A stretch of 64,000 nt of DNA. Origin: an uncultured Sphingomonadaceae bacterium. GTDB lineage: Bacteria > Pseudomonadota > Alphaproteobacteria > Sphingomonadales > Sphingomonadaceae. The position numbers and the translations under genes are program-made. The notes under the pieces are model-generated. The model had not been told where the DNA came from. It saw only the letters and a list, made by a program, of their open reading frames with translations, and did no database searches. The stretch is taken from the NCBI GenBank assembly GCA_947497315.1, contig CANMFX010000003.1:124001-188000 (forward strand), written 5' to 3'. This document shows, one piece after another, positions 1 through 64,000 of the stretch (the first letter of the stretch is position 1; each line of letters starts with the position of its first letter).

Positions 1-215
1 TGGATGAAACAACCAGATGGACCGGTGCGATAAGGTCTGCCGCTCAGCGCGGGCAGAGCGGTACGGTGGCGCTTTTGACTGCCGTCGGCATGCAGGGGCG
101 TGACTGGAACGCGATGTCGCCGCTCCATCTATTCTATATCACCCGTTCTTTGTCTCGTGTGGGTATGGAGGCGGAAGCACGCATGATTGCTGCCGAAGCG
201 CTGATGCGAACATGA
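1..215 (+). CDS. 3' end of an unidentified protein gene
   Basis: The window opens inside a plus-strand frame whose first complete codon is at base 3 and which ends with TGA at 213-215, giving 70 visible residues. The tail is helical and Ala-rich (ending EARMIAAEALMRT) and contains LHLFYITRSLSRVGMEAEA. This looks like the end of a larger helical-repeat protein, but I cannot name the family. The start lies outside the window. The xerD-type gene follows 60 bases downstream on the same strand. The frame is open over the whole edge and is not explained by another gene, so it is probably real. Confidence 0.6.
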   Translation, partial: DETTRWTGAIRSAAQRGQSGTVALLTAVGMQGRDWNAMSPLHLFYITRSLSRVGMEAEARMIAAEALMRT

Positions 216-275
216 TATCCATGGAATCATAGACAGCTTCCCAAGCGAGCAAGGCGTCGTTATCGTTGTAGTCCC

Positions 276-1172
276 ATGAGCAATGACACCGTCTATATTG
301 ATAGATTTCTGGAAATGATGGCTGCGGAAGGCGGTGCATCTCATAATACATTATCCGCCTATCGGTCAGATCTTGAACAGGCATCCAGTTTTGCCAAAGG
401 CAAGCTGGCCGACAGTGACCGAGGCGCCTTGCAGAACGTCGCCAGTGCCTGGAGTGATCTGAAAAACAATAGCGTTTCTCGGAAATCGTCGTCCTTGCGC
501 CGTTTTTTTGGTTTTTTGGTTGAGGAGGGCTTTCGTCAGGATGATCCTTCAGACGCATTGCCGCGTCCCGGCGGGCAGCGCAGTTTGCCAAAGATCTTGT
601 CGCATGATGAAATCGCGCGGCTTTTCGAAACCATTGAAACCAGATTGGCTTCGCAACAGGTAAAGCCGAATGATGCCAGGCTGTCGGCTTTGATTGAACT
701 GCTATATGGCTCAGGGCTCAGAGCGAGCGAACTTGTCTCCCTGCCACGCAAATCTGTGATGGTGGATCGCCCGTTTCTGATTATTCGCGGGAAAGGCGGG
801 AAAGAGCGGCTTGTACCCATTTCCCATCGCGCACGCAGCGCGGTCAAACGGTGGAGCGATTTTGTCGACGCCGATGAAAAATATTTGTTTCCCTCTCGCA
901 CGGGGCATATCAGCCGTATTCGTTTGTTTCAGATTATCAAAGACTTGGCTGTTAAGTCTGATATCAGTCCTGCAAAGATCAGCCCTCATGTCCTCCGGCA
1001 CGCTTTCGCAACTCATTTACTTGAAGGGGGCGCTGATCTTCGTGCTTTGCAAACCCTGCTGGGTCACAGCGATATTAGCACGACGCAAATATATACCCAC
1101 GTTGACAGCGCCCGATTGGTGGAATTGGTGAATAACCGCCATCCACTCAGCCGTCGTAATCTGACGCGTTGA
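276..1172 (+). CDS. xerD: Tyrosine recombinase XerC/XerD
   Basis: Site-specific tyrosine recombinase of 298 residues, the usual length for XerC/XerD, which resolve chromosome dimers at dif with FtsK. The N-terminal SAM-like domain spans about residues 4-88 and the catalytic domain about 105-290. The catalytic set is complete: Arg149 in GSGLRASEL, Lys173 in GKGGKERLVP, His238 and Arg241 in HVLRHAFATH, His264 in LLGHSDISTT and the nucleophile Tyr273 in QIYTHV. The start ATG at 276 was chosen because it gives the canonical N-terminus. accA follows 28 bases downstream. Choosing XerD over XerC is a judgement from context and length; the family call is secure. Confidence 0.9.
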   Translation: MSNDTVYIDRFLEMMAAEGGASHNTLSAYRSDLEQASSFAKGKLADSDRGALQNVASAWSDLKNNSVSRKSSSLRRFFGFLVEEGFRQDDPSDALPRPGGQRSLPKILSHDEIARLFETIETRLASQQVKPNDARLSALIELLYGSGLRASELVSLPRKSVMVDRPFLIIRGKGGKERLVPISHRARSAVKRWSDFVDADEKYLFPSRTGHISRIRLFQIIKDLAVKSDISPAKISPHVLRHAFATHLLEGGADLRALQTLLGHSDISTTQIYTHVDSARLVELVNNRHPLSRRNLTR

Positions 1173-1200
1173 CGTTTTTGTCTGGCGGTTCTAACCGAAT

Positions 1201-2151
1201 ATGATGACATCTTTTCTAGACTTTGAAAAACCGATTGCCGCCCTTGAATCGCGGATTATTGAACTCAGAGAAACCGCCGACGAGGGGTCGCTGGATATTG
1301 AGTCTGAAATTGCCAAATTACAGGCAAAATCGGCAAAAATGCTCCGCGACACCTATGCGAACCTGACGCCTTGGCAGAAAACCCAAGTTGCGCGGCATCC
1401 CGAGCGGCCCCATTTCAAGGATCTCGTTTCCGGCCTGTTTGACGAATTCGTTCCGCTAGGCGGGGATCGCAACTTTGGTGACGACCAAGCGATCATCGGC
1501 GGTTTTGCCAAGATTGGTGACATGCGCCTTGTCGTTATTGGCCACGAGAAAGGCGATGATACCGAAAGTCGGCTGCGCCATAATTTCGGTATGGGTAAGC
1601 CGGAGGGGTATCGCAAAGCCATTCGCTTGATGGATATTGCCGACCGATTCTCTCTACCAGTGGTTACTTTGGTCGATACTTCCGGCGCTTTTCCTGGCGT
1701 TTCTGCAGAGGAGCGTGGGCAGGCCGAAGCAATTGCCCGGTCTACCGAAAAATGCCTGTCTCTTGGCGTTCCAATGGTTGCTGTGATTGTCGGCGAAGGC
1801 GGTTCAGGCGGTGCTGTGGCACTGGCGGCCGCGGAACGCGTTTTGATGCTGGAGCACGCCGTGTATTCCGTCATATCACCAGAAGGCTGTGCCTCAATCC
1901 TATGGCGTACCGGCGACAAAGCGGACGTAGCGGCCGATGCCATGAAAATCACAGCGCAAAATCTCAAGAAGCTTGGCGTGATAGACCGGATAGTGAAAGA
2001 GCCCGTGGGCGGAGCGCATCGCGATCGAAACCTGTCCATTGCCACATTGGGTAAGGCGATTGTTGAAGAAGTTGAGGCGCTTCAGAAACTGGATCGAAAA
2101 GAGCTGCGCGCCATGCGCCGCGAAAAATTCCTGAAAATTGGAACGATATAG
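1201..2151 (+). CDS. accA: Acetyl-CoA carboxylase carboxyltransferase subunit alpha
   Basis: Alpha subunit of the carboxyltransferase that moves the carboxyl group from biotin to acetyl-CoA, giving malonyl-CoA for fatty acid synthesis. It acts in the cytoplasm with AccD. The protein has 316 residues, the family's normal length. Visible signatures are GHEKG (114-118), [10 protein letters not shown] (131-140), the oxyanion-region motif DTSGAFPG (159-166), GEGGSGGA (198-205) and [13 protein letters not shown] (223-235). The helical N-terminus is typical of separate AccA subunits. Two adjacent ATGs (1201 and 1204) could start it. It follows the recombinase gene closely on the same strand. Confidence 0.97.
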
Positions 2152-2274
2152 CGTTCTTGTCACGATGCTGGACAGTTAGATGAGGCTCAACAGGGCCAAG
2201 GCTACGCTATTTTACATTCGCTCCCCTTTCGCTGAACTGCTCTCTCATATAGGCTGAGGCGTAAGGAGAGTCTG

Positions 2275-3786
2275 ATGAGAACCATATCCAAGAAATTGCT
2301 TTCAACTGCCGCGATATTGTCATTAGCGGCCTGCGGTGGTTCGGGCGCTGACGCAGGCGCGGTTGAATCGGCCGGTAGCAGTTCATCTGGTGAGCGCGGC
2401 GAAGTGCGCTCTATTTCTGCTAAGGACAAACGCAAAGGCGCAGAGGCGCATCCACAATTATTGCAGGAATTTGGCGGGGCCTATACCGGTCCACAAAGCG
2501 CCTATGTCGTCCGGATTGGACAGGATATTGCCGTGCAGTCAGGACTGGGTGATGCGCGCAGCGACTTTACGGTGACGCTGCTCAATAGCCCTGTAAACAA
2601 TGCTTTTGCCATACCCGGAGGCTATGTTTATTTGACACGGCAGTTAATGGCTTTGATGAATGACGAGGCCGAGATGGCCGGCGTTTTGGGTCATGAAGTG
2701 GGTCATGTTGCTGCGCTTCACGGCGAAAAAAGACAAAAAGCAGCCCGGCGAAATAGCATTTTGGGTGTATTGGGCCAGATTGGTTCAGCCGTTCTTTTAG
2801 GGGACTCTGCTCTGGGAAAACTGGGTCAGGAAGTTTTCGGGACCGGTAGCCAGTTGCTGACGCTGAGATATTCCAGAAAACAGGAATATGAGGCGGATGA
2901 CTTGGGTATCCGATATCTTGCGTCTGCCGGATACGCACCTGATGCGTTGGCAACAATGCTGGAATCATTGGCAGCGCAGTCTGCTATTGATGCCCGGGTG
3001 ACCGGGCGGGACGCGCGGAGCGTTCCCGAATGGGCGAGTACTCATCCCAATCCTGTACAGCGCGTATCGAGGGCTGCCAGAAATGCAGGGAAGCTTGGAG
3101 TCTCGGGCGGAAAACGTAATCGCGAAGCCTTTTTGCGGAATCTGGACGGGGTTCTATATGGTGATGATCCCAAGCAGGGCGTGATAGAGGGTAACAGCTT
3201 CCTTCACCCGGATCTGAAATTGAAATTCACCGTGCCTAACGGTTTTGGTATGCAAAACGGTACCAGAGCTGTGACGATTAGCGGCTCCGCCGGCCAAGGG
3301 CAATTTACAACCGGTCCCTATAACGGCAATATGGCGACTTATATTTCCTCCGCTTTCAAGGCCTTGTCAGGCAAGGGGCAGGATATTGCCTATGGTGATA
3401 TCCAGCGAACAACCATCAATGGCCTGCCGGCATCTTATGCGACTGGCCGGGTAAACAACCGCAACGGTCAGGTGGATGTGACAATATTTGCCTACGAATT
3501 CTCGAAAAGCAGTGCTTTTCATTTTGCAACATTGGCACCTGCAGGCAGGACTTCTGTCTTCACACCAATGTATGACAGCGTTAAGCGGCTGACGACCCGT
3601 GAGGCTGCCGCGATAAAACCGCGGAAAATTGATGTTGTGACGGTCAGAAGTGGTGACACGATTGACAGTCTCTCGCGCAAAATGGCCTATTCCGACTATC
3701 AGAAGGATCGGTTCTTGGTGTTGAACCGGATGCGCTCTACCGACAACCTTCGCGCAGGTCAGAAGGTAAAGATTGTTACCTACTGA
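2275..3786 (+). CDS. M48 family metalloprotease lipoprotein with C-terminal LysM
   Basis: Zinc endopeptidase of the M48 family, related to BepA/LoiP-type periplasmic proteases that act in outer-membrane protein quality control. The N-terminus has a lipoprotein signal with lipobox LAAC, Cys20 being the predicted lipidation site. The zinc site is HEVGH at 140-144, and the third ligand is in QEYEADD at about 203-209. A LysM-like peptidoglycan-binding segment lies at about 453-502 (VVTVRSGDTIDSLS, then LRAGQKVKIV). Length is 503 residues. The start ATG at 2275 has an AAGGAG ribosome site (about 2262) at good spacing. A M48 core with LysM is common in sphingomonads. The substrate is unknown. Confidence 0.9.
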   Translation: MRTISKKLLSTAAILSLAACGGSGADAGAVESAGSSSSGERGEVRSISAKDKRKGAEAHPQLLQEFGGAYTGPQSAYVVRIGQDIAVQSGLGDARSDFTVTLLNSPVNNAFAIPGGYVYLTRQLMALMNDEAEMAGVLGHEVGHVAALHGEKRQKAARRNSILGVLGQIGSAVLLGDSALGKLGQEVFGTGSQLLTLRYSRKQEYEADDLGIRYLASAGYAPDALATMLESLAAQSAIDARVTGRDARSVPEWASTHPNPVQRVSRAARNAGKLGVSGGKRNREAFLRNLDGVLYGDDPKQGVIEGNSFLHPDLKLKFTVPNGFGMQNGTRAVTISGSAGQGQFTTGPYNGNMATYISSAFKALSGKGQDIAYGDIQRTTINGLPASYATGRVNNRNGQVDVTIFAYEFSKSSAFHFATLAPAGRTSVFTPMYDSVKRLTTREAAAIKPRKIDVVTVRSGDTIDSLSRKMAYSDYQKDRFLVLNRMRSTDNLRAGQKVKIVTY

Positions 3787-3816
3787 TTCTGGTTGATTTA
3801 CTTATGCACAAAAAAA

Positions 3817-3842
3817 GACGGCAGCCTTTTCAGGCTGCCGTC
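3817..3842 (-). terminator. Rho-independent terminator of the pilin gene
   Basis: A perfect 11-bp inverted repeat (GACGGCAGCCT / AGGCTGCCGTC) encloses a TTTC loop. Read on the minus strand it is followed at once by seven T residues (plus-strand A-run 3810-3816), so it should terminate the Flp pilin transcript. On the plus strand no U-run follows, though the hairpin may still slow transcription from the M48 gene. Confidence 0.85.
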
Positions 3843-3867
3843 CCAAATTTCTAAATTAATCCGAAGA

Positions 3868-4032
3868 TTAACCAGCCATTTCACTTTCAACTTCGTTGAA
3901 GGTGTTGCTGAGGGTGTTACCCAGCTGACCCATTGCAACGATAGCTGCAACAGCGATCAGAGCAGCAATCAGACCATATTCAATAGCCGTTGCGCCTTCT
4001 TCGTTCTTAAACATTTTACGTACGAGTTTCAT
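3868..4032 (-). CDS. Flp/Fap-type pilin
   Basis: Small Flp pilin of 54 residues, the subunit of type IVb (Tad) pili used for surface attachment. It has the short Flp leader ending in a Gly before the processing site (NEEG / ATAIEYGLIAALIAVA), the conserved Glu five residues after the cut, the Tyr that follows it and one hydrophobic segment. I chose ATG at 4032 rather than the in-frame ATG 30 bases upstream, because TAGGAG sits 7 bases before it and the leader length then fits Flp pilins. A second pilin lies upstream. No tad assembly genes are in the window. Confidence 0.9.
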   Translation of the reverse strand: MKLVRKMFKNEEGATAIEYGLIAALIAVAAIVAMGQLGNTLSNTFNEVESEMAG

Positions 4033-4147
4033 GTCTGGTCTCCTATATTTGACAAACTTCACTTACCCAATCAAACCCTTAAACTCGGGCCGATAATGAT
4101 CACACTAATTCAGAAAACTTTATAAATGTTTAATGACATACGGCCGT

Positions 4148-4318
4148 TTAGGAACTTGCGACTACTTCATCAGCCACTGTATTCCACATGTTTCCGGTTG
4201 AATTTGCCACGCCGCTAATCGCCACAATTGCGGTGATCGCGATGAGTGCCAAAATCAGACCATATTCCACGGCCGTCGCCCCCTGTTCCGAACGATATAA
4301 TTTTTTAAACAGTTCCAT
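4148..4318 (-). CDS. Second Flp/Fap-type pilin (56 aa)
   Basis: A 56-residue Flp pilin, easily missed because of its size. It starts MELFKKLYRSEQG, followed by the mature start ATAVEYGLILALIAITA and a single membrane helix, ending DEVVASS. The processing Gly, the Glu at +5 and the following Tyr are present, as in its neighbour. AGAGGGATATA lies just before the ATG as a ribosome site. The two pilins share the leader and helix but diverge in the tail (…NSTGNMWNTVADE versus …NTLSNTFNEVESE), so they are old duplicates. The genes are 115 bases apart and may have separate promoters. Confidence 0.88.
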   Translation of the reverse strand: MELFKKLYRSEQGATAVEYGLILALIAITAIVAISGVANSTGNMWNTVADEVVASS

Positions 4319-4353
4319 TATATCCCTCTCTTCACTTCTAAAGTTCTGCTAAG

Positions 4354-4824
4354 TTGCGAACGATCCGTGTTTCACAGAAAGGGATTAACAAAATCCTTAC
4401 ATCGCAAAAAAAAGTGGAAAATAATCCGACATATCTGTTTGTGGTCGCCGCGGCTCTGGTCGATGAAAACCGCAATATTCTGGTGCAGCAGCGGCCTCCG
4501 GGCAAGCCGATGGCCGGGCTTTGGGAATTCCCTGGCGGTAAGGTCGAATCGGGTGAAACGCCAGAACAGGCGCTTATACGGGAACTAAAAGAAGAGTTGG
4601 GACTGGCAATAGAGGCTGGCGCTTTGAAGCCTGTCGCCTTTGCCAGTGAAGCTTTGGGCGAGAAGCATCTGCTGCTGCTATTGTATACGTGTCATGATTG
4701 GACGGGTGAAGCGCAAAACCTGGAATCGTCTGATATGAAATGGGTGCCATTACCAGAATTGCAGCATCTGGATATGCCGCCGGCCGATGTGCCGCTAGTG
4801 GCACAATTAATGACTGCCCTTTAG
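4354..4824 (+). CDS. mutT: MutT-like (d)NTP pyrophosphatase, Nudix family
   Basis: Nudix hydrolase similar to MutT, which removes 8-oxo-dGTP from the nucleotide pool. The Nudix box runs from about residue 62 (GKVESGETPEQ) through REL and the KEELGL end near 84, with all metal-binding Glu residues. It is preceded by the MutT-typical QQRPPGKPMAGLWEFPGG. The start is uncertain. The longest frame uses TTG at 4354 and gives 156 residues. GTG at 4414 would give 136 residues, nearer the usual 130-140, but neither has a convincing ribosome site. The divergent pilin gene starts 36 bases upstream. It converges with the methyltransferase gene, with 7 bases between stops. Confidence 0.85.
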   Translation: MRTIRVSQKGINKILTSQKKVENNPTYLFVVAAALVDENRNILVQQRPPGKPMAGLWEFPGGKVESGETPEQALIRELKEELGLAIEAGALKPVAFASEALGEKHLLLLLYTCHDWTGEAQNLESSDMKWVPLPELQHLDMPPADVPLVAQLMTAL

Positions 4825-4831
4825 TTTCGGT

Positions 4832-5698
4832 TCAATCTTCCGGGGGTTTGTTGAGAGCATCCTTCAACGACATCTGACCACTGCCGCGGCGTGCCGGGGC
4901 TGGCTGATCGGGGTGGGGTGCCCATCCGCATAGGTAGATGATTTCGATATGTTCGGTTGTCTTGCCGCCGTCTGCTGCGCCGTTTTCAAAATTCAGCTTG
5001 GCTTGTTCGTATACATTTCGAGGCAGTGAGCGAATCTGGTTTTTCAGGATATTGGTGCCGCCCATATCCCTGATATCGCTGACAAGCTTGTCCAACGCGC
5101 TGTAGCGCAGGCGCAAACCGTCGCTATCGATAACCGGTAGCGCAAATCCAATGCGAGACATCAGGTCGCCAACCGTCCGGATATCAATTTGCGGATGGAT
5201 GTGGACAGATACGCGGTCGCCCTCAGCCTTCATCAATGCCGATTTGAGAGTTGTGAAACTTTCAGCGCCCACGAAAGACGCGAGAAACAATCCATCCGGT
5301 TTCAATATCCGTCGGGTAAGAGCCAGAGCTCCTGGCAGATCGTTCACGCTATCCAGTGTTGCGACATTGATGACCAGGTCAAAGCTAAAATCAGCGAAGG
5401 GCAGGCGGTCTTCATCGCATTGGACGCCGCCAAAGGAAGCTGCGGCCAAAAAGCTGGCATCTGCGGTAATAGTTTCGATGTCCATATCGTTAAGGTGAGA
5501 ACGCAGGCCATTAGCTGCTTGACCGATGATCAGGCATTTTTTGAAATCCCGCTTCACCAATGATAGCCGGCCCAGAATTTCTTCTGACATTATCTGGCCC
5601 AAAAAGTCCTTGCCTTCAGACCGGTCGTAAGCGCGATCACGAATGCGCCGTCTACGCTTGCGATCAAATATTTCCTTTGGCCCGTCGGTATTGCTCAT
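4832..5698 (-). CDS. SAM-dependent methyltransferase (BioC/NDUFAF5-like)
   Basis: Class I methyltransferase fold of 288 residues. Visible are a motif I-like strand (CLIIGQAANGLRSHL), the acidic motif II position (DIETITADAS) and the post-region DFSFDLVINVATLDSVNDLP followed by ILKPDGLFLASF, all typical of BioC and NDUFAF5-like proteins. The Gly-rich loop is degenerate, as in NDUFAF5 homologues of alphaproteobacteria, some of which act as hydroxylases. The ATG at 5698 was chosen. The frame stays open for 84 more codons upstream, but that part is antisense to comF. The gene is divergent from comF with only 40 bases between starts, an arrangement that I recall from sphingomonads. The substrate is unknown. 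Confidence 0.75.
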   Translation of the reverse strand: MSNTDGPKEIFDRKRRRRIRDRAYDRSEGKDFLGQIMSEEILGRLSLVKRDFKKCLIIGQAANGLRSHLNDMDIETITADASFLAAASFGGVQCDEDRLPFADFSFDLVINVATLDSVNDLPGALALTRRILKPDGLFLASFVGAESFTTLKSALMKAEGDRVSVHIHPQIDIRTVGDLMSRIGFALPVIDSDGLRLRYSALDKLVSDIRDMGGTNILKNQIRSLPRNVYEQAKLNFENGAADGGKTTEHIEIIYLCGWAPHPDQPAPARRGSGQMSLKDALNKPPED

Positions 5699-5738
5699 AT
5701 GGCCTTGTGCCCACCGCTTGAACGAGCGACAAGGGCAA

Positions 5739-6479
5739 ATGGAAATTTTGTCGACCTTGCTCAAACCGGTTGTCGATTTTGCACTGCCGCCGCGTTGTCC
5801 AATCTGCGGCGTTACGGTTGAAGCAGATAACCGATTCTGTTTGTCCTGTTGGAATAGTCTGGATTTTCTCACCGAGCCCTGGTGTGCATCTTGCGGCAGG
5901 CCTTTCGCTTTTGAGCAGGCGGCAGGAACGCGGTGCGCAACCTGTCTCAAAAAGCCGCCTGATCATGACGGGGTCCGGGCTGTTGTGGCTTATGACGACA
6001 ATAGCAGCTTACTGCCGATGCGTCTTAAATATGGGGGGCGTCTGGGTTTTGCCGAACTAATCGCCGGTCAATTGGAGCGTTTTCTGGATGAAATTCCCGC
6101 AGATGCTTTGATCGTCCCGGTGCCACTTCACCGTTGGCGCTTGTGGTCCCGTGGGTTCAACCAATCCGTACTGATTGGCCGGGCCCTGTCGGAGCGTAGC
6201 GGAATTGCGATGGAAACGGGCGTGCTCGCTCGCAAAGATGCAACACCGCCGCTGCGTTCGATGTCGGCGAAAGAGCGACGCAGACTTGTAAAGAACGCAT
6301 TCGCGGTATCGCATGGCGCACAGTCAAAACTAAAGGGAAGAGCCGTCGTTCTGATTGATGATGTGTATACGACCGGCTCCACCACCAATGCCTGCGCGAG
6401 AATATTAAAGGCGTCCGGTGCAGATCAGGTGACGGTTTTCTGTTGGGCGAGAGTATTGACCGAATATGAGCAGAGTTGA
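5739..6479 (+). CDS. comF: ComF family protein (phosphoribosyltransferase fold)
   Basis: ComF/GntX-type protein of 246 residues, linked to uptake of transforming DNA in competent bacteria. The N-terminal part has four Cys pairs (C20/C23, C34/C37, C49/C52, C66/C69) that should bind zinc. The C-terminal half is a type I phosphoribosyltransferase domain with the PRPP loop VVLIDDVYTTGSTTN and the upstream strand ALIVPVPLHRWRLWSRGFNQ. The ATG at 5739 was chosen over an upstream in-frame codon because it starts at the conserved LLKPVVDFALPPRCPICG region. It heads a plus-strand run of comF, grx, nit and DUF1178. Confidence 0.9.
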   Translation: MEILSTLLKPVVDFALPPRCPICGVTVEADNRFCLSCWNSLDFLTEPWCASCGRPFAFEQAAGTRCATCLKKPPDHDGVRAVVAYDDNSSLLPMRLKYGGRLGFAELIAGQLERFLDEIPADALIVPVPLHRWRLWSRGFNQSVLIGRALSERSGIAMETGVLARKDATPPLRSMSAKERRRLVKNAFAVSHGAQSKLKGRAVVLIDDVYTTGSTTNACARILKASGADQVTVFCWARVLTEYEQS

Positions 6480-6536
6480 ATTAGCGGGGCATAAGGTCCA
6501 TCTGCATGGGTAATCGAAACATATTGGAAAGCTGTT

Positions 6537-6794
6537 ATGGCAAAAGTCGAAATTTATACCAAATTCACATGCGGATATTGCTTTCGGGCAAAGGGCTTGC
6601 TGAAGAGCAAAGATGTCGCTTTTCAAGAGACGGACATTACCATGGGCGGTCCAAAGCGCGAGGAAATGATCCAGCGTTCGGGCGGTCGGACGACGGTTCC
6701 CCAGATTTTTATCAATGATCAGCATATTGGCGGTTCCGATGATCTTGCAGCTTTGGAAGATGCCGGGAAACTAGACGCATTGCTGGCGGCCTGA
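6537..6794 (+). CDS. grxC: Glutaredoxin 3
   Basis: Dithiol glutaredoxin of 85 residues that uses glutathione to reduce disulfides in the cytoplasm. The active site is C12-G-Y-C15, with Gly in place of the more usual Pro of CPYC. The cis-Pro motif TVPQIFIN and the glutathione-binding GGSDDL are intact. The start ATG at 6537 follows GGAAAGCTGTT. It sits 57 bases after comF and 6 bases before the nitrilase-family gene. This comF-grxC-nitrilase-DUF1178 order is a familiar alphaproteobacterial run and suggests one operon. Confidence 0.93.
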   Translation: MAKVEIYTKFTCGYCFRAKGLLKSKDVAFQETDITMGGPKREEMIQRSGGRTTVPQIFINDQHIGGSDDLAALEDAGKLDALLAA

Positions 6795-6800
6795 TCGCAG

Positions 6801-7634
6801 ATGCGTGTCGCCTTGGCCCAGATGTGCAGCGGTATCGATCCCGCTGCCAACGCGAAAGCATTGCGCGCGCATATTGGTGAAGCCGCGGCCCGAGGTGCTG
6901 ATATCCTGTTTACGCCGGAAATGACCGGTCTGGTTGACCGCGATCGAAACCGGGCAGCCGCCAGTATCCATACAGAGCAGAAGGACCCGGTTCTGCAAGA
7001 AGCCTGCGCCTCTGCCAAGAATGAACAAATCTGGGTGGCGCTTGGCTCGCTGGCGATAAAGCCAAGTGATTCAGATGCCAGTAAATGGCTAAATAGGTCC
7101 TTTCTGATCGACCCATCGGGGAACATAGTGGCGCGCTATGACAAGATCCATCTTTTCGATGTTGATCTGGACACTGGCGAAAGCTGGCGGGAATCTTCAG
7201 CCTATGAGGGCGGAGCAGAAGCTGTCGTTGCTCCTGTGAAGAAAGCGATGCTTGGTCTTTCAGTCTGTTACGACCTGCGTTTTCCCGCATTATACGCAGC
7301 GCTGACCAATGCTGGAGCGGATATATTATCGGTACCCGCTGCCTTTACTGTGCCGACAGGCGAGGCGCATTGGGAGATATTGCTGCGGGCACGGGCAATT
7401 GAAGCCGGCGTTTTTGTAGTCGCTGCTGCCCAATCCGGCTTGCACGACGATGGTCGCACGACCTACGGACACTCAATGGTGATCGATCCATGGGGGCACA
7501 TACTGTTGGACATGGGTAAGGATACAGGCGTCGCGACATGCGATATTGACTTGGATGATATTGCGAAGGTACGCAGCCGCATTCCGGCGATCACCAATCG
7601 CCGGACTTTTGCGTCACCAAAAGGTGCTTTATGA
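6801..7634 (+). CDS. Carbon-nitrogen hydrolase, Nit1-like
   Basis: Nitrilase-superfamily amidase of 277 residues. The catalytic triad is visible: Glu40 in FTPEMTGL, Lys115 in RYDKIHLFDVD and Cys156 in LSVCYDLRFPALY. The sequence around the nucleophile, with VDLDTGE after the Lys, matches the Nit1/Nit2 branch, which hydrolyses deaminated glutathione. Its position next to a glutaredoxin gene fits a glutathione repair role, but that is inference. It starts 6 bases after grxC, and its stop overlaps the next start by 4 bases (ATGA). Confidence 0.88.
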   Translation: MRVALAQMCSGIDPAANAKALRAHIGEAAARGADILFTPEMTGLVDRDRNRAAASIHTEQKDPVLQEACASAKNEQIWVALGSLAIKPSDSDASKWLNRSFLIDPSGNIVARYDKIHLFDVDLDTGESWRESSAYEGGAEAVVAPVKKAMLGLSVCYDLRFPALYAALTNAGADILSVPAAFTVPTGEAHWEILLRARAIEAGVFVVAAAQSGLHDDGRTTYGHSMVIDPWGHILLDMGKDTGVATCDIDLDDIAKVRSRIPAITNRRTFASPKGAL

Positions 7635-8149
7635 TTGTGTTTGATCTTATATGCCGCGACGGCGGCCATCAATTTGAGGGCTGGTTCGGTTCTTCAGGCG
7701 ACTACGCCAAGCAGCAAGCTGCAGGGCTGATCGATTGTCCCAGTTGCGGTTGTAACATTGTCGACAAAGCAGTGATGGCCCCCAATGTCGGTATTAAGGG
7801 CAACCAGCGCGCTGGCGCGAAATCTTTCTCAGGGCCAATCGAATCGGAGCCTGCTGAAGTGGGGGCTTCCAAAGAAAACGAGCAATCAATCGCGAAAGCG
7901 GTCACACTCCCGGCCGAGGTTCAGGATATGGTTGGCAAGCTAGCCAAGGCACAGGCGGAAATGTTAGAGCAATCAGAGTGGGTTGGCGGCGATTTTCCGG
8001 AGGAAGCCCGGGCGATCCACTATGGCGAAAAAGATGCGGCACCTATCCACGGGACAGCATCTCCAGAGGATGTCGCAGAGCTTGAAGAAGAAGGCATCGA
8101 TGTTGTGCCACTGCCCTTGCCGGTAACGCCGCCCGAAGCGCAAAATTGA
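7631..8149 (+). CDS. DUF1178 family protein
   Basis: A 172-residue protein of the DUF1178 family, function unknown. It begins with MIVFDLICRDGGHQFEGWF and has CPSCG at about 36-40, a small putative zinc site. The C-terminal half carries the family's conserved WVGGDFPEEARAIHYGE segment and ends in an acidic helix with PLPLPVTPP. The start overlaps the stop of the nitrilase gene (ATGA), so translation is probably coupled. The grxC-nit-DUF1178 arrangement is common in alphaproteobacteria. The tRNA-Arg gene lies 40 bases downstream. Confidence 0.88.
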   Translation: MIVFDLICRDGGHQFEGWFGSSGDYAKQQAAGLIDCPSCGCNIVDKAVMAPNVGIKGNQRAGAKSFSGPIESEPAEVGASKENEQSIAKAVTLPAEVQDMVGKLAKAQAEMLEQSEWVGGDFPEEARAIHYGEKDAAPIHGTASPEDVAELEEEGIDVVPLPLPVTPPEAQN

Positions 8150-8189
8150 AGCTGGTCTATCTGACAAGCACCCGTTAAATGACGGGCAA

Positions 8190-8266
8190 GCGCCCGTAGC
8201 TCAGGTGGATAGAGCATCAGATTCCTAATCTGGGGGCCACAGGTTCGAATCCTGTCGGGCGCACCA
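8190..8266 (+). tRNA. tRNA-Arg (CCT)
   Basis: A 77-nt cloverleaf with the 3' CCA encoded. The acceptor stem is GCGCCCG (8190-8196) with CGGGCGC (8256-8262). The anticodon stem is TCAGA/TCTGG and the loop TTCCTAA, with anticodon CCT at 8224-8226. The T-arm is ACAGG-TTCGAAT-CCTGT. The anticodon reads AGG, a rare Arg codon. Confidence 0.97.
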
Positions 8267-8286
8267 GTTTTTTCGATTGATGTTGT

Positions 8287-8913
8287 TTAAAGGTCGAATG
8301 CCATTCTGGACATTATTTCGACGGTTTTATTTTCAAACACCGCGTCGCCGAGTTCTTCTTTCTTTTCGGCTAGCAATTTGTCGCGATCGTGCAGCATATC
8401 GATAATCGGATCATGAAAGACCTCGACAGCGGCGGTGAGCCAGTCGTTGACCAGCGGGTCGCCAGGGGCTTTGTTCATTGAAAAAAGCTTGAGCCGCGAT
8501 GCAATGGCATCGGCGGGCATGAAATATTCGTAAGTGACCCAATAGTTGGTTGTGAACCAGCTCAATGGCATGCCATCCAGGCCAAAACTCAGTGCGCCGA
8601 AATGAACGACGCCTTGTGTTGGCTTGCCATTGGGAAGTTTTTTGGGAGGTTCGTAGAGCGCGTTTACGCCTTTGAACATCTCGAGCGGCAGAAACATGTG
8701 AAAATGGCCATGCTCACCTTCTTCGCGTTCCTCGGGCTTGTGCGCATGGTAGAACCAGCGAGACTTGTTGCCCGGTGCAACACAATCACCCTTAGGATAG
8801 TGTTCATACTGAACGAAAGGGGCGTCTGCCGGTACCACTCTGGGTACTAGCGAGACGCCCTCTTTAGCTATCTGGCCTGTAAGCTCAAACAGCCTTTCTA
8901 ATGCATTTTCCAA
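8287..8913 (-). CDS. Uncharacterised His-rich protein (possibly DUF6969)
   Basis: A 208-residue protein with no signal peptide or membrane segment that I can see. It has a cluster of histidines and aromatics, WFYHAH (53-58) and EHGHFHMFLP (67-76), followed by VHFGALSFGLDGMPLSWFTTN. It may belong to an uncharacterised family (DUF6969 comes to mind, not certain). The His cluster looks like a metal or cofactor site. The gene starts 15 bases after the stop of the Ala/Cys lipoprotein gene and probably shares its transcript, so the two products may act together. It converges with the tRNA gene. Confidence 0.65.
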   Translation of the reverse strand: MENALERLFELTGQIAKEGVSLVPRVVPADAPFVQYEHYPKGDCVAPGNKSRWFYHAHKPEEREEGEHGHFHMFLPLEMFKGVNALYEPPKKLPNGKPTQGVVHFGALSFGLDGMPLSWFTTNYWVTYEYFMPADAIASRLKLFSMNKAPGDPLVNDWLTAAVEVFHDPIIDMLHDRDKLLAEKKEELGDAVFENKTVEIMSRMAFDL

Positions 8914-8928
8914 TGCGCTGTACTGATA

Positions 8929-9237
8929 TTACTCAGTAGCGGCACATGCAGCAGCACACGCAGCGTCACCAGCGGCACATGCAGCAGCTTCAGCGGCACA
9001 GCCAGCAGCGTCAGCAGCACAACCAGCGGCACATGCAGCAGCACAACCAGCTTCTTCAGCAGCACAACCCGCGGCACATGCAGCTTCTTCAGCGGCACAT
9101 GCAGCACATTCAGCGGCACATTCTGCAGCAGCAGCAGCATCTTCAGCTTGCTCAGCACATGCTGAAAGAGCAGGAACTGCAAGAGCAAGACCACCAGCTA
9201 CTGCCAGCATTTTGCGGAAACTTGTTTCGTTAGACAT
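8929..9237 (-). CDS. Ala/Cys-repeat lipoprotein
   Basis: A 102-residue protein with an N-terminal signal and lipobox LSAC (Cys27 predicted to be lipidated). From about residue 33 to the end it uses only A, C, E, D, G and T. Twelve cysteines in the tract (40, 44, 47, 54, 58, 65, 69, 73, 80, 87, 94, 98) are spaced 3, 4 or 7 residues apart, so they line one face of an alpha-helix. The ATG at 9237 has AAAGGGGAT about 7-14 bases upstream. The DNA is a degenerate CAG/GCA-rich tract and other frames are open across it, but only this frame has a start with signal and ribosome site. The family is unknown; metal binding is inference. Confidence 0.7.
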   Translation of the reverse strand: MSNETSFRKMLAVAGGLALAVPALSACAEQAEDAAAAAECAAECAACAAEEAACAAGCAAEEAGCAAACAAGCAADAAGCAAEAAACAAGDAACAAACAATE

Positions 9238-9377
9238 TTAAAATATCCCCTTTGGAATGAACTAGACTTTCCCCTCTATCTGCAAAGATATGGGCATGGC
9301 AAGTCTATTTGTGCGATATCCTGGAAAATGGCTGAAATTGTCGCTTTTTTGGGCGTTTAAATAGTTAATTGCACGAA

Positions 9378-9402
9378 AATCAGGCGGTTAATCTGCCCGA
9401 TT
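9378..9402 (-). terminator. Possible terminator after the holin gene
   Basis: On the minus strand AATCGGGC and GCCTGATT form an 8-bp stem with one G-U pair around a 9-base loop, followed by TTTCG. It lies 30 bases past the holin stop. It is short and only moderately stable. Confidence 0.4.
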
Positions 9403-9431
9403 CTTCGTCTATTCACTACTGATTTCGCGGC

Positions 9432-9845
9432 CTATTTCTCCACACCTCGGATTTTTCCCCACTGCCGCGCCATAGTATAGCCCAGATAACCAGTACCAAA
9501 TAACGCGTATAGAGGCTCTGGAATACCGGCAAGATAAGCATTCATCCCGCTGGTGATATCATGAGCCGCTTGCGGTCTGATTGCCGAGATTAAACCCATA
9601 GGTAGCGACCAAAGCAGCAATATATACATGACGTAAAGAAAGCTTGGCCGGGCGCGGCTGGTCCACGGGTCGGGAGACCCGGCCTCGGCCAGTATCGCCG
9701 ACATTTGGATACGTAGCTGCTCCATCTCCTGGCTGCCCTCAAGTTTGAGTAGCTCCAGCATTGCGCGATCACGGGCACCTTTGTCGGGAATGATCTTCTC
9801 GATAATCTTGGAAATGGGGCCGATGAGGGTCGAGAGTAAAGACAT
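9432..9845 (-). CDS. Holin of gene-transfer-agent type (3TM)
   Basis: A 137-residue protein matching the family of 3TM holins associated with gene-transfer-agent release. It has an amphipathic N-terminus (LIGPISKIIEKIIPDKGARD), a helical linker (LLKLEGSQEMEQLRIQMSAI) and the signature DPWTSRARPSFLYVMY leading into hydrophobic segments at about residues 68-87 and 105-125. A holin pierces the inner membrane so that an endolysin can reach the wall. It lies 48 bases downstream of the endolysin gene on the same strand. No capsid or tail genes are in the window, so this is a separate lysis cassette. Confidence 0.85.
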   Translation of the reverse strand: MSLLSTLIGPISKIIEKIIPDKGARDRAMLELLKLEGSQEMEQLRIQMSAILAEAGSPDPWTSRARPSFLYVMYILLLWSLPMGLISAIRPQAAHDITSGMNAYLAGIPEPLYALFGTGYLGYTMARQWGKIRGVEK

Positions 9846-9893
9846 GGTTTTTAGTTCCTTATATCTGGTTTGGGGAGGAGGCTGATCGGACTT

Positions 9894-10433
9894 TCAGCCT
9901 ATGCGGTGGGCGAGCCAGCCATAGAGGAACGCTTCATTGGCCGGACGCTGTTCAGCCAGTTTTATGTAGCGCGCACCTTGTAAGGCTTCGACGGCCTTCA
10001 GCAGAACCGCCTCGCCGCCGTTGGCGCGTTTCGCCAAAAATTGCTGCAAGGCGCCAATTGTCCTTGGGCCGATCTGGCCGTCGGTTGCAATATCGGCAAA
10101 ATCCCGCCCGTTGCGGTTCAGCGCATTGAGGGCCCGTTGAAGGAAGCCGGCCGCGATCGCTGGTCCCATATTAATGCCGGTGTCGAACAATTCTCCAGCC
10201 AGCTGCGGGGCCAGTGCGCTGACCTTATCAAACGACGGACGCAGCCAGTATCTGCGTTTATATATGGCGACCGCTTCGTCGTAGGGAAAATACCGCATGT
10301 CACCGGCATAACCATGGCTGCGTGCGACCGCTTCGGTAACGCCCCAGCGGGTGGGTCCGCCGCGGTCACCGGGGTGATTGGAATAATCGCCTTCTATGGC
10401 GATGACGTCGTCGATCAATGTGTCGATATTCAT
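9894..10433 (-). CDS. Endolysin, glycoside hydrolase 108 family
   Basis: N-acetylmuramidase of 179 residues that should cut peptidoglycan during lysis. The N-terminal domain has the family's catalytic motif EGDYSNHPGDRGGPTRWGVT at 14-33, with Glu14 the likely acid. A C-terminal peptidoglycan-binding part carries DGQIGPRTIGALQQFL. It has no signal peptide, as expected for a holin-dependent enzyme. The ATG at 10433 was chosen over one 69 bases upstream because it is preceded by GGAAGGAAAGA and gives the canonical N-terminus MNIDTLIDDVIAIEG. It pairs with the holin downstream, as in the Rhodobacter capsulatus gene-transfer-agent lysis genes. Confidence 0.87.
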   Translation of the reverse strand: MNIDTLIDDVIAIEGDYSNHPGDRGGPTRWGVTEAVARSHGYAGDMRYFPYDEAVAIYKRRYWLRPSFDKVSALAPQLAGELFDTGINMGPAIAAGFLQRALNALNRNGRDFADIATDGQIGPRTIGALQQFLAKRANGGEAVLLKAVEALQGARYIKLAEQRPANEAFLYGWLAHRIG

Positions 10434-10467
10434 GGCTACATCTTTCCTTCCAGAGGTTGAGAGCAAT

Positions 10468-10488
10468 AAATAACCTATTTGGTTATTT
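10468..10488. promoter_or_regulatory. Palindrome upstream of the lysis genes
   Basis: AAATAACC-TATTT-GGTTATTT, a perfect 8-bp inverted repeat 35 bases before the endolysin start. A position near the promoter suggests an operator for the lysis cassette. No known regulator motif is matched. Confidence 0.4.
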
Positions 10489-10636
10489 GTAGGAAAGGCC
10501 AAAAGTTCGGCGATGGAATTTAATTGACTGATTAACTTCGATCAGGCCTATTCAGATCACTAATTGGCGCAGTGATTCGTCGGATAACGGGCTGTGTCTA
10601 GTCGCCGCCAAAATAACATTTTTAGGAGCTGGTAGA

Positions 10637-11755
10637 TTGAACTTTGATTTCTCTGATGATCAGAAATTCCTGCGCGATGAAGCGCGCAAATTTCTTGAGG
10701 CCCAGTGCACCAGCGCCCATGTGCGCGCTGTGCTGGATGATGACAATGTCAGTCACAATGACGAAGTCTGGCAGAAAATCGTCGAAATGGGTTGGTTAGG
10801 CGCCGCTATTCCAGAGGAATTTGGCGGGCTTGGTTTGGGCATGCTGGAACTATGCGTGATTGCCGAAGAGCTGGGCCGGGTGTTGGCGCCGGTGCCGTTT
10901 GGGTCCTCGGCCTATTTCTTTGCAGAGGCGATCAAACTGGCGGGAACCGAGGAACAGAAAGCGGAATTTTTGCCAAAAGTGGCGGATGGCAGCATTGTCG
11001 GATGTCTGGCGACCACAGAAGGTCCCGGCGCACTTTCCGCCGCGTCGGTTCAAACAACTGCCAAGGATAGTGCGTTGACCGGTACAAAGGTGCCAGTGAC
11101 CGATGGCGATGTGGCAACCCATGCTGTTGTGCTCGCGAAAGAAGGGAGCGGTACCGGCCTCTATATTGTGGCGCTCGATCAGGACGGGGTTTCCCGCAAG
11201 TCGCTAAAGACCATCGAACCCACCCGCAGCCATGCCGAGATCAAACTGGATGGTGCCACCGGAGCTCGATTGGGCCTTGAAAGCGGCAACGGCATGACGG
11301 TTCTCGAGCAGGTGATGAACAGGGCGGCGGTCTTGTTGGCCTTTGAACAGCTCGGCGGTGCGTCCCGTTGTCTGGAAATGGCGACTGAATATGCCAAAGA
11401 ACGCCATGCCTTTGGTCGGCCCATTGGCGGCAACCAGGCGATCAAGCATAAGCTGGCCGATATTTACGTGAAAAACGAAGTGGCGCGCTCCAATGCCTAT
11501 TATGGGGCATGGGCGCTGTCGACTGACGCGGCCGAATTGCCGGAAGCTGCAGCGGCGGCGAGGGTCGCGGCGTCAGAAGCCTTCTGGTTTGCCAGCAAGG
11601 AAAATATCCAGACCCATGGCGGCATGGGCTTTACCTGGGAAGTGGATTGCCACCTCTACTATCGCCGCGCCAAACTGCTGGCGGTGCAGGCGGGCAGCCC
11701 GGCGGTATGGAAAGAGAAACTGGTTTCCGCACTCGAAGCGAAAAACGCTGCATAA
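10637..11755 (+). CDS. Acyl-CoA dehydrogenase, small (non-catalytic-like) partner
   Basis: Acyl-CoA dehydrogenase fold of 372 residues. The N-terminal helical domain, middle beta domain and C-terminal helical domain with YAKERHAFGRPIGGNQAIKH are all present, as is GGMGFTWEVDCHLYYRRAK. The FAD/substrate loops of the middle domain are degenerate, the usual C-terminal YEGT motif is missing (AGSPAVW instead), and the alternative helix-G Glu is an Asn (VMNRAAVL). It therefore looks like the structural partner of the following gene rather than a stand-alone enzyme. TTG at 10637 is preferred because TAGGAG sits 9 bases before it. The second dehydrogenase gene follows 24 bases on. Confidence 0.85.
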   Translation: MNFDFSDDQKFLRDEARKFLEAQCTSAHVRAVLDDDNVSHNDEVWQKIVEMGWLGAAIPEEFGGLGLGMLELCVIAEELGRVLAPVPFGSSAYFFAEAIKLAGTEEQKAEFLPKVADGSIVGCLATTEGPGALSAASVQTTAKDSALTGTKVPVTDGDVATHAVVLAKEGSGTGLYIVALDQDGVSRKSLKTIEPTRSHAEIKLDGATGARLGLESGNGMTVLEQVMNRAAVLLAFEQLGGASRCLEMATEYAKERHAFGRPIGGNQAIKHKLADIYVKNEVARSNAYYGAWALSTDAAELPEAAAAARVAASEAFWFASKENIQTHGGMGFTWEVDCHLYYRRAKLLAVQAGSPAVWKEKLVSALEAKNAA

Positions 11756-11779
11756 TCAAATTAAGACGAGGACGAGAAA

Positions 11780-12973
11780 ATGGATTTTACAGACTCAACC
11801 GAAGAAGCGACCTTCAGAGCAGAAGCCAACGCTTTCCTGAGCCAGCATCTTGAGCCGAAAAAAGCGGCTGCCATTCGCTCTGGTCGGCGCGACGACTATC
11901 TGCAGCGTGCGAAGGATTGGCAAAAGGTCAAAGCCGAAAACCAGTTTGCGCAAATCACCTGGCCCAAGGAAATTGGCGGTCGCGGTGGATCGCCGATGCA
12001 ACAGGTCATCTGGAATCAGGAAGAATCCAAATTTGATGCACCAATTGGGCCCTTTGCCATCGGTCTTGGCATGTGTGTTCCGACCGTGATTGCTTTCGGT
12101 TCGGATGAACATAAACAGCGCTATGTTCAAAAGGCGTTGTTCGGCGAAGAAATCTGGTGCCAGCTTTTCTCCGAACCCGCTGCCGGATCCGACGTCGCTG
12201 GTCTGAAAACCAAAGCAGTCAAGGATGGCGATGATTGGGTAGTTAATGGCCAGAAGGTCTGGACCTCCGGCGCTCATTATTCCGACTATGGCATCTTGCT
12301 GGTGCGCACCGACCCCGATGTGCCCAAGCATAAAGGCCTGACCATGTTCATCGTCGACATGAAACAAGAAGGTGTTGATGTGCGCCCGATCCATCAGGCA
12401 TCGGGTGGCAGCGAGTTTAACGAGGTCTATTTTACCGATGTCCGTATCCCTGATGCTCACCGGCTAGGCGAACCGGGCATGGGCTGGAAAGTGGCCTTGG
12501 TCACGCTGATGAACGAACGGCTTGCAGTCGGCGGTTCACCAGGACCCGATTGGGCAGAAATCATGGACTATGCGCGCTCCTCCGGTTCGATGAGTGATCA
12601 GGCATTCCGTGCGAAACTAGCTGACTGGTATGTCGCGGCGCAGGGTTACAAGCTGACCAAATTCCGTACGCAGACAGCTCTGTCCAAGGGCGAAACCCCA
12701 GGACCGGAAAATTCAATCGGCAAGGTAATCACCGCGAACCATTTGCAGGACATCTGTAACAGCGCGATCGAGATGCAGGATCATTACGGGATTATCTCTG
12801 ACAAGGACCATGCGCCAGCAGATGCAATTTTTCAGGAAAGCTTCATGTGGGCACCGGGTCTCCGGATTGCGGGCGGCACCGACGAGATCCTGAAAAATAT
12901 CATCGCGGAGCGGGTGCTGGGACTGCCGCAGGATGTGCGGGTCGACAAGGACAAGCCTTTCTCGGCTTTCTAG
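11780..12973 (+). CDS. Acyl-CoA dehydrogenase, large catalytic partner
   Basis: FAD-dependent acyl-CoA dehydrogenase of 397 residues that introduces a trans-2 double bond in an acyl-CoA. The middle domain is canonical (CQLFSEPAAGSDVAGLKTKA, VNGQKVWTSGAH). At the usual catalytic position it reads AGGTDEIL, so Glu is absent there, but Glu246 in LMNERLAVGG sits where isovaleryl- and long-chain acyl-CoA dehydrogenases keep their base on helix G. With the preceding subunit it probably forms a heteromeric enzyme, as in PimC/PimD or the sterol-side-chain FadE pairs. The substrate is unknown. The stop TAG (12971-12973) overlaps the convergent stop of the next gene. Confidence 0.88.
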   Translation: MDFTDSTEEATFRAEANAFLSQHLEPKKAAAIRSGRRDDYLQRAKDWQKVKAENQFAQITWPKEIGGRGGSPMQQVIWNQEESKFDAPIGPFAIGLGMCVPTVIAFGSDEHKQRYVQKALFGEEIWCQLFSEPAAGSDVAGLKTKAVKDGDDWVVNGQKVWTSGAHYSDYGILLVRTDPDVPKHKGLTMFIVDMKQEGVDVRPIHQASGGSEFNEVYFTDVRIPDAHRLGEPGMGWKVALVTLMNERLAVGGSPGPDWAEIMDYARSSGSMSDQAFRAKLADWYVAAQGYKLTKFRTQTALSKGETPGPENSIGKVITANHLQDICNSAIEMQDHYGIISDKDHAPADAIFQESFMWAPGLRIAGGTDEILKNIIAERVLGLPQDVRVDKDKPFSAF

Positions 12974-13971
12974 GCGGCGATCAGGTCGCGGACTTCGGCG
13001 GCCAGGCCATAGGACTTCTCGCGAGCGGCTTGATCGAAGATCGAGCCGCAGACGATTAGCTCATCCGCCTGGGTGCGATCGAGAAACGCCCGGACACCGT
13101 TTAGCACAGCGTCGGGCGCCCCAACGGCGCTGCCCTGCATGATTTGTGCGAGCATGGATTGTGCTTGCGGGGGCAAGCTTTCGCGATAGCCCTCAACTGG
13201 CGGCGGCAATTTGCCGGGATTACCGGTGCGCAGCGCCACAAAACTCTGCATCATCGAGGTTGCAAGATGTTCGGCTTCATCATCTGTATCGGCGGCAAAT
13301 ATGTTGAAGCCGCACATGGCATAAGGCTCAGACAATTGCGCCGACGGTTTGAAATCGCGGCGGTAGATGGCCAGCGCTTCATCGAGCGCTTGTGGGGCAA
13401 AATGAGAGGCAAAGGCATAGGGCAGGCCGAGCGCCGCCGCGAGCTGTGCACCGAACAGGCTGCTGCCCAATATATAAAGCGGGATTTTCGCGCCTGCACC
13501 AGGTGTTGCTTGAATGCCGAGTGCCGGGTCGCCTTCAAGCAGCGCCTGGAGTTCGACGACGTCGCGCGGAAATTGATTTGGATCGGTGTTGAGATTACGA
13601 CGCATGGCTTGCGCTACCCGCTGGTCGGAACCCGGTGCGCGGCCAAGGCCGAGATCAACCCGGCTGGGGAACAGCGCCTCCAAGGTCCCGAATTGTTCGG
13701 CAATCACCATCGGCGCATGGTTGGGCAGCATGATCCCGCCGGCGCCGATGCGGATGGTCTTCGTGCCGGCGCCAATATGGGAGAGTGCAACGGAAGTCGC
13801 TGCGCTGGCAATCCCGACCATACCATGATGCTCGGCCATCCAGAACCGTTCAAAGCCGAGCGCTTCGCCATGCTGTGCCAGCGCGAGCGAGCGATCCAAT
13901 GCTGTCTTTACATCGGATCCTTGCGGTACGGGTGACAGATCAAGAATCGAAAATTTCACAGCTTTGCTCAT
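12970..13971 (-). CDS. LLM class flavin-dependent oxidoreductase
   Basis: Luciferase-like monooxygenase family protein of 333 residues. Signatures are the N-terminal FSILDLSPVPQG, GFERFWMAEHHG (about 39-50), IRIGAGGIMLPNHAPMVIAE and the substrate/FMN loop RVDLGLGRAPGSD. This is the group often annotated as alkanal or alkane monooxygenase-like with a 'single-component' bacterial luciferase fold; the substrate is unknown. Its stop overlaps that of the convergent dehydrogenase gene. It follows gspN with only 3 bases between, so the run from 17.6 kb down to 13.0 kb could be partly co-transcribed. Confidence 0.87.
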   Translation of the reverse strand: MSKAVKFSILDLSPVPQGSDVKTALDRSLALAQHGEALGFERFWMAEHHGMVGIASAATSVALSHIGAGTKTIRIGAGGIMLPNHAPMVIAEQFGTLEALFPSRVDLGLGRAPGSDQRVAQAMRRNLNTDPNQFPRDVVELQALLEGDPALGIQATPGAGAKIPLYILGSSLFGAQLAAALGLPYAFASHFAPQALDEALAIYRRDFKPSAQLSEPYAMCGFNIFAADTDDEAEHLATSMMQSFVALRTGNPGKLPPPVEGYRESLPPQAQSMLAQIMQGSAVGAPDAVLNGVRAFLDRTQADELIVCGSIFDQAAREKSYGLAAEVRDLIAA

Positions 13972-13974
13972 TAC

Positions 13975-14712
13975 CTACCTCTTTTGTCCCAACTGGCCCG
14001 CCACCTTGATCGCGTAGCCGCTGGGAACCTTCTGAAAACCCAGGGTCGGCAACAATATTGTCCATGCGCGGTCATTGCCATTCAGGAACAAACGCGCGGT
14101 GTAAAAGCCATTGCCTTCGAGCTTCATAGTCAATTCTTCCATGCCTGAACCGCTGGTGAGTGGCAGAACCAGCACGCCGTCCTCGCACATCGCATTGCCG
14201 AGCAGACCCTGTTTTAAATCCAGTCCCGGAATATTCGCATCAAGCGACAAGCGCACCTTGCCGCTAGCGGACTCACAGCGGCCATTGGCAAAGGCTACGC
14301 TGACATTATCCAAGGTGATATTGGAAGCAGGTAGCGGAGCAAGAGTCTGACCGACGCTTAAAGCTGTGGTCGCATTTTCGACCAGCAAGCTGTTGCCCTG
14401 CTTCCCAATGGTGGCGATCAGGCCTTTGTCGCCTGCAACAGCGGGGCGTTCCAAGTCCATCTTCACTTTTCCAGTCAGCAGCGGAAAAAACTGTACCCCC
14501 GCATTCAAATCGCCCAGCGCAAAGGGGCCGAGCTGCGCCTGTTCTATACGTCCGTTCCAGATGCTGCCGCTAATTTCTCGCGCCGAAAATCTCGAATCTT
14601 CCAATCCGGCGATGCTGATCGCGAGCTTGAGCGGCATGAAGACCAGCGCCAAGATAATCAAAGCAAGAATAATCAATATGTAGATCAACGCGCGCGGCAC
14701 CTGCTTTCCCAT
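13975..14712 (-). CDS. gspN: Type II secretion system protein N (GspN)
   Basis: A 245-residue protein with one N-terminal membrane anchor (about 8-30, LIYILIILALIILALVFMPL) and a periplasmic beta-rich domain. The text ISIAGLEDSRFSAREISGSIWNGRIEQAQLG is the family hallmark of GspN; only part is quoted here as SGSIWNGRIEQAQLG. GspN is an accessory inner-membrane part of type II secretion, fused or next to gspC in many genomes. Here it stands apart from other gsp genes, between a flavin oxidoreductase gene (3 bases downstream) and a thioredoxin-like gene (17 bases upstream). Confidence 0.82.
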   Translation of the reverse strand: MGKQVPRALIYILIILALIILALVFMPLKLAISIAGLEDSRFSAREISGSIWNGRIEQAQLGPFALGDLNAGVQFFPLLTGKVKMDLERPAVAGDKGLIATIGKQGNSLLVENATTALSVGQTLAPLPASNITLDNVSVAFANGRCESASGKVRLSLDANIPGLDLKQGLLGNAMCEDGVLVLPLTSGSGMEELTMKLEGNGFYTARLFLNGNDRAWTILLPTLGFQKVPSGYAIKVAGQLGQKR

Positions 14713-14729
14713 CTATGTCAGATTCCCTA

Positions 14730-15227
14730 TCACAGTTCGGGTGTAAACTGATCAAAATAGGCATAAATATCCGCTTCATCGCGGCTTGCTGCATTGCGCC
14801 ATGTGGGTGCGGATTTCGGATTGAGCAAAGCGCCTTGTGAAGAGAGGACCAGCACGGTTGGGGTGCCTTTAATCTTTTCAATGCCAAATCGCTGGGCAAT
14901 GTTGATATTGCGATCCCGATGACCGACATCGACATAGACGACTTCATATTTGGTTTTCAGCATTTCGGCAAAGCGCGGCTGTTCAAACCATCCGGCAAGC
15001 CCGCGGCTATCGTGGCACCAGTTTGCGCCCATCACCAATATTACACGTTTGTCTGCCGCGACAGCGCGGGCCAGAGCGGCATCGATATCTTGTGATGCCT
15101 TGGCATTCTTTTTGTAAGGCTTCGCCTCGGGATGCTCGGCCGCCGCATTGGTATCGGGCGCAGCAAGAACGGGCACCGCTAGCGATAGTCCCACAGCAAG
15201 GAAAAAATGTCTCAACATCTTATCCAC
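14730..15227 (-). CDS. Periplasmic thioredoxin-like protein with single active-site Cys
   Basis: Thioredoxin-fold protein of 165 residues with a Sec signal (about 1-22, FFLAVGLSLAVPVLA). The active-site region reads GANWCHDS, with Cys71 present but Ser74 in place of the resolving cysteine, followed by YVDVGHRDRN and the cis-Pro loop KGTPTVLVL. It resembles the Thioredoxin_7/DUF255-like group. Without the second Cys it may act as a monothiol isomerase or chaperone rather than a dithiol reductase; that is inference. Its start overlaps the end of the FAD-binding protein gene by 8 bases, which suggests coupled expression. Confidence 0.8.
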   Translation of the reverse strand: MDKMLRHFFLAVGLSLAVPVLAAPDTNAAAEHPEAKPYKKNAKASQDIDAALARAVAADKRVILVMGANWCHDSRGLAGWFEQPRFAEMLKTKYEVVYVDVGHRDRNINIAQRFGIEKIKGTPTVLVLSSQGALLNPKSAPTWRNAASRDEADIYAYFDQFTPEL

Positions 15228-16629
15228 CCGCCTGCGCGATCAGTTTCGGCAGGTTGCCCATCGCAGCCATGGCATTGGTCCTGAACTCGCCCAATATCGC
15301 CATTTTTTCATCATCATCGGGGGACACGCCGAAAATCATTTTGCCGAAACCGTCGAGCCGGCTCTGGGTAATCCATTTGTTGACGACCTTGTCTTGCGAC
15401 CATTGAAACTGGTTCATCATATTGACCATCGTCGCGGCGGGATATGTGTCAATGCCATCGGGCAGGGGGATGGGTTGTCCCAATCGGTTTTTGGTCTCGT
15501 CATCATCATAAGTGACTTCGAGAAAAGCAGATAGCGCAGCGCTGAAGGCCGGTTGCGGGACCCGGATCATCTGCAATGTGATGAGGCCGTCCTGAAATTG
15601 CGGCACCACCGGGCGGCGTTCGACGGCGGTTGCGGTGCAGTCGATATAGAGCGTCTCCGCCGGCATCGGATAGTCGCCCTCTTTCAGGTGCATGCCGCCC
15701 TGATCGATAGTCTCGACATGGCCCATGCGAACGACATTTTTAATCTGGCGCAAGATATCGACCTCACCCTGCGAGATGGTGGCATAGTGGAACATGCTTG
15801 GCTTGGCCTCAGGATCGATGCGTAGCATCACGCCGCAGGCTTCTAGGCGCAGGAACAGATCATCGGCGGAGTCCGCTGCCGCCAGCGCCGCCATCAAATC
15901 CCTTTGGCCGCCAATGGTCTGGTGAAAAAACTCCTGACCGGGCTGGGTATTGTTGCGATTGAGCAACCAGCTATCGCGCGGACAGATCCAAACGATATCA
16001 TCCGCGTCCGCTCCAGAGCGCAGCAACCAGACACCGACATCCATTGCGGTTTTGCCCGCGCCGAGGATAGCGAATTTTTTGGGCAGCGATCCCGCGCTTT
16101 GCCAAAGCTGGGGCAAGGCGTTGGGCGGGATCATCTTGGCGCCATCCTTCACCTCGAATTTCGGTGTGTGGGTGGATGGCACGGTGGTGCCATAATAGGT
16201 CGCGTCTACAGTTTTCTTGCGGATATTGATCTGGGTTTCCTTGCCCGACAGCAAGGACACAAATTTACCGTCTCCCCGATAATCAGACATGGGATGATAG
16301 CTTACCCGTCCGCTGGGCAAGAATCTTTGGTGCATCACTTTCTCGAAATAGCTGTTCACCTCGGCACCGGTGGCCAGCTCATAGTAGCCTTTGTTGAGGC
16401 CGGTTGTATCTATTTCGCCGCTGCCCAGCTGGGTCGAGTTCACCCCGTAAAAGGCCGATGGCTGGTGCAAGGACACGAACGGATAAGCGTCATTCCAGTG
16501 ACCTCCTGGTTTGCCATGCCGGTCGACAATGGTGATATGCGCGTCGCTTTCATCCAGTAATGTATCGGCAAAGGCCATGCCAACGGCACCGCTGCCGATA
16601 ATCAGATAATCCGTTTCGGCCTGCGCCAT
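15220..16629 (-). CDS. FAD/NAD(P)-binding oxidoreductase (flavin monooxygenase-like)
   Basis: A 469-residue flavoprotein. The FAD-binding Rossmann motif is at residues 9-17 (LIIGSGAVGMAFA), followed by TIVDRHGKPGGHWNDAYPFV, which resembles the start of flavin-containing monooxygenases. A second nucleotide site is at FAILGAGKTAMDVGVWLL, and the later motif is LYIDCTATAVE. The reaction is unknown. The gene begins a minus-strand run that continues through the thioredoxin-like gene, with an 8-base overlap. Confidence 0.8.
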   Translation of the reverse strand: MAQAETDYLIIGSGAVGMAFADTLLDESDAHITIVDRHGKPGGHWNDAYPFVSLHQPSAFYGVNSTQLGSGEIDTTGLNKGYYELATGAEVNSYFEKVMHQRFLPSGRVSYHPMSDYRGDGKFVSLLSGKETQINIRKKTVDATYYGTTVPSTHTPKFEVKDGAKMIPPNALPQLWQSAGSLPKKFAILGAGKTAMDVGVWLLRSGADADDIVWICPRDSWLLNRNNTQPGQEFFHQTIGGQRDLMAALAAADSADDLFLRLEACGVMLRIDPEAKPSMFHYATISQGEVDILRQIKNVVRMGHVETIDQGGMHLKEGDYPMPAETLYIDCTATAVERRPVVPQFQDGLITLQMIRVPQPAFSAALSAFLEVTYDDDETKNRLGQPIPLPDGIDTYPAATMVNMMNQFQWSQDKVVNKWITQSRLDGFGKMIFGVSPDDDEKMAILGEFRTNAMAAMGNLPKLIAQAGG

Positions 16630-16687
16630 ATGAAAGTCCCTTCGCTGGATTATCCGATTTCTTAGGGACTAAAGAGCAGGAGGGCAA

Positions 16688-17614
16688 TCAAACTTCCAGC
16701 GGGGTGAGGGAACAGGCGGTCGTGAGGCCAAGACCGCGCTTCATGGCGGGATAGGCCCTGACCATCGCCGCAGCCATGGCGAGTTCCCGTCGGACGCCGC
16801 GCCCGAACTGCTGTTCGATGCGCAGCCCCAGATCGTCCGCCTCCGCAGATTGCCGCGCAATGGCCTGACCGAAATCAAAAGCCAGCTTGTTGTCGCCGGA
16901 CAGCTTGCCGGTCAGCATGGCGTTGACCTCATCTCTCGGCAATCCTTCCGCCAATGCCCCTTGCGCAGCGGTAATTGCGCAGGGACCGCAATCCTCAACC
17001 AGAACCGCACCAATCCGAGTGGCGGATAACAGGTCTGCACTGGCTTCATAACGGTGATTGCTGGCGGGCATGAAATGCTTGAACTTCTCCAACATATGCC
17101 CGGGCGCACTGGCGACCTCATGGATATAGGCGCTTTCGCCGGGGGACATCCGGTCTACCATCGCTAAAAATAGACGGTCGGGCACACCTGCTGGCACGAT
17201 GCGCTGACGAAAGAATAGAATAGCGACTGCGATCAACACGAGCAGCGGCGGACCCAGTACACCCGGAGCGTCGGCCCAGAAAATCGCGGGCGAACAGATG
17301 CCGACTGACACCTCGTATATATGCAATATCCCGTGCAAGGAAAGCCACAGACCGCCAGCCAATGCGGCCATCCAGCGCATATGAAGGCTGGCGCTGGCAT
17401 AGAGCAGAATGATTCCGCAAGTTGCATAGGCAATCCCGATATCACGAATAAAATGCTTATTGGGCGGACCAGTGGTGATGACGGTGGGGATCGCGGTGTA
17501 CCAGTCGAGCGGACTGATGATCATGAACATCCCAAAAAACAGTGCGAATATTCCAACAGCGAGGATCAGCAGCTGCGTCAGTCTGTCTAGAAAGTCGGGT
17601 TTTCCGGTTTGCAT
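16688..17614 (-). CDS. Membrane protein with AhpD-like CxxC domain
   Basis: A 308-residue protein with four predicted membrane segments in residues 12-140 and a soluble C-terminal half. The latter contains VLVEDCGPCAITAAQGAL, with Cys209 and Cys212 spaced as in AhpD/carboxymuconolactone decarboxylase-like proteins, so it may be a redox-active domain tethered to the membrane. The ATG at 17614 is chosen because AGGGAATTT precedes it. The frame is open further upstream, but that part covers the operator region. It is divergent from the Rrf2 regulator and is the likely target of that regulator. Confidence 0.7.
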   Translation of the reverse strand: MQTGKPDFLDRLTQLLILAVGIFALFFGMFMIISPLDWYTAIPTVITTGPPNKHFIRDIGIAYATCGIILLYASASLHMRWMAALAGGLWLSLHGILHIYEVSVGICSPAIFWADAPGVLGPPLLVLIAVAILFFRQRIVPAGVPDRLFLAMVDRMSPGESAYIHEVASAPGHMLEKFKHFMPASNHRYEASADLLSATRIGAVLVEDCGPCAITAAQGALAEGLPRDEVNAMLTGKLSGDNKLAFDFGQAIARQSAEADDLGLRIEQQFGRGVRRELAMAAAMVRAYPAMKRGLGLTTACSLTPLEV

Positions 17615-17625
17615 GACAAATTCCC

Positions 17626-17734
17626 TATCTGAGTATTTCTTATTCAGATAATAAATATCCGAATAAGAAATATTGTCAATATGAAGCCGGGAAATTGCCG
17701 CGGGGGCGTTATTCGGATATGAAATATCGGAATA
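17626..17734. promoter_or_regulatory. Array of five operator half-sites (probable Rrf2 operator)
   Basis: Five copies of a TATYYGRATA-like decamer lie in alternating orientation between two divergent genes: 17626-17635, 17641-17650, 17656-17665, 17710-17719 and 17725-17734. Neighbouring copies in each cluster start exactly 15 bases apart, giving inverted pairs with 5-base spacers. The best dyad is 17634-17672, with 17-base arms and one mismatch. The last pair ends 21 bases before the Rrf2 start, so autoregulation is likely. Confidence 0.75.
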
Positions 17735-17755
17735 TGAGAAGAAAACAGGTAGACG

Positions 17756-18265
17756 ATGCAGATTTCCAAGGGTGTTGAATGGGCGGCGCACGCCGCCGCG
17801 TTGCTAAATGGCCTTCCCCCCGGTCGCGGTCTGAAGGCGGAAGCTTTGGCCCGCTATCATGGAGTGCCAGCGCCCTATATGGCGAAGCAGCTACAAGCCT
17901 TAAGCAAGGCCGGGGTTACGCAAACATCACGCGGCGCGCATGGCGGCTATCGCCTCGCCAAACCAGCGGAAGAAATTACGCTGTGGGATATCACCGCAGC
18001 GGTTGATGGGCCGGGCCCGGCATTCCGGTGCACTGAAATTCGCCAAAACGGCCCATGTGGTCTGAAACCCGAAGACTGCAAACGACCCTGTCAGATCGCC
18101 GCTGCCTTTGCCTCTGCAGAGCGAGCTTTTCGAGATAGTTTGGCAGCGGTCTCTTTGGCCGATCTGGCAGGGCAGGTCGTTAAGGATTCCGAACCAGACC
18201 ATCTACTTGCCATGATGAACTGGCTGAATGCTGAGGCAGATCCACTCAGCGAGAAAAGCGCCTAG
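17756..18265 (+). CDS. Rrf2 family transcriptional regulator
   Basis: Rrf2-type winged-helix repressor of 169 residues, the family of IscR and NsrR that often senses redox state or nitric oxide through an Fe-S cluster. The DNA-binding domain occupies about 1-75, with the family motif GGYRLA at 63-68. Four cysteines follow: 92, 101, 108 and 112. Their spacing (CX8CX6CX3C) differs from the CX5CX5C of IscR/NsrR, so a cluster or a thiol switch is possible but not certain. It is divergent from the AhpD-like membrane protein gene, with five operator half-sites between. Confidence 0.88.
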   Translation: MQISKGVEWAAHAAALLNGLPPGRGLKAEALARYHGVPAPYMAKQLQALSKAGVTQTSRGAHGGYRLAKPAEEITLWDITAAVDGPGPAFRCTEIRQNGPCGLKPEDCKRPCQIAAAFASAERAFRDSLAAVSLADLAGQVVKDSEPDHLLAMMNWLNAEADPLSEKSA

Positions 18266-18269
18266 CCGG

Positions 18270-18563
18270 TCACATAAGCTTGGTCATCGTCTCAAACCGC
18301 AAAGGTTCGGCCAGCCAATTGTCATAATTGTCCATAACCGCCTTTGTATAGGGCTTGCCATGATGTTCTTTTAGAGCCGCTTCATCCTGCCATTCCTCAA
18401 AGAGGAAAATGTGCCCCTTATCCGGATCGGACAAGACGGTGAACTGAATGCAACCAGGCTCGGCGCGGGTTTCCTCAACAATGGCAAGGATGGCGTCCTG
18501 CGCGTCGGTATAATACTCGGATTTGGGCGCGATTTTCGCGAAGCCGAAAAGCGTATTGGTCAT
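18270..18563 (-). CDS. Antibiotic-biosynthesis-monooxygenase (ABM) domain protein
   Basis: A 97-residue ferredoxin-like ABM-domain protein, similar to YgiN-type quinol monooxygenases. It has the family pattern VEETRAEPGCIQFTVLSDP, then HIFLFEEWQDEAALKEHHG. Such proteins dimerise and oxidise quinols or related aromatic molecules without a cofactor; the substrate here is unknown. It converges with the Rrf2 gene with 4 bases between stops, and it sits 48 bases after the ispG start (upstream side lies at 18.6 kb, where ispG ends). Confidence 0.82.
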   Translation of the reverse strand: MTNTLFGFAKIAPKSEYYTDAQDAILAIVEETRAEPGCIQFTVLSDPDKGHIFLFEEWQDEAALKEHHGKPYTKAVMDNYDNWLAEPLRFETMTKLM

Positions 18564-18611
18564 ATATTAGAGACTTTCATTCTAGTAAGCCCCCGCTTGA
18601 TTATCCCTGTT

Positions 18612-19748
18612 TTACTCGGCCGCTTCGACCTGTTCTGTCGCCGCTTCAATCTCCGCCGCCTTGGCTTCGACCAGCTTCACGATATGATCGACCATATCGC
18701 CATCCGACACATGGTGGTTGGTCACGCCGGAGAGATAGACCATATGTTTGCCCGCGCCGCCGCCGGTAATGCCGATATCGGTCTCGCGGGCTTCGCCTGG
18801 GCCGTTGACGACGCAGCCGAGGACAGAGAGCGACAAGGGCGTGCGGATATGCTGCAAGCGTTCTTCCAAGGTTTGCACCGTGCGGATCACATCAAAGCCC
18901 TGTCGCGCGCAGCTTGGGCAGCTCACCACGCGGACACCGCGAGTGCGCAGGCCGAGCGCTTTGAGCATTTCATAGCCAACGCGAACTTCCTCTTCCGGTT
19001 CGGCCGACAGGCTGACGCGGATCGTGTCGCCAATTCCGGCCCACAGCAGATTACCCATGCCGATCGAACTTTTGACGGTGCCTCCGATCAGGCCGCCTGC
19101 TTCGGTGATACCAAGATGCAGCGGGCAATCCACCGCATCGGCCAATTGTGAGTAAGCAGCGACCGCCAGAAACACATCTGACGCTTTGACCGCGACCTTA
19201 TATTCGTGAAAATCATGATCCTGCAGCAATTTGATATGGTCGAGCGCACTTTCCACCAAAGCCTCGGGGCAAGGCTCGCCATATTTTTCAAGCAGGTCTT
19301 TTTCCAGACTGCCGGCATTCACTCCGATACGGATCGCGCAGCCATTGGCCTTCGCCGCATCGACCACTTCCTTGACCCGCTCGGCGCTGCCGATATTGCC
19401 GGGATTAATCCGCAGGCAGGCCGCGCCCGCCTCCGCGGCTTCAATACCGCGCTTATAATGAAAGTGAATATCCGCCACGATCGGAACGCGGCTGGCGCGG
19501 ACAATCTGTTTCAGCGCGGTCGTGCTCTCGACATCCGGGCAGGACACCCGGATGATATCGACACCGGCCTCTTCACAGCGGCGGATCTGGTCAATCGTCG
19601 CCTTGGGATCGCTGGTCAGCGTATTGGTCATTGTCTGCACGGTAATCGGTGCATCCCCGCCCACCGGTACGTCACCGACCATGATCTGGCGGCTCTTGCG
19701 GCGCTCTATATCGCGCCATGGACGCAGGGAGGGATTATCGGCTGTCAT
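18612..19748 (-). CDS. ispG: 4-hydroxy-3-methylbut-2-en-1-yl diphosphate synthase
   Basis: IspG (GcpE), the [4Fe-4S] enzyme that converts MEcPP to HMBPP in the MEP route to isoprenoids. It has 378 residues in the two-domain bacterial form: a TIM barrel (residues about 15-260, with [14 protein letters not shown] and LRINPGNIG) and the cluster domain. The cluster ligands are visible as Cys277 and Cys280 in [12 protein letters not shown] and Cys312 in [11 protein letters not shown], with Glu319 as the fourth ligand. Start ATG at 19748. The Ala/Glu-rich tail is a loose extension. Confidence 0.96.
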
Positions 19749-19868
19749 GATGATGGGAACCTGTCACAATATTGCTCGTTCCATGCTATATAGCGGTTTC
19801 ATACCGCTGGTGCGAGGGGCGATTGCGTCTGCATCCCAAAAAAGCACAATATTATAGAGGAAATAATC

Positions 19869-20534
19869 ATGGGAACTGTTCTAATAACCGGCGCCAATCG
19901 CGGCATTGGGCTGGAAATGGCCAAACAATATGCAGACAATGGATGGGCCGTCATTGGCACGGCGCGAGAACCGGAAAAAGCCACAGAGCTGAACGCGATC
20001 AGCAATGCAAAGACGATGCAACTGGATGCGGCAGATGACGATAGTGTCACAAGTTTCATGAACCAACTCGGCGACCAGCCGGTTGACCTTTACATTAACA
20101 ATGCCGGTATTTTCGGCCCGCAGGAATTTGACCGCGATGGCTGGTTGGAGCTGTTCAATGTCAATGTCGTCGCGCCGGTAAAGCTTGCCAATGCGCTCAA
20201 AGACAACGTTGCCAAGTCAAATGACAAGAAGATGGTCGTGATCTCCAGCCAGGTTGGCAGCATTGCTGAAAATGACAGCGGTGAGATGATGTATTATCGT
20301 TCCAGCAAGGCGGCGGTGAACCAGGCGTGGAAGTCGCTGTCCAACCAGTGGAAGGACGAAGGACTGACTCTCACCATGATGCATCCTGGCTGGGTCCAGA
20401 CCGATATGGGTGGTCCTCATGCCGATCTGACCGCAGAGGAAAGTGTCAGCGGTATGCGCCAAGTGATTGATCAGACCAGTCACAAGCAGACAGGTAGTTT
20501 TCATGACTATAGCGGGCGCGAAATACCATGGTAA
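19869..20534 (+). CDS. Short-chain dehydrogenase/reductase
   Basis: Classical SDR of 221 residues. The cofactor motif is TGANRGIG near the N-terminus, followed by the structural NNAG in LYINNAGIFG and the catalytic Tyr and Lys in MYYRSSKAAVNQAW. The MMHPGWVQTDMGG segment is typical of the subgroup. It should oxidise or reduce a small carbonyl or alcohol with NAD(P)H; the substrate is unknown. GAGGAAATAATC before the ATG is the ribosome site. It stands alone and is divergent from ispG. Confidence 0.88.
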   Translation: MGTVLITGANRGIGLEMAKQYADNGWAVIGTAREPEKATELNAISNAKTMQLDAADDDSVTSFMNQLGDQPVDLYINNAGIFGPQEFDRDGWLELFNVNVVAPVKLANALKDNVAKSNDKKMVVISSQVGSIAENDSGEMMYYRSSKAAVNQAWKSLSNQWKDEGLTLTMMHPGWVQTDMGGPHADLTAEESVSGMRQVIDQTSHKQTGSFHDYSGREIPW

Positions 20535-20614
20535 TTTTTGGTGGCGCATGACCATATCACAATGGTTGCGGCTCTGATTATTGGTGCTACATCTGTACCC
20601 AAAGGAGCCGCATC

Positions 20615-21718
20615 ATGTTCAAATTCGCAATTATCGCACCGGTTTTAACGATGGCCGCGCTGGCCCTCAGCAACAGTGCGTCAGCCCAAACGGATCGGGA
20701 AGTAAACTGGTCCATTGCCATTCATGGCGGTGCCGGGACGATTGAGCGTGAAAAAATCACACCTGAAAAAGACGCAGAAATCCGGGCTGCTCTGAACAAG
20801 GCATTGGCCGAAGGATCCAGAATTCTGACAGCCGGCGGCAGCGCGATGGACGCAATTACCGCAACCATAATGCTTCTGGAGAATGATCCCAATTTCAACG
20901 CCGGCAAAGGCGCGGTTTTCACGTGGGACAAGACCAACGAGCTGGATAGCAGCATCATGGATGGCAGCGACTTGTCTGCTGGCGCTGTCGCCGGTGTCAC
21001 AGCAACGAAGAACCCGATATTGCTGGCCCGGGCGGTCAAGGACAACAGCCCGCATGTCATGCTGTCCGGCAAGGGCGCTGACCAGTTCAGCCGCGAACAG
21101 GGCCTGGAACAGGTGACACCCGACTATTATGCCACGCCCCGCCGCCTGAAACAGATAGAGGACGTGCTCGCCCAGCAAGTCAGTGCTGCCGATGTCGACT
21201 ATAAATTCGGCACAGTCGGTGCTGTTGCGATGGACAGCAAAGGCAATATGGCTGCGGGAACCAGCACCGGCGGGATGACCGGCAAAAGATGGGGCCGGAT
21301 TGGCGATAGTCCGGTTATCGGCGCGGGCACCTATGCGCGCAACCGCAGCTGCGCAATATCAGCCACGGGTGCTGGCGAATATTTCATCCGGTTGGGCGTT
21401 GCCCACGAAATTTGCAGCCGCATCTGGACACGCTTCCTTGCGGTGCGAGATGAAGTGCAGGCCACGGTGCCCAAGGATAAAGACGGCGTACCCGATTATT
21501 ATATCCATGCCAGTGAATTTATGCTGCCGGACGAGGAAGTTCAGAAAATTGCCGATGAAGTAATTGCCGAACTCGGTGCGATTGGCGGCACTGGCGGGAT
21601 CATATTCGCGACACCATGGGGCCAAGCGGGCTATAGCTTCAATACCCCCGGCATGTACCGCGGCCGCGCGACCAGCGACGGCGCAATGAGCGTATCGATT
21701 TACGGGGATGAGGAATAG
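20615..21718 (+). CDS. Exported isoaspartyl peptidase/L-asparaginase (Ntn hydrolase)
   Basis: Asparaginase_2 family protein of 367 residues with a Sec signal ending at about residue 24 (LALSNSASAQ). The family starts IAIHGGAGTIER (about 35-46). Autocleavage should occur before Thr200 in KFGTVGAVAMD, which becomes the N-terminal nucleophile, and STGGMTGKRWGRIGDSP carries the substrate-binding residues. It releases isoaspartyl residues or hydrolyses L-asparagine. Location in the periplasm follows from the signal. AAAGGAGCC precedes the ATG. It converges with the next gene with 7 bases between stops. Confidence 0.92.
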   Translation: MFKFAIIAPVLTMAALALSNSASAQTDREVNWSIAIHGGAGTIEREKITPEKDAEIRAALNKALAEGSRILTAGGSAMDAITATIMLLENDPNFNAGKGAVFTWDKTNELDSSIMDGSDLSAGAVAGVTATKNPILLARAVKDNSPHVMLSGKGADQFSREQGLEQVTPDYYATPRRLKQIEDVLAQQVSAADVDYKFGTVGAVAMDSKGNMAAGTSTGGMTGKRWGRIGDSPVIGAGTYARNRSCAISATGAGEYFIRLGVAHEICSRIWTRFLAVRDEVQATVPKDKDGVPDYYIHASEFMLPDEEVQKIADEVIAELGAIGGTGGIIFATPWGQAGYSFNTPGMYRGRATSDGAMSVSIYGDEE

Positions 21719-21725
21719 GCGTTAG

Positions 21726-22961
21726 TTACTCCCCCAAAGGCGTCGCGGCTTTTGCTGCTTTCGTCGTGACGATATAGTCAAAGCCCAGCACCACAAATTT
21801 CCCGAAGGTTGAAAGGGCATTGATTCCCTTGCTTTCCAACTTGCGCCGGATGGGTTCGAGCGGGATGAGATAATGGCCGGTATCGCCGATCCGGGCGCTG
21901 TCTATCTGTGCCGCCTCAAGGATAGGTGTGATGATCTTGTCGTCCACCGCTTTGACTTGCGTATAGCCCTCCGGTGAAGGTCGCATGGTCAGTTGCTCAC
22001 CGCCAAGACCGCTGAATGCGATGTGCAGCGATTGCATCTTGTTGGCGGCTGCCAGCCCGGGGAGCAGTGAACCAATATCAAACATCTTGGTTGGCGTTGT
22101 CCCGCGGCCGAGATGATAGGCACCCATTTTCAGCAGCACGCGCGGTGCTGGTTCTTCTGCTTCATGATATTGCTGCAAAAACAAGCCGTGGATCAGCGCG
22201 ATACGGTCTGCATTATTGGCGAAATAGCGTCCTGCATTGTTGTGCTGATAGATGGCTGCGCTTTTCGCGAGGGAGTCAATAACATCCTGTGCCTCGGGAG
22301 AACCGGCAAATTTCGCACGCAGCTTTGCAAAGGTTGCGGGCGGGGCCGATAGCATCAGCAGGTTCCCCTGATCAGCGGCGGCTACGGCTGTCAGATCTTT
22401 CTGCAGCAAGCTATCCGCGGCCTCATGTGCAGCGGCATTGGGGGCCATGGCTTTTAATTCCTCTAACAAGATCGTCGGCGCGCCAATAAATTCCTGATCA
22501 ATGCCCCATAGATCCACTGCGCCTTCGGGCTCGGCAAAATCATTGGCGAGCAGCGCATCTTCGCGGTTGCTGACAAAGGGCAGGGCAATTGGCTTGCCCG
22601 ATACCAAATTGGCGACGCCGGTGACACCATCGGTCCGCAGTGCTTGCTGCACGGCCTTGTTGGACCAGGAACCGATTTCGACGGCATGATAGGTGCGGCC
22701 ATGTTTCTTCATCTCGGCCGCTAGACCCCGGCCTAGTTCCGGTGAGTCCGCGAAACCGTGATCTTCGCCAAGCGCGACAAATTGCGACCTTGTAATCTCA
22801 GCGCGGAGGATATCGCCACCGGGGCCGGAGAGGCCATCTGGTCCAAAGGAAATCTCCCAGACCGGAATTTCTGGCGCTGGTGCTACCGTGTCCTCGGCCA
22901 TGGCCGGTGTTGTTAGTGCCAGCATGATTATTCCTGATAGCGCCGCACAAACCCTCCGCAT
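21726..22961 (-). CDS. Exported protein of erythromycin-esterase/ChaN-like type
   Basis: A 411-residue protein with a Sec signal (ALSGIIMLALTTPAMA). The body has FVALGEDHGFADSPE (62-76) with Glu66 and His68, then YHAVEIGSWSN (91-101) and DLWGIDQEF (about 144-152). That series of conserved acidic/His positions is the pattern of the EreA/ChaN/TIKI-like superfamily, which are metal-dependent hydrolases or haem-binding proteins. No specific activity can be given. It is transcribed alone and ends close to the asparaginase-family gene on the other strand. Confidence 0.6.
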   Translation of the reverse strand: MRRVCAALSGIIMLALTTPAMAEDTVAPAPEIPVWEISFGPDGLSGPGGDILRAEITRSQFVALGEDHGFADSPELGRGLAAEMKKHGRTYHAVEIGSWSNKAVQQALRTDGVTGVANLVSGKPIALPFVSNREDALLANDFAEPEGAVDLWGIDQEFIGAPTILLEELKAMAPNAAAHEAADSLLQKDLTAVAAADQGNLLMLSAPPATFAKLRAKFAGSPEAQDVIDSLAKSAAIYQHNNAGRYFANNADRIALIHGLFLQQYHEAEEPAPRVLLKMGAYHLGRGTTPTKMFDIGSLLPGLAAANKMQSLHIAFSGLGGEQLTMRPSPEGYTQVKAVDDKIITPILEAAQIDSARIGDTGHYLIPLEPIRRKLESKGINALSTFGKFVVLGFDYIVTTKAAKAATPLGE

Positions 22962-23083
22962 ATCATCTCTCCTTTGATTGTTTTAGTGATTTATATCACC
23001 AATACAGTAATTGTAAATCTATCTTCGAAACTGTTTGTAAATTCCCGCTTCCCCTCCCTTAATCACTCGGTTAAACCGGGCGC

Positions 23084-24607
23084 ATGACATGGAAACCGGA
23101 AATTGAAGAGCTGCGTGAGCGGCAGCGGCTGGCAGAAAAAATGGGTGGGGAGGAGAAAGTCTCTCGCCAGCATGGACGGGGCAAGCTCGATGCGCGCGCC
23201 CGCATTGCCGGAATTGTCGATGAAGGCAGTTTTCGCGAGATCGGCAAGATTGCCGGGCGCGGGACCTATAACGAAAAAGCGGAGTTTGAGGATTTTGCAC
23301 CGAGCAATCTGATTTTCGGCCGTGCCAATATCGAAGGGCGTCCGGTGGTTGCGAGCGCCGATGATTTCACGGTTCGCGGCGGTGCGGCGGACGCCGCACT
23401 GCATCGCAAGTTTACCCAATGCGAGAAGATGGCCCATACGCTGGGCATCCCCATGATCCGGATGATTGATGGCACCGGTGGTGGTGGTTCCGTCAAATCG
23501 CTGGAGGATATGGGCTTTACCTATGTCCCTGCAGTGCCCGGCTGGGAAGATATTATCAAAAATCAGGAAACGGTACCCGTCGTGGCGCTGGCGCTAGGAC
23601 CGACAGCAGGTATGGGCGCTGCCCGGACTGTGGCGAGTCACTACTCAATCATGGTGCGCGGGCTGTCGCAACTATTTGCCGCCGGCCCTGCCGTTGCCGC
23701 CGCGATCGGTGACAACCTGACCAAGGAAGAACTGGGTGGCAGCGAGATTCATACCCGAAATGGTGTTGTTGACGAGGAGGTTGGCAGCGAGGCCGAGGCT
23801 TTCGCCACAGCGCGCAAATTCCTGTCTTACCTGCCAAGCAATATCAACCAGCGGGCCGACCGGGTGGTCACGGGCGATCCTGCCGGTCGGCGCGATGAAG
23901 CCTTGCTCTCGGCTGTTCCGCGTGGCGACAAGGAAGTCTATTCCATGCGCAAGATCATGGACTCGGTTTTTGACAAGGGATCGGTTTTCGAGATGGGCAA
24001 ACGCTGGGGCAGGGCGGCTATTACAGCCTTTGCAAGGCTGGATGGATATCCGGTAGCGGTGCTGGCCAATGATCCCAGTTTTCTGGGTGGTAGCTGGGAA
24101 GCCAAGTCATCGGAAAAGGTCGAGCGTTTTGCAAAACTTGCAGACCAATTCCGCCTGCCAGTCGTCCATCTGGTTGATAATCCCGGTTTCATGATCGGCG
24201 AGGATGCCGAACGCACGGGCACGATCCGCTATGGCGTACAGGCGATGAACGCGGTCTATAAAGCCACAGTGCCTTGGGCCAGCATCATCGTGCGGCGTGC
24301 ATACGGTATTGCAGGAAGTGCGATGTCCAATGCGGAGAATTTCCAATATCGTTTTGCCTGGCCGAGTGGTGATTGGGGGTCATTGCCGATCGCAGGCGGG
24401 TTGGAGGTTGCCTATAAGGCAGACATCGAGGCGTCTGAAGATCCAGCGGCCCGGTTGGAAGAGATCAAGGCCAAACTCAATCAGGTTACTTCCCCATTTC
24501 GCACGGCGGAGCAGTTTAGCGTCGAGGATATCATCGACCCGCGGGAGACCCGGCCATTATTATGTGAGTTTGCCGAACTGGCATGGCGGAAACTGGAAGT
24601 GGAGTGA
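23084..24607 (+). CDS. Acyl-CoA carboxylase beta (carboxyltransferase) subunit
   Basis: Biotin-dependent carboxyltransferase of 507 residues, of the type that joins alpha and beta domains in one chain (propionyl-CoA, methylmalonyl-CoA, methylcrotonyl-CoA or geranyl-CoA carboxylases). Visible features are GKLDARARIAGIVDEGSF, RMIDGTGGGGSVKSLE, GPTAGMGAARTVASHYSIMV and, in the C-terminal half, LVDNPGFMIGEDAERTG and the RRAYGIAGSAM loop. No biotin-carboxylase subunit is in the window, so the acyl-CoA substrate cannot be fixed. The start at 23084 follows AAACCGGGCGC; a ribosome site is not obvious. Confidence 0.88.
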   Translation: MTWKPEIEELRERQRLAEKMGGEEKVSRQHGRGKLDARARIAGIVDEGSFREIGKIAGRGTYNEKAEFEDFAPSNLIFGRANIEGRPVVASADDFTVRGGAADAALHRKFTQCEKMAHTLGIPMIRMIDGTGGGGSVKSLEDMGFTYVPAVPGWEDIIKNQETVPVVALALGPTAGMGAARTVASHYSIMVRGLSQLFAAGPAVAAAIGDNLTKEELGGSEIHTRNGVVDEEVGSEAEAFATARKFLSYLPSNINQRADRVVTGDPAGRRDEALLSAVPRGDKEVYSMRKIMDSVFDKGSVFEMGKRWGRAAITAFARLDGYPVAVLANDPSFLGGSWEAKSSEKVERFAKLADQFRLPVVHLVDNPGFMIGEDAERTGTIRYGVQAMNAVYKATVPWASIIVRRAYGIAGSAMSNAENFQYRFAWPSGDWGSLPIAGGLEVAYKADIEASEDPAARLEEIKAKLNQVTSPFRTAEQFSVEDIIDPRETRPLLCEFAELAWRKLEVE

Positions 24608-24621
24608 TGGGTTGCGCGTGA

Positions 24622-24700
24622 TGTGCTCGGCACTTGATGCGGAGCCCAGGATGGCTGTTAGGCCCGTCTACTCTAGGCTCCGCATCAAGTGCGGAGCACA
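24622..24700. repeat. Long inverted repeat between convergent genes
   Basis: Two 25-base arms (24622-24646 and 24676-24700) match except at one position and flank a 29-base spacer. The arm contains CACTTGATGCGGAGCC. The position between two convergent stops (24607 and 24712) suggests a bidirectional terminator or a REP-like dispersed repeat. Similar 'Tcaagtgcggagca' repeats are common in this bacterial group, as I recall. Confidence 0.8.
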
Positions 24701-24711
24701 ACCGCTTAAAC

Positions 24712-26520
24712 TTAAACCTGCTCCAACTGGCGGTCTTCTGCCTGTCTCTGCCACATTTCCGCATAGAGACCCTCTTCGGCAAGCAGCGTGCGGTGATTGC
24801 CACGCTCCGCGATCCGGCCTTCGTTGAGAACGATAATCTCGTCCGCATGGGTGATCGTTGATAGCCTGTGCGCGATGATCAGGGTGGTACGGCGTTCCGA
24901 GATTTTGGCGAGTGTCGCCTGAATCTCGTCTTCAGTGCGACTGTCTAACGCTGACGTTGCTTCGTCCAATATCAGGATCGGCGGATTTTTGAGCAGGGTC
25001 CGGGCAATCGCCACACGCTGTTTCTCTCCGCCGGACAGTTTGAGACCACGCTCGCCGACCTGCGTATCATAGCCGTCGGGCAACTTGGCGATGAAGTTAT
25101 CCAGCGCTGCACCGCGCGCTGCTTCTTCGATCTCTGCCTGGGTCGCGCCTTCGCGGCCATAACCGATATTATAGCCGATCGTGTCGTTGAACAGCACGCT
25201 GTCCTGCGGCACGATGCCAATGGCGCCGCGCAGGCTGTTCTGGGTGACATCAGAAATGTCCTGACCATCGATCAGGATACGTCCAGCCTGCGGATCATAA
25301 AAGCGGAATAGCAGCCGCGCGAGGGTGGATTTACCCGCACCGGATGGCCCGACAATAGCCAGTGTCCCGTCGGGCGGCACTTCAAAGCTGAGGCCATGGA
25401 GGATGGCGCGATCCTCATCATAAGCAAAAGCGACATCCTCAAATGCCACCTGGCCGGTGCTGACATTCAGTGTCGTTGCACCCGGTTTGTCTGTAATTTC
25501 CGGATCGGTGTCGATCAGTTTGAACATCGCATCCATATCCACCAGACCCTGACGGATCGTACGATAAACCATGCCGAGCAGATCCAGCGGCCGGAACAAT
25601 TGCATCAGGAGCGCGTTGACCAGCACCAGATCACCGACTGTCAGCTGCCCCTGGCTCCAGCCATGGACGCTATAAGACATGGCTCCGAACATCGTCAGAT
25701 TGGTGATCATTGACTGACCGATGTTAAGGAGACCCAGAGAGTTTTCTGATTTGACCGCTGCATTGGCCCAATCCTGCATGGCTTTGTTGTATCGTTCGCC
25801 TTCGCGGGATTCAGCGGTGAAATATTTTACAGTCTCGTAATTGAGCAGCGCATCGACGGAACGGCCAATCGCTCGTGTATCCATATCATTCATTTCCGCG
25901 CGCAGGGCGTTACGCCAGTCGGTGACCTTGCGGGTGAAGGTAATATAGATAGCTACCATCGCCACGGTCGCGGCAACCAGACCAAAACCGAACTTAACCT
26001 GAAAAATCACCAGCACTGCGATCAATTCGATCAGTGTCGGCGCAATATTGAACAGCAGGAAATAGAGCATGATATCGATACTCTTCGTCCCGCGTTCGAT
26101 GACTTTCGTTATCTCGCCGGTGCGGCGACCGAGATGAAAGCGCAGAGACAGTTGGTGCAGATGCGCGAAAACGTTTGTGGCAAGACGCCGCGCCGCTTCC
26201 TGTCCGACTTTCTCGAAGACGATGTTGCGGAGATTATCGAACATCACCTGACCAAAGCGCGCCAATCCATAGGCGGCGACCAAAGCCAGCAACACGGTGA
26301 GCGCCGCTTCGGTCCCCGCCGTCATCCCGTCGACGACAGCTTTGTAAGCAAAGGGCATGGAGAGTACGGCTGCCTTGGCACAAAGCACCAGCAATCCGGC
26401 AATGACGATGCGTACGCGCAAAGCCGGTTCATCCTTTGGCCACAAATAGGGCAGGAAGCGCTTGAGCGTCGGGATCATCGGCGGGTCGATTTGACCCTTT
26501 GTGCTTTGGTCTGGTGGCAT
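24712..26520 (-). CDS. ABC exporter of Atm1/heavy-metal type
   Basis: Half-transporter of 602 residues with an N-terminal six-helix membrane domain (about 20-330) and a C-terminal ATPase. The membrane part carries DALLNYETVKYFTAESREGE, typical of the Atm1/ABCB7 group, which export glutathione-linked or metal-linked compounds. The ATPase has Walker A GPSGAGKST, signature LSGGEKQRVAIARTLL, Walker B PILILDEATSALDS and the H-loop IIAHRLST. It functions as a homodimer. The start ATG at 26520 or the internal ATG 42 bases later would both preserve the fold. It converges with the carboxylase gene at the inverted repeat. Confidence 0.92.
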   Translation of the reverse strand: MPPDQSTKGQIDPPMIPTLKRFLPYLWPKDEPALRVRIVIAGLLVLCAKAAVLSMPFAYKAVVDGMTAGTEAALTVLLALVAAYGLARFGQVMFDNLRNIVFEKVGQEAARRLATNVFAHLHQLSLRFHLGRRTGEITKVIERGTKSIDIMLYFLLFNIAPTLIELIAVLVIFQVKFGFGLVAATVAMVAIYITFTRKVTDWRNALRAEMNDMDTRAIGRSVDALLNYETVKYFTAESREGERYNKAMQDWANAAVKSENSLGLLNIGQSMITNLTMFGAMSYSVHGWSQGQLTVGDLVLVNALLMQLFRPLDLLGMVYRTIRQGLVDMDAMFKLIDTDPEITDKPGATTLNVSTGQVAFEDVAFAYDEDRAILHGLSFEVPPDGTLAIVGPSGAGKSTLARLLFRFYDPQAGRILIDGQDISDVTQNSLRGAIGIVPQDSVLFNDTIGYNIGYGREGATQAEIEEAARGAALDNFIAKLPDGYDTQVGERGLKLSGGEKQRVAIARTLLKNPPILILDEATSALDSRTEDEIQATLAKISERRTTLIIAHRLSTITHADEIIVLNEGRIAERGNHRTLLAEEGLYAEMWQRQAEDRQLEQV

Positions 26521-26574
26521 TCCTCGGATGTAGGGATGCTGTCGCCGCTTGTCTATGTGCGGCGCTGTGGGACT

Positions 26575-28611
26575 TTAGAAACTGCCACTGATGGTCAATC
26601 GGTAAACAAGACCGAATCTCCGTGTGCGGTCTTCGATAAAGTCAATGGGTCCGTCTCGCCGATTGACATAATCAGTGCGCACAAAACGTTCGCCGCGATC
26701 GAATAAATTGCCAAGATTGGCGTTCACGGTCAGACCGAAAACATCCTTGTGCTCGACAAATATCCACGAATAGGGAGCCAGCGTATCAAAATCTGCTATC
26801 TGGTCGAGGCGTATATTTGCGACATCATCAAAATCTTCGATGCCGGCGCCCCAGGCCCAGTCCGTGTCGGGAATATCATGGCGAAGGGTGATCTCATAAC
26901 TGTAGCGATCATCCTGTCCAATTCGCCGATTCCTTAGGGTGATCGGGTCACGAACGCTGCTATTCACTCCCTCGACTTCGATATCCAGCTTCGCCCCTTT
27001 CCAACCGATGGGGTCGAATAACAGGGTGGAGACCAGTTCAATACCATAGCGGTCCGCGCTGCCAATATTGCCGCGGGCTTCGCGTATGTCATCAATTGGG
27101 AAGGTATCGACAATATCATTGATCTTTTCTCCAAAAAACGTGACCGTGGCAGAACCGAACGCGCCCAGTTTCTTGGTTGCTTCCAGTTCCGCACGCCATT
27201 TTTGCGGTGGTACCAGATTGGTATTGCCTGCGGTCTGAACGTCATTCGATACCTCGACCGAGCCGACAAAATCGAAAAAGTCGAGCTGATCGACTTCCCG
27301 GGACAATTTGAAACTGAGGTCAAAATCCGCGGCCGGTCTCCAAGCCAATGCGACGGACCCCTTGGGCCGGATGAAAGACCGGGTGAGATCGCCTTGACTG
27401 ATCTCGCTATACTCGCCTCCAAGAGCGGCTTGCAGCGTTAAATTTTCAGACAAAGGTCGTCCATAAGTTGTTATGAATTCAGCTCTTTTCTCTTCAACGC
27501 GGGTATTGCTGTCGCCTCCTCTATCGGCCTCGCTTTCAAGAAAATTATAAGCGCCTTCCAGGCTGAAACCCCAATCAGTTCCGCCAGCAGTCTGCCAGCC
27601 ATATTCTGCACGCAGCACCGATTCTCCCTCATCCACTGTGCGGTTAAAAGTGCTTATGAAAGGTTGCGTAACACCATCGGTAAAGGTGCGGCTGAAAAAG
27701 TCCCTGGTTGGGCTGTGCTCCAGCCGTTGCAGCCCTATCAGTTTCAAACGGCCGGCGCCCAGATCGAATTCATAATCAGCGCTGAATTCTGCGTTCCATT
27801 CTCTTTCACGGCGGGTAAACAGTTCGAATATATCCGGCACTCCGGCCTGCGTCCGCAAAGTTTCGACGCGCTGGCGAAAATGATCGATTCCATATTCGCC
27901 ACTGATGTTGAAGACCGATCCGGCATCGCTGGTGCGGCTGTAGGAGACATTGATCGTTGGAGCATCAGCCTGCGGTTGGCCGGTTTCAAAGCGCTCAAAT
28001 AGCAGTTCGCCCTGTCCATTGGTAACTTGCTCCGGTCCCCGCGCTCCATTGCGAAAGCTTTCATTCTGGATGGCAATGGTAAAATCGCCTTTGCCGATCT
28101 TGCCGCTGATCGATGCCTCGCCGTCAAACCAATCACTACCTGCCCGCCGCCATTGTGGCCGCCATTTGAAATTGCCAGTTATTCCTGTCGAACCGTCGCT
28201 GCTGGTGACCAGATTCAAGACCTGACCCGATAAACCGGAGATGCTAAGCGTTGCACCATCGACAATCTCGACACGCAAGACACTGGCGGCTGAGATGCGA
28301 CCCAAAATAGTGAAAGCGTCATTATTCTTGCCGGCAATCCGCGCGCCATTGATCAAGACATTTTCGTCTGCCTGCCCCAACCCGCGTGCGTCCTCGTCAC
28401 CAGTATCAATGATAAAGCCAGGTACTTGCTGCACGATATCCAGTGCGGTGCGGGGGTTGAACCGCGAAAATTGTCCGACATCGTAAATCTGACGCCCATT
28501 TTCCGTCCGTGGTTGCAGGTTGCTATTGGTACTTGTTGCCGTTTGCGCCAATGCAGCGGATGGCACCGCGGAAATTGCAATAGCCAAAGATAACCACGTG
28601 GTTTTGTTCAA
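26575..28611 (-). CDS. TonB-dependent outer-membrane receptor
   Basis: Receptor of 678 residues with a Sec signal (LSLAIAISAVPSAALAQ). The plug domain is about residues 40-165, with the TonB-box-following region PRTALDIVQQVPGFIIDTGDE and INGARIAGKNN. The remainder is a beta-barrel ending with a C-terminal Phe (YRLTISGSF), the signal for outer-membrane insertion. The ligand is unknown; no siderophore genes are adjacent. A perfect TACA-TC-TGTA palindrome about 100 bases upstream may be its operator. The gene is 54 bases upstream of the ABC exporter gene on the same strand. Confidence 0.92.
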   Translation of the reverse strand: MNKTTWLSLAIAISAVPSAALAQTATSTNSNLQPRTENGRQIYDVGQFSRFNPRTALDIVQQVPGFIIDTGDEDARGLGQADENVLINGARIAGKNNDAFTILGRISAASVLRVEIVDGATLSISGLSGQVLNLVTSSDGSTGITGNFKWRPQWRRAGSDWFDGEASISGKIGKGDFTIAIQNESFRNGARGPEQVTNGQGELLFERFETGQPQADAPTINVSYSRTSDAGSVFNISGEYGIDHFRQRVETLRTQAGVPDIFELFTRREREWNAEFSADYEFDLGAGRLKLIGLQRLEHSPTRDFFSRTFTDGVTQPFISTFNRTVDEGESVLRAEYGWQTAGGTDWGFSLEGAYNFLESEADRGGDSNTRVEEKRAEFITTYGRPLSENLTLQAALGGEYSEISQGDLTRSFIRPKGSVALAWRPAADFDLSFKLSREVDQLDFFDFVGSVEVSNDVQTAGNTNLVPPQKWRAELEATKKLGAFGSATVTFFGEKINDIVDTFPIDDIREARGNIGSADRYGIELVSTLLFDPIGWKGAKLDIEVEGVNSSVRDPITLRNRRIGQDDRYSYEITLRHDIPDTDWAWGAGIEDFDDVANIRLDQIADFDTLAPYSWIFVEHKDVFGLTVNANLGNLFDRGERFVRTDYVNRRDGPIDFIEDRTRRFGLVYRLTISGSF

Positions 28612-28711
28612 GATAATCCCCCCTTACCGGAATTAGGTCTCTGTATTTTTCGTATGCTTCTTGTCCGTTTGCTATGACCGGTTGGTTACACGGGATACCG
28701 CATTTCGACAA

Positions 28712-28725
28712 ACTACATCTGTAGT
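28712..28725. promoter_or_regulatory. ACTACATCTGTAGT palindrome (BlaI/CopY-type operator)
   Basis: A perfect 6-bp inverted repeat around TC. Its core TACA-N2-TGTA is the consensus of BlaI/MecI and CopY repressors. It lies about 100 bases upstream of the TonB receptor start. No gene for such a regulator is in the window, so the assignment is inference. Confidence 0.4.
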
Positions 28726-28781
28726 CGGATCAACAACTTTGCAGTGCAAATTCACAATATGCTTCGATAAGCTGTTCTATC

Positions 28782-29090
28782 TTAATGCTTGTTTGAAAAG
28801 AGGACATAGGCACCGGCGCAGTTGGCCAATGTATAAATGCCATAGAAGAATACAGCGCTGAGCATTCCCATATTGGCGAAGATCAGGGCGGCGGCAAGCA
28901 TGGCGAACTCCAATATATAGCTGCCATAGGGGCCGAGCAGTTTCGAAAAACTGCCCCGCGCTTCGGTGATCATGGGATGGTCGCTCTCCATCATCGCCTT
29001 GTGCATGGCGAAATTGCCGATTCCACAGATAAAGATGATGAAAACATACATGGCCTTTATATAGGAAGTGTTGGCGCTATTGTCAGGCAT
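28782..29090 (-). CDS. Small integral membrane protein
   Basis: A 102-residue protein with three predicted hydrophobic segments: about 14-30 (YVFIIFICGIGNFAMHK), 57-75 and 78-97. A short charged loop (ESDHPMITEARGSFS) lies between. It is not recognised. It is antisense to nothing else and has membrane-protein composition, which argues that it is real. It is divergent from the following SDR gene, with 62 bases between starts if that gene begins at 29153. No clear ribosome site. Confidence 0.6.
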   Translation of the reverse strand: MPDNSANTSYIKAMYVFIIFICGIGNFAMHKAMMESDHPMITEARGSFSKLLGPYGSYILEFAMLAAALIFANMGMLSAVFFYGIYTLANCAGAYVLFSNKH

Positions 29091-29152
29091 ACTGGGTGAT
29101 AATTTATCATGGTGGTTTTCATGTGACAGTCACCGGGTTTTGGGAGGGTGAA

Positions 29153-29965
29153 ATGGAATTTGCAGGAAAGACGGCCGTGATCACAGGCGGCGCGACCGGT
29201 ATCGGTTTTGCCCTGGCACGCGAGATGGGAAAGGCAGGTTCCCGGATCATTCTGTTTGAACCACGCGAAGACAGGCTGAAGGAAGCCGTTAGCCAATTGA
29301 TCCAAGAGGGTGTGGACGCGAAGTATCAAGTCGGCGACGTGACCAGGCCGGAAGACATCGAAGCGCTGGCCGACTTTGCATGGGCGGAAAACGGTCGGGC
29401 GGATATGTTGATCAACAATGCCGGCATTGGCGGCTCGATGAAATCGGTGATCAAGACCGACCCTGCGGAAGCGCGGCGAATATTTGAAGTGAATTTCTGG
29501 GGCATGTGGTCCGCCATTTCCGAATTTGGTCGACGCTTCCGGACCGAGGAGAAGCCTTCCGCGATTTATTCCGTCGCCTCGGAAAACTCGCTGTTCAATG
29601 CCTTCCCATTTGGCGGCGGTGCCTATGTGTCCAGCAAGCATGCGATATTCGGCCTGATGGACGTGCTGCGCCGGGAAGCACCCGACTGGCTGACCACCGG
29701 TGTCATCATTCCCGGCTGGGTGAAGTCCGAGCTGTCTGAAGCCAATCTGACGATATCTGCGGCGATGGACACAGCGGCTTACGCGAAGATAATCGCGCCA
29801 CAGATCGAGGCAGGCGAATATTATGTCGTCAGCCACGGCTATAATGTCGTTCGCTTCGACGAGCGTTATGACGAAATGAAAACAGCTTTCGACAAATATG
29901 CTCCTCGCAGAGAGGGCGATGAGGCTTACGATGTGCAGAGATTTTTTGCGGAGATGCAAAACTGA
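29153..29965 (+). CDS. Short-chain dehydrogenase/reductase
   Basis: Classical SDR of 270 residues with TGGATGIG at the cofactor site, the NNAG motif in MLINNAGIGGS and Tyr-x3-Lys in GGGAYVSSKHAIFGLM. The ATG at 29153 was chosen because GGGAGGGTGAA is directly upstream and the protein then starts MEFAGKTAVITGG, the usual SDR opening. The frame also runs 57 bases further upstream. The stop shares one base with the start of the acetyltransferase gene, so the two are probably co-translated. The substrate is unknown. Confidence 0.88.
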   Translation: MEFAGKTAVITGGATGIGFALAREMGKAGSRIILFEPREDRLKEAVSQLIQEGVDAKYQVGDVTRPEDIEALADFAWAENGRADMLINNAGIGGSMKSVIKTDPAEARRIFEVNFWGMWSAISEFGRRFRTEEKPSAIYSVASENSLFNAFPFGGGAYVSSKHAIFGLMDVLRREAPDWLTTGVIIPGWVKSELSEANLTISAAMDTAAYAKIIAPQIEAGEYYVVSHGYNVVRFDERYDEMKTAFDKYAPRREGDEAYDVQRFFAEMQN

Positions 29966-30564
29966 TGGATATTGATCTGCCCGATGGTCTAACCCGTGCC
30001 ACGTTTGCTGATTGGCGCCAGCTCGCCGACATCACTGCCGAGGCCTTTGCTGAAGACCCCGTAAACACGTGGATATTCGACAGCCAACAGGCGATTCAAG
30101 CATCCTTTCGCGTACTCGCACGCGAAATCTATGCGCGGAATGGATTTTGCCACCTTGCGGGTAATGAGGGGGCAACCATGTGGCTTGCGCCCGATCAATC
30201 GGGGAATATGGGTTTGCTCGCAATGATCCGTTTTGCCGTTGGGCAATTGGTTCACGGCAGTGCCGGCGGTCTCAAAAGGGCCATGGCGGCCGGCGCAATC
30301 ATGGACAAGCATCATCCCCGCGAGCCTCATTGCTACCTGTTCACCATCGGAACACGAAAAAGCGCGCGCGGTACCGGACTAGGCAAAGCGCTGCTGGCAC
30401 CAGTGCTCCAGGCTTGCGATGCCCAGCGCATTCCCTGCTATCTGGAAAACAGCAACCCGGCCAATCATGGCTTCTACGCCCATCATGGATTTGAGCGGCG
30501 AGAGATTTTTGCCTGTGGCGATGGCGGTCCACCGCTTGAAGCCATGTGGCGCGAACCAGGATAA
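29965..30564 (+). CDS. GNAT family N-acetyltransferase
   Basis: Acetyl-CoA-dependent N-acetyltransferase of 199 residues. The acetyl-CoA-binding motif A is YLFTIGTRKSARGTGLGKAL, read as β4 and the R/Q-x-x-G-x-G/A loop (RGTGLG). The C-terminal β-strand shows CYLENSNPANHGFYAHHGFE, typical of GNAT proteins. The acceptor amine is unknown. Its start overlaps the preceding SDR gene by one base (TGATG), so they form a two-gene operon. Confidence 0.88.
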   Translation: MDIDLPDGLTRATFADWRQLADITAEAFAEDPVNTWIFDSQQAIQASFRVLAREIYARNGFCHLAGNEGATMWLAPDQSGNMGLLAMIRFAVGQLVHGSAGGLKRAMAAGAIMDKHHPREPHCYLFTIGTRKSARGTGLGKALLAPVLQACDAQRIPCYLENSNPANHGFYAHHGFERREIFACGDGGPPLEAMWREPG

Positions 30565-30597
30565 GTGGAACATCCGCCGGAACAGGCCGGCACATAG

Positions 30598-31515
30598 TTA
30601 AAGCGTCGAGGCCAGTGCCATGATCACGCCAATGCCCACCAGCAATATGCCCGTCAGTTCGCCGCGGCTCAGCGGTTCCTTTAGATAGAAGCGGCCAAAG
30701 CCGAGCGTATATAATATCTGCGTCTGGCCGACGATGCCGACCAGCGCGACCGGAGCATGGGCATAGGCAATGAACCATCCCGCCGACGCGGTGGCGGCGA
30801 GCACACCCACTTGTGCCGTCACACGCCAGCGTTTCAGCATCGCGCGAAACTGATCCGGCTCGCGGATGATGACGTAGAGCCCCTGCATCAATGCCTGAAA
30901 GCCAAGCACGGCGGTAAGAACGATCAGGCCGGCATAGGTGCGCTCGACATCGGGGACTGCGTTGGCTGATTGTTTGATGAAGATAGCGGTCAGCGCGAAC
31001 AGGAACCCAGCGCTCAGGCCCGTAAGTGCTGCCGGTTGCTTAAGGCCGCGGAGCCATTGCCACAATCCTCTCGCGCCACCTTCGATGGATACGGACAAAA
31101 TTCCGGCAAAAGCGATGGCGATACCCAGCCATGCCAGTGGCGCCAGCGTTTCTCCAAGGATCAACCAGCCGAGAAAGGCAACAATCAAGGTCTCCGTCTT
31201 CATATAGGCGGTACCACTCACCAGATTGCGAAAGCCGAAGGACATGATGATGAGGTTCGTCGCCAGCATTTGTGCAAAGCCGGCGGCCCATGCGAACCAC
31301 CAGAAGGATGCGTCCAGCGCAGGCAGGGCGCCACGCCCCGTGGCTGCCATATAGCTGGCCAGCATGGCGCAGGCGATCGGCCAGCCAAAGAAGAAGCGCG
31401 ACAGCGCCGCCGCATTGACTGACATTTCCGCGCGAATGCGCTGCTGCACCGCCATTCGCCAAGCAAGGAACAGGGCGGCCAGCAGGGCGGCCGGTATCCA
31501 GATAGGAAAGGTCAA
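30598..31515 (-). CDS. EamA/DMT superfamily transporter
   Basis: Integral membrane protein of 305 residues with about ten hydrophobic segments in two EamA repeats, for example IWIPAALLAALFLAWRM at the N-terminus and LTGILLVGIGVIMALAS at the C-terminus. The conserved TLIVAFLGWLILGETLAP stretch is the EamA signature. It belongs to the drug/metabolite transporter superfamily and probably exports a metabolite; the substrate is unknown. Its start overlaps the stop of the gene upstream (31512-31515), so translation is likely coupled. It converges with the acetyltransferase gene, 33 bases apart. Confidence 0.87.
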   Translation of the reverse strand: MTFPIWIPAALLAALFLAWRMAVQQRIRAEMSVNAAALSRFFFGWPIACAMLASYMAATGRGALPALDASFWWFAWAAGFAQMLATNLIIMSFGFRNLVSGTAYMKTETLIVAFLGWLILGETLAPLAWLGIAIAFAGILSVSIEGGARGLWQWLRGLKQPAALTGLSAGFLFALTAIFIKQSANAVPDVERTYAGLIVLTAVLGFQALMQGLYVIIREPDQFRAMLKRWRVTAQVGVLAATASAGWFIAYAHAPVALVGIVGQTQILYTLGFGRFYLKEPLSRGELTGILLVGIGVIMALASTL

Positions 31516-32003
31516 AGGGGCCGCGCGTCCACGGTTTCGGCGAGAAAATTCAATATCTTCTGCGGCGTGCCCGGATCCTCCGGCGGATCATTTCGGGTCT
31601 TGTAGGCAGCGGTCAGGCCGACGGCGAGCATCACTGCGGGTATGCCCGAAAAGATGAGATTGAATATCATCGGCGCATCATCAATGAACCAAAAGACCAG
31701 AGAGAATAGAAAGAATAAACCAACAAAACCATTCCAGAACAGGAAGAATGGCATGGCCTTACCCTGGCGCATTGTCCCTTCGATCAGGGTGCCGCCGTCA
31801 TGTTCACGCATCTTGGCGTTTAAGATTGGCTCCGCACCAACTTTCAGGCCGGGGCGCCGATAGGTGAGGAACATCTTGCGTTCGGTGCCGTTGCCAAAAA
31901 CATGATAGCCTTTGCGCTTCTTTCGCTTCTTCATCTCCGCTTTAAGTTTTTTCGCGAGCGGAATCGGCTCCATTGGCGAATAGAGTTTGATATCTTCTTT
32001 CAT
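31512..32003 (-). CDS. Unknown membrane protein with basic N-terminus
   Basis: A 163-residue protein. It opens with a strongly basic stretch (KKLKAEMKKRKKRKGYHVFG), then a domain with NAKMREHDGGTLIEGTMRQG, and has two membrane segments at about 87-108 and 111-131 (LFFLFSLVFWFIDD; IPAVMLAVGLTAAY). It is not recognised; the layout resembles small bacterial PH-like or cytosolic-domain membrane proteins. It precedes the EamA transporter with a 4-base overlap and follows the fumarase gene by 12 bases, so the three may share a transcript. Confidence 0.68.
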   Translation of the reverse strand: MKEDIKLYSPMEPIPLAKKLKAEMKKRKKRKGYHVFGNGTERKMFLTYRRPGLKVGAEPILNAKMREHDGGTLIEGTMRQGKAMPFFLFWNGFVGLFFLFSLVFWFIDDAPMIFNLIFSGIPAVMLAVGLTAAYKTRNDPPEDPGTPQKILNFLAETVDARPL

Positions 32004-32015
32004 GGAGAAAGCCGA

Positions 32016-33539
32016 TCAAACCCCCTCGAGCAATCCCTCTTTCTTGATCTTCTCCTGCCAGACCAAAGGCGCGAGATGGTGGACGCTTTGGCCTTCCGCA
32101 TCGACTGCAACCGTGACCGGCATATCCTGCACCTCAAACTCGTAAATTGCTTCCATGCCGAGATCCTCAAAACCAACAACCTTCGATCCCTTGATCGCGC
32201 GGCTGACCAGATAGGCACTGCCACCAACAGCCATCAGATAGGCACTTTTATGCTTTTTGATCGAGCCGACGGTATCAAGTCCCCGCTCGGCCTTGCCGAC
32301 CATCGCCAGCAGGCCCTGTTCCAGCATCATATCGGTAAACTTGTCCATCCGCGTCGCGGTGGTCGGGCCAGCGGGGCCAACCACTTCCTCGCCGACCGGA
32401 TCAACCGGCCCGACATAATAGATGACGCGGCCTTTAAATTCGACTGGCAGCTCTTCACCCTTGTCGAGCATGTCCTTGATCCGTTTATGCGCCGCATCGC
32501 GGCCGGTCAGCATCTTGCCATTGAGCAGCAAGCGGTCGCCATGGTTCCAGCTGGCCACTTCCGCTTCGTCGAGCTGATCGAGATGAACGCGCTTCGCTTC
32601 GGACGATGGCGCCCAGTTGACGTCCGGCCATTCATCCAGCTTGGGAGCTTCCAAATAAGCCGGTCCGCTGCCGTCCAATGTGAAATGCGCATGGCGAGTC
32701 GCGGCGCAATTGGGGATCATCGCCACCGGCTTACCCGCTGCATGACAAGGCCAGTCATTGATCTTGACGTCGAGAATAGTGGACAGCCCGCCCAGTCCCT
32801 GCGCACCGATGCCGAGTGCGTTGACCTTGTCGAAAATCTCTATCCGCAATTCCTCGACATCGCTGCGCGGCCCGCGTTCTTTCAGCTGGCCCATGTCAAT
32901 CGGGTCCATCAGTGATTGTTTGGCGAGCAGCACCGCGCGCTCCGCCGTACCGCCAATGCCGATGCCCAGCATGCCCGGCGGGCACCAGCCCGCGCCCATT
33001 TGCGGGACCATGTCGAGTACCCAATCAACGATATTGTCGCTCGGGTTCATCATCTTGAATTTCGATTTATTCTCTGACCCGCCACCTTTGGCAGCGACAT
33101 CGACGCTAACCTTGTCACCGGGTACCATTTCTACATGGAGTACTGACGGTGTATTGTCCTTGGTATTGCGCCGGGTAAAAGCGGGGTCGGTCAGGATCGA
33201 AGCGCGTAGCTTGTTTTCCGGATGCAGATAGGCCCGACGCACGCCTTCATCGACAATTTCCTGCATCGATTGCGATGTCTCGTCAAGACGGCAGTCCATG
33301 CCCCATTTGACGAAGACGTTTACAATGCCGGTATCCTGACAAATCGGCCGGTGCCCTTCGGCGCACATGCGTGAGTTTGTGAGAATCTGCGCAATCGCGT
33401 CTTTGGCTGCGGGAGATTTCTCCGCTTCATAAGCTTCGCCCAGCGCCCGGATATAATCCATCGGGTGGTAGTAAGAGATGAATTGTAGCGCGTCGGCAAC
33501 GCTTTCAATCAGGTCGGCGGTTTTTATCGTGACGGTCAT
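32016..33539 (-). CDS. fumA: Class I fumarate hydratase
   Basis: [4Fe-4S] fumarase of 507 residues, interconverting fumarate and L-malate in the citric acid cycle. Both halves of the class I enzyme are present: the N-terminal catalytic domain with cluster ligands in RPICQDTGIVNVF (Cys67), GAGWCPPGMLGIGIGG and NCAATRHAHFTLDG, and the C-terminal beta-subunit-like domain with the GPAGPTTATRMDKFTD segment. The iron-sulfur class is oxygen sensitive, unlike FumC. The ATG at 33539 is natural. The gene is upstream of the membrane-protein genes, 12 bases before them. Confidence 0.95.
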   Translation of the reverse strand: MTVTIKTADLIESVADALQFISYYHPMDYIRALGEAYEAEKSPAAKDAIAQILTNSRMCAEGHRPICQDTGIVNVFVKWGMDCRLDETSQSMQEIVDEGVRRAYLHPENKLRASILTDPAFTRRNTKDNTPSVLHVEMVPGDKVSVDVAAKGGGSENKSKFKMMNPSDNIVDWVLDMVPQMGAGWCPPGMLGIGIGGTAERAVLLAKQSLMDPIDMGQLKERGPRSDVEELRIEIFDKVNALGIGAQGLGGLSTILDVKINDWPCHAAGKPVAMIPNCAATRHAHFTLDGSGPAYLEAPKLDEWPDVNWAPSSEAKRVHLDQLDEAEVASWNHGDRLLLNGKMLTGRDAAHKRIKDMLDKGEELPVEFKGRVIYYVGPVDPVGEEVVGPAGPTTATRMDKFTDMMLEQGLLAMVGKAERGLDTVGSIKKHKSAYLMAVGGSAYLVSRAIKGSKVVGFEDLGMEAIYEFEVQDMPVTVAVDAEGQSVHHLAPLVWQEKIKKEGLLEGV

Positions 33540-33643
33540 CAGGGCTCCGGGATTGGTCTAAGTATGCGATCCGGATGCCTTTTGGCGGATATGTTGAAAG
33601 TCGGCAAGTTTTGTATGTGTTACGAGTATGTTGTCTGGTGTGT

Positions 33644-34729
<1,086 letters not shown>

Positions 34730-34875
34730 TTATGGACGGATAGTGGCTAGGTGCGAATGAACCTATGCTGTCTAGTCGAGCTGTGCTGAAAATAGGTTTG
34801 TTCCTGGCTATCTGTTAGGTGTTGAGGCCGGTTTCGCATCAAAAGCAAGCAGCATGATGATATGGGAGATGACAT

Positions 34876-35829
34876 ATGCGTATCTTTGTTACCGGCGCAT
34901 CCGGTTTTGTCGGCGGGGCGGCCACTAAGGCATTTGTTGAGGCCGGGCATCAGGTCACCGCCATGTCACGCAGCGAGGCATCAGATGCAGTGATCCGCGA
35001 TTTGGGAGCTCAACCGGTACGCTGTGATCTGGAAACGATCACCGCCGAACATATTGGTGATGCCGAGGTTATTCTGCACAGCGCCGCCTTTGTCGAAGCC
35101 TGGGGGCCAAAAGATGCCTGGTATAAATATAATGTACTGGGAACGCAGGCGATGCTGGATGCTGCGCAAGCTGCCGCTGTGCAGCGGTTCATCCATATCG
35201 GGACAGAGGCGGGCATCTGTCATGGCCAGCATGTGCGCGATGCGGATGAGACTGTTCCACTGGCTCCGCATTCGCCTTATCCCTATTGCGCGACCAAGGC
35301 GCAGGCAGAGCAGCGCGTCCGGGATGCCAATCGCGGCACGTTTGAAACAATTATCTTGCGGCCGCGTTTCATCTGGGGGCCGGGCGACACGACTTTGCTT
35401 CCTATGGTCGAAGCCATGGCCAAGAGTGGCAAGTGGATGTGGATCAATGATGGCAAGGCGATGACATCAACCACCCATATCGATAATCTGGTTCATGCCA
35501 TAAATCTCGCTCTCACCAAAGGCGAGGGCGGAGAGGCCTATTTTATATTGGATGACGGGACGATCAGCATGAAAGATATGATCGGGGGGATGGCGCAGGC
35601 AAAACAGCTGACATTGGCGGACAAGTCCATTTCATCCGGCATGGCTGACTTTGTCGGAGGCGCATCGGAAAGAATATGGCGGCTATTGGGTTTGAAAAGC
35701 GATCCACCATTGACCGCTCATGCGGCCATGGTCATGTCGCGGGATTGTACATTGGATGGGTCAAAGGCGCAGGCCGATCTGGGCTATCATCCCGTCACGA
35801 CCCGAGCGGAAGGATTGGCCGCTTTGTGA
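34876..35829 (+). CDS. NAD-dependent epimerase/dehydratase (extended SDR)
   Basis: Extended SDR of 317 residues. NAD-binding TGASGFVGGA is at residues 6-15, and the catalytic Tyr137 and Lys141 are in YPYCATKAQAE. HSAAFVEAWGPKDAWYKYNV is the region that binds the ribose in 3β-HSD and epimerase-like members. The closest general type is 3-beta-hydroxysteroid dehydrogenase-like; the substrate is unknown. GATATGGGAGATGACAT precedes the ATG. It is divergent from mreB, with about 200 bases between. Downstream is the long leader of nrdA. Confidence 0.87.
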   Translation: MRIFVTGASGFVGGAATKAFVEAGHQVTAMSRSEASDAVIRDLGAQPVRCDLETITAEHIGDAEVILHSAAFVEAWGPKDAWYKYNVLGTQAMLDAAQAAAVQRFIHIGTEAGICHGQHVRDADETVPLAPHSPYPYCATKAQAEQRVRDANRGTFETIILRPRFIWGPGDTTLLPMVEAMAKSGKWMWINDGKAMTSTTHIDNLVHAINLALTKGEGGEAYFILDDGTISMKDMIGGMAQAKQLTLADKSISSGMADFVGGASERIWRLLGLKSDPPLTAHAAMVMSRDCTLDGSKAQADLGYHPVTTRAEGLAAL

Positions 35830-35893
35830 CACAGGCTGTCCGATCCAAAATCGGAAGCTTTGAAATAAAATTTCCGTCCGCTGAATCATTCAA

Positions 35894-35909
35894 ACACCAT
35901 ATCTGGTGT
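35894..35909 (+). promoter_or_regulatory. NrdR box-like site
   Basis: ACACCATATCTGGTGT fits the NrdR consensus ACACWATATWTWGTGT at most positions and is nearly palindromic (7 of 8 half-site positions). It lies upstream of nrdA, whose transcription NrdR normally represses when dATP is high. I could not see a convincing second box about 31 bases away, so strength is uncertain. Confidence 0.6.
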
Positions 35910-36113
35910 CACAAATGAGTCATTCACACCTGTGCATGAACTGTGGATATTTTTTTTGTAAAATTTGACCCAGCCTATTGCGTTCCGGTCAAGGCTTAGA
36001 AGGTCCACGCGTCGCTGCGCTGCAGCATGAATCGGCCGTCGACGAAGCGATTCATTTATACGACGAACAGAGTCGTTAAAATGTCATTTACCCTCTTGCA
36101 TATAATTCTGATT

Positions 36114-36265
36114 CAGCCACTATAGGTTGTGGTTAAGCCAAGGGGGCACACCAACGTATAGTATTACTCGCCAGTAACACCGACTCGGTGGATGGCTCCC
36201 TTTGGCCTGAATCGCAAGCGATTTATTTCGGGTTTTTGGGCAAAAATAAATGCCCGCCCAGGCTG
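36114..36265 (+). ncRNA. Structured leader RNA candidate upstream of nrdA
   Basis: The region folds into a compact domain closed by CAGCC (36114-36118) with GGCTG (36261-36265). Inside are a 10-pair stem, GCCAAGGGGG (36137-36146) with TCCCTTTGGC (36197-36206), enclosing TTACT-CGCC-AGTAA (36164-36177) and CACCG-ACT-CGGTG (36178-36190). AATCG-CAAG-CGATT (36210-36223) follows, then CGGG/CCCG and TTTTT-GGGC-AAAAA (36229-36256). No protein is encoded. It fits no riboswitch I know; 6S RNA or a new regulatory leader are possible. Confidence 0.45.
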
Positions 36266-36412
36266 TAAAGATGTTATGTTAAACGGCTCGGCCGCAAGAG
36301 ATTGTCCGAGTCGAACAATACAGGAACAAATGGCCCGGTATTAAACCCACCAGAAGGCTGGCCAAAGGGCTGGCGAAACGATTGGTTTGGTAGTTTGATT
36401 AAGGGGGCTTTG

Positions 36413-38479
36413 ATGGATTTTAGAGATAGCCGGGAAGATGCCGGGAATAGTGGTAGAGATATGAGTGAGAGTGATATGGGCGCCGAAGTTTTGGATACGC
36501 CAAAAGACAAATCTAAAAGCACCGCAAAAAAGGCACCGGTGAAAGAACCGGAGATCAGCAAAAAGGCAGAAGCCGAAGCGGAGGCCGCCAAGAAAAATGA
36601 CGAAAAAGAGCTGAAAGCGGAACGCGACAGCCATAGCGTCGAAAAACGCCGGTTCAAAATCGTGCAGGACGACGCGCGCGATGATTTGCTGACCGACTTT
36701 GGTAAAGAGACGCTGAAAGACCGTTACCTGCTTCCGGACGAGAGTTTTCAGGACCTGTTCTCTCGCGTGGCCGATGCCTATGCGGATGACCAGGATCATG
36801 CCCAGCGGCTTTATGATTATATATCAAAACTCTGGTTCATGCCGGCGACGCCAGTATTATCCAATGGCGGTACTGGTCGCGGGCTTCCTATCTCCTGCTA
36901 TCTCAATAGCGTCGATGACAGCCTTGGCGGGATCGTCAACACCTGGAACGAGAATGTCTGGCTTGCGTCCAAGGGCGGCGGCATTGGCACCTATTGGGGC
37001 AGTGTCCGCGGCATTGGTGAACCGGTTGGCCTGAACGGCAAGACATCTGGCATCATTCCGTTCGTCCGCGTGATGGACAGCCTGACGCTGGCAATTTCAC
37101 AAGGGTCATTGCGGCGCGGTTCGGCGGCTTGCTATCTTGATATTGACCATCCGGAAATCGAAGAATTTCTTGAAATTAGAAAGCCTTCTGGTGACTTTAA
37201 CCGAAAAGCTCTCAACCTGCATCACGGCGTATTGCTGACCGACGAATTTATGGAAGCGGTACGCGATGGCCGGGAGATGGATCTGAAATCACCCAAGACC
37301 GGTGAAGTGCGCGGTACGGTTGATGCGCGCTCGCTGTTCCAGAAATTGGTCGAGACGCGTCTCGCCACCGGTGAGCCTTATATCATCTTCAACGACACAG
37401 TGAACCGGATGATGCCAAAACATCACCGCGATCTGGGCCTGAAAGTTTCCACGTCCAATCTGTGTTCCGAAATTACACTGCCGACGGGTCGTGATCATTT
37501 GGGTGAGGACAGGACGGCAGTGTGTTGCCTGTCTTCACTCAACCTTGAAAAATGGGACGAGTGGTCAGTCGACAAGGACTTTATCGAGGACGTCATGCGC
37601 TTCCTCGACAATGTGCTTCAGGATTATATTGACCGTGCGCCCGATGAAATGGCGCGCGCCAAATATAGTGCGAGCCGCGAACGCAGTGTTGGTCTGGGCG
37701 TCATGGGCTTCCACAGCTTCCTGCAGGCCCGCGGCCTCGGCTTTGAAAGCGCGCTGGCAAAATCGTGGAATATGAAGATCTTCAAGCATGTTTCAGCCAA
37801 AGCGTCCGAGGCCAGCATGATGCTCGCCAAGGAACGCGGACCTTGTCCCGATGCAGCCGACCAGGGCGTGATGGAGCGCTTCTCCTGCAAAATGGCAATC
37901 GCACCAACCGCGTCGATCTCGATCATCTGCGGCGGAGCATCAGCCTGTATCGAACCGATCCCGGCGAATATCTACACCCACAAAACGCTGTCCGGCAGCT
38001 TCGTGGTCAAGAACCCGCATCTTGAAAAGCTGCTCGCTGAGAAATCCAAAGACAGCACCAATGTCTGGAATTCGATCCTTGAGCAGGGCGGCAGCGTCCA
38101 GCATCTCGACTTCCTCTCGGCAGAAGAGAAAGACGCGTACAAGACCAGCTTCGAGATTGACCAGCGCTGGCTGCTCGAACTCGCGGCCGACCGCACGCCC
38201 TATATTGATCAGGCACAGTCGCTGAACCTGTTCATCCCGGCGGACGTCGATAAATGGGACCTGTTGATGCTGCACTTCCGCGCATGGGAGCTGGGCATCA
38301 AGTCGCTTTATTATCTGCGCTCGAAATCGATCCAGCGTGCTGGCTTTGCCGGTCAGGAAGATGCGGCCGACAGCAAAGGTGGCGGCGTGGAAGCGGACAA
38401 TACGCTGGACCCGAAAAAGGTCGAGCTGATGACCACACAAGGCAGCACCGACTATGACGAGTGTCTCGCCTGCCAATGA
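36413..38479 (+). CDS. nrdA: Class I ribonucleotide reductase, alpha subunit
   Basis: Catalytic subunit that reduces ribonucleoside diphosphates to deoxy forms with NrdB. It has 688 residues from the ATG at 36413, chosen because AAGGGGGCTTTG precedes it. An in-frame TTG at 36302 would add 37 residues (contains NPPEGWPKGWRNDWFG) and an ATG at 36461 would shorten it. Signatures are LPISCYLNSVDDSLGG (active-site Cys region), SNLCSEITLP with the radical-site cysteine and a redox CLAC pair at the C-terminus (DYDECLACQ). The N-terminal extension is low-complexity and charged, and I see no ATP-cone domain, so dATP feedback through the cone may be absent. nrdB follows 291 bases downstream. Confidence 0.94.
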   Translation: MDFRDSREDAGNSGRDMSESDMGAEVLDTPKDKSKSTAKKAPVKEPEISKKAEAEAEAAKKNDEKELKAERDSHSVEKRRFKIVQDDARDDLLTDFGKETLKDRYLLPDESFQDLFSRVADAYADDQDHAQRLYDYISKLWFMPATPVLSNGGTGRGLPISCYLNSVDDSLGGIVNTWNENVWLASKGGGIGTYWGSVRGIGEPVGLNGKTSGIIPFVRVMDSLTLAISQGSLRRGSAACYLDIDHPEIEEFLEIRKPSGDFNRKALNLHHGVLLTDEFMEAVRDGREMDLKSPKTGEVRGTVDARSLFQKLVETRLATGEPYIIFNDTVNRMMPKHHRDLGLKVSTSNLCSEITLPTGRDHLGEDRTAVCCLSSLNLEKWDEWSVDKDFIEDVMRFLDNVLQDYIDRAPDEMARAKYSASRERSVGLGVMGFHSFLQARGLGFESALAKSWNMKIFKHVSAKASEASMMLAKERGPCPDAADQGVMERFSCKMAIAPTASISIICGGASACIEPIPANIYTHKTLSGSFVVKNPHLEKLLAEKSKDSTNVWNSILEQGGSVQHLDFLSAEEKDAYKTSFEIDQRWLLELAADRTPYIDQAQSLNLFIPADVDKWDLLMLHFRAWELGIKSLYYLRSKSIQRAGFAGQEDAADSKGGGVEADNTLDPKKVELMTTQGSTDYDECLACQ

Positions 38480-38510
38480 TTAGGCGCCAATAATAGGCAG
38501 TTTGCCCACT

Positions 38511-38543
38511 GCCCCCTCCCATTTGCTCCTTTAGGGAGGGGGC
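38511..38543 (+). terminator. Rho-independent terminator candidate after nrdA
   Basis: GCCCCCTCCC (38511-38520) and GGGAGGGGGC (38534-38543) form a perfect 10-bp stem with a 13-base loop, followed by TGTTTTCTTT. It lies 31 bases past the nrdA stop and should reduce read-through into nrdB. Confidence 0.7.
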
Positions 38544-38577
38544 TGTTTTCTTTGATAAGCTAAAGGAGCATCCATGA

Positions 38578-38739
38578 TCCTCTCCCCTTGAGGGAGAGGA
38601 AAGTAAGACTTGGCAGCTCGCCTGCCTAGTCGTCTTGGAGAGGGGTATCGGCAGACATGGCATTGCCAGCCCCCTCACCGACTACGACTAAGTCCTTCGG
38701 ACAAAGTCTTCGTTGTCCTCTCCCTCGAAGGGGAGAGGA
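38578..38739. repeat. Hairpin repeat element with terminal inverted repeats
   Basis: A 162-base non-coding unit between nrdA and nrdB. Its ends, TCCTCTCCCCTTGAGGGA… (38578-38600) and TCCTCTCCCTCGAAGGGG… (38716-38739), are each palindromic and are inverted copies of one another except for one extra base. Inside are small hairpins GGCAG-CTCGC-CTGCC and GTCC-TTC-GGAC. It looks like a dispersed palindromic or MITE-like element. No ORF is present. Confidence 0.7.
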
Positions 38740-38770
38740 ATTGTAAATTGAAAGCGGAGTAACGGAAAAA

Positions 38771-39829
38771 ATGTCACTTTTGGAAGCACGTAAAACCTAC
38801 AAGCCCTTTGAATATCCATGGGCCTATGACTTCTGGAAGCGGCAGCAGCAGATTCACTGGATGCCGGAAGAAGTGCCTTTGGGCGAGGATTGCCGCGACT
38901 GGGCGCAGAAGCTGACCGACCATGAGCGCAACCTGCTCACCCAGATTTTCCGTTTCTTCACCCAGGCCGATGTCGAGGTGCAGGATTGCTATCACGACAA
39001 ATATGGCCGGGTCTTTAAACCCACCGAAGTCAAGATGATGCTGACGGCTTTCTCCAACATGGAAACCGTCCACATCGCCGCTTATTCGCACCTGCTCGAC
39101 ACGATCGGCATGCCGGAGAGCGAGTACTCCATGTTCCTTGAATATGAGGAGATGAAGGACAAGCATGACTATCTCGGCACATTCGGCGTTGATACGGACG
39201 AAGATATTGCCAAGACGCTGGCGATGTTCGGCGGCTTTACCGAGGGGCTGCAGCTGTTTGCGTCATTCGCGATGCTGATGAACTTCCCGCGCTTCAACAA
39301 GATGAAGGGCATGGGGCAGATTGTCTCCTGGTCCGTGCGCGATGAATCGCTCCACTGCGAAGGCATTGTCAAAATGTTCCACACATTCTGCGCGGAACGC
39401 GACTGCCTGACCAAGAGTGTCAAGGAAGATATTATCGACTGCTGCCAGAAAACCGTGCGGCTGGAAGATGCGTTTATCGATCTGGCGTTCAGCGACGGTC
39501 CGGTGACCGGCATGACCGCGAAAGAGATTAAACGCTATATCCGCTACATTGCGGATTGGAGATTAGGCCAGCTGGGCTTTGACCCCATCTACATGATCGA
39601 AGACCACCCGCTGCCATGGCTCGCGCCATTGCTCAACGGTGTTGAGCATGCCAATTTCTTCGAAACCCGCGCCACCGAATATTCCAAAGGCGCCACCCGC
39701 GGCAATTGGAACGAAGTCTGGGATTCATTCGATCAACGCAAAGGCGGCAAGATTATCGGTATCGAAGAAACCGATAATGACGACGACGGCGAAGATATGT
39801 TTGAGCAGGCGGGCGTTGCTGCGGAGTAG
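38771..39829 (+). CDS. nrdB: Class I ribonucleotide reductase, beta subunit
   Basis: Radical-generating small subunit of 352 residues, a ferritin-like four-helix protein. Metal-site motifs are visible: FTQADVEVQDCYHD, the ExxH of NMETVHIAAY, the central Glu in FTEGLQLFASF and the second ExxH in RDESLHCEGI. The tyrosine position is in AYSHLL. ATG at 38771 follows GCGGAGTAACGG. It lacks the C-terminal tail seen in some proteobacteria and ends in an acidic stretch (DNDDDGEDMFEQAG), which docks to NrdA. It is downstream of nrdA, separated by a terminator-like hairpin and a repeat. Confidence 0.95.
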   Translation: MSLLEARKTYKPFEYPWAYDFWKRQQQIHWMPEEVPLGEDCRDWAQKLTDHERNLLTQIFRFFTQADVEVQDCYHDKYGRVFKPTEVKMMLTAFSNMETVHIAAYSHLLDTIGMPESEYSMFLEYEEMKDKHDYLGTFGVDTDEDIAKTLAMFGGFTEGLQLFASFAMLMNFPRFNKMKGMGQIVSWSVRDESLHCEGIVKMFHTFCAERDCLTKSVKEDIIDCCQKTVRLEDAFIDLAFSDGPVTGMTAKEIKRYIRYIADWRLGQLGFDPIYMIEDHPLPWLAPLLNGVEHANFFETRATEYSKGATRGNWNEVWDSFDQRKGGKIIGIEETDNDDDGEDMFEQAGVAAE

Positions 39830-39923
39830 TTGACAGTATCGGCCAACCAGATTTCTCATTAGCAATTACTGTGACTGTTCGGGTTATGGTAGTAATGTCT
39901 GGAGTTGGTGTGGAGCATACATA

Positions 39924-40598
39924 ATGGCCGAAGAAGAAGCAGCTAAACCCGATTTGGGTAAAGGGAAATCGAAGCCTAAACGAAGAACCATTCCTGGGAA
40001 TTTTACTTATACAACGACTCCAGGTAAATTGAAAATTGCATTGCAAAATTTGATTGAAGCCGAACGTCCCGATATCTTCAACAAGGCATTTATAGAAACT
40101 TATCTGAGTGTTTCCGGCGGCTCGGCAGCTCCAATACCGAACATTATGAAAAGAGTTGAATTCATTGGAGGCGATGGAAAACCGACGGAATGGTACGGCA
40201 AATTTCAAACTGAGGGTGGACGGCCAGAAGCAGCACTTCACGGGATAAAAAAGGCGTTCCAAGAAATTTTCAGGAAAAATACTTTTGCACATTCACTTCC
40301 TGAAGACAAAATTAAAGAAATTATTGTTGAAATTACCGGACTGGTGAAGACTGACTCGATTGTCAGTCAAATTTATGGAACATTCGATGCGTTCCGAAGC
40401 TTTATTCCAACTGGCTACGTATCATCAGATGGGAAAGGCAAAGACAATAAAGAAGAAGTTGAAGAGAAGGGCGATGACCTTGAAAAACGCACGAGAGACC
40501 TTGGTCTTTCATATCATATAAATATCGTTCTTCCTGAAACCAAGGACATTGCTGTATTTAATGCTATTTTTCAAAGCCTTAAGAACAATTTACTCTGA
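39924..40598 (+). CDS. DUF5343 domain protein
   Basis: A 224-residue protein resembling DUF5343 family members. The N-terminus is basic (GKGKSKPKRR); then TTTPGKLKIALQNLIEA and PNIMKRVEFIGGDGKP look like a winged-helix-type region, and VEFIGGDGKPTEWYGKF is the family's conserved end of that unit. The middle (DSIVSQIYGTFDAFRSFIP) is followed by a charged linker (KGKDNKEEVEEKGDDLEKR) and a C-terminal strand LSYHINIVLPETKDIAVFN. The region is AT-richer than its neighbours (many AAA, TTT and ATT codons). It precedes the HEPN gene by 3 bases and is co-transcribed. Its function is unknown; DNA-binding regulation or sensing is plausible. Confidence 0.7.
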   Translation: MAEEEAAKPDLGKGKSKPKRRTIPGNFTYTTTPGKLKIALQNLIEAERPDIFNKAFIETYLSVSGGSAAPIPNIMKRVEFIGGDGKPTEWYGKFQTEGGRPEAALHGIKKAFQEIFRKNTFAHSLPEDKIKEIIVEITGLVKTDSIVSQIYGTFDAFRSFIPTGYVSSDGKGKDNKEEVEEKGDDLEKRTRDLGLSYHINIVLPETKDIAVFNAIFQSLKNNLL

Positions 40599-40601
40599 GC
40601 A

Positions 40602-41192
40602 ATGAGCGTCATTTCAACAGAGCTATTTGTCTTGAAGGGTGCTGCGATACGTGCCGATCTTGAGCGCGTTTCCAATGACTATAATTTGGTTAAGGCAAAG
40701 TCAGACATTGAAAGCGCAACGGATGCCTTAATTGATGAAAACCTTAATCAAGTTGACTATGAAATTAGAGCATCAGCGATCCGTATGGCTGAGTTTTATC
40801 AACTTTTTTATATGTTGGAGAATGACATAAGGTCGTTTGTTTCAGAGATCCTGTTTAATGCTTACCAAGAAAGTTGGTGGGAAGATTATGTTCCTGATGA
40901 TGTAAAAAAATATGCAAATAGTAATAAGGCTAAAGAGAGCAAAGAAGGTTTACCACCAAGATCTAATAAACTTATCGACTATCTTACTTTTGGCCATCTT
41001 GGAGAGATTATAAAGACCAATTGGGATGTTTTTGCGGGACTTTTTCCGAACTGCGAAATTGACCGTCTCGAGAAAGTCGTATCTCGATTGAATCTTGCTC
41101 GAGGTCCCATCGCGCATTGCGGTTATTTACCGGAAGATGAGGTCGTCAGGCTAAAATTGGCCATACGGGACTGGTATGCATTATCTGAATAG
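40602..41192 (+). CDS. Swt1-like HEPN domain protein
   Basis: A 196-residue protein matching the Swt1-type HEPN group. The last third is a four-helix HEPN-like domain with LNLARGPIAHCGYL, where Arg167 and His172 form the RX4H motif of metal-independent HEPN ribonucleases. The N-terminal half (VSNDYNLVKAKSDIESATDALID…YQLFYMLENDIRSFV) is a helical region with SWWEDYVPDDVKKYAN. It follows the DUF5343 gene by 3 bases. HEPN proteins commonly serve as toxins or effector nucleases in defence and toxin-antitoxin modules. Codon use is AT-rich, which suggests transfer. RNase activity is inference. Confidence 0.75.
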   Translation: MSVISTELFVLKGAAIRADLERVSNDYNLVKAKSDIESATDALIDENLNQVDYEIRASAIRMAEFYQLFYMLENDIRSFVSEILFNAYQESWWEDYVPDDVKKYANSNKAKESKEGLPPRSNKLIDYLTFGHLGEIIKTNWDVFAGLFPNCEIDRLEKVVSRLNLARGPIAHCGYLPEDEVVRLKLAIRDWYALSE

Positions 41193-41359
41193 AACTACTG
41201 TAAATACCTAATTGGCAATCACTACCGCCCATAATCACCCCGCTCCGCTCAGTTATAGCGACGGGACCGCTCCTCATCCTTAATCTGTGACCCGCGGCAT
41301 AGACAGGACGGCCGAAAGCAACCTATCGCTCTGTAACACGGGTTAAAGGGAGTGGATTT

Positions 41360-42136
41360 GTGAGCCGTTTCAAATTTCTGGCCGGCATGGCCGCCATGTT
41401 TTTCATGGGCCTCGCGGCACCCGCCGCGGCGCAGGATTGCGATATCATGCACGCGCTGCAAATCGATGTGAAGGATGGCCGTTTCAAAGTCTATCTGAAC
41501 GATGTCTATCTCTATGAAGATGATGACAGGTTGATCAAACATAACAGGGGGTTCAGCGACTGGCTGGTGCAGGGCGAAAATCTTGTCCGGGTGGAATTTG
41601 AAGGCAAGGCCGGCGATTTTTCGGTGATCCGGGTCTGCAAAGGCGCTTTCCCTGATGAAAATGGCGATTTTCCTGATGCCGATACGGTTGGCGAGGCAAA
41701 GTTCGATGGCGCCGCGAGCAAGGATATGCGCTTCAATCGAAAGGCTCCGGTTGAGGCTGAATATATGAAAGCGGAAATTGCCGGTGATGAAGGCTTGATG
41801 GAAGCGGTGAAGAAATTGCAGGACGCGGCGGCCAGCGGTGATGTGGACAGCGTAATAGCTATGCACGCGCCTATGTTTCGGGATGCGGAGCGGCAGGGCG
41901 TGTCACTGGACTGGCTCACCACCTATATGCGCGATATCCTGTCCAACAATCCGGTCGATATAGCGACAGGTCTGGTCGCCAAACCGATCATGGGCGGCCG
42001 GGCCTATCAGGTGCTGGACGCAGAGCAACAGTCGGCCATATCGCTGAACGCGGTCTATGAAGACACGAACGTCTTTTGGAAAAGCGGCACATTCTGGGGC
42101 CGTTTCGACGGCAAATGGTTCATTCTGGCCCTGTAG
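41360..42136 (+). CDS. Exported protein of unknown function
   Basis: A 258-residue secreted protein. A signal sequence ends near residue 24 (LAGMAAMFFMGLAAPAAAQ). The mature part contains a Cys pair (QDCDIMH and RVCKGAF) likely to form a disulfide, and a C-terminal domain reading VIAMHAPMFRDAERQG and FWGRFDGKWFILAL, which looks like an NTF2-like fold. GTG at 41360 is the start; GGGAGTGGATTT precedes it. It is not recognised. It lies alone downstream of the HEPN gene and is GC-rich like the rest of the chromosome, so it marks the end of the AT-rich island. Confidence 0.65.
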   Translation: MSRFKFLAGMAAMFFMGLAAPAAAQDCDIMHALQIDVKDGRFKVYLNDVYLYEDDDRLIKHNRGFSDWLVQGENLVRVEFEGKAGDFSVIRVCKGAFPDENGDFPDADTVGEAKFDGAASKDMRFNRKAPVEAEYMKAEIAGDEGLMEAVKKLQDAAASGDVDSVIAMHAPMFRDAERQGVSLDWLTTYMRDILSNNPVDIATGLVAKPIMGGRAYQVLDAEQQSAISLNAVYEDTNVFWKSGTFWGRFDGKWFILAL

Positions 42137-42223
42137 AGCGAGGTGCAGTGACACTGCGCTTTTTCCGGAAAATCCCAAAAAACGGCTTTCCTACACACCC
42201 CCATCCATGCCTTAATCGGCCCC

Positions 42224-42760
42224 ATGAAAAACCACCGACACACCACGTCCAACGCCAGACCCGATCCGCGCAGCGCCGCTGTGCAGAGCCGCCGCATATC
42301 GCGCCTCCCCGCCTTTACGCCCGCAGAGCTGCGCGTGCGGCGGGATGGGTGGACGCCGGTGCGGCAGGCGGAGTTTATCGGCTATCTCGCTGAAACGCGC
42401 TGCGTCAAACAGGCGGCGGCGCGGGTGGGGATGAGCCGGGAGAGCGCTTACCGCCTGCGCCGCAAACCGGGTGCGGAGGATTTTGTCGCGGCGTGGGATT
42501 TTATCCTGGAAGGTCCGGAGCCTTCGCGCGGACCAGGTGAGCGAAAACCAAAGGTCACACTAGAAAAGCTGTTTCAGCGTATCCGGGTGGGCCGTTATCG
42601 CCCGATGATGCGCGCCGGGCGCTATGTCGGGACGTTGCAAAAGCCTGATGTTTCAGCGCTTCTGGCCGCTATATCGCGTCTTGACATGGTCGCGCCGCGG
42701 GAGGATCACTGGGATGATTTCTCGGCGGACCATGCCAACAAAAAGGGGGCTTCACTGTGA
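42224..42760 (+). CDS. Unknown protein with helix-turn-helix-like region
   Basis: A 178-residue protein. After a basic, low-complexity start it has WTPVRQAEFIGYLAETRCVK followed by QAAARVGMSRESAYRLRRKPG, a clear helix-turn-helix-like pair (R-V-G-M-S-x3-A-Y-R-L-R). The C-terminal part has YRPMMRAGRYVGTLQKPDVSALLA. Many sphingomonads carry such proteins; a DNA-binding role is likely but no target is known. Its stop overlaps the GTG start of the next gene (GTGA), so the two are coupled. Confidence 0.68.
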   Translation: MKNHRHTTSNARPDPRSAAVQSRRISRLPAFTPAELRVRRDGWTPVRQAEFIGYLAETRCVKQAAARVGMSRESAYRLRRKPGAEDFVAAWDFILEGPEPSRGPGERKPKVTLEKLFQRIRVGRYRPMMRAGRYVGTLQKPDVSALLAAISRLDMVAPREDHWDDFSADHANKKGASL

Positions 42761-43158
42761 ACTTGAACAAGCAATCCATCGCCCGCATCATTTTCGCGCT
42801 TGCCGCCCTTTATGGCATTCCAGTCTTGCTCCTCGGCCTGTTCGGAGAGGCCCAGTTTAACGCCGCGATGCCGCCCGCGATTACCCATCCCGAATTTTAT
42901 TACGGTTTTCATGGTGTTGCGCTGGTGTTCCAGCTGATCTTTGTCCTGATCGCCATCGACCCGGTACGCTATCGCCCATTGATGCTGTTGGCGGTTCTGG
43001 AAAAGCTCGCCTTTTTCGGTCCTGGGCTATGGCTCTATTCCAGTGGCCGGCTGGCCGAGGGCGGGGCGTTTTACGGCGCGATGATCGATGGTGTCTGGGC
43101 GCTGCTATTCCTGCTGGCATGGGCGCTGACCCGCCCGAAACGCGATGCAGGCGGGTGA
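42757..43158 (+). CDS. Small four-helix membrane protein
   Basis: A 133-residue protein with about four hydrophobic segments (IARIIFALAALYGIPVLLLG at the N-terminus; ALVFQLIFVLIAIDP; RPLMLLAVLEKLAFFGPGLWL; GVWALLFLLAWALT). Polar loops are short. It is not recognised. The start is a GTG at 42757 inside the stop of the preceding HTH-like gene (overlap GTGA), an operon arrangement typical of small regulator/membrane pairs. Confidence 0.7.
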   Translation: MNLNKQSIARIIFALAALYGIPVLLLGLFGEAQFNAAMPPAITHPEFYYGFHGVALVFQLIFVLIAIDPVRYRPLMLLAVLEKLAFFGPGLWLYSSGRLAEGGAFYGAMIDGVWALLFLLAWALTRPKRDAGG

Positions 43159-43308
43159 CAAGACTTCCGGCGCCCCCTGTTTCTGCACCGGTTGCCTACA
43201 GGGCGTCTTGCCCCCGGGGCTCTCCTTCTATACGCTTATGGGTTCGGGGCTAGACTGATGGAGGGTTTCCTGATCTGGAAACGGATCGAACAAAGATAGG
43301 TTATAGGA

Positions 43309-44346
43309 TTGAGTTTTTCGGAATTTATGATTGCCCTGGCGTTGACCAACGCACCGGCAACCCCCACACCCCCACCGACCATTGCGGATCGCTCCTTTGA
43401 TATAGATACGGTCGAAGTGCAGGACCTGCGCGCGCCAGCATCACCGGCATCGTTATCGGCGCAGGCGCAGCTATTCGGCGCACTTGCCATCGCGCCGGGA
43501 GAAGCAGAGCCGTCAGCGCCGCCCGCTCAGGTGCCATGGCCTGTGCCGCTGGAGCCGTCAGCACCGCCACAGACACTGGACGAACCGCTCCTGCCTGCCG
43601 ATCCCGCAGGGCCCGATGCTGATCTTGCGGCTGATCCGGCGGATGGTAACGAAATCGTCGTAACGGCTCGCCCGCGCGCGCCAAAGATCGACCCATTGCA
43701 AGAACTGAATGCGGACAGTTTTGAGGTTATTCAGGACGTTGACGATGCCGTGGTCGGTCCCGTCGCACTGGCTTATGAAGATACCGTGCCGAGCCCGGTC
43801 CGCAGCGGCATCTCGAATTTTTTGAGCAATCTGGGTGAGCCGATTGTTTTCCTGAACTATCTGCTGCAGCTCAAACCCGGCAAGGCGATGGAGACACTGG
43901 GCCGCTTCACCATCAACTCGACCATCGGAATTGGCGGGCTGGTGGATGTCGCCAAAAAGCCGCCGTTTAACCTGCCCAAGCGTAATAACGGCTTTGCCAA
44001 TACGCTGGGCTATTATGGTGTCGAGCCGGGGCCGTTTCTGTTTCTGCCGCTGATCGGGCCGACGACTGTCCGCGATCTGTTCGGGCGTGTGGTTGATCTA
44101 TCGGTCTTGCCAGTCGCGGTCGGTAAACCGTTTAACGAGCTTGTCTACACGCTCCCGGCCGGGATTATTACCTCGCTCGATACCCGCGCCGAGCAGGACG
44201 AGCAGTTCAGGAAGCTGCGCGAAGCCGATGATCCTTATACGGCCACAAGAGAGCTTTATCTGAAGCAGCGGCAGGCGGAAATTGACGCGCTGCGCGGGAA
44301 GAAGCCGGAACAACAAGAGGGCGCTGATACCCAATCCCCCCGATAG
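43309..44346 (+). CDS. mlaA: MlaA/VacJ family protein with Pro/Ala-rich N-terminal extension
   Basis: A 345-residue protein with an MlaA (VacJ) domain in the C-terminal half, from about residue 150. It includes LSNLGEPIVFLNYLLQLKPG, RFTINSTIGIGGLVDVA, GFANTLGYYGVEPGPFLFLP and GPTTVRDLFGRVVD, as in the outer-membrane component that returns phospholipids. The first 130 residues are Pro/Ala-rich and acidic (e.g. APPAQVPWPVPLEPSAPP, ADPAGPDADLAADPAD), and no lipobox is visible, unlike E. coli MlaA. The start is TTG at 43309 or ATG at 43327; neither ribosome site is decisive. No mla transporter genes are adjacent. Confidence 0.82.
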   Translation: MSFSEFMIALALTNAPATPTPPPTIADRSFDIDTVEVQDLRAPASPASLSAQAQLFGALAIAPGEAEPSAPPAQVPWPVPLEPSAPPQTLDEPLLPADPAGPDADLAADPADGNEIVVTARPRAPKIDPLQELNADSFEVIQDVDDAVVGPVALAYEDTVPSPVRSGISNFLSNLGEPIVFLNYLLQLKPGKAMETLGRFTINSTIGIGGLVDVAKKPPFNLPKRNNGFANTLGYYGVEPGPFLFLPLIGPTTVRDLFGRVVDLSVLPVAVGKPFNELVYTLPAGIITSLDTRAEQDEQFRKLREADDPYTATRELYLKQRQAEIDALRGKKPEQQEGADTQSPR

Positions 44347-44382
44347 GCTTGCTATTCCCGGCTACTCGCTCCTGTCCGATAT

Positions 44383-44396
44383 TTGACCCAGATCAA
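44383..44396 (+). promoter_or_regulatory. FNR/FixK-type box
   Basis: TTGACCCAGATCAA matches TTGA-N6-TCAA, the Fnr/FixK/Anr consensus TTGATN4ATCAA with one difference. It is centred about 61 bases before the small gene at 44451, a spacing that suits activation at a promoter near 44430. Confidence 0.65.
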
Positions 44397-44450
44397 AGCA
44401 AAGCCCTCGCTTCGCTGCCAACATCCGGTCCGATAAAAAGGAGATGTGAG

Positions 44451-44567
44451 ATGTCGGATCACATGATGCAGTGGCCAGTATTGCTATTCATCGGGATGGT
44501 GGCCTTTTTCGGTGTGGGCCTGATCTTCGGGACCATCGCCGAAACCCTGAATGAACGAAAGGAATAA
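44451..44567 (+). CDS. 38-residue single-pass membrane protein
   Basis: A micro-protein, MSDHMMQWPVLLFIGMVAFF… , with one membrane helix (about 8-28) and a charged tail (ETLNERKE). It has an excellent ribosome site, AAAAGGAGATGTGAG, 7-8 bases before ATG, and an FNR-type box 55-68 bases upstream. Its size resembles small subunits of respiratory oxidases such as CydX or CcoQ, but the sequence is not one that I recognise. Expression at low oxygen is inferred from the box. Confidence 0.72.
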   Translation: MSDHMMQWPVLLFIGMVAFFGVGLIFGTIAETLNERKE

Positions 44568-44694
44568 GGGTCAGCGGAGAGCGAACCTTGCCGGGCATCG
44601 ATATCTGATCGGGCCTGCTAAAATCGGATAGGGTGGGGCTGGTTCAGGCCAGCCTCCGGTAATTCGCGCCACGGCCCGTTTACTTTTCACAAAA

Positions 44695-44713
44695 CTGTCA
44701 TGAAACTGTTTTG
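44695..44713 (+). promoter_or_regulatory. Pho box-like direct repeat
   Basis: CTGTCATGAAACTGTTTTG closely resembles a Pho box (two CTGTCAT-type repeats spaced by 4), and TTTTCAC-AAAA just upstream is a partial third unit. It abuts the start codon of the next gene, which is an odd position for an activator site; it could be a chance match or indicate a downstream start. Confidence 0.4.
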
Positions 44714-45328
44714 ATGATTACGTTGAGACACGAATTGGCAATTTATACCGCCGCCGGACTGGGCATTCTGGCAATGGCGGCGGCGTCAGTGGATTTTCGC
44801 CATGGAGCCTTTTTCCGGGAAGATGGCGTTGTTGAAATGGCGGCAGCACTGCTCTTTCTGGCGGCCTTGGTAATCGGTGTTCATCGGCGGTTGTTCCGCA
44901 GCTGGACCGGATTTATTTTTTGTGTCCTCGCCTTGCTTGCCTGTTTGAGTGAGATAAGTTTCGGTGCCCGTTTTCTGGACTTTGCCATGCCGGCAATGGC
45001 GGGCGGCGGCGAGTTGGACGGGGCGCAGGATCTGGTGATGCTGGCCTACCGGGCGGCTGCCGATAGAGGCTTGTTACCACTGGCGGGGGTGCTGGTTGTG
45101 GTACTACCGGCCTTGGTTTCGGTACTGGCCTGGCGCAGCGGACATCTGGCGCAGGTCGTGGCATGGTTCAATGCCGATGATGGCCGTTCTACGCTGGCCG
45201 TCGGGATGGCCGTCATCGGTCTGGCGGTGGTCCTTGATGTGATGGAAGCCGTGCGCTTTGCCGAGGAAACGCTCGAGCTTTTTGGTGCCGCTCTGTTTGT
45301 CACAGCGGCTTTGCGTTTCGACCGATAA
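44714..45328 (+). CDS. Unknown integral membrane protein
   Basis: A 204-residue protein with about six hydrophobic segments (AIYTAAGLGILAMAAASVDF; VEMAAALLFLAALVIGVH; WTGFIFCVLALLACLSEISF; GLLPLAGVLVVVLPALVSVLAW; LAVGMAVIGLAVVLDVM; LELFGAALFVTAALRF). A conserved-looking loop is HGAFFREDGVVE. Family unknown. ATG at 44714 is favoured over TTG at 44711. No ribosome site is evident, and the Pho box-like sequence overlaps the start, so a leaderless or later start remains possible. Confidence 0.68.
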   Translation: MITLRHELAIYTAAGLGILAMAAASVDFRHGAFFREDGVVEMAAALLFLAALVIGVHRRLFRSWTGFIFCVLALLACLSEISFGARFLDFAMPAMAGGGELDGAQDLVMLAYRAAADRGLLPLAGVLVVVLPALVSVLAWRSGHLAQVVAWFNADDGRSTLAVGMAVIGLAVVLDVMEAVRFAEETLELFGAALFVTAALRFDR

Positions 45329-45560
45329 TGTGGCCGGGGCCTGGCCCTTACCAAGCAAGACAACAGAAATAGAACCAATATGAGTCTATCTCGGTTTGTC
45401 TGACAATCGGACGTTGGCGCAAAACTGGCATTTGATTGGACCGTAGCGATAGGGCCATCAGCACCTGCGAAATCAGACTTCTTGATCTTGCGTGAATTTA
45501 CCCCATTATGAGTCATTCCGGGGTTAACAAGGGGCAATTCACAATGCTAAATTATTGGTT

Positions 45561-46139
45561 ATGTTAGAAAAACACTCTCGCTTCGTCACTCTGGCCACCG
45601 CGGCGCTGGCCATGACCATCTCACCAGTTTTTGCACAGGCAGCCAGCCCGCCACCGGCAAAGAAGGAGCTCGTTCGACCGGACATTCCATCGCGCGAGCA
45701 CTATCCCGATGCAGGGCAGGCTTTCGGGATGACCTGGTATTATAACAATGACAACGACAACCCGTTTGTCGCCTTTCAGGTTCCTGAAACCGACAATCAG
45801 CTATGGACCATGTCTTGCCGCAAGCAAAAAGACGGAAGCGTGCGCATTGCCAATATGATTATCGCCACGCCGAAAGAGCTGGTCGCAGAGGATCGTTTTG
45901 GTTTCACGATCAGGGTTGATGATCGTCGGTCGATCGGCGTGCTGGCGCGGATGTTACCGGCCAATCTTGAGGGCGAAGATTATCATATGCCGCAATTTTA
46001 TTTGCCTGCCGATCATGCGCTTTTTCCAGCGCTGGCCAAGGGCAATCGGGCCTATGTAAATCTGAATGGCAACAAGTTCAGCTTGCACCTTAATGGATCC
46101 GGTGATGCGCTGACCAAATTTCTAAAGGCCTGCCAATAA
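45561..46139 (+). CDS. Exported protein of unknown function
   Basis: A 192-residue protein with a Sec signal (VTLATAALAMTISPVFAQA) followed by a Pro-rich linker. The body has AFGMTWYYNNDNDNPFVAFQ and CRKQKDGSVRIANMIIATP, a beta-rich composition, and a final Cys (KACQ) that could pair with the earlier one. Not recognised. ATG at 45561 was preferred to an upstream TTG at 45555. The 230-base region before it contains TCTGACAATCGGAC, related to the palindrome before the next gene. Confidence 0.65.
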   Translation: MLEKHSRFVTLATAALAMTISPVFAQAASPPPAKKELVRPDIPSREHYPDAGQAFGMTWYYNNDNDNPFVAFQVPETDNQLWTMSCRKQKDGSVRIANMIIATPKELVAEDRFGFTIRVDDRRSIGVLARMLPANLEGEDYHMPQFYLPADHALFPALAKGNRAYVNLNGNKFSLHLNGSGDALTKFLKACQ

Positions 46140-46223
46140 TCAACCATTGGTCGCAGCTGAAAAACCGGCTGGCGACAATTGTAGAGGATGAATAGTCCTG
46201 TTGGGTTTTGTTCATATTTCTCC

Positions 46224-46250
46224 CGTTATTTCTGACAATCAGACATAACG
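46224..46250. promoter_or_regulatory. 27-base palindrome upstream of glycine-zipper gene
   Basis: CGTTAT-T-TCTGA-CAA-TCAGA-C-ATAACG, a dyad with 11 matched positions per arm and one mismatch pair, just before the ribosome site AAGGGAG. A related core, TCTGACAATCGGAC, lies at about 45400 before the previous gene. This may be an operator shared by the two exported-protein genes; the regulator is unknown. Confidence 0.5.
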
Positions 46251-46263
46251 AAGGGAGTTTGAC

Positions 46264-46656
46264 ATGAAGAAAACGATATTAAGCCTAACCGCCGCCGCGC
46301 TGTTTTTGCCGGCTACGCCAGCACTAGCTGATGCGGGTGGCTATACTGATCATGGTGGCCCTGTCGCGGGTTTCTATCGGGTCAGTGATGATGACTGGGA
46401 CGACGATGATGACGATCGCTATTACAAGCCCCGCCGGTTGAAACGCGGGGATCGCTACTGGCGTGGCCGCGACGGGCGCTATTATTGCAAGCGCAAGGAC
46501 GGCACGACGGGACTGATCATTGGTGGCGCCGTCGGGGCGCTCCTTGGCCGGGAAATTGATGGCGGCCGGGACCGGACTGTTGGAACTGTGCTGGGTGCTG
46601 CCGGTGGTGCGCTTTTGGGCCGGGAGATTGATCGCGGAAAATTGCGCTGCCGTTAA
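46264..46656 (+). CDS. Exported glycine-zipper 2TM protein
   Basis: A 130-residue envelope protein with a Sec signal (LTAAALFLPATPALA), a central stretch rich in Asp, Arg and Tyr (DDDWDDDDDDRYYKP, RGDRYWRGRDGRYYCK) and two glycine-zipper repeats: GGAVGALLGREIDGG and GAAGGALLGREIDRG. It belongs to the glycine-zipper 2TM type seen in 17 kDa antigen-like and SlyB-like proteins, but lacks a lipobox. AAGGGAG lies 8 bases before ATG. A related gene is at 48.6 kb. Confidence 0.82.
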   Translation: MKKTILSLTAAALFLPATPALADAGGYTDHGGPVAGFYRVSDDDWDDDDDDRYYKPRRLKRGDRYWRGRDGRYYCKRKDGTTGLIIGGAVGALLGREIDGGRDRTVGTVLGAAGGALLGREIDRGKLRCR

Positions 46657-46703
46657 GTGATCGGGCTGTAGCGTTTGCTTGAGCTCATCGATGAAATGCA
46701 AAA

Positions 46704-46731
46704 CCCGGTCCTGATGGTCTTCAGGGCCGGG
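46704..46731. terminator. Bidirectional terminator candidate
   Basis: CCCGGTCCTGA and TCAGGGCCGGG pair around TGGTCT with one T-G wobble. On the minus strand TTTTGC follows the stem; on the plus strand CTTTCATTT follows. It lies between the glycine-zipper gene and the convergent peptide array, so it can serve both. Confidence 0.65.
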
Positions 46732-46759
46732 CTTTCATTTGGGGGACAGGGAAGGGGAT

Positions 46760-46879
46760 TTAGATGATCAGGGATGCGGCATTTTGTGTGGCGGGGACAA
46801 TGCTGGCGCCAACAAAAAGGGCTGAAGAGATAAGGGCGGCGATGGCGGCGGTGATTTGGGCAGTGAAGTTACGGGGCAT
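46760..46879 (-). CDS. 39-residue hydrophobic peptide, copy A
   Basis: First of three tandem paralogues, MPRNFTAQITAAIAALISSA… ending AASLII. It has one hydrophobic stretch of about 24 residues. AAGGATTT lies before the ATG at good spacing. It shares the pattern FxxQ-xx-AA-(F/I)-AAL-(F/I)SxA and GASxxPA..NAAS with copies B and C. It is the most divergent and lies last in the minus-strand transcript. Possible roles are a secreted peptide or a small membrane peptide; neither can be chosen from sequence. Confidence 0.75.
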   Translation of the reverse strand: MPRNFTAQITAAIAALISSALFVGASIVPATQNAASLII

Positions 46880-46915
46880 GATGAAATCCTTGGGGGTTTG
46901 GGGCTGGTCCGGTGA

Positions 46916-47035
46916 CTAGATCACCAGGGACGCGGCGTTTTGGGCGGCTGGGCCAACGCTGGCGCTAATCATTACGGCTGCAGAGAAAAGAGCGGCGAAG
47001 GCGGCGAGAACCTGGTTTTGAACGTTGGTGGTCAT
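46916..47035 (-). CDS. 39-residue hydrophobic peptide, copy B
   Basis: Second paralogue of the array, starting MTTNVQNQVLAAFAALFSAA and ending AAQNAASLVI. It is about 75% identical to copy C over its length and preceded by AAAGGAAAA. The hydrophobic core A-A-F-A-A-L-F-S-A-A-V-M-I-S-A-S-V-G-P-A is a potential signal-like or membrane segment. The gene is separated by 36 and 32 bases from its neighbours. Confidence 0.78.
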   Translation of the reverse strand: MTTNVQNQVLAAFAALFSAAVMISASVGPAAQNAASLVI

Positions 47036-47067
47036 GATGAATTTTCCTTTTGAATTCTGGTTAGAGA

Positions 47068-47190
47068 TTAAGCGATGAATGAAGCGGTGGTTTGAACGGC
47101 TGGGCCAACGCTGGCGCTGATCAGTACAGCGGCGGAGAACAGAGCGGCGAAAGCGGCGACAACTTGGTTTTGGATATTTACGTTCGACAT
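47068..47190 (-). CDS. 40-residue hydrophobic peptide, copy C
   Basis: Third paralogue and first in transcription order, starting MSNVNIQNQVVAAFAALFSA and ending AVQTTASFIA. AAGGAA lies before the ATG. The frame is open upstream of this ATG, but the downstream position is supported by the ribosome site and by alignment with copies A and B. Conservation of frame, length and start context across three copies shows that these are real genes. The family is unknown to me. Confidence 0.78.
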   Translation of the reverse strand: MSNVNIQNQVVAAFAALFSAAVLISASVGPAVQTTASFIA

Positions 47191-47539
47191 TTTAAATTCC
47201 TTCTTGGCTAAATTTGGTTTTTCGCGGTTGGGTTTGCGAAGATGTCCATAGCATTGCATAGGGCGTGCCAGTTTTGACAAATCTTTATAATACAATAGGT
47301 TATGATTGTTCTCCATCGCTTAGAGTTTTCTTGGAAGCTAATAAGTGGGAAAATGAACCAATAAATGGTTTGCTCTGTTGGGAAATATCACCAATCAGCC
47401 TGTTCATGACCTTACTGTTGTTGCAAGCACAGGAACGGTCCGGATTTACTCGTGCAAAACCGGAGGATATTCCCACAGGATGGGTTTGGGTTAGTTTGCA
47501 GTTTCGCCTGGCGGCTGGTGCCATGAAACTGCGATGGTT
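47191..47539. other. AT-rich gap with no supported gene
   Basis: About 350 bases between the peptide array and the SDR gene. The sequence is AT-rich, with one TTGACA hexamer at 47274 but no well-spaced -10 for it. A 92-residue frame on the plus strand and a 74-residue frame on the minus strand lack ribosome sites and recognisable motifs. It probably holds the promoter for the peptide array. Confidence 0.6.
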
Positions 47540-48316
47540 TTAATAGGGTGCAGTTCCGCCATCGACGCTCAGCGCAGCACCGGTAATCCCGGCACCAGCA
47601 TCAGAGGCAAGCAGCAATGCCATCGCAGCGACTTCCTCTACAGTGTTGGGGCGTTTGAGCGCGCTTTCTTGAGAAAACATGTCGATCATTTCCTCGAATG
47701 TCATGCCAAGACCCTCGGCAGTGGTCGGCCCGTTATCGAGAATGAGATCGGTCAGTACCAGGCCAGGACAGATGGAATTGACGGTGATACCCATTGTGCC
47801 CACTTCCTGGGCCACCGCCTTGGTCATGCCGTTTATGCCGTGCTTGGCGATCGTATATGGTGCAAAAGTTGGCTTGCCCATCTTGCCTTCGGTCGAACTG
47901 ATATTGATGACGCGACCGGATTGCTGAGCGATCATGGGCTTTAGCGCCCGGCGGGTTGCCCAGAATGTCGCGTAGATATTCCACTTCATAGCTTCATCGA
48001 AAGCCTCATCGGTAAGATCGACGAGCGGAGCAAGGTCACCAGCACCGCCGGCATTGTTGACGAGAATATCGACCGTACCAAAATTTGCGACCGTCTGGTC
48101 AACAAAACCCTCAACTGACTCTTGTTGCATGACATCGCCAGCGATGAAAATGGCGCGGTCACCTACGTTCAGTTCTTCGATAACTTTTGCGCCTTTTTCA
48201 GGATTACGGGCAAACAAGGCTACATTGGCACCCTCCGCCAGAAAGATCTCCGCTATGCCGTGTCCTATACCCGCAGTACCGCCCGTAATAGCGGCAGTTT
48301 TGCCTTTCAGTTGCAT
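47540..48316 (-). CDS. Short-chain dehydrogenase/reductase
   Basis: Classical SDR of 258 residues. The cofactor motif TGGTAGIG (12-19) is followed by NNAGGAG, and the active site has Ser in ISSTEGK and Tyr-x3-Lys in APYTIAKHGINGMTK. The C-terminal AALSVDGGTAPY is the FabG-like ending. It most resembles 3-oxoacyl-ACP reductase-like SDRs; the substrate is unknown. ATG at 48316, with GAGAATATC just before. It is the only SDR in this region and has no obvious operon partner. Confidence 0.88.
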   Translation of the reverse strand: MQLKGKTAAITGGTAGIGHGIAEIFLAEGANVALFARNPEKGAKVIEELNVGDRAIFIAGDVMQQESVEGFVDQTVANFGTVDILVNNAGGAGDLAPLVDLTDEAFDEAMKWNIYATFWATRRALKPMIAQQSGRVINISSTEGKMGKPTFAPYTIAKHGINGMTKAVAQEVGTMGITVNSICPGLVLTDLILDNGPTTAEGLGMTFEEMIDMFSQESALKRPNTVEEVAAMALLLASDAGAGITGAALSVDGGTAPY

Positions 48317-48576
48317 GATATTCTCCCAAAATTTCTTGCCATCTAGTTATCGGTGGAAGGCGGCAGCAGCAATCATTCAAAAGGTTAGGAGCGAGAAATA
48401 GGACGCTCAAGGCATTGGTAGATAAGCGAAACTTCTAATATGTTCATAAAAATAGCGTTGAATATGAACCTCAGATAAAACCAACATTCAGCAAGCGGTC
48501 AATCCACTTCACCTAGAACCAATCTCGTCGGGCATCAAACGAGTCGGATCACGACAATCCTTTTGGAGTAGAAGTA

Positions 48577-49005
48577 ATGATCAACAAGGTTTTAGGAACA
48601 CTCGCCATCACCACCGCTGCTGTTTCGGCGATGGCCTTCGCAACGCCCGCTGAAGCGCGTGGTGGTTATTATCAAGGCTATAACGACGGCTATTATCAGC
48701 ATGTTGGTGATGACCGCCGCTATTATCGTCGTGGCGATTATTACCGGGATGACCGTTATTATGACCGCCGGGATCGTCGTGCTTATCGTGAAAAGCGTCG
48801 TTATTATCGCGACAAGCGTCGCTATCGCAATGATCGTCGCCGTTATCGTGGATGTGATCGCGGTACGGGCGGCACCATAATCGGTGCTATTGCTGGCGGA
48901 TTGCTGGGCAATGAAGTAGCTGGCCGCGGTAGCAAGACCGAAGGCACGATCATTGGTGGTGCAGTTGGTGCGCTTGCCGGTCGGGCGATTGATCGCAACT
49001 GCTGA
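48577..49005 (+). CDS. Exported glycine-zipper protein, Tyr/Arg-rich
   Basis: A 142-residue envelope protein with a signal (ITTAAVSAMAFATPAEA), a long Tyr/Arg/Asp-rich stretch (YYRRGDYYRDDRYYDRRDRR) and a C-terminal glycine zipper, GGTIIGAIAGGLLGNEVAG and TIIGGAVGALAGRAID. It is a relative of the protein at 46.3 kb. TTTTGGAGTAGAAGTA provides the ribosome site before ATG. The basic stretch could bind peptidoglycan, LPS or nucleic acid; that is inference. Confidence 0.82.
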   Translation: MINKVLGTLAITTAAVSAMAFATPAEARGGYYQGYNDGYYQHVGDDRRYYRRGDYYRDDRYYDRRDRRAYREKRRYYRDKRRYRNDRRRYRGCDRGTGGTIIGAIAGGLLGNEVAGRGSKTEGTIIGGAVGALAGRAIDRNC

Positions 49006-49031
49006 TGGGATCGCATGAAGATTGAAGATAA

Positions 49032-49123
49032 GCCCTCTGTATTCTGGCTTTGAATACAGAGGGCCTATATTCCTCGCGTCGCGTATCGAGGAAAGGGGAC
49101 CGTGGTCGTAAGCTCCGGTCCCC
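49032..49123. terminator. Two hairpins between convergent genes
   Basis: GCCCTCTGTATTC / GAATACAGAGGGC (49032-49044 and 49052-49064) is a perfect 13-bp stem with a 7-base loop. GGGGACCG / CGGTCCCC (49095-49102 and 49116-49123) is a second stem followed on the plus strand by GTTTCTTTG. Together they separate the glycine-zipper gene from the cytochrome operon. Confidence 0.75.
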
Positions 49124-49149
49124 GTTTCTTTGTCAGTCTATCCGATGTA

Positions 49150-52100
49150 TCACCGGCGCGCCAGCATTGGCGGTACAGGGCCGATCCAATCCGATAAATC
49201 AACCTCGTCCTTCACGAAATAGGGCTTGCCCTTGCTGTTGAGATAAAAGCGCTGCATTTCGCTGCGGGTAAAGGGCCGGGAACCTAGTCGGCCGAACACG
49301 GCCATCTGTCCACCGGTTTCATCCACTGCCCGGTCACGATCCAGTCCCTTGGACAAGGCCAGTGCGGGTTTGGGGGTACGGGCAAAGGCAATCAGTTCCG
49401 GCATGGGCGGCGGTGAGAAGCCATAATAATTGGGCTGACTGTCCGGTGAGGTCAGCTGAATGACTTTCAGACCATTGCGGCCGTCGGCAACATAGGCAAA
49501 CAGAGTGGCATTGGTCGAACCGACAATGACGTCTTCTGCGTCATTCATCTGGCCGCCAAATGTTTCCTTGCGATAGATAACCGGTGCCGCTGGTTTTGTA
49601 ATGTTGGCAATCACTAAGCCTTCGTCTTTGGCGGCGATATAGGCATATGTACGGGCCAGGTAGAGGCGGCGGGCATTGTTCAGAGGAATTGTCCCGGACT
49701 CTACCGGAACCGGGTTTTCCATATCCGTCACATCGAACAGTTTTACGCCATCAGTATCGGTTACCCACAGATAGCGGAACTGCAATGCAGACGCCCGCGC
49801 GTCGGTCATAGGCATGGTGACAACATGGCGCGGTTTCAATGGATCGTTGAGGTCAATGACGACAAGCCCGCTCGCGGCTGTGATATAGGCATAATGGCCG
49901 GCCAGCGTGATATGCTTAGCCCCGTTCAAGACCCCGTCCGCATTCCAGGTAACGGCGCGCTTGAAGAAGTTATTGCGGAACTCACCGTCGGCCAGCGTGT
50001 TGATGTCGACAAGGATCAGGCCTTCTTCGCTATCGGTAATAACGGCATAATTATAGATCGGGTGGAATGCCTGTTCTTCATTAATCTCGCGCAGCTCGGC
50101 AGTGTTCCGTTCCGGTGCGACTGGCTGGTTGGTCGACAACGCCATGCAGGTTGCATTCTTGGTATCAACATGGGTGTCATGGCCCAAAGAAGAGAAGGGC
50201 GCCTTGACGATCCGTTCCGAGAAGCCCTTGTTTCCGATCGAAGCGACGTCATAGGCGCGGAAGCCGCCTTTACCCTCCGCGACAAACATATATTCACCTC
50301 GCAGCTGCAAACAGCGGACGCTGTCGCCGGTGCCCTGAACCACATTGGCAAATTCTTCCAGGGCTTTGGTCTCACCAGACAGATTGGCATCGAGCCGCTC
50401 GCCGCGCACCCAGTTGATGAGTTCGCGCCCATTATCTTCAACATGCATCCGCCAGTAATCGGGATAAGCATATTTTTGGAGGTAAGAACCGATGACCGCT
50501 TGCGGCTCATCCCATTCGGTCACGCGGACCGCTTCAAAGCCTTTGTCCATTCCGACCCAGGCATGCAGGCCGACAAAATTCACGAAATTTGTGCCCTGCA
50601 ACAGTAGCTGAGACATGATCGCATTATTGTCATTGGCTTCGCTTAAGTGACAATCGGAACATTGCTTGGTCTCGGTCTTGCGAACCGTGTGCGGGAAGTG
50701 CGGTGCAAAGGCTTGGCTGGAGAAACCGATGGCCGATATGGGCGGCTGCTGCACATAGATGCGTTCACGGTTGATATTGGTTGAGGAGAGCACCAGCGCT
50801 GAGGTTGACCGCACCGGTGCGATAATGCTGCCCTTGGTTGTCTGGTGACGGCCAAGCTGGAACATCTGATCGCGGGCAACCTGCGGGTTATAGGTGGCAT
50901 AGTTACGTGTAGTGCCGCCTTCATATTTATGGCTTTCCGTTTGCCAGTTGGCTTCAATCGGCAAATGGCAGCCGCCACAGCTGGTCGTCCAGCTCAAATG
51001 GCAGGTAAAGCACACCATATTCTCATCTTTATGCGCCCGATCAGCAGCGGGTACGCCAGTACCAAAGCTGTATTTCCCCGTTTCAGCGCCGGTCTTGGAC
51101 ATCAGCTTGGCACGAGCCGACTTCAGGTTGAAATCAGGGTGCGAACGATCAACGCTGTCTTTGACCAGACTGACCCGCCAGCTGAGTTCAGGGTCCACGA
51201 TAGAACGTTGGATCAATACCCGTTTGCCATTGGCGTCCTGCATCCACTCAAAGCGGCGTTGTCCATCGGCATTGCGCAGTAGGTTAAGGTTCTTGCCCTT
51301 CGGCCGCGCCGCCAGATTTGATGTCATCAATGTCGGATAAGCATCGGCGGTGCCGTGGCAGTCTTTGCAGTTTATCTCCACCGCATTGGCAACCTCGCCA
51401 TAGATCAGGCCGTTGCCGTGGCTATCCTGGGCGAAATGACAGTCTGCACACTGCATGCCAACTTCGGCATGGATGCTCATCATGTGGACGGATTTGCCCG
51501 GATTGATCCCGGGTTCAACGAATTTCTCTTCGTCCTCGCGGCGGAATTTTTCCGGATCATCATTGTCGACAATATCGCCATCTTCATCGAGCAGATTGCC
51601 GTCACGATCACGTTTCAATATGGCGCGGAAATTCCAGCCATGGCCATGATAGTCGGCAAATTGTGTATCCTTGGCCTTGCTGTTGAGATCATAGACATTA
51701 CGCAGGAAATCGAGATCGCCCCAAAGACCTTTGGGTGAAGCGGCTTCTGGATTGCGGTCGAGGATCTTGCGCACTTCTTCGGCATCGGGATATTTCTGCT
51801 GTTTATAAGTTTTCTGATATTCCTCATCACTCATGCCCACGGGCCGCGGCGTGGTATTGTTGGGCCCGGGCCACATCAGGGGGGCATCGGACTCATAGTC
51901 CCACATCGTATAGCCGAGGAAGCTGTTCAGGAAGATATTGGGCTGATGCATGTGACAGTTCATGCACTGGGCCGTTGGAATGGCGCGCGTGAAGGCGTGC
52001 TGGATAGGATGCCCCTTTTCCCGTTTCGCCGGGTCTATGTCGCCGCTGTGATCATCGCCATGTCCGTCATCATGGCCGCCCTTCTTGCTATAGGAAGCGT

Positions 52101-53277
52101 CATAAGTCCCAAATTTGCCGACGCGGTGCTCACCCTCTTTCAGGTTTCGGATCGTTGGATCTTTGGTTTGCGTCTGTCCGTCGCGACCATATTTGGCCCA
52201 TATCAGGCTGTGGCGCGGCTCGCGGTCATTGGCATAGACCACATGACAACTGGCACAGCCAGACTGGCGATAGTCACCGGGCTGATCATTGGTACCCATG
52301 AACCATGTGAACGGATCATTGAGCCGGGTCTTGTGGATATTCAGAGCCGGAATGGCAACGCGCAGCCCGGTGCCGGGGCCGCGGTTGGATTGTTTCAGGT
52401 CCGGACGGCCCGGTTCCTCAAGTCGCTGAATGATTCCGCCAATGTTCGGCAAGCCGATTTCAGGAAATTGTGTGTTGATATTGCGGCCACCGCGCTCAAA
52501 CACACGGAACACATCGCCCGGCGGAATGGTATGCCAAGTGGGCAGGGGATAGAGAATAGGCAAAGCACCCCGCTTTTTTTGCTCTTCCGTTACGGTACCA
52601 TGCGGATTGCCAGGTGATTTGATCGTCGCGGGCAAGCCCTTGCGCGTATAGGCTTCACCGAAAACATAGTTTTTAAATGGTACGATGCCGTTGTTATAGG
52701 CAGCGCCGCCCCAGAGCATGGCGCCAGTTGCCATCAGCGATCGTTCTGAAGCCTCGATAATCTCCATATGGCAGGCGCCACATGCCTCGCGCGCAACGCG
52801 ATAATCGGACGGATTGACGAAACGAACAAATTCCGGTGATTCCTTGTTCAGCAATGTATAGCTGCGCTTCGGATTGGCGGAAGACGGCCAATGCCAGCTT
52901 TCGGGATATTTGGGGAGGACATGCGCCTTTTTCAGCGCATACATATATTGCGGGCTTTTCTTGCCCCAGGAATTATCGCCTGTGACGCTGGCATCGCCGC
53001 CATGACAGTCGACACAGCCAAGCACGACAGCGGGCGTTTCATGCATGGTTTTCTGATCGCTGTCGGTATGACAGGATACGCAGCCGGTGCTTTTTGTGTT
53101 TGCAGCATCCCAAGTCTGGTTCTGCGGCGCTGGTGGTGTGAAGGTGTAGTCAATTTTCTGAGGCTTCTCTTTTCCTGCAGCAAGTAGCGCTGATGTTCCT
53201 GCAACGCTCAGTCCAGCGATGCCGAAGCCAGCGATGACAAAACGCTTATATCGGGAGAGAAGATTGAGAGACCGCAT
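49150..53277 (-). CDS. Ten-heme cytochrome c with C-terminal LVIVD beta-propeller
   Basis: A 1375-residue exported protein, far larger than usual periplasmic cytochromes. After a signal/anchor at about 13-35 come ten CXXCH motifs, at residues 66, 88, 166, 341, 438, 610, 637, 756, 767 and 873. From about 950 to 1290 there are at least six repeats of the type YAYITAASGLVVIDLNDP, YLWVTDTDGVKLFDV and YAYIAAKDEGLVIAN, which match LVIVD-repeat beta-propeller blades. ATG at 53277 was chosen; the frame runs 84 codons further upstream but overlaps the beta-barrel gene. It is last in a four-gene operon. The unusual fusion suggests electron transfer coupled to binding of a large partner or substrate outside the inner membrane. 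Confidence 0.88.
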   Translation of the reverse strand: MRSLNLLSRYKRFVIAGFGIAGLSVAGTSALLAAGKEKPQKIDYTFTPPAPQNQTWDAANTKSTGCVSCHTDSDQKTMHETPAVVLGCVDCHGGDASVTGDNSWGKKSPQYMYALKKAHVLPKYPESWHWPSSANPKRSYTLLNKESPEFVRFVNPSDYRVAREACGACHMEIIEASERSLMATGAMLWGGAAYNNGIVPFKNYVFGEAYTRKGLPATIKSPGNPHGTVTEEQKKRGALPILYPLPTWHTIPPGDVFRVFERGGRNINTQFPEIGLPNIGGIIQRLEEPGRPDLKQSNRGPGTGLRVAIPALNIHKTRLNDPFTWFMGTNDQPGDYRQSGCASCHVVYANDREPRHSLIWAKYGRDGQTQTKDPTIRNLKEGEHRVGKFGTYDASYSKKGGHDDGHGDDHSGDIDPAKREKGHPIQHAFTRAIPTAQCMNCHMHQPNIFLNSFLGYTMWDYESDAPLMWPGPNNTTPRPVGMSDEEYQKTYKQQKYPDAEEVRKILDRNPEAASPKGLWGDLDFLRNVYDLNSKAKDTQFADYHGHGWNFRAILKRDRDGNLLDEDGDIVDNDDPEKFRREDEEKFVEPGINPGKSVHMMSIHAEVGMQCADCHFAQDSHGNGLIYGEVANAVEINCKDCHGTADAYPTLMTSNLAARPKGKNLNLLRNADGQRRFEWMQDANGKRVLIQRSIVDPELSWRVSLVKDSVDRSHPDFNLKSARAKLMSKTGAETGKYSFGTGVPAADRAHKDENMVCFTCHLSWTTSCGGCHLPIEANWQTESHKYEGGTTRNYATYNPQVARDQMFQLGRHQTTKGSIIAPVRSTSALVLSSTNINRERIYVQQPPISAIGFSSQAFAPHFPHTVRKTETKQCSDCHLSEANDNNAIMSQLLLQGTNFVNFVGLHAWVGMDKGFEAVRVTEWDEPQAVIGSYLQKYAYPDYWRMHVEDNGRELINWVRGERLDANLSGETKALEEFANVVQGTGDSVRCLQLRGEYMFVAEGKGGFRAYDVASIGNKGFSERIVKAPFSSLGHDTHVDTKNATCMALSTNQPVAPERNTAELREINEEQAFHPIYNYAVITDSEEGLILVDINTLADGEFRNNFFKRAVTWNADGVLNGAKHITLAGHYAYITAASGLVVIDLNDPLKPRHVVTMPMTDARASALQFRYLWVTDTDGVKLFDVTDMENPVPVESGTIPLNNARRLYLARTYAYIAAKDEGLVIANITKPAAPVIYRKETFGGQMNDAEDVIVGSTNATLFAYVADGRNGLKVIQLTSPDSQPNYYGFSPPPMPELIAFARTPKPALALSKGLDRDRAVDETGGQMAVFGRLGSRPFTRSEMQRFYLNSKGKPYFVKDEVDLSDWIGPVPPMLARR

Positions 53278-53278
53278 A

Positions 53279-55387
53279 TCAGAAAGCCAGTATCGCGTTG
53301 AAGAGAATGGAATAATGGAAATCGCGTTTGTCGGTTTGATCGAACAAGTCTTCAAAGCCTTTGCCAGGCAGCAACGCCGCACCCGATAAGCGGAAAACCA
53401 AATTCTGGTTGGCGTTGGGACGGTAAATGGCTGCCGCCGACAAATCCCAGCCGATATCTTTAGGTATCGAGCCCTCGACGCGCAGCGCTTCAAGGCTTTC
53501 CGTCTTGTGGAACCAAAGATGATTGGCATTGGCCGATAGACGGAAATCCGGCGTCAGGTCGGCATCAACGCCCACGCCCGCTAATATGGTGCCGGGGTTG
53601 TTGAAATTGCTCTGCCCCTGCTCCTTGGACGATCGCAAGGAATTGAGGATACCGTTTCGGCCATTGATGCTGATTGCCCGTCCTCCACCGGCAAACGGGA
53701 TGGTTTGCCGGATCCAGTAACTGGTATCAGCACCGGCAAAAATCGGGTTTTCAAAAATGGCATCGAACCCGGCTTCCGTATTATTGTAGGGATTGCCGTC
53801 TCCGCTCGCGAGCAGGCCGGAGGCGCGAAAGCGTAGGAAGTCGACATCATAACTTGCTTCTGCCGCAGCGAAGTAGGCGGCAATTTTGGCCGGTTCGCTG
53901 GTGAATATGCTGTTGCGATCTTCACCGAAAGCACCATAAATCTGCCCGGTCACGTTAATTCGTCCGATCCGGCCATCGACCGCATAGCCAGGATACACGA
54001 CGTCATAGGCGCGGCCCCGTAAATCTCCGATCAGGGCCGGGCGAACCGGGAAGCCGTTATCATCAATCTCGATATCGTTCTTTTCGCGGTTCATATTATA
54101 GGTCAGGCTGAACTGGCTGGTCAGGCCGACAAAGGGCAAATCCTGACGATAGAGATTGGCGAAGAAAATATAGCTTTCGCGTGGCGTTTGGGTGATATCA
54201 TTGAGGCCGCTATTGGTATCCTTTTCCAGCTGTACAAAGGCGCCAAGATTATACTGCACACGGTTATTGTCCCGCGTGCCGAACAGGCGGAAACCGAGTT
54301 GATTATCCTGAAACAGGAAGCCGCGGAAATCGGCCTGCATGGGTTGGATACCGATACGGAAGCTGTCAAAGTCATAGCGAGCCGAGGTATTGCGGATATG
54401 ATAGTCGAAAAACGCCTCCTGCACGCCGACAAACCAGTCGGTGCGGTTGGAGGTTTTTGAAGGTTCGACAAACAGCACTCGGCGTTCCGGAACGTTCACA
54501 TGGTTGATCTGCGTTGCCAGGGTCAGGCGATACTCTACATCAGGCGGCTTGTAGGCAGTAGAGCCTTTGATCAGTGCGAAACCTGTGATGAAGGTTTGGG
54601 CGTAAACTTCCGAACCTGAGCGGCCAAAGACATCGATGCTGCCTGAACGCTCGGTGGTTTGGACGCCGACAGGGATAGGAAAGCTTCGTGGTTCGATAAC
54701 CGTATCCGAAATCGCATTGACGACAAAGAACCAGTCATCGCCCTTCAGGAAGGACGGCTTCTTGTCGGCCGGAATAGGCTTGTCGCCCTTCAGCACATTT
54801 TGTGCATATGGGTTGGACGTGTTGCTGCAATTATTCTTCAGCGCGCCGAATACCTTGTAGATCGACTGATCACCGCCTTTTTGTGGGCATAAGGTCTGTA
54901 ATATCCGCCAGCGATCGGGGACGGGAAATTCATCGGTCGGAAATGCTTCGGGTGGTGGCGCACTGACAGCGCCGGGATTATTCTGGATTATACGATCGGG
55001 CAATTCTTTCGACACACCCGGACGGCGGCGACCATCAATCAGCGCTTCATCTGCATTCAGACCGTCAAAATCCATCTCCAGTTGTTCTGGCTGGGCGGCC
55101 TCGGGTTCCGCCGTTGCCGGAACCGTAGCTGGTGGTTCTGTAGTTTCGGCTGCGGCTTCTTCTTCGGGATCGGGCCCGCCGACGGCCATCAAGCCAGCGC
55201 CTGCATCTATTTCAGCAAGGTCAAAATCTGAATTTTCGACACGCATCCAATCAAACTGCTCGCTTGCCAGCAAAGCGGTGAGCGAGCTTTCCATTTCTTC
55301 AATAGAGAGGCGCTGAGCTTCCATCTGTTCGGCCTGACCCGACATCACCGTCATAATCGGCAGGAAAGAGGAGGATAATGCAGGCAC
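53279..55387 (-). CDS. Outer-membrane beta-barrel protein of the cytochrome operon
   Basis: A 702-residue protein. The N-terminus (LSSSFLPIMTVMSGQA) is a possible signal and is followed by a helical segment and an acidic Pro/Ala-rich linker (EEEAAAETTEPPATVPATAE). From about 170 onward the chain alternates polar and aromatic residues, as in a beta-barrel (e.g. FRGFLFQDNQLGFRLFGT, YNLGAFVQLEKDTN), and ends with a terminal Phe (YSILFNAILAF), the outer-membrane insertion signal. It is not a TonB receptor (no plug). One base separates it from the 10-heme cytochrome gene. A porin next to multiheme cytochromes suggests a trans-outer-membrane conduit, as in MtrAB-type systems, but no sequence similarity to MtrB is claimed. 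Confidence 0.78.
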   Translation of the reverse strand: MPALSSSFLPIMTVMSGQAEQMEAQRLSIEEMESSLTALLASEQFDWMRVENSDFDLAEIDAGAGLMAVGGPDPEEEAAAETTEPPATVPATAEPEAAQPEQLEMDFDGLNADEALIDGRRRPGVSKELPDRIIQNNPGAVSAPPPEAFPTDEFPVPDRWRILQTLCPQKGGDQSIYKVFGALKNNCSNTSNPYAQNVLKGDKPIPADKKPSFLKGDDWFFVVNAISDTVIEPRSFPIPVGVQTTERSGSIDVFGRSGSEVYAQTFITGFALIKGSTAYKPPDVEYRLTLATQINHVNVPERRVLFVEPSKTSNRTDWFVGVQEAFFDYHIRNTSARYDFDSFRIGIQPMQADFRGFLFQDNQLGFRLFGTRDNNRVQYNLGAFVQLEKDTNSGLNDITQTPRESYIFFANLYRQDLPFVGLTSQFSLTYNMNREKNDIEIDDNGFPVRPALIGDLRGRAYDVVYPGYAVDGRIGRINVTGQIYGAFGEDRNSIFTSEPAKIAAYFAAAEASYDVDFLRFRASGLLASGDGNPYNNTEAGFDAIFENPIFAGADTSYWIRQTIPFAGGGRAISINGRNGILNSLRSSKEQGQSNFNNPGTILAGVGVDADLTPDFRLSANANHLWFHKTESLEALRVEGSIPKDIGWDLSAAAIYRPNANQNLVFRLSGAALLPGKGFEDLFDQTDKRDFHYSILFNAILAF

Positions 55388-55392
55388 TTTCT

Positions 55393-57393
55393 TTACAGTC
55401 CCTCGCAGACATTTTGGTCATCGGTGTCGAGAAACGGCGCAAACGGACAGTTTACATAGCGTAAACGGACTTGTGCATCGCCAAGATCAACCACGACATT
55501 GTCGGCGCGAATGACTTTTGGCGCATTGCCAATGCCACCTACCCGCAGCCCGGCATTGTGCAGGCCAAGAAAGCTGATCATATCATCCTGGTCGATGCCA
55601 TCTCCGGATACACCGAGGCCGCCGACAAGCTGGTCACCGCGATAGATCGGAACGCTACCGGGGAAAATCTGGATACCATTTTCAAGACGGTTTTGACCTG
55701 CCACGGCATCCGGCGTGTTGGTGCAGCGTTCCGCTGTATCGGTTGCCGAAACGCCGGAAATGAAATTGAGATGGCCGGCAATATTACCGATGGTGAGTGC
55801 GACTTGCAGTCCGGTTGCAAATGGATTGAACTGGTCAATCGGCCGCGACAAGGGGCCATTGGGCCGCCCCAACTCACCATCAGGGAAATAGGGGCGGGCC
55901 AGGTTGCCGCCTGACCGGTCGGCAAAGGCCACGGTTCCGGTGAGGGCGTTAGGATCATTTAAAAACGTACGCACGCGTCCAACAAAGGCAGCGACATCAC
56001 CATCCGGATTGCCCAAAAGGTCTGCCGCTGCAACACTGTTGGAAAAAAAGGACGCCGTTCGCGCTTTTTGTAACGATACATCGGTGCCGAAAATCGGTGC
56101 GTCGGGAGAACGGACAATGCCCAAAATCTCGCCATGAGTATCAACAACGGAAATTGAAACTTGGGCGCGACTGTCCAATGGTTGCCGGATTTGCGCGCGA
56201 GCACGGCTCATGATGATAAAGGACTCTTCCAAAATCGCCCGAGTTTCTGCGGCCGTGAGCGGGGTCGCTACATTGGCTCCATCAGTTCCGGCCCGGATTG
56301 GAAAGCGATTCGTGCCGGTGCCGTCGGTTAAAATAAAGGCATCGCGGTTCTGAAACTCCGCGGCCGTTGATGCGCGGATGCCGGAACTTTCTGTACCATA
56401 AGCCGAGCCAGCGATGATGGTTCCATCGCTATAACCGGTCACCGGGACCAGATTACCGGCTGTGCCGTTAATTGCGGCAAAATTGCTTTGCAGCGGTGAG
56501 AGGTCATCAACCACCATGTCACTGAAACGCAGCGACGTCCCGTCAACGGATATCCGGTTTGCAGTTATCGAAGCGGAGGGAGCAAAGCCCTGTATGCCGG
56601 CCAGTGCTATTGCTTCTTCATCGTCGACATCGGTGTCGAGAATATTTGGGTCAAAGCCGTAATCGCCGTCGCCCATCACGCCAATAGCGCCAACAACGAC
56701 ACCGTTTTTATATAGTGGTAGCCCGCCCGGGTCTGCGGCAAGACCGATGGGGGAGCGTTTCGGGCCAATCAGTGCACTGGCTCCGCCGCCAGCACTGAAA
56801 CGCTGGTTCAGGTCCGAACAGGGAAGCTGGCTGAATTGAACGCCGAACAACGGGCCACTTTCAAGACCAGCAGTCGTCGGTGCGGGCGGAAAATGTTCCT
56901 GTACAATCTGGCTTGCTGTTCGGGTAGAGAAGGCATTTCCGGAGCTCGATAGATAAGCGCCCGTGACAGCCTTGGCGATGGCAGCTGCTTCAGCGGGGAA
57001 AACCACGCCCTGTGCATCCATGGGCGTGGGATTGGGGCCGGCGGACGTCGATATGCTGGTCGTCGCCGTTGCAGCCGCGCCGTTCATACGAAAAACGGCC
57101 AGCACGTTGCCGACCCGATCGGTAACGGCGATAACCGAAGGCAGGTTGCGCGCAGTTGCTTCTCCGACGGCTTGCGCAATGATCGTCTGTACATCCGTAA
57201 CGCTAAGCGATTCTTGGGCAGGAGGCGTAAATGCTCCACCATTGCCATCAATTGGTGTTGGCGTTGGCGTCGGGGCAGGAGCTGGCGCGGGAGCAGGGTC
57301 TCCGCCAAAATCATTGCTGCCGCCACCGCCACCGCAAGAGGTCAGGATCAAGGCAGCTGCCGAAATTGCAGCGGTGAAACGGATGTTCCGCAT
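55393..57393 (-). CDS. Lipoprotein with two GlcG/HbpS-like domains
   Basis: A 666-residue lipoprotein. The lipobox LTSC places the lipid on Cys20; a Gly-rich and then Pro/Ala-repeat linker (APAPAPAPTPTPTP) follows. Two tandem GlcG/HbpS-like domains are visible, about 60-310 and 390-650. Each has the N-terminal LSVTDVQTIIAQAVGEA or LTAAETRAILEESFIIM pattern and the end GLPLYKNGVVVGAIGVMGDG or SVPIYRGDQLVGGLGVSGDG. HbpS-like proteins bind haem; a two-domain version in a haem-rich operon fits haem handling or electron transfer. The start ATG (57393) shares one base with the stop of the upstream cytochrome gene. Confidence 0.82.
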   Translation of the reverse strand: MRNIRFTAAISAAALILTSCGGGGGSNDFGGDPAPAPAPAPTPTPTPIDGNGGAFTPPAQESLSVTDVQTIIAQAVGEATARNLPSVIAVTDRVGNVLAVFRMNGAAATATTSISTSAGPNPTPMDAQGVVFPAEAAAIAKAVTGAYLSSSGNAFSTRTASQIVQEHFPPAPTTAGLESGPLFGVQFSQLPCSDLNQRFSAGGGASALIGPKRSPIGLAADPGGLPLYKNGVVVGAIGVMGDGDYGFDPNILDTDVDDEEAIALAGIQGFAPSASITANRISVDGTSLRFSDMVVDDLSPLQSNFAAINGTAGNLVPVTGYSDGTIIAGSAYGTESSGIRASTAAEFQNRDAFILTDGTGTNRFPIRAGTDGANVATPLTAAETRAILEESFIIMSRARAQIRQPLDSRAQVSISVVDTHGEILGIVRSPDAPIFGTDVSLQKARTASFFSNSVAAADLLGNPDGDVAAFVGRVRTFLNDPNALTGTVAFADRSGGNLARPYFPDGELGRPNGPLSRPIDQFNPFATGLQVALTIGNIAGHLNFISGVSATDTAERCTNTPDAVAGQNRLENGIQIFPGSVPIYRGDQLVGGLGVSGDGIDQDDMISFLGLHNAGLRVGGIGNAPKVIRADNVVVDLGDAQVRLRYVNCPFAPFLDTDDQNVCEGL

Positions 57394-58799
57394 TATCGTA
57401 ATGCCCTTATCGTTCTGACCGCACTGCCAAGCGCGCGGCGGAATTGCAGCGGTTTATAGCTATTGGGATCATCGACAGCCTTATAGGCCACGTTGATCTG
57501 GCCGCGCAGGCTGGAGGCAGCAGACTCGCTGACCTGACCACCGTTGACCAATCCATTGAGCAACGTATCGATTGCCATGACAGCTTGGACGCTGCCTTCA
57601 TAATCGGTGAAGCGCGGCGAGATGGCCTGTCCGGCGATGGTTTCCATGATCTGGAAAGTTTGATTTCGACCAAAACTGGCGCGAGAGAAACGATCTGCCA
57701 AAACCCGCGCCGTCTGACGCAGTCTGGCAGCAGCCTGGACTGCTGGTCCGCGGCCCTGGGCCATCGCCGCGTGGAAAGCCTTGGACCGGGTTTCAAACTG
57801 CTCCGCCATGTCCGGGGCTGCGACTTTAATGGCCGCGCTCAGCATGATCATGTTCTCATCATTATAAGGTGGCATCCCCTCCGGAATGGGGCGACCGGGA
57901 TTGTTGACGGACGTGGGACGTGCCGATGCCTCGTCATAGATACGGCGGTGGCAGCTATGACAATCGTAGAAATAGAATTCGGGGAACAGGCCTTCCTGCG
58001 CCAAGGCGGGCTTAGAAAAGAGGCTGAGCGAACGCTCCAGTGCCATCGATTGCCCGACCGCCCAGAAACGTACTGCGTTGGTTTTTCCTTTACGCCGGAT
58101 ATAATCGACATCTTCGTCATGATGCTGCTGCAAAGTGGAGAAGAGGTCGAGCTCAAAGGATATGCGGGGGTGACCCGCTGCCATGATCCGGTGATCTACA
58201 AACTGACCGCTTTTTGCGCTGCCAAAGTGACAATCAAGGCAATTATCAGCACGGACTTTGGGGTTGTCCAGCGGTTTCAATCCAAGTGAAACATTACGGG
58301 CATGATTGGCACCGACTGCATAATGGGCCGAGAGCCAGCCGGATGAAGGACCGTGACAGGCTTCGCAGCCAACACCATCGCTGAGTTGGAAACGGGGCCC
58401 TTTTTTTGCTGCTGGTGTGCTGTGGCACCCAAGGCATTGCTGGGATGAGGATGCATCTTTTATCCCAAGCCGCTTGGCCATCGCAATGCTGCGGGGTTCG
58501 CGTAGCACACGAAAGGCCCGGCTATGAGCGCCGCCCGGGGTGGACTCTTCCTGCCAGCGCATCAATTCGTCCTGCCGCACCACTTCGCCATCGGCTTCCT
58601 GGCGCCCATGGCATGTTGTGCCGCCGCAAGATGCGACACCCATGTGGGTCCCGCTCGCCAAATCCTGGGCGGCTTCAACCGGTGCTGGTGTTGCAATAGA
58701 AGATATGAACAGAGCTGCGCCAGCAAGCGCAAAACAGAATAGACTAGCGGCCAGCACGGACCAGCTGCGTCTCCACGACAGTTTCTTCCCCATTTGCAT
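57393..58799 (-). CDS. Multiheme cytochrome c, c554-like
   Basis: A 468-residue exported cytochrome. Residues 15-45 form a signal/anchor. The heme motifs are an unusual CX4CH at 58-64 (CGGTTCH) and four CXXCH at 122, 145, 187 and 280. VGCEACHGPSSGWLSAHY and the FDHR-type VDHRIMAAGHPRIS are typical of the c554/hydroxylamine-oxidoreductase-linked cytochrome superfamily. The C-terminal part lacks heme and is helical. ATG at 58799 is supported by AGGAAAAGCAACG. It is the first gene of the operon that continues to the GlcG-like lipoprotein, beta-barrel and 10-heme cytochrome. Confidence 0.87.
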   Translation of the reverse strand: MQMGKKLSWRRSWSVLAASLFCFALAGAALFISSIATPAPVEAAQDLASGTHMGVASCGGTTCHGRQEADGEVVRQDELMRWQEESTPGGAHSRAFRVLREPRSIAMAKRLGIKDASSSQQCLGCHSTPAAKKGPRFQLSDGVGCEACHGPSSGWLSAHYAVGANHARNVSLGLKPLDNPKVRADNCLDCHFGSAKSGQFVDHRIMAAGHPRISFELDLFSTLQQHHDEDVDYIRRKGKTNAVRFWAVGQSMALERSLSLFSKPALAQEGLFPEFYFYDCHSCHRRIYDEASARPTSVNNPGRPIPEGMPPYNDENMIMLSAAIKVAAPDMAEQFETRSKAFHAAMAQGRGPAVQAAARLRQTARVLADRFSRASFGRNQTFQIMETIAGQAISPRFTDYEGSVQAVMAIDTLLNGLVNGGQVSESAASSLRGQINVAYKAVDDPNSYKPLQFRRALGSAVRTIRALR

Positions 58800-58889
58800 C
58801 GTTGCTTTTCCTGATCCGGAGATCAGGCCCCTCTGTAAGCTCGACGCGACCCAAGTCGTTAACTATATAATACGCCCTCTATTATGCTT

Positions 58890-58905
58890 CATTGAAACCT
58901 CAATG
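58890..58905. promoter_or_regulatory. Perfect palindrome upstream of the cytochrome operon
   Basis: CATTGA-AACC-TCAATG lies about 90 bases before the first gene of the cytochrome operon. Its core TTGA-N4-TCAA is two bases shorter than an FNR box, so it is probably not an FNR site. It may be the operator of an unknown regulator. AT-rich -10-like sequences (TATTATATAG on the minus strand) lie between it and the gene. Confidence 0.5.
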
Positions 58906-59051
58906 CAACGGTAAAAAGCCTCGAATATGGCGGTATTTCTATGACTTGCGTCACTTTTTTTGCTTTACCCACCATACAAACGTTGCCGATTTACCACTTT
59001 TTCCACTTTGATTGCGAGCCGGCCAATTCTGTTGCGATCTGATTCGATAGG

Positions 59052-60488
59052 CTAGACTTTCCGCCGGATGACCAGATTGCGAATTTCAGTCATGTCTTCC
59101 ATTGCGAACCTGATACCTTCCCGTCCAAGCCCGCTATCCTTGACACCGCCATACGGCATATTGTCGACGCGATAGGATGATACGTCGTTGATGACTACGC
59201 CGCCAACATCAAGTCTGTCCCAAGCATCGAGGGTCTTGAACAGATCGCGAGTGAAGATGCCGGCCTGCAAACCGAATTTGCTGTCGTTCACTTCGTCCAG
59301 TGCAGCGTTGAAATCGCTGAATTTTGAAAGCAGTGCCAGTGGTCCAAAAGCTTCTTCGCGATTGGCCGCAGCATTGCGATCAACATTTTCCAGCAGAGTT
59401 GCCTCCAGCATATTGCCGGTGCGGTTACCGCCGCAAAGCAATGTAGCGCCGTCAGCAACGGCTTCATCAATCCAGCCGTGCAGGCGCTTGGCTTCCCCTT
59501 CCGAAATCATCGGACCGATGAAGGTGTCACGGTCTTTGGGATCACCGGCAATCAGGGTTTTGGTTCTAGCGACAAGCATGTCTTTGAACGTGTCGTAAAC
59601 AGATTCATGAATTATGATCCGCTGCACACCAATACAGCTTTGGCCCGACTGATAGAACGCGCCGAAAATGATCCGCTCGAGCGCATCGTCCAGATCAGCA
59701 TCATGATCGACAATGACCGCAGCATTGCCCCCCAGTTCCAGGATGACGGGCTTCTTGCCTGCCTTGGCTTTCAGATCCCAGCCCACACCGGGAGAGCCGG
59801 TGAAAGACAGCAGCTTCAGGCGCTCATCCACGGTGAACAGGTCTGCGCCGTCACGGCTAGCCGGCAAGATCGAAAAAGCGCCCTTGGGCAAATCGGTCTC
59901 GGCGAGAACCTCACCCATGATGATGGCACCCAGCGGCGTCTTTGATGCCGGCTTCATGACAAAGGGGCAGCCCACCGCAATAGCTGGCGCGATTTTATGT
60001 GCCGCTAAATTCAGCGGAAAGTTAAAAGGTGAAATAAAGCTGCATGGCCCAATCGGCACGCGCTTCCACATGCCTTGATAGCCTTTGGCGCGCTCGGAAA
60101 TATCTAGCGGCTGGACTTCCCCATAATTGCGGACCGCTTCCTCGGCGGCTATCCGGAACGTATCGATCAGCCGACCGACTTCTCCTTCTGCGTCCTTGAT
60201 GGGTTTGCCTGCTTCAACACAAAGCGAATAAGCAAGTTCATCAAACCGTTCCTGAAAACGGGTGACACAGTGCTGCAACACATTTTGCCGTTCATAGCTC
60301 GCCATGCGCGCCATGGGCTCGGCGGCTTCCACCGCGCCGGCAATGGCCTCTTCAATAACATCCGGTGTCGCCAGCGCTGTCCGGAAAGCGACCTCGTTGG
60401 TAAACTTGTCCGTGACTTCCAGATCGGTATTCGGCTGGGCGGCTACGTTATTGAGATAAAGCGGATAAACATCTTTGAGTTTTGTCAT
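59052..60488 (-). CDS. Aldehyde dehydrogenase family protein
   Basis: NAD(P)-dependent aldehyde dehydrogenase of 478 residues. The catalytic Cys is in YQSGQSCIGVQRI and the general base Glu in PVILELGGNAAVIV. The cofactor region is GVGWDLKAKAG and the substrate loop GVKDSGLGREG precedes the C-terminus. It starts 12 bases downstream of the ThDP-enzyme gene's stop on the same strand and is very probably co-transcribed with it, so an aldehyde made by that enzyme could be its substrate. The specific aldehyde is unknown. Confidence 0.92.
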   Translation of the reverse strand: MTKLKDVYPLYLNNVAAQPNTDLEVTDKFTNEVAFRTALATPDVIEEAIAGAVEAAEPMARMASYERQNVLQHCVTRFQERFDELAYSLCVEAGKPIKDAEGEVGRLIDTFRIAAEEAVRNYGEVQPLDISERAKGYQGMWKRVPIGPCSFISPFNFPLNLAAHKIAPAIAVGCPFVMKPASKTPLGAIIMGEVLAETDLPKGAFSILPASRDGADLFTVDERLKLLSFTGSPGVGWDLKAKAGKKPVILELGGNAAVIVDHDADLDDALERIIFGAFYQSGQSCIGVQRIIIHESVYDTFKDMLVARTKTLIAGDPKDRDTFIGPMISEGEAKRLHGWIDEAVADGATLLCGGNRTGNMLEATLLENVDRNAAANREEAFGPLALLSKFSDFNAALDEVNDSKFGLQAGIFTRDLFKTLDAWDRLDVGGVVINDVSSYRVDNMPYGGVKDSGLGREGIRFAMEDMTEIRNLVIRRKV

Positions 60489-60499
60489 GATCTATCCTC

Positions 60500-62146
60500 T
60501 TAAACCTTCGCGCTGAGTTCCTTGATCTCATTGTTGAGGATACGGTCATTATCCGAATAGTCCACCGGACAATCGATCAAATGTACGCCTTCACTGTTCA
60601 GGCATTTATCGATGGTTTCCTGCAGGTTTTTCGCACTGGTGATCCGGTGACCATGGGCGCCATAGCTTTCGGCATATTTAACAAAATCCGGATTGTCATA
60701 GGTCAAACCCCAATCCTTGAAGCCCATATTGGCCTGCTTCCAACGGATCATGCCGTAGCTGCTGTCATTCAGGATCAGCACGGTGATATTGAGCTTCAGC
60801 CGAACCGCCGTTTCCATCTCCTGGCTGTTCATCATGAAACCACCATCGCCGCAAATCGCCATTACTTTGCGATCAGGATAGACCATCGCCGAAGCCATAG
60901 CCGAAGGCAGGCCTGCACCCATGGTTGCCAGAGCATTGTCAAGCAACACGGTGTTCGCCTGGCGTGCTTTGTAGTTGCGCGCAAACCAGATTTTATAAAC
61001 GCCATTGTCGAGGCAGATAATACCATCGGCAGGCATTTGTTCACGAATAACTTTCACCAGATGCGGAGGATAGATGGGGCACCGCATGTCATCGTCCATG
61101 GTTGCGGTGTGCTCTTCTTCGGCCGCCCGCGCTTTGTACATATGATCGAAATTCCAAGAACCGGAAGGAACAATATCTTCCTTCATCTGCCAAATGGCGT
61201 TGCCAATGTCGCCAATAACTTCGATTTGTGGGAAATAGACCGGGTCAACTTCCGCTGTGTTCATTGAGACGTGAATGACTTCGGTGCCGCCGTCCTTCAT
61301 GAAGAAAGGCGGTTTCTCGATTACGTCATGGCCAACATTGATGATCAGGTCGGCGGATTCAATCGCGCTATGCACGAAATCATTTGCGGACAAAGCGGCA
61401 CAGCCCATAAATTCCTTGTTTGTTTCATCGACCACGCCTTTACCCAATTGCGTTGTGACAAAGGGAATGCCGGTTTTCTCGATAAACTGAGTCAGCATCC
61501 GGCCGGTGGTGGTGCGGTTGGCTCCGCCGCCAATAACGAGGATGGGAGACTTAGCGCCTTCGATTTTCTTTGTCGCCGCGCGCACCGCTTTGGCCTCGGC
61601 AATCGGACGGCGCGAGAGGCTGGGCTTGATCGGAACCGAATCGGTCTGCTCATCTGCAACATCTTCCGGAAACTCGATATGGGAAGCGCCGGGTTTTTCT
61701 TCCTCGGCCAAGCGGATCGCTTCACGCACACGGCTCGGGATATTGTCCGCTGACGCCAGTTGATGTGTGAACTTTGTAATTGGCCCCATCATGTCGACCA
61801 CGTCCAAAATCTGGAAACGGCCTTGCTTGGACTTCTTGATAGGCTTTTGGCCGGTGACCATGAGGATCGGCATACCGCCAAGTTGTGCATAGGCGGCTGC
61901 AGTAACCAGATTGGTCGCACCGGGGCCGAGAGTTGCCATGCAAACCCCGGTTTTACCTGTGTGTCGAGCATAGGTTGCAGCCATGAAGCCAGCGCCTTGT
62001 TCATGCCGGGTCAGGATCAATTCAATTTTCTTGGAGCGCGACAGGCTGTCCAGCATGTCGAGATTTTCTTCGCCGGGAACGCCGAAAAGATATTCTACGC
62101 CTTCATTTTCAAGACATTGGACGAATAAATCAGATGCTTTGGTCAT
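60500..62146 (-). CDS. ThDP-dependent acetolactate synthase-type enzyme
   Basis: A 548-residue enzyme of the acetolactate synthase large-subunit family. The essential Glu49 is in LTRHEQGAGFMA. The ThDP-binding motif is GDGGFMMNSQEMETA… and ends with NDSSYG; SHIEFPEDVADEQ and GNAIWQMKEDI complete the three-domain pattern. No small regulatory subunit gene is adjacent, so it is more like a catabolic AlsS-type or a carboligase than the anabolic IlvB. It is followed by the aldehyde dehydrogenase gene in a two-gene operon. The substrate is not clear from sequence. Confidence 0.85.
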   Translation of the reverse strand: MTKASDLFVQCLENEGVEYLFGVPGEENLDMLDSLSRSKKIELILTRHEQGAGFMAATYARHTGKTGVCMATLGPGATNLVTAAAYAQLGGMPILMVTGQKPIKKSKQGRFQILDVVDMMGPITKFTHQLASADNIPSRVREAIRLAEEEKPGASHIEFPEDVADEQTDSVPIKPSLSRRPIAEAKAVRAATKKIEGAKSPILVIGGGANRTTTGRMLTQFIEKTGIPFVTTQLGKGVVDETNKEFMGCAALSANDFVHSAIESADLIINVGHDVIEKPPFFMKDGGTEVIHVSMNTAEVDPVYFPQIEVIGDIGNAIWQMKEDIVPSGSWNFDHMYKARAAEEEHTATMDDDMRCPIYPPHLVKVIREQMPADGIICLDNGVYKIWFARNYKARQANTVLLDNALATMGAGLPSAMASAMVYPDRKVMAICGDGGFMMNSQEMETAVRLKLNITVLILNDSSYGMIRWKQANMGFKDWGLTYDNPDFVKYAESYGAHGHRITSAKNLQETIDKCLNSEGVHLIDCPVDYSDNDRILNNEIKELSAKV

Positions 62147-62313
62147 GTGGGTCCTTCCCTGATCGGCATGATCAGTATTTGCTCAAGATTATGGCAACGA
62201 CCCCGGAATGATTTTTCCCCTCCAGAAAAAGACTCATCCCTACCCCTATGCTGTTGGTTGATAAGTCAAATTTTTATGTAAGTCACGTATCAATCGAAAA
62301 ATTAATAAACAGC

Positions 62314-63276
62314 TCAATAACCGCGATCAAGATCGGCCACCGCGACCATATCATCGCCGTTCTGATAGCGCGCCAGATTTTCGACAAAACGGGCGGCAGC
62401 GCGTTGAAACATCCGGGTTTGGGCGACGCCAGAAACGTGCATCGTGATGAAACAATTATCTGCTGTCCACAAGGGATCGCCCTTTGGTAGAGGCTCAGGA
62501 TCGGTAACATCCAGCATCGCACCGCCAATGGCTTTGTTGTTGAGCGCCTCTACCAGCGCCGGTTGATCTACCAGTGACCCGCGTGCGACATTGATTAGCC
62601 AGGCTGACGGTTTCATCGCGGCAAATTCATCCGCGCCCAGCAGTTTCTGCGTTTCTGTGGTCGCAGGCGCGGAGACGATCACCCAGTCAAACTCCCCGAG
62701 CCGGGCCTGCCAGTCACCGGTGCCGATAACTTCTGTTCCCAATCCGGCGGGATCATCACTGGCGGTTCTTCGGACGGCGGTGACATCCATTTCGAAACCG
62801 GACAGTTTTTTCGCAACCTGCTGGCCGATACCGCCATAACCGATGATCAGGGCTTTGCCGTCCGTCAGTTCAGCGGTGCCGGGTGCCTGTTCCGGCCATT
62901 CCTGCTGATCCTGAAGTTCCAGCAATTTGTCGGTCCGTTTGGCCGCGGACAGCATGCCCATGACCACAAATTCGGCGATGGGGGAACTGTTCAATCCTGC
63001 CCCGTTGGTGACAATGGTACCTTGCTGTTTGAGCTGATCGAGCGGAAAATGCTCAACCCCAGCATAGATGCTGTTAAGCCATTTCAAGTTGGTTGCGGCA
63101 CCCAGCACCTGCGCCATCTTTTCCTTGTCATACATGTCGAACCAGCCGATTTCGGCATCCGGTGCAATCTCAATGGCTTCCTCGGTACTGGTGAACCAGG
63201 TAACATCAAGATCACCACAATGCGGTTCGACCAAGGGACGAACTAGAGATGCCATGGCAGCTATTGGTTTGCTCAT
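62314..63276 (-). CDS. D-isomer-specific 2-hydroxyacid dehydrogenase
   Basis: A 320-residue NAD(P)-dependent dehydrogenase. The dinucleotide motif is IIGYGGIGQQVAKKL, the catalytic Arg is in LINVARGSLVDQPAL, Glu is in LDVTDPEPLPKGD and His in CFITMHVSGVAQ. These fit the GyaR/GhrA-type group (glyoxylate, hydroxypyruvate or phenylpyruvate reductases). The ATG at 63276 overlaps the stop of cysS (ATGA); an in-frame ATG at 63291 would add five residues inside cysS. A GGAG site precedes 63276. Coupled translation with cysS is likely. The substrate is unknown. Confidence 0.87.
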   Translation of the reverse strand: MSKPIAAMASLVRPLVEPHCGDLDVTWFTSTEEAIEIAPDAEIGWFDMYDKEKMAQVLGAATNLKWLNSIYAGVEHFPLDQLKQQGTIVTNGAGLNSSPIAEFVVMGMLSAAKRTDKLLELQDQQEWPEQAPGTAELTDGKALIIGYGGIGQQVAKKLSGFEMDVTAVRRTASDDPAGLGTEVIGTGDWQARLGEFDWVIVSAPATTETQKLLGADEFAAMKPSAWLINVARGSLVDQPALVEALNNKAIGGAMLDVTDPEPLPKGDPLWTADNCFITMHVSGVAQTRMFQRAAARFVENLARYQNGDDMVAVADLDRGY

Positions 63277-64000
63277 ATCGAAATGCTCCATTCCCAGCGT
63301 AAAGGATCGCCATCCATAAGTTCTACACTCTGCGCCGTCAGTTCATCACGGATCGCATCGGCCGTTGCAAAATCTTTTTCCGCCTTGGCCTGTTGTCGCA
63401 GGTCCAGTTTTCGTTCGATCTCTTCTTCAGAAATTGTCACCTGTTCCGGTTTAACACGCAAATTTTCTCGCGTTAACGTTTCTAGTTGCAGACCAAATAT
63501 AGCATCCATCTCTTTCAGCAGCTCAAAGCGTTGGTGGGCGTTGATTTTTTTCAATCCCAAGAGTTCCTCGAGCAACGGAACAGCTTTGGCGCTGTTCAAA
63601 TCATCTGCCATTGCAGCCGATAGTTGATCACGCAGTTCCGTAATTTTTGGGTGCTCGCGATCATTGGCGGCTGAGGCATCAGTTTTTTCAAGGCGGGTTT
63701 TGAGATTCTCAATACCGATGATCATGCGCTTCAACCTTGTCAGCGCGGCAACCAGATTGTCCCAGGTAAATTCCAGTTCACTACGATAATGGGCCTGCAA
63801 ACACATCAAACGGTAGGCAAGGGGATGAATGCCCTTGTCGATCAGCACCTGCAACCGCAAAAAATCACCGCTTGATTTTGACATTTTTCCGGCACGGTCG
63901 ATCAGGAAATTATTATGCATCCAGATATTCGCACCGCTATGTTCGGAACAATTATGAGCCTGATTCTGGGCAATCTCATTGGGGTGGTGAATTTCACGGT
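63273..64000 (-). CDS. cysS: Cysteinyl-tRNA synthetase, C-terminal part
   Basis: The window ends inside this gene; 242 C-terminal residues are visible and the frame continues past 64000. The segment HHPNEIAQNQAHNCSEHSG then WMHNNFLI is the zinc/active-site region of class Ia CysRS, and KMSKSSGDF is the KMSKS signature. The remaining helical anticodon-binding part ends LRWEWSISI. The gene charges tRNA-Cys. Its stop TGA overlaps the next start. Edge truncation means that the N-terminal HIGH motif is not seen. Confidence 0.93.
   Translation of the reverse strand, partial: REIHHPNEIAQNQAHNCSEHSGANIWMHNNFLIDRAGKMSKSSGDFLRLQVLIDKGIHPLAYRLMCLQAHYRSELEFTWDNLVAALTRLKRMIIGIENLKTRLEKTDASAANDREHPKITELRDQLSAAMADDLNSAKAVPLLEELLGLKKINAHQRFELLKEMDAIFGLQLETLTRENLRVKPEQVTISEEEIERKLDLRQQAKAEKDFATADAIRDELTAQSVELMDGDPLRWEWSISI

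Follow-up and report, generated by a model that had tools for sequence, protein, structure and literature searches.

We analyzed a four-gene locus in the window, the whole 64,000-nucleotide stretch of DNA under study. All four genes lie on the minus strand in the order cyt5, lipoprotein, barrel and cyt10, and encode products of 468, 666, 702 and 1375 amino acids. cyt5 and the lipoprotein gene overlap by 1 base, the lipoprotein and barrel genes are separated by 5 bases, and the barrel gene and cyt10 by 1 base. When the coordinates were rechecked in the window, the four co-directional genes and the three junctions described in an earlier note on this DNA all held; the four genes are real and tightly coupled. 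Promoter-like sites (7 vs 7.0 in shuffles) and terminator-like sites (12 vs 11.2 in shuffles) showed no excess. The host is a Sphingorhabdus-like bacterium.

cyt5 (57393..58799, minus strand) encodes an exported cytochrome c554-type protein with four CXXCH motifs and one CX4CH motif (residues 58–64; 58608..58628, minus strand). The CX4CH motif is a possible fifth heme site; both its cysteines and its histidine are invariant in 20 of 20 aligned sequences. Five heme sites had been claimed for this protein; four stand as CXXCH, and the fifth stands only if CX4CH is counted. The next gene (55393..57393, minus strand) encodes a lipoprotein whose lipobox-like start contains Cys20 and which has four HbpS/GlcG-like stretches (PF03928, HbpS-like), in keeping with its first description as a tandem GlcG/HbpS-like lipoprotein.

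The barrel gene (53279..55387, minus strand) has a GTG start, and its 702-residue product was modelled by structure prediction as a closed 18-strand outer-membrane barrel (residues 219–701; 53285..54733, minus strand). The protein ends in Phe, as previously noticed, and the C-terminal residue was Phe or Tyr in all 39 listed barrels of the family. From the GTG start the signal peptide is weak. Ordinary-looking signal peptides, judged by eye, were seen in the barrels of loci L043, L056, L060 and L109. Among the fold matches listed for the model were AlgE and Occ-type porins; MtrB does not appear in the list, which covers 50 of 817 matches. Sequence search gave no useful solved relative. Neither Pfam nor NCBIfam gave a match to the barrel at E up to 1, on which ground assignment to the MtrB/PioB family was rejected. 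On the presumed lumen side, with facing assigned by hydropathy, 19 charged residues are conserved (9 positive and 10 negative).

cyt10 (49150..53277, minus strand) encodes an exported protein with a plain, not lipoprotein-type, start. It bears the ten CXXCH motifs and the LVIVD-type propeller previously attributed to it: the heme region runs from the first to the last CXXCH (residues 66–877; 50647..53082, minus strand), and the C-terminal propeller region (about residues 980–1290, limits estimated; 49408..50340, minus strand) contains three LVIVD stretches, the best at residues 1203–1233. Ten heme-attaching and 13 other histidines of the heme region were invariant in 35 aligned rows. No solved relative was found by sequence search, and a single-chain structure model of the heme region was unusable (pLDDT 44.9).

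Of 101 distinct Sphingomonadaceae loci with sufficient flanking sequence, 99 carry all four genes together, so their grouping is more than chance. The earlier note had made its idea of an electron conduit depend, beforehand, on such conserved synteny and on the 702-residue protein being a barrel. Beyond the family, 19 loci representing 14 genera were compared: the lipoprotein, barrel and decaheme genes were retained in 18, and cyt5 in only 12. The lipoprotein gene is absent from L043. In L245 the barrel gene is present and the contig ends at the expected place of cyt10. Type II secretion genes adjoin the operon in 6 of the 19 distant loci.

A second operon lies in the same genome on a different contig (G000:C2, about 147875–154142) and encodes three proteins termed c1, c5 and c6 together with a phosphodiesterase-like protein that scored below the equivalog cut-offs (138 vs 400 and 81 vs 225). 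c1 is a flavoprotein that combines an FAD/NAD(P) domain with 4Fe-4S clusters and two cyclic-nucleotide domains; the PF13247 Fe-S part is found in c1 of both L091 and the window genome, and c1 adjoins c5 in both. An Arg-Arg-Asp motif is typical of NADPH use; it is present in some distant copies of c1 and absent from that of the window genome. c5 is a diheme-b-type membrane protein. By pattern search, SGXXG and two WX3HX13H motifs were found in 10 of 10 distant copies, and the W, H and H of both motifs were invariant in a 14-row alignment that included the window genome's copy. c6 is a decaheme cytochrome (10 CXXCH) with one apparent membrane span and an FHA domain. The FHA domain of the window genome's copy scored 19.1 against a Pfam cut-off of 20.7, and the c6 profile gave matches to FHA domains of known structure. 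A CHASE2-type cyclase gene was nearby in 31 of 114 cases, a raw count without genome-wide control.

We then examined how the two operons are distributed. cyt10 was present in 94 of 249 sampled Sphingomonadaceae genomes. Both cyt10 and c6 occurred in 93 and neither in 154, with one exception each way (Fisher 6e-67, genome relatedness ignored); the two genomes with a single decaheme are 67% and 70% complete. In 45 of the 93 genomes, cyt10 and c6 are at most 15 kb apart, and one plasmid typed as conjugative carries both operons side by side. In 16 of the 19 distant loci, c1, c5, c6, lipoprotein, barrel and cyt10 follow in that order on one strand. In all 62 loci compared, of which L059 and L161 are duplicates of each other, cyt10 was conserved far more than c6, and within the family c1 is as conserved as cyt10.

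Taken together, these results suggest that the window probably carries the outer-membrane module of a two-module, envelope-spanning electron-transfer system. The conduit idea gains from the synteny and the predicted barrel, but the proposed unit would be half of the system, with the other operon on another contig. The best reading is a trans-envelope electron chain fed by NAD(P)H, a variant of the porin-cytochrome type. NAD(P)H would reduce the FAD and Fe-S clusters of c1, from which electrons would pass to the b hemes of c5 and on to periplasmic c6, and from c6 through cyt5 to cyt10. With the barrel and the lipoprotein, cyt10 would then reduce a specific substrate at the outer membrane. More speculatively, cyclic nucleotides acting on c1 and phosphoproteins bound by the FHA domain of c6 may gate the flow. 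We infer the direction of electron flow, the substrate, the surface exposure of cyt10 and the regulation; as NAD(P)H is strongly reducing, we favour outward flow.

Several comparisons of gene content and order are consistent with this chain: the co-occurrence of cyt10 and c6, the six-gene run (16/19), the linkage (45/93), the pairing on the conjugative plasmid, the domains of c1, c5 and c6, the translational coupling and the nearby type II secretion genes (6/19). The predicted barrel model points the same way, as does the homology to the putative PCC4 conduit seen for the inner half and cyt5. Against it may be set the AlgE and Occ-type matches of the barrel model, among those listed, the absence of the lipoprotein from L043 and of cyt5 from all but 12 of the 19 distant loci, and the far stronger conservation of cyt10 than of c6, unlike Geobacter conduits, whose outer parts vary, although c1 is as conserved as cyt10 within the family. 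A fuller version is tentative: a complete NAD(P)H-to-outer-membrane chain in aerobes, with a cyclic nucleotide-gated c1, a phosphoprotein-reading FHA decaheme and a new outer-membrane complex, is conceivable but on balance doubtful. In that version, the two cyclic-nucleotide domains, the phosphodiesterase-like gene in the operon and the CHASE2-type cyclase often nearby would point to gating, and the new complex would consist of the AlgE-like barrel, the LVIVD-decaheme and the HbpS/GlcG-like lipoprotein.

The same matches to AlgE and Occ-type porins, among those listed, would also fit a multiheme reductase that works in the periplasm and is served by an uptake porin of its own, with no electrons crossing the outer membrane, a reading that we consider unlikely. 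The barrel would admit a small, probably charged substrate, the lipoprotein would bind it, and cyt10, supplied with electrons by c1, c5, c6 and cyt5, would reduce it in the periplasm. The 19 conserved charges presumed from hydropathy to face the lumen, the strong conservation of cyt10 and its plain, non-lipoprotein start agree with such an enzyme. However, the lumen charges balance out, with 9 positive and 10 negative, and so indicate no clear ion selectivity of the barrel; for Geobacter ExtB, too, 18 strands are predicted in the available text of PMC6148476, and the strand number is therefore compatible with a conduit; and type II secretion genes lie near 6 of the 19 distant loci.

Inward flow, with cyt10 oxidising external Fe(II), Mn(II) or another donor, is improbable, even if He et al. 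proposed iron/manganese oxidation for PCC4 in the part of PMC5566968 available. A 10-heme 'Forkhead-associated protein' in 27 Gallionellaceae genomes, a possible relative of c6 by description only, would fit such a role. However, the chain ends on the cytoplasmic side in an NAD(P)-type flavoprotein, and Fe(II)/Mn(II)-type donors could reduce NAD(P)+ only with additional energy input; neither a donor nor an oxidase was found. An accessory role in aerobic anoxygenic photosynthesis is very improbable: cyt10 occurs in 23 of 43 reaction-centre genomes against 71 of 206 without (hand count), but 71 of the 94 cyt10 genomes, including the window's own and those of its four sampled genus-mates, lack any match to a reaction centre.

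Azo-dye reduction is known in Sphingomonas. The NADH-dependent tellurite reductase of Erythromonas ursincola (62 and 55 kDa subunits) was rejected as a counterpart: no tie to the locus was found, its nearest mass-spectrometry match was GroEL, and 'heme' and 'cytochrome' are absent from the main text as available (PMC5488091). Among open-licence PMC papers, whose silence is a weak absence, none was found that linked LVIVD or GlcG with a multiheme cytochrome, described extracellular electron transfer via multiheme proteins in Sphingomonadaceae, or combined at least three of FHA domain, multiheme, cyclic nucleotide-binding and extracellular electron transfer.

To our knowledge, Sphingomonadaceae are not usually regarded as electroactive, and 94 of the 249 sampled genomes have an apparent whole-envelope electron route. 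If the preferred chain is real, it would offer a genetic handle on electron exchange between such bacteria and their surroundings; the PCC4-like inner module may be a re-usable unit able to combine with unrelated partners at the outer membrane. Should the gating prove real, an electron chain would be under second-messenger control at its entry enzyme.

The locus resembles MtrCAB and MtoAB in combining exported multiheme proteins and an outer-membrane barrel in one operon, and differs in the predicted 18 strands of its barrel, against 26 in the MtrB type. A DmsE/MtrA-type decaheme was rejected (cyt5, 19.4 bits against the TIGR03508 cut-off of 192.2; cyt10 unmatched), as was an OmcA/MtrC-type surface decaheme (TIGR03507 absent among the cyt10 matches); cyt10 scored 29 bits with the Pfam MtrC/MtrF domain, just below the cut-off of 30. 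ExtM was the best NCBIfam match of cyt10, yet membership was rejected at 68.3 bits against a cut-off of 800. ExtB and the barrel share a predicted 18 strands. The outer parts of Geobacter conduits vary, as far as the available text of PMC6148476 goes, unlike the strongly conserved cyt10. In PCC3, as described in the available text of He et al. (2017, PMC5566968), the inner-membrane protein has the same SGXXG and WX3HX13H motifs as c5; with medians of 34 and 21 hemes and low-complexity repeats there, against 10, 10 and 5 hemes here, PCC3 membership was rejected.

A close relative is PCC4, a putative porin-cytochrome cluster whose three cytochromes have 4, 5 and 10 hemes in the available text of He et al. 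(2017, PMC5566968), which differs from the 5 (four CXXCH plus CX4CH), 10 and 10 here. PCC4 and the inner module have in common an inner-membrane protein that carries SGXXG plus two WX3HX13H motifs and an adjoining PF13247 Fe-S protein with cyclic-nucleotide domains, the gene for which precedes that of the inner-membrane protein in PCC4 subgroup II; PCC4 also has a 10-heme protein, a cyt5-related tetraheme and a porin. No LVIVD, HbpS-like or FHA part was seen in that text or in three PCC4-like loci (L246–L248; L246 and L247 assigned by us from gene content), which were screened by BLAST and in some cases also by Pfam. In these loci c1, c5 and cyt5 were homologous throughout and c6 weakly so. 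The c1 relative of L246 has no fused Pyr_redox domain, and L247 has a separate FNR/2Fe-2S protein. No relation was found between the porin and pentaheme of L247 and the barrel and cyt10; against a two-sequence profile of the L246 and L247 porins, the barrel gave an hhalign probability of 0.3 over 10 columns. By sequence comparison, distant homology to the putative PCC4 clusters extends to the inner half and cyt5, but not to the barrel and the LVIVD-decaheme. The earlier note, which knew of no described system with this combination, could not see that relation. What the locus shares with functional porin-cytochrome conduits is a predicted outer-membrane beta-barrel encoded with multiheme cytochromes.

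Four genes on the minus strand at 49150-58799 encode a multiheme cytochrome (cyt5), a lipoprotein, a presumed outer-membrane barrel and a decaheme cytochrome (cyt10) of 468, 666, 702 and 1375 aa, respectively. They are spaced by -1, +5 and +1 bases, confirming the arrangement described in the earlier note. Cyt10 has ten CXXCH motifs and matched LVIVD and several multiheme families in Pfam; its top NCBIfam match, ExtM, scored 68 bits where the cut-off is 800. Cyt5, a cytochrome c554 match in Pfam, carries four CXXCH motifs and one CX4CH motif, the latter conserved without exception across 20 aligned sequences. The lipoprotein matched HbpS-like domains in four stretches, and the 702-aa protein had no Pfam match. 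Downstream of the operon, on the opposite strand, lie genes for two small exported-looking proteins (46264-46656 and 48577-49005) with similar, glycine-rich C-terminal ends.

To model the 702-aa protein, we used AlphaFold2 with a 52-row alignment (mean pLDDT 74.8, pTM 0.71). As the earlier note had proposed, a barrel was predicted, its 18 strands, each at least nine residues long (counted by hand), following a poor N-terminal part (pLDDT mostly below 50 up to residue 127). Among the best 50 of 817 Foldseek matches, AlgE ranked first (E 1.3e-16), followed by Occ-type and other porins, and MtrB was absent from these 50. The presumed lumen side, assigned by hydropathy, carries 19 charged positions, 9 positive and 10 negative, each shared by at least 90% of sequences.

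Of the 249 Sphingomonadaceae genomes sampled, 94 carried cyt10. In a sample of the class it was present in 20 of 289 genomes (3 from the family; one a contig-end fragment), and in a sample of the phylum in 11 of 398 (8 from the family, 2 from the same class and 1 from another class). A scan of named genomes gave at least 593 relatives; the titles of the best 80 were nearly all Sphingomonadales, including Sphingorhabdus, Erythrobacter, Sphingobium, Novosphingobium and Sphingopyxis. These 80 and 40 sampled loci made up 120 family loci, and a cyt10 frame was obtained in 118 (L156 and L171 were left out), of which 114 were distinct and 101 had at least 5.5 kb upstream. All four genes stay together in 99 of these 101 distinct loci, in line with the synteny anticipated earlier; the exceptions were L172, with the barrel only, and L043, without the lipoprotein. 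In L043 (10190-13419), the barrel gene adjoins cyt5 and no HbpS/GlcG-like lipoprotein was found, so the lipoprotein may be dispensable. At the 19 cyt10 loci outside the family (14 genera), the lipoprotein, barrel and cyt10 occur together in 18; the remaining one, L099, starts at a contig end. Of the 19, 12 have a cyt5 relative.

Upstream of the operon in the window (59052-62146) are genes that, from the look of the sequence, we take to be aldehyde-dehydrogenase-like and thiamine-enzyme-like. Relatives of the first are found close to cyt10 in 40 of the 114 distinct loci and those of the second in 33, so the neighborhood may be partly conserved. In L109 (1474-4031), cyt5 is followed by a TPR protein with a barrel-like end and a FecR-domain protein; in L250 (396-6674), the gene for a 2092-aa hypothetical protein lies next to a ShlB/FhaC-type secretion gene ahead of the operon.

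ORFs around the 19 distant loci fall into conserved clusters that include c1 (about 800 aa; Pyr_redox and 4Fe-4S domains plus two that bind cNMP), c5 (a membrane protein of about 290 aa) and c6 (about 590 aa, ten CXXCH motifs). By tblastn, the order c1-c5-c6-lipoprotein-barrel-cyt10 is found on a single strand in 16 of 19; a contig end interrupts it in L099, c1 is on the opposite side of cyt10 in L105, and in the L107 genome c1-c5-c6 lie elsewhere on the same contig (L249). Among 29 genomes picked by cyt10 status, all 19 with cyt10 also had c6, and no c6 was found in the 10 family genomes lacking cyt10. Of the 249 family genomes, 93 had both cyt10 and c6 and 154 had neither; the exceptions were G022 (67% complete), with cyt10 only, and G176 (70% complete), with c6 only, as a 43-residue match. 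The two genes lie within 15 kb in 45 of the 93 genomes, farther apart on the same contig in 20 and on different contigs in 28.

The window genome carries the inner genes on another contig (L210), where c1 (3876-6371), c5 (6502-7383), c6 (7399-9267) and a calcineurin-like phosphoesterase gene (9295-10143) share one strand, divergent from a CcmH/NrfG-like TPR gene. The earlier reading of the four genes as a putative conduit is partly supported: it passed its own tests, but the other half of the apparatus is encoded on this second contig, beyond the window. In Sphingobium herbicidovorans, both operons, carrying generic names only, are convergent on one plasmid typed as conjugative; of the 13 plasmid records with cyt10, 2 are typed as conjugative. 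Four further genomes of the phylum sample had a close c5 without a cyt10 match. The contig stops after c6 in L242 and after the barrel in L245. In L243 (5850-9206) and L244 (3052-6423), c1 and c5 form a single fused frame of about 1120 aa, and a c6 relative with nine CXXCH motifs comes next; neither barrel nor cyt10 was found near the fusion, indicating that this outer module does not always accompany the inner one.

Parts, order and co-occurrence are established at the level of sequence. We infer a path in which electrons would pass from NAD(P)H to the FAD and 4Fe-4S of c1, the b hemes of c5, c6, cyt5 and finally cyt10. We compared 62 loci with all seven proteins (61 distinct), taking the window genome's copies as reference. 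Cyt10 was more similar to its reference than c6 was to its own in every locus, with medians of 70% and 43% in 53 family loci and 57% and 31% in 9 loci outside the family. Conservation of c1 equalled that of cyt10 within the family (71%) and was lower than it elsewhere (51%). All 35 aligned rows of cyt10 share its 10 heme-attaching His residues and 13 further ones. In Geobacter, by contrast, the surface parts vary most (PMC6148476). The conservation of cyt10 speaks against a simple wire and suggests a specific substrate or partner for it. The same conservation, together with the AlgE-like fold match of the barrel, keeps alive a rival explanation, in which the substrate would enter via the barrel and then be reduced in the periplasm. 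Phototrophy as a common factor was rejected, 71 of the 94 cyt10 carriers having no reaction-centre match. The CxxC ahead of the ferredoxin part of c1 is absent in 23 of 23 copies, so c1 is not a typical thioredoxin reductase.

For the proposed electron path from c1 to cyt10, the two cNMP domains of c1, the FHA domain of c6, and a phosphoesterase gene and a CHASE2-type cyclase relative near cyt10 hint at regulation. The phosphoesterase gene, most like SpdA/CpdA with scores under the cut-offs, was a neighbor of cyt10 in 69 of the 114 distinct loci, and the cyclase relative in 31; three such cyclases run against Pfam were all above cut-offs. CHASE2-type cyclase genes lie ahead of the operon in L136 (1631-3784), L031 and L161. 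Genes for type II secretion, a route taken by surface cytochromes of Shewanella, adjoin the operon in 6 of the 19 distant loci.

He et al. 2017 (PMC5566968) describe the putative porin-cytochrome cluster PCC4, which has a porin, three cytochromes (4, 5 and 10 hemes) and an inner-membrane protein bearing SGXXG and two WX3HX13H motifs, whose gene in subgroup II is preceded by a PF13247 Fe-S gene. Each of the 10 distant c5 copies examined contains both motifs, their W and His residues being invariant in a 14-row alignment including the window genome's copy, and PF13247 is present in c1. A c5 search of the phylum sample matched 23 of 398 genomes, including all 11 cyt10 carriers, and we examined the gene content of eight matching regions. 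L247 encodes a 5-heme protein, a porin, an FNR/2Fe-2S protein, a tetraheme protein, a cNMP and Fe-S protein, a membrane protein with the two motifs and a 10-heme protein; parts of this set recur in L246 and L248. Judging from gene content rather than published PCC4 sequences, we infer that the three loci are PCC4-like. Distant homology (about 24-41% over partial stretches) links c1 to the cNMP/Fe-S protein of these loci, c5 to the membrane protein and cyt5 to the tetraheme protein, and their decaheme weakly matched c6; no relation was found between their porin and pentaheme and our barrel and cyt10. A 'Forkhead-associated protein' with 10 hemes, listed for 27 genomes in the Gallionellaceae pangenome study (PMC10734462), may be a c6 relative. 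The system, whose outer module matched no named family in the searches run, is best read as a variant of the porin-cytochrome kind.
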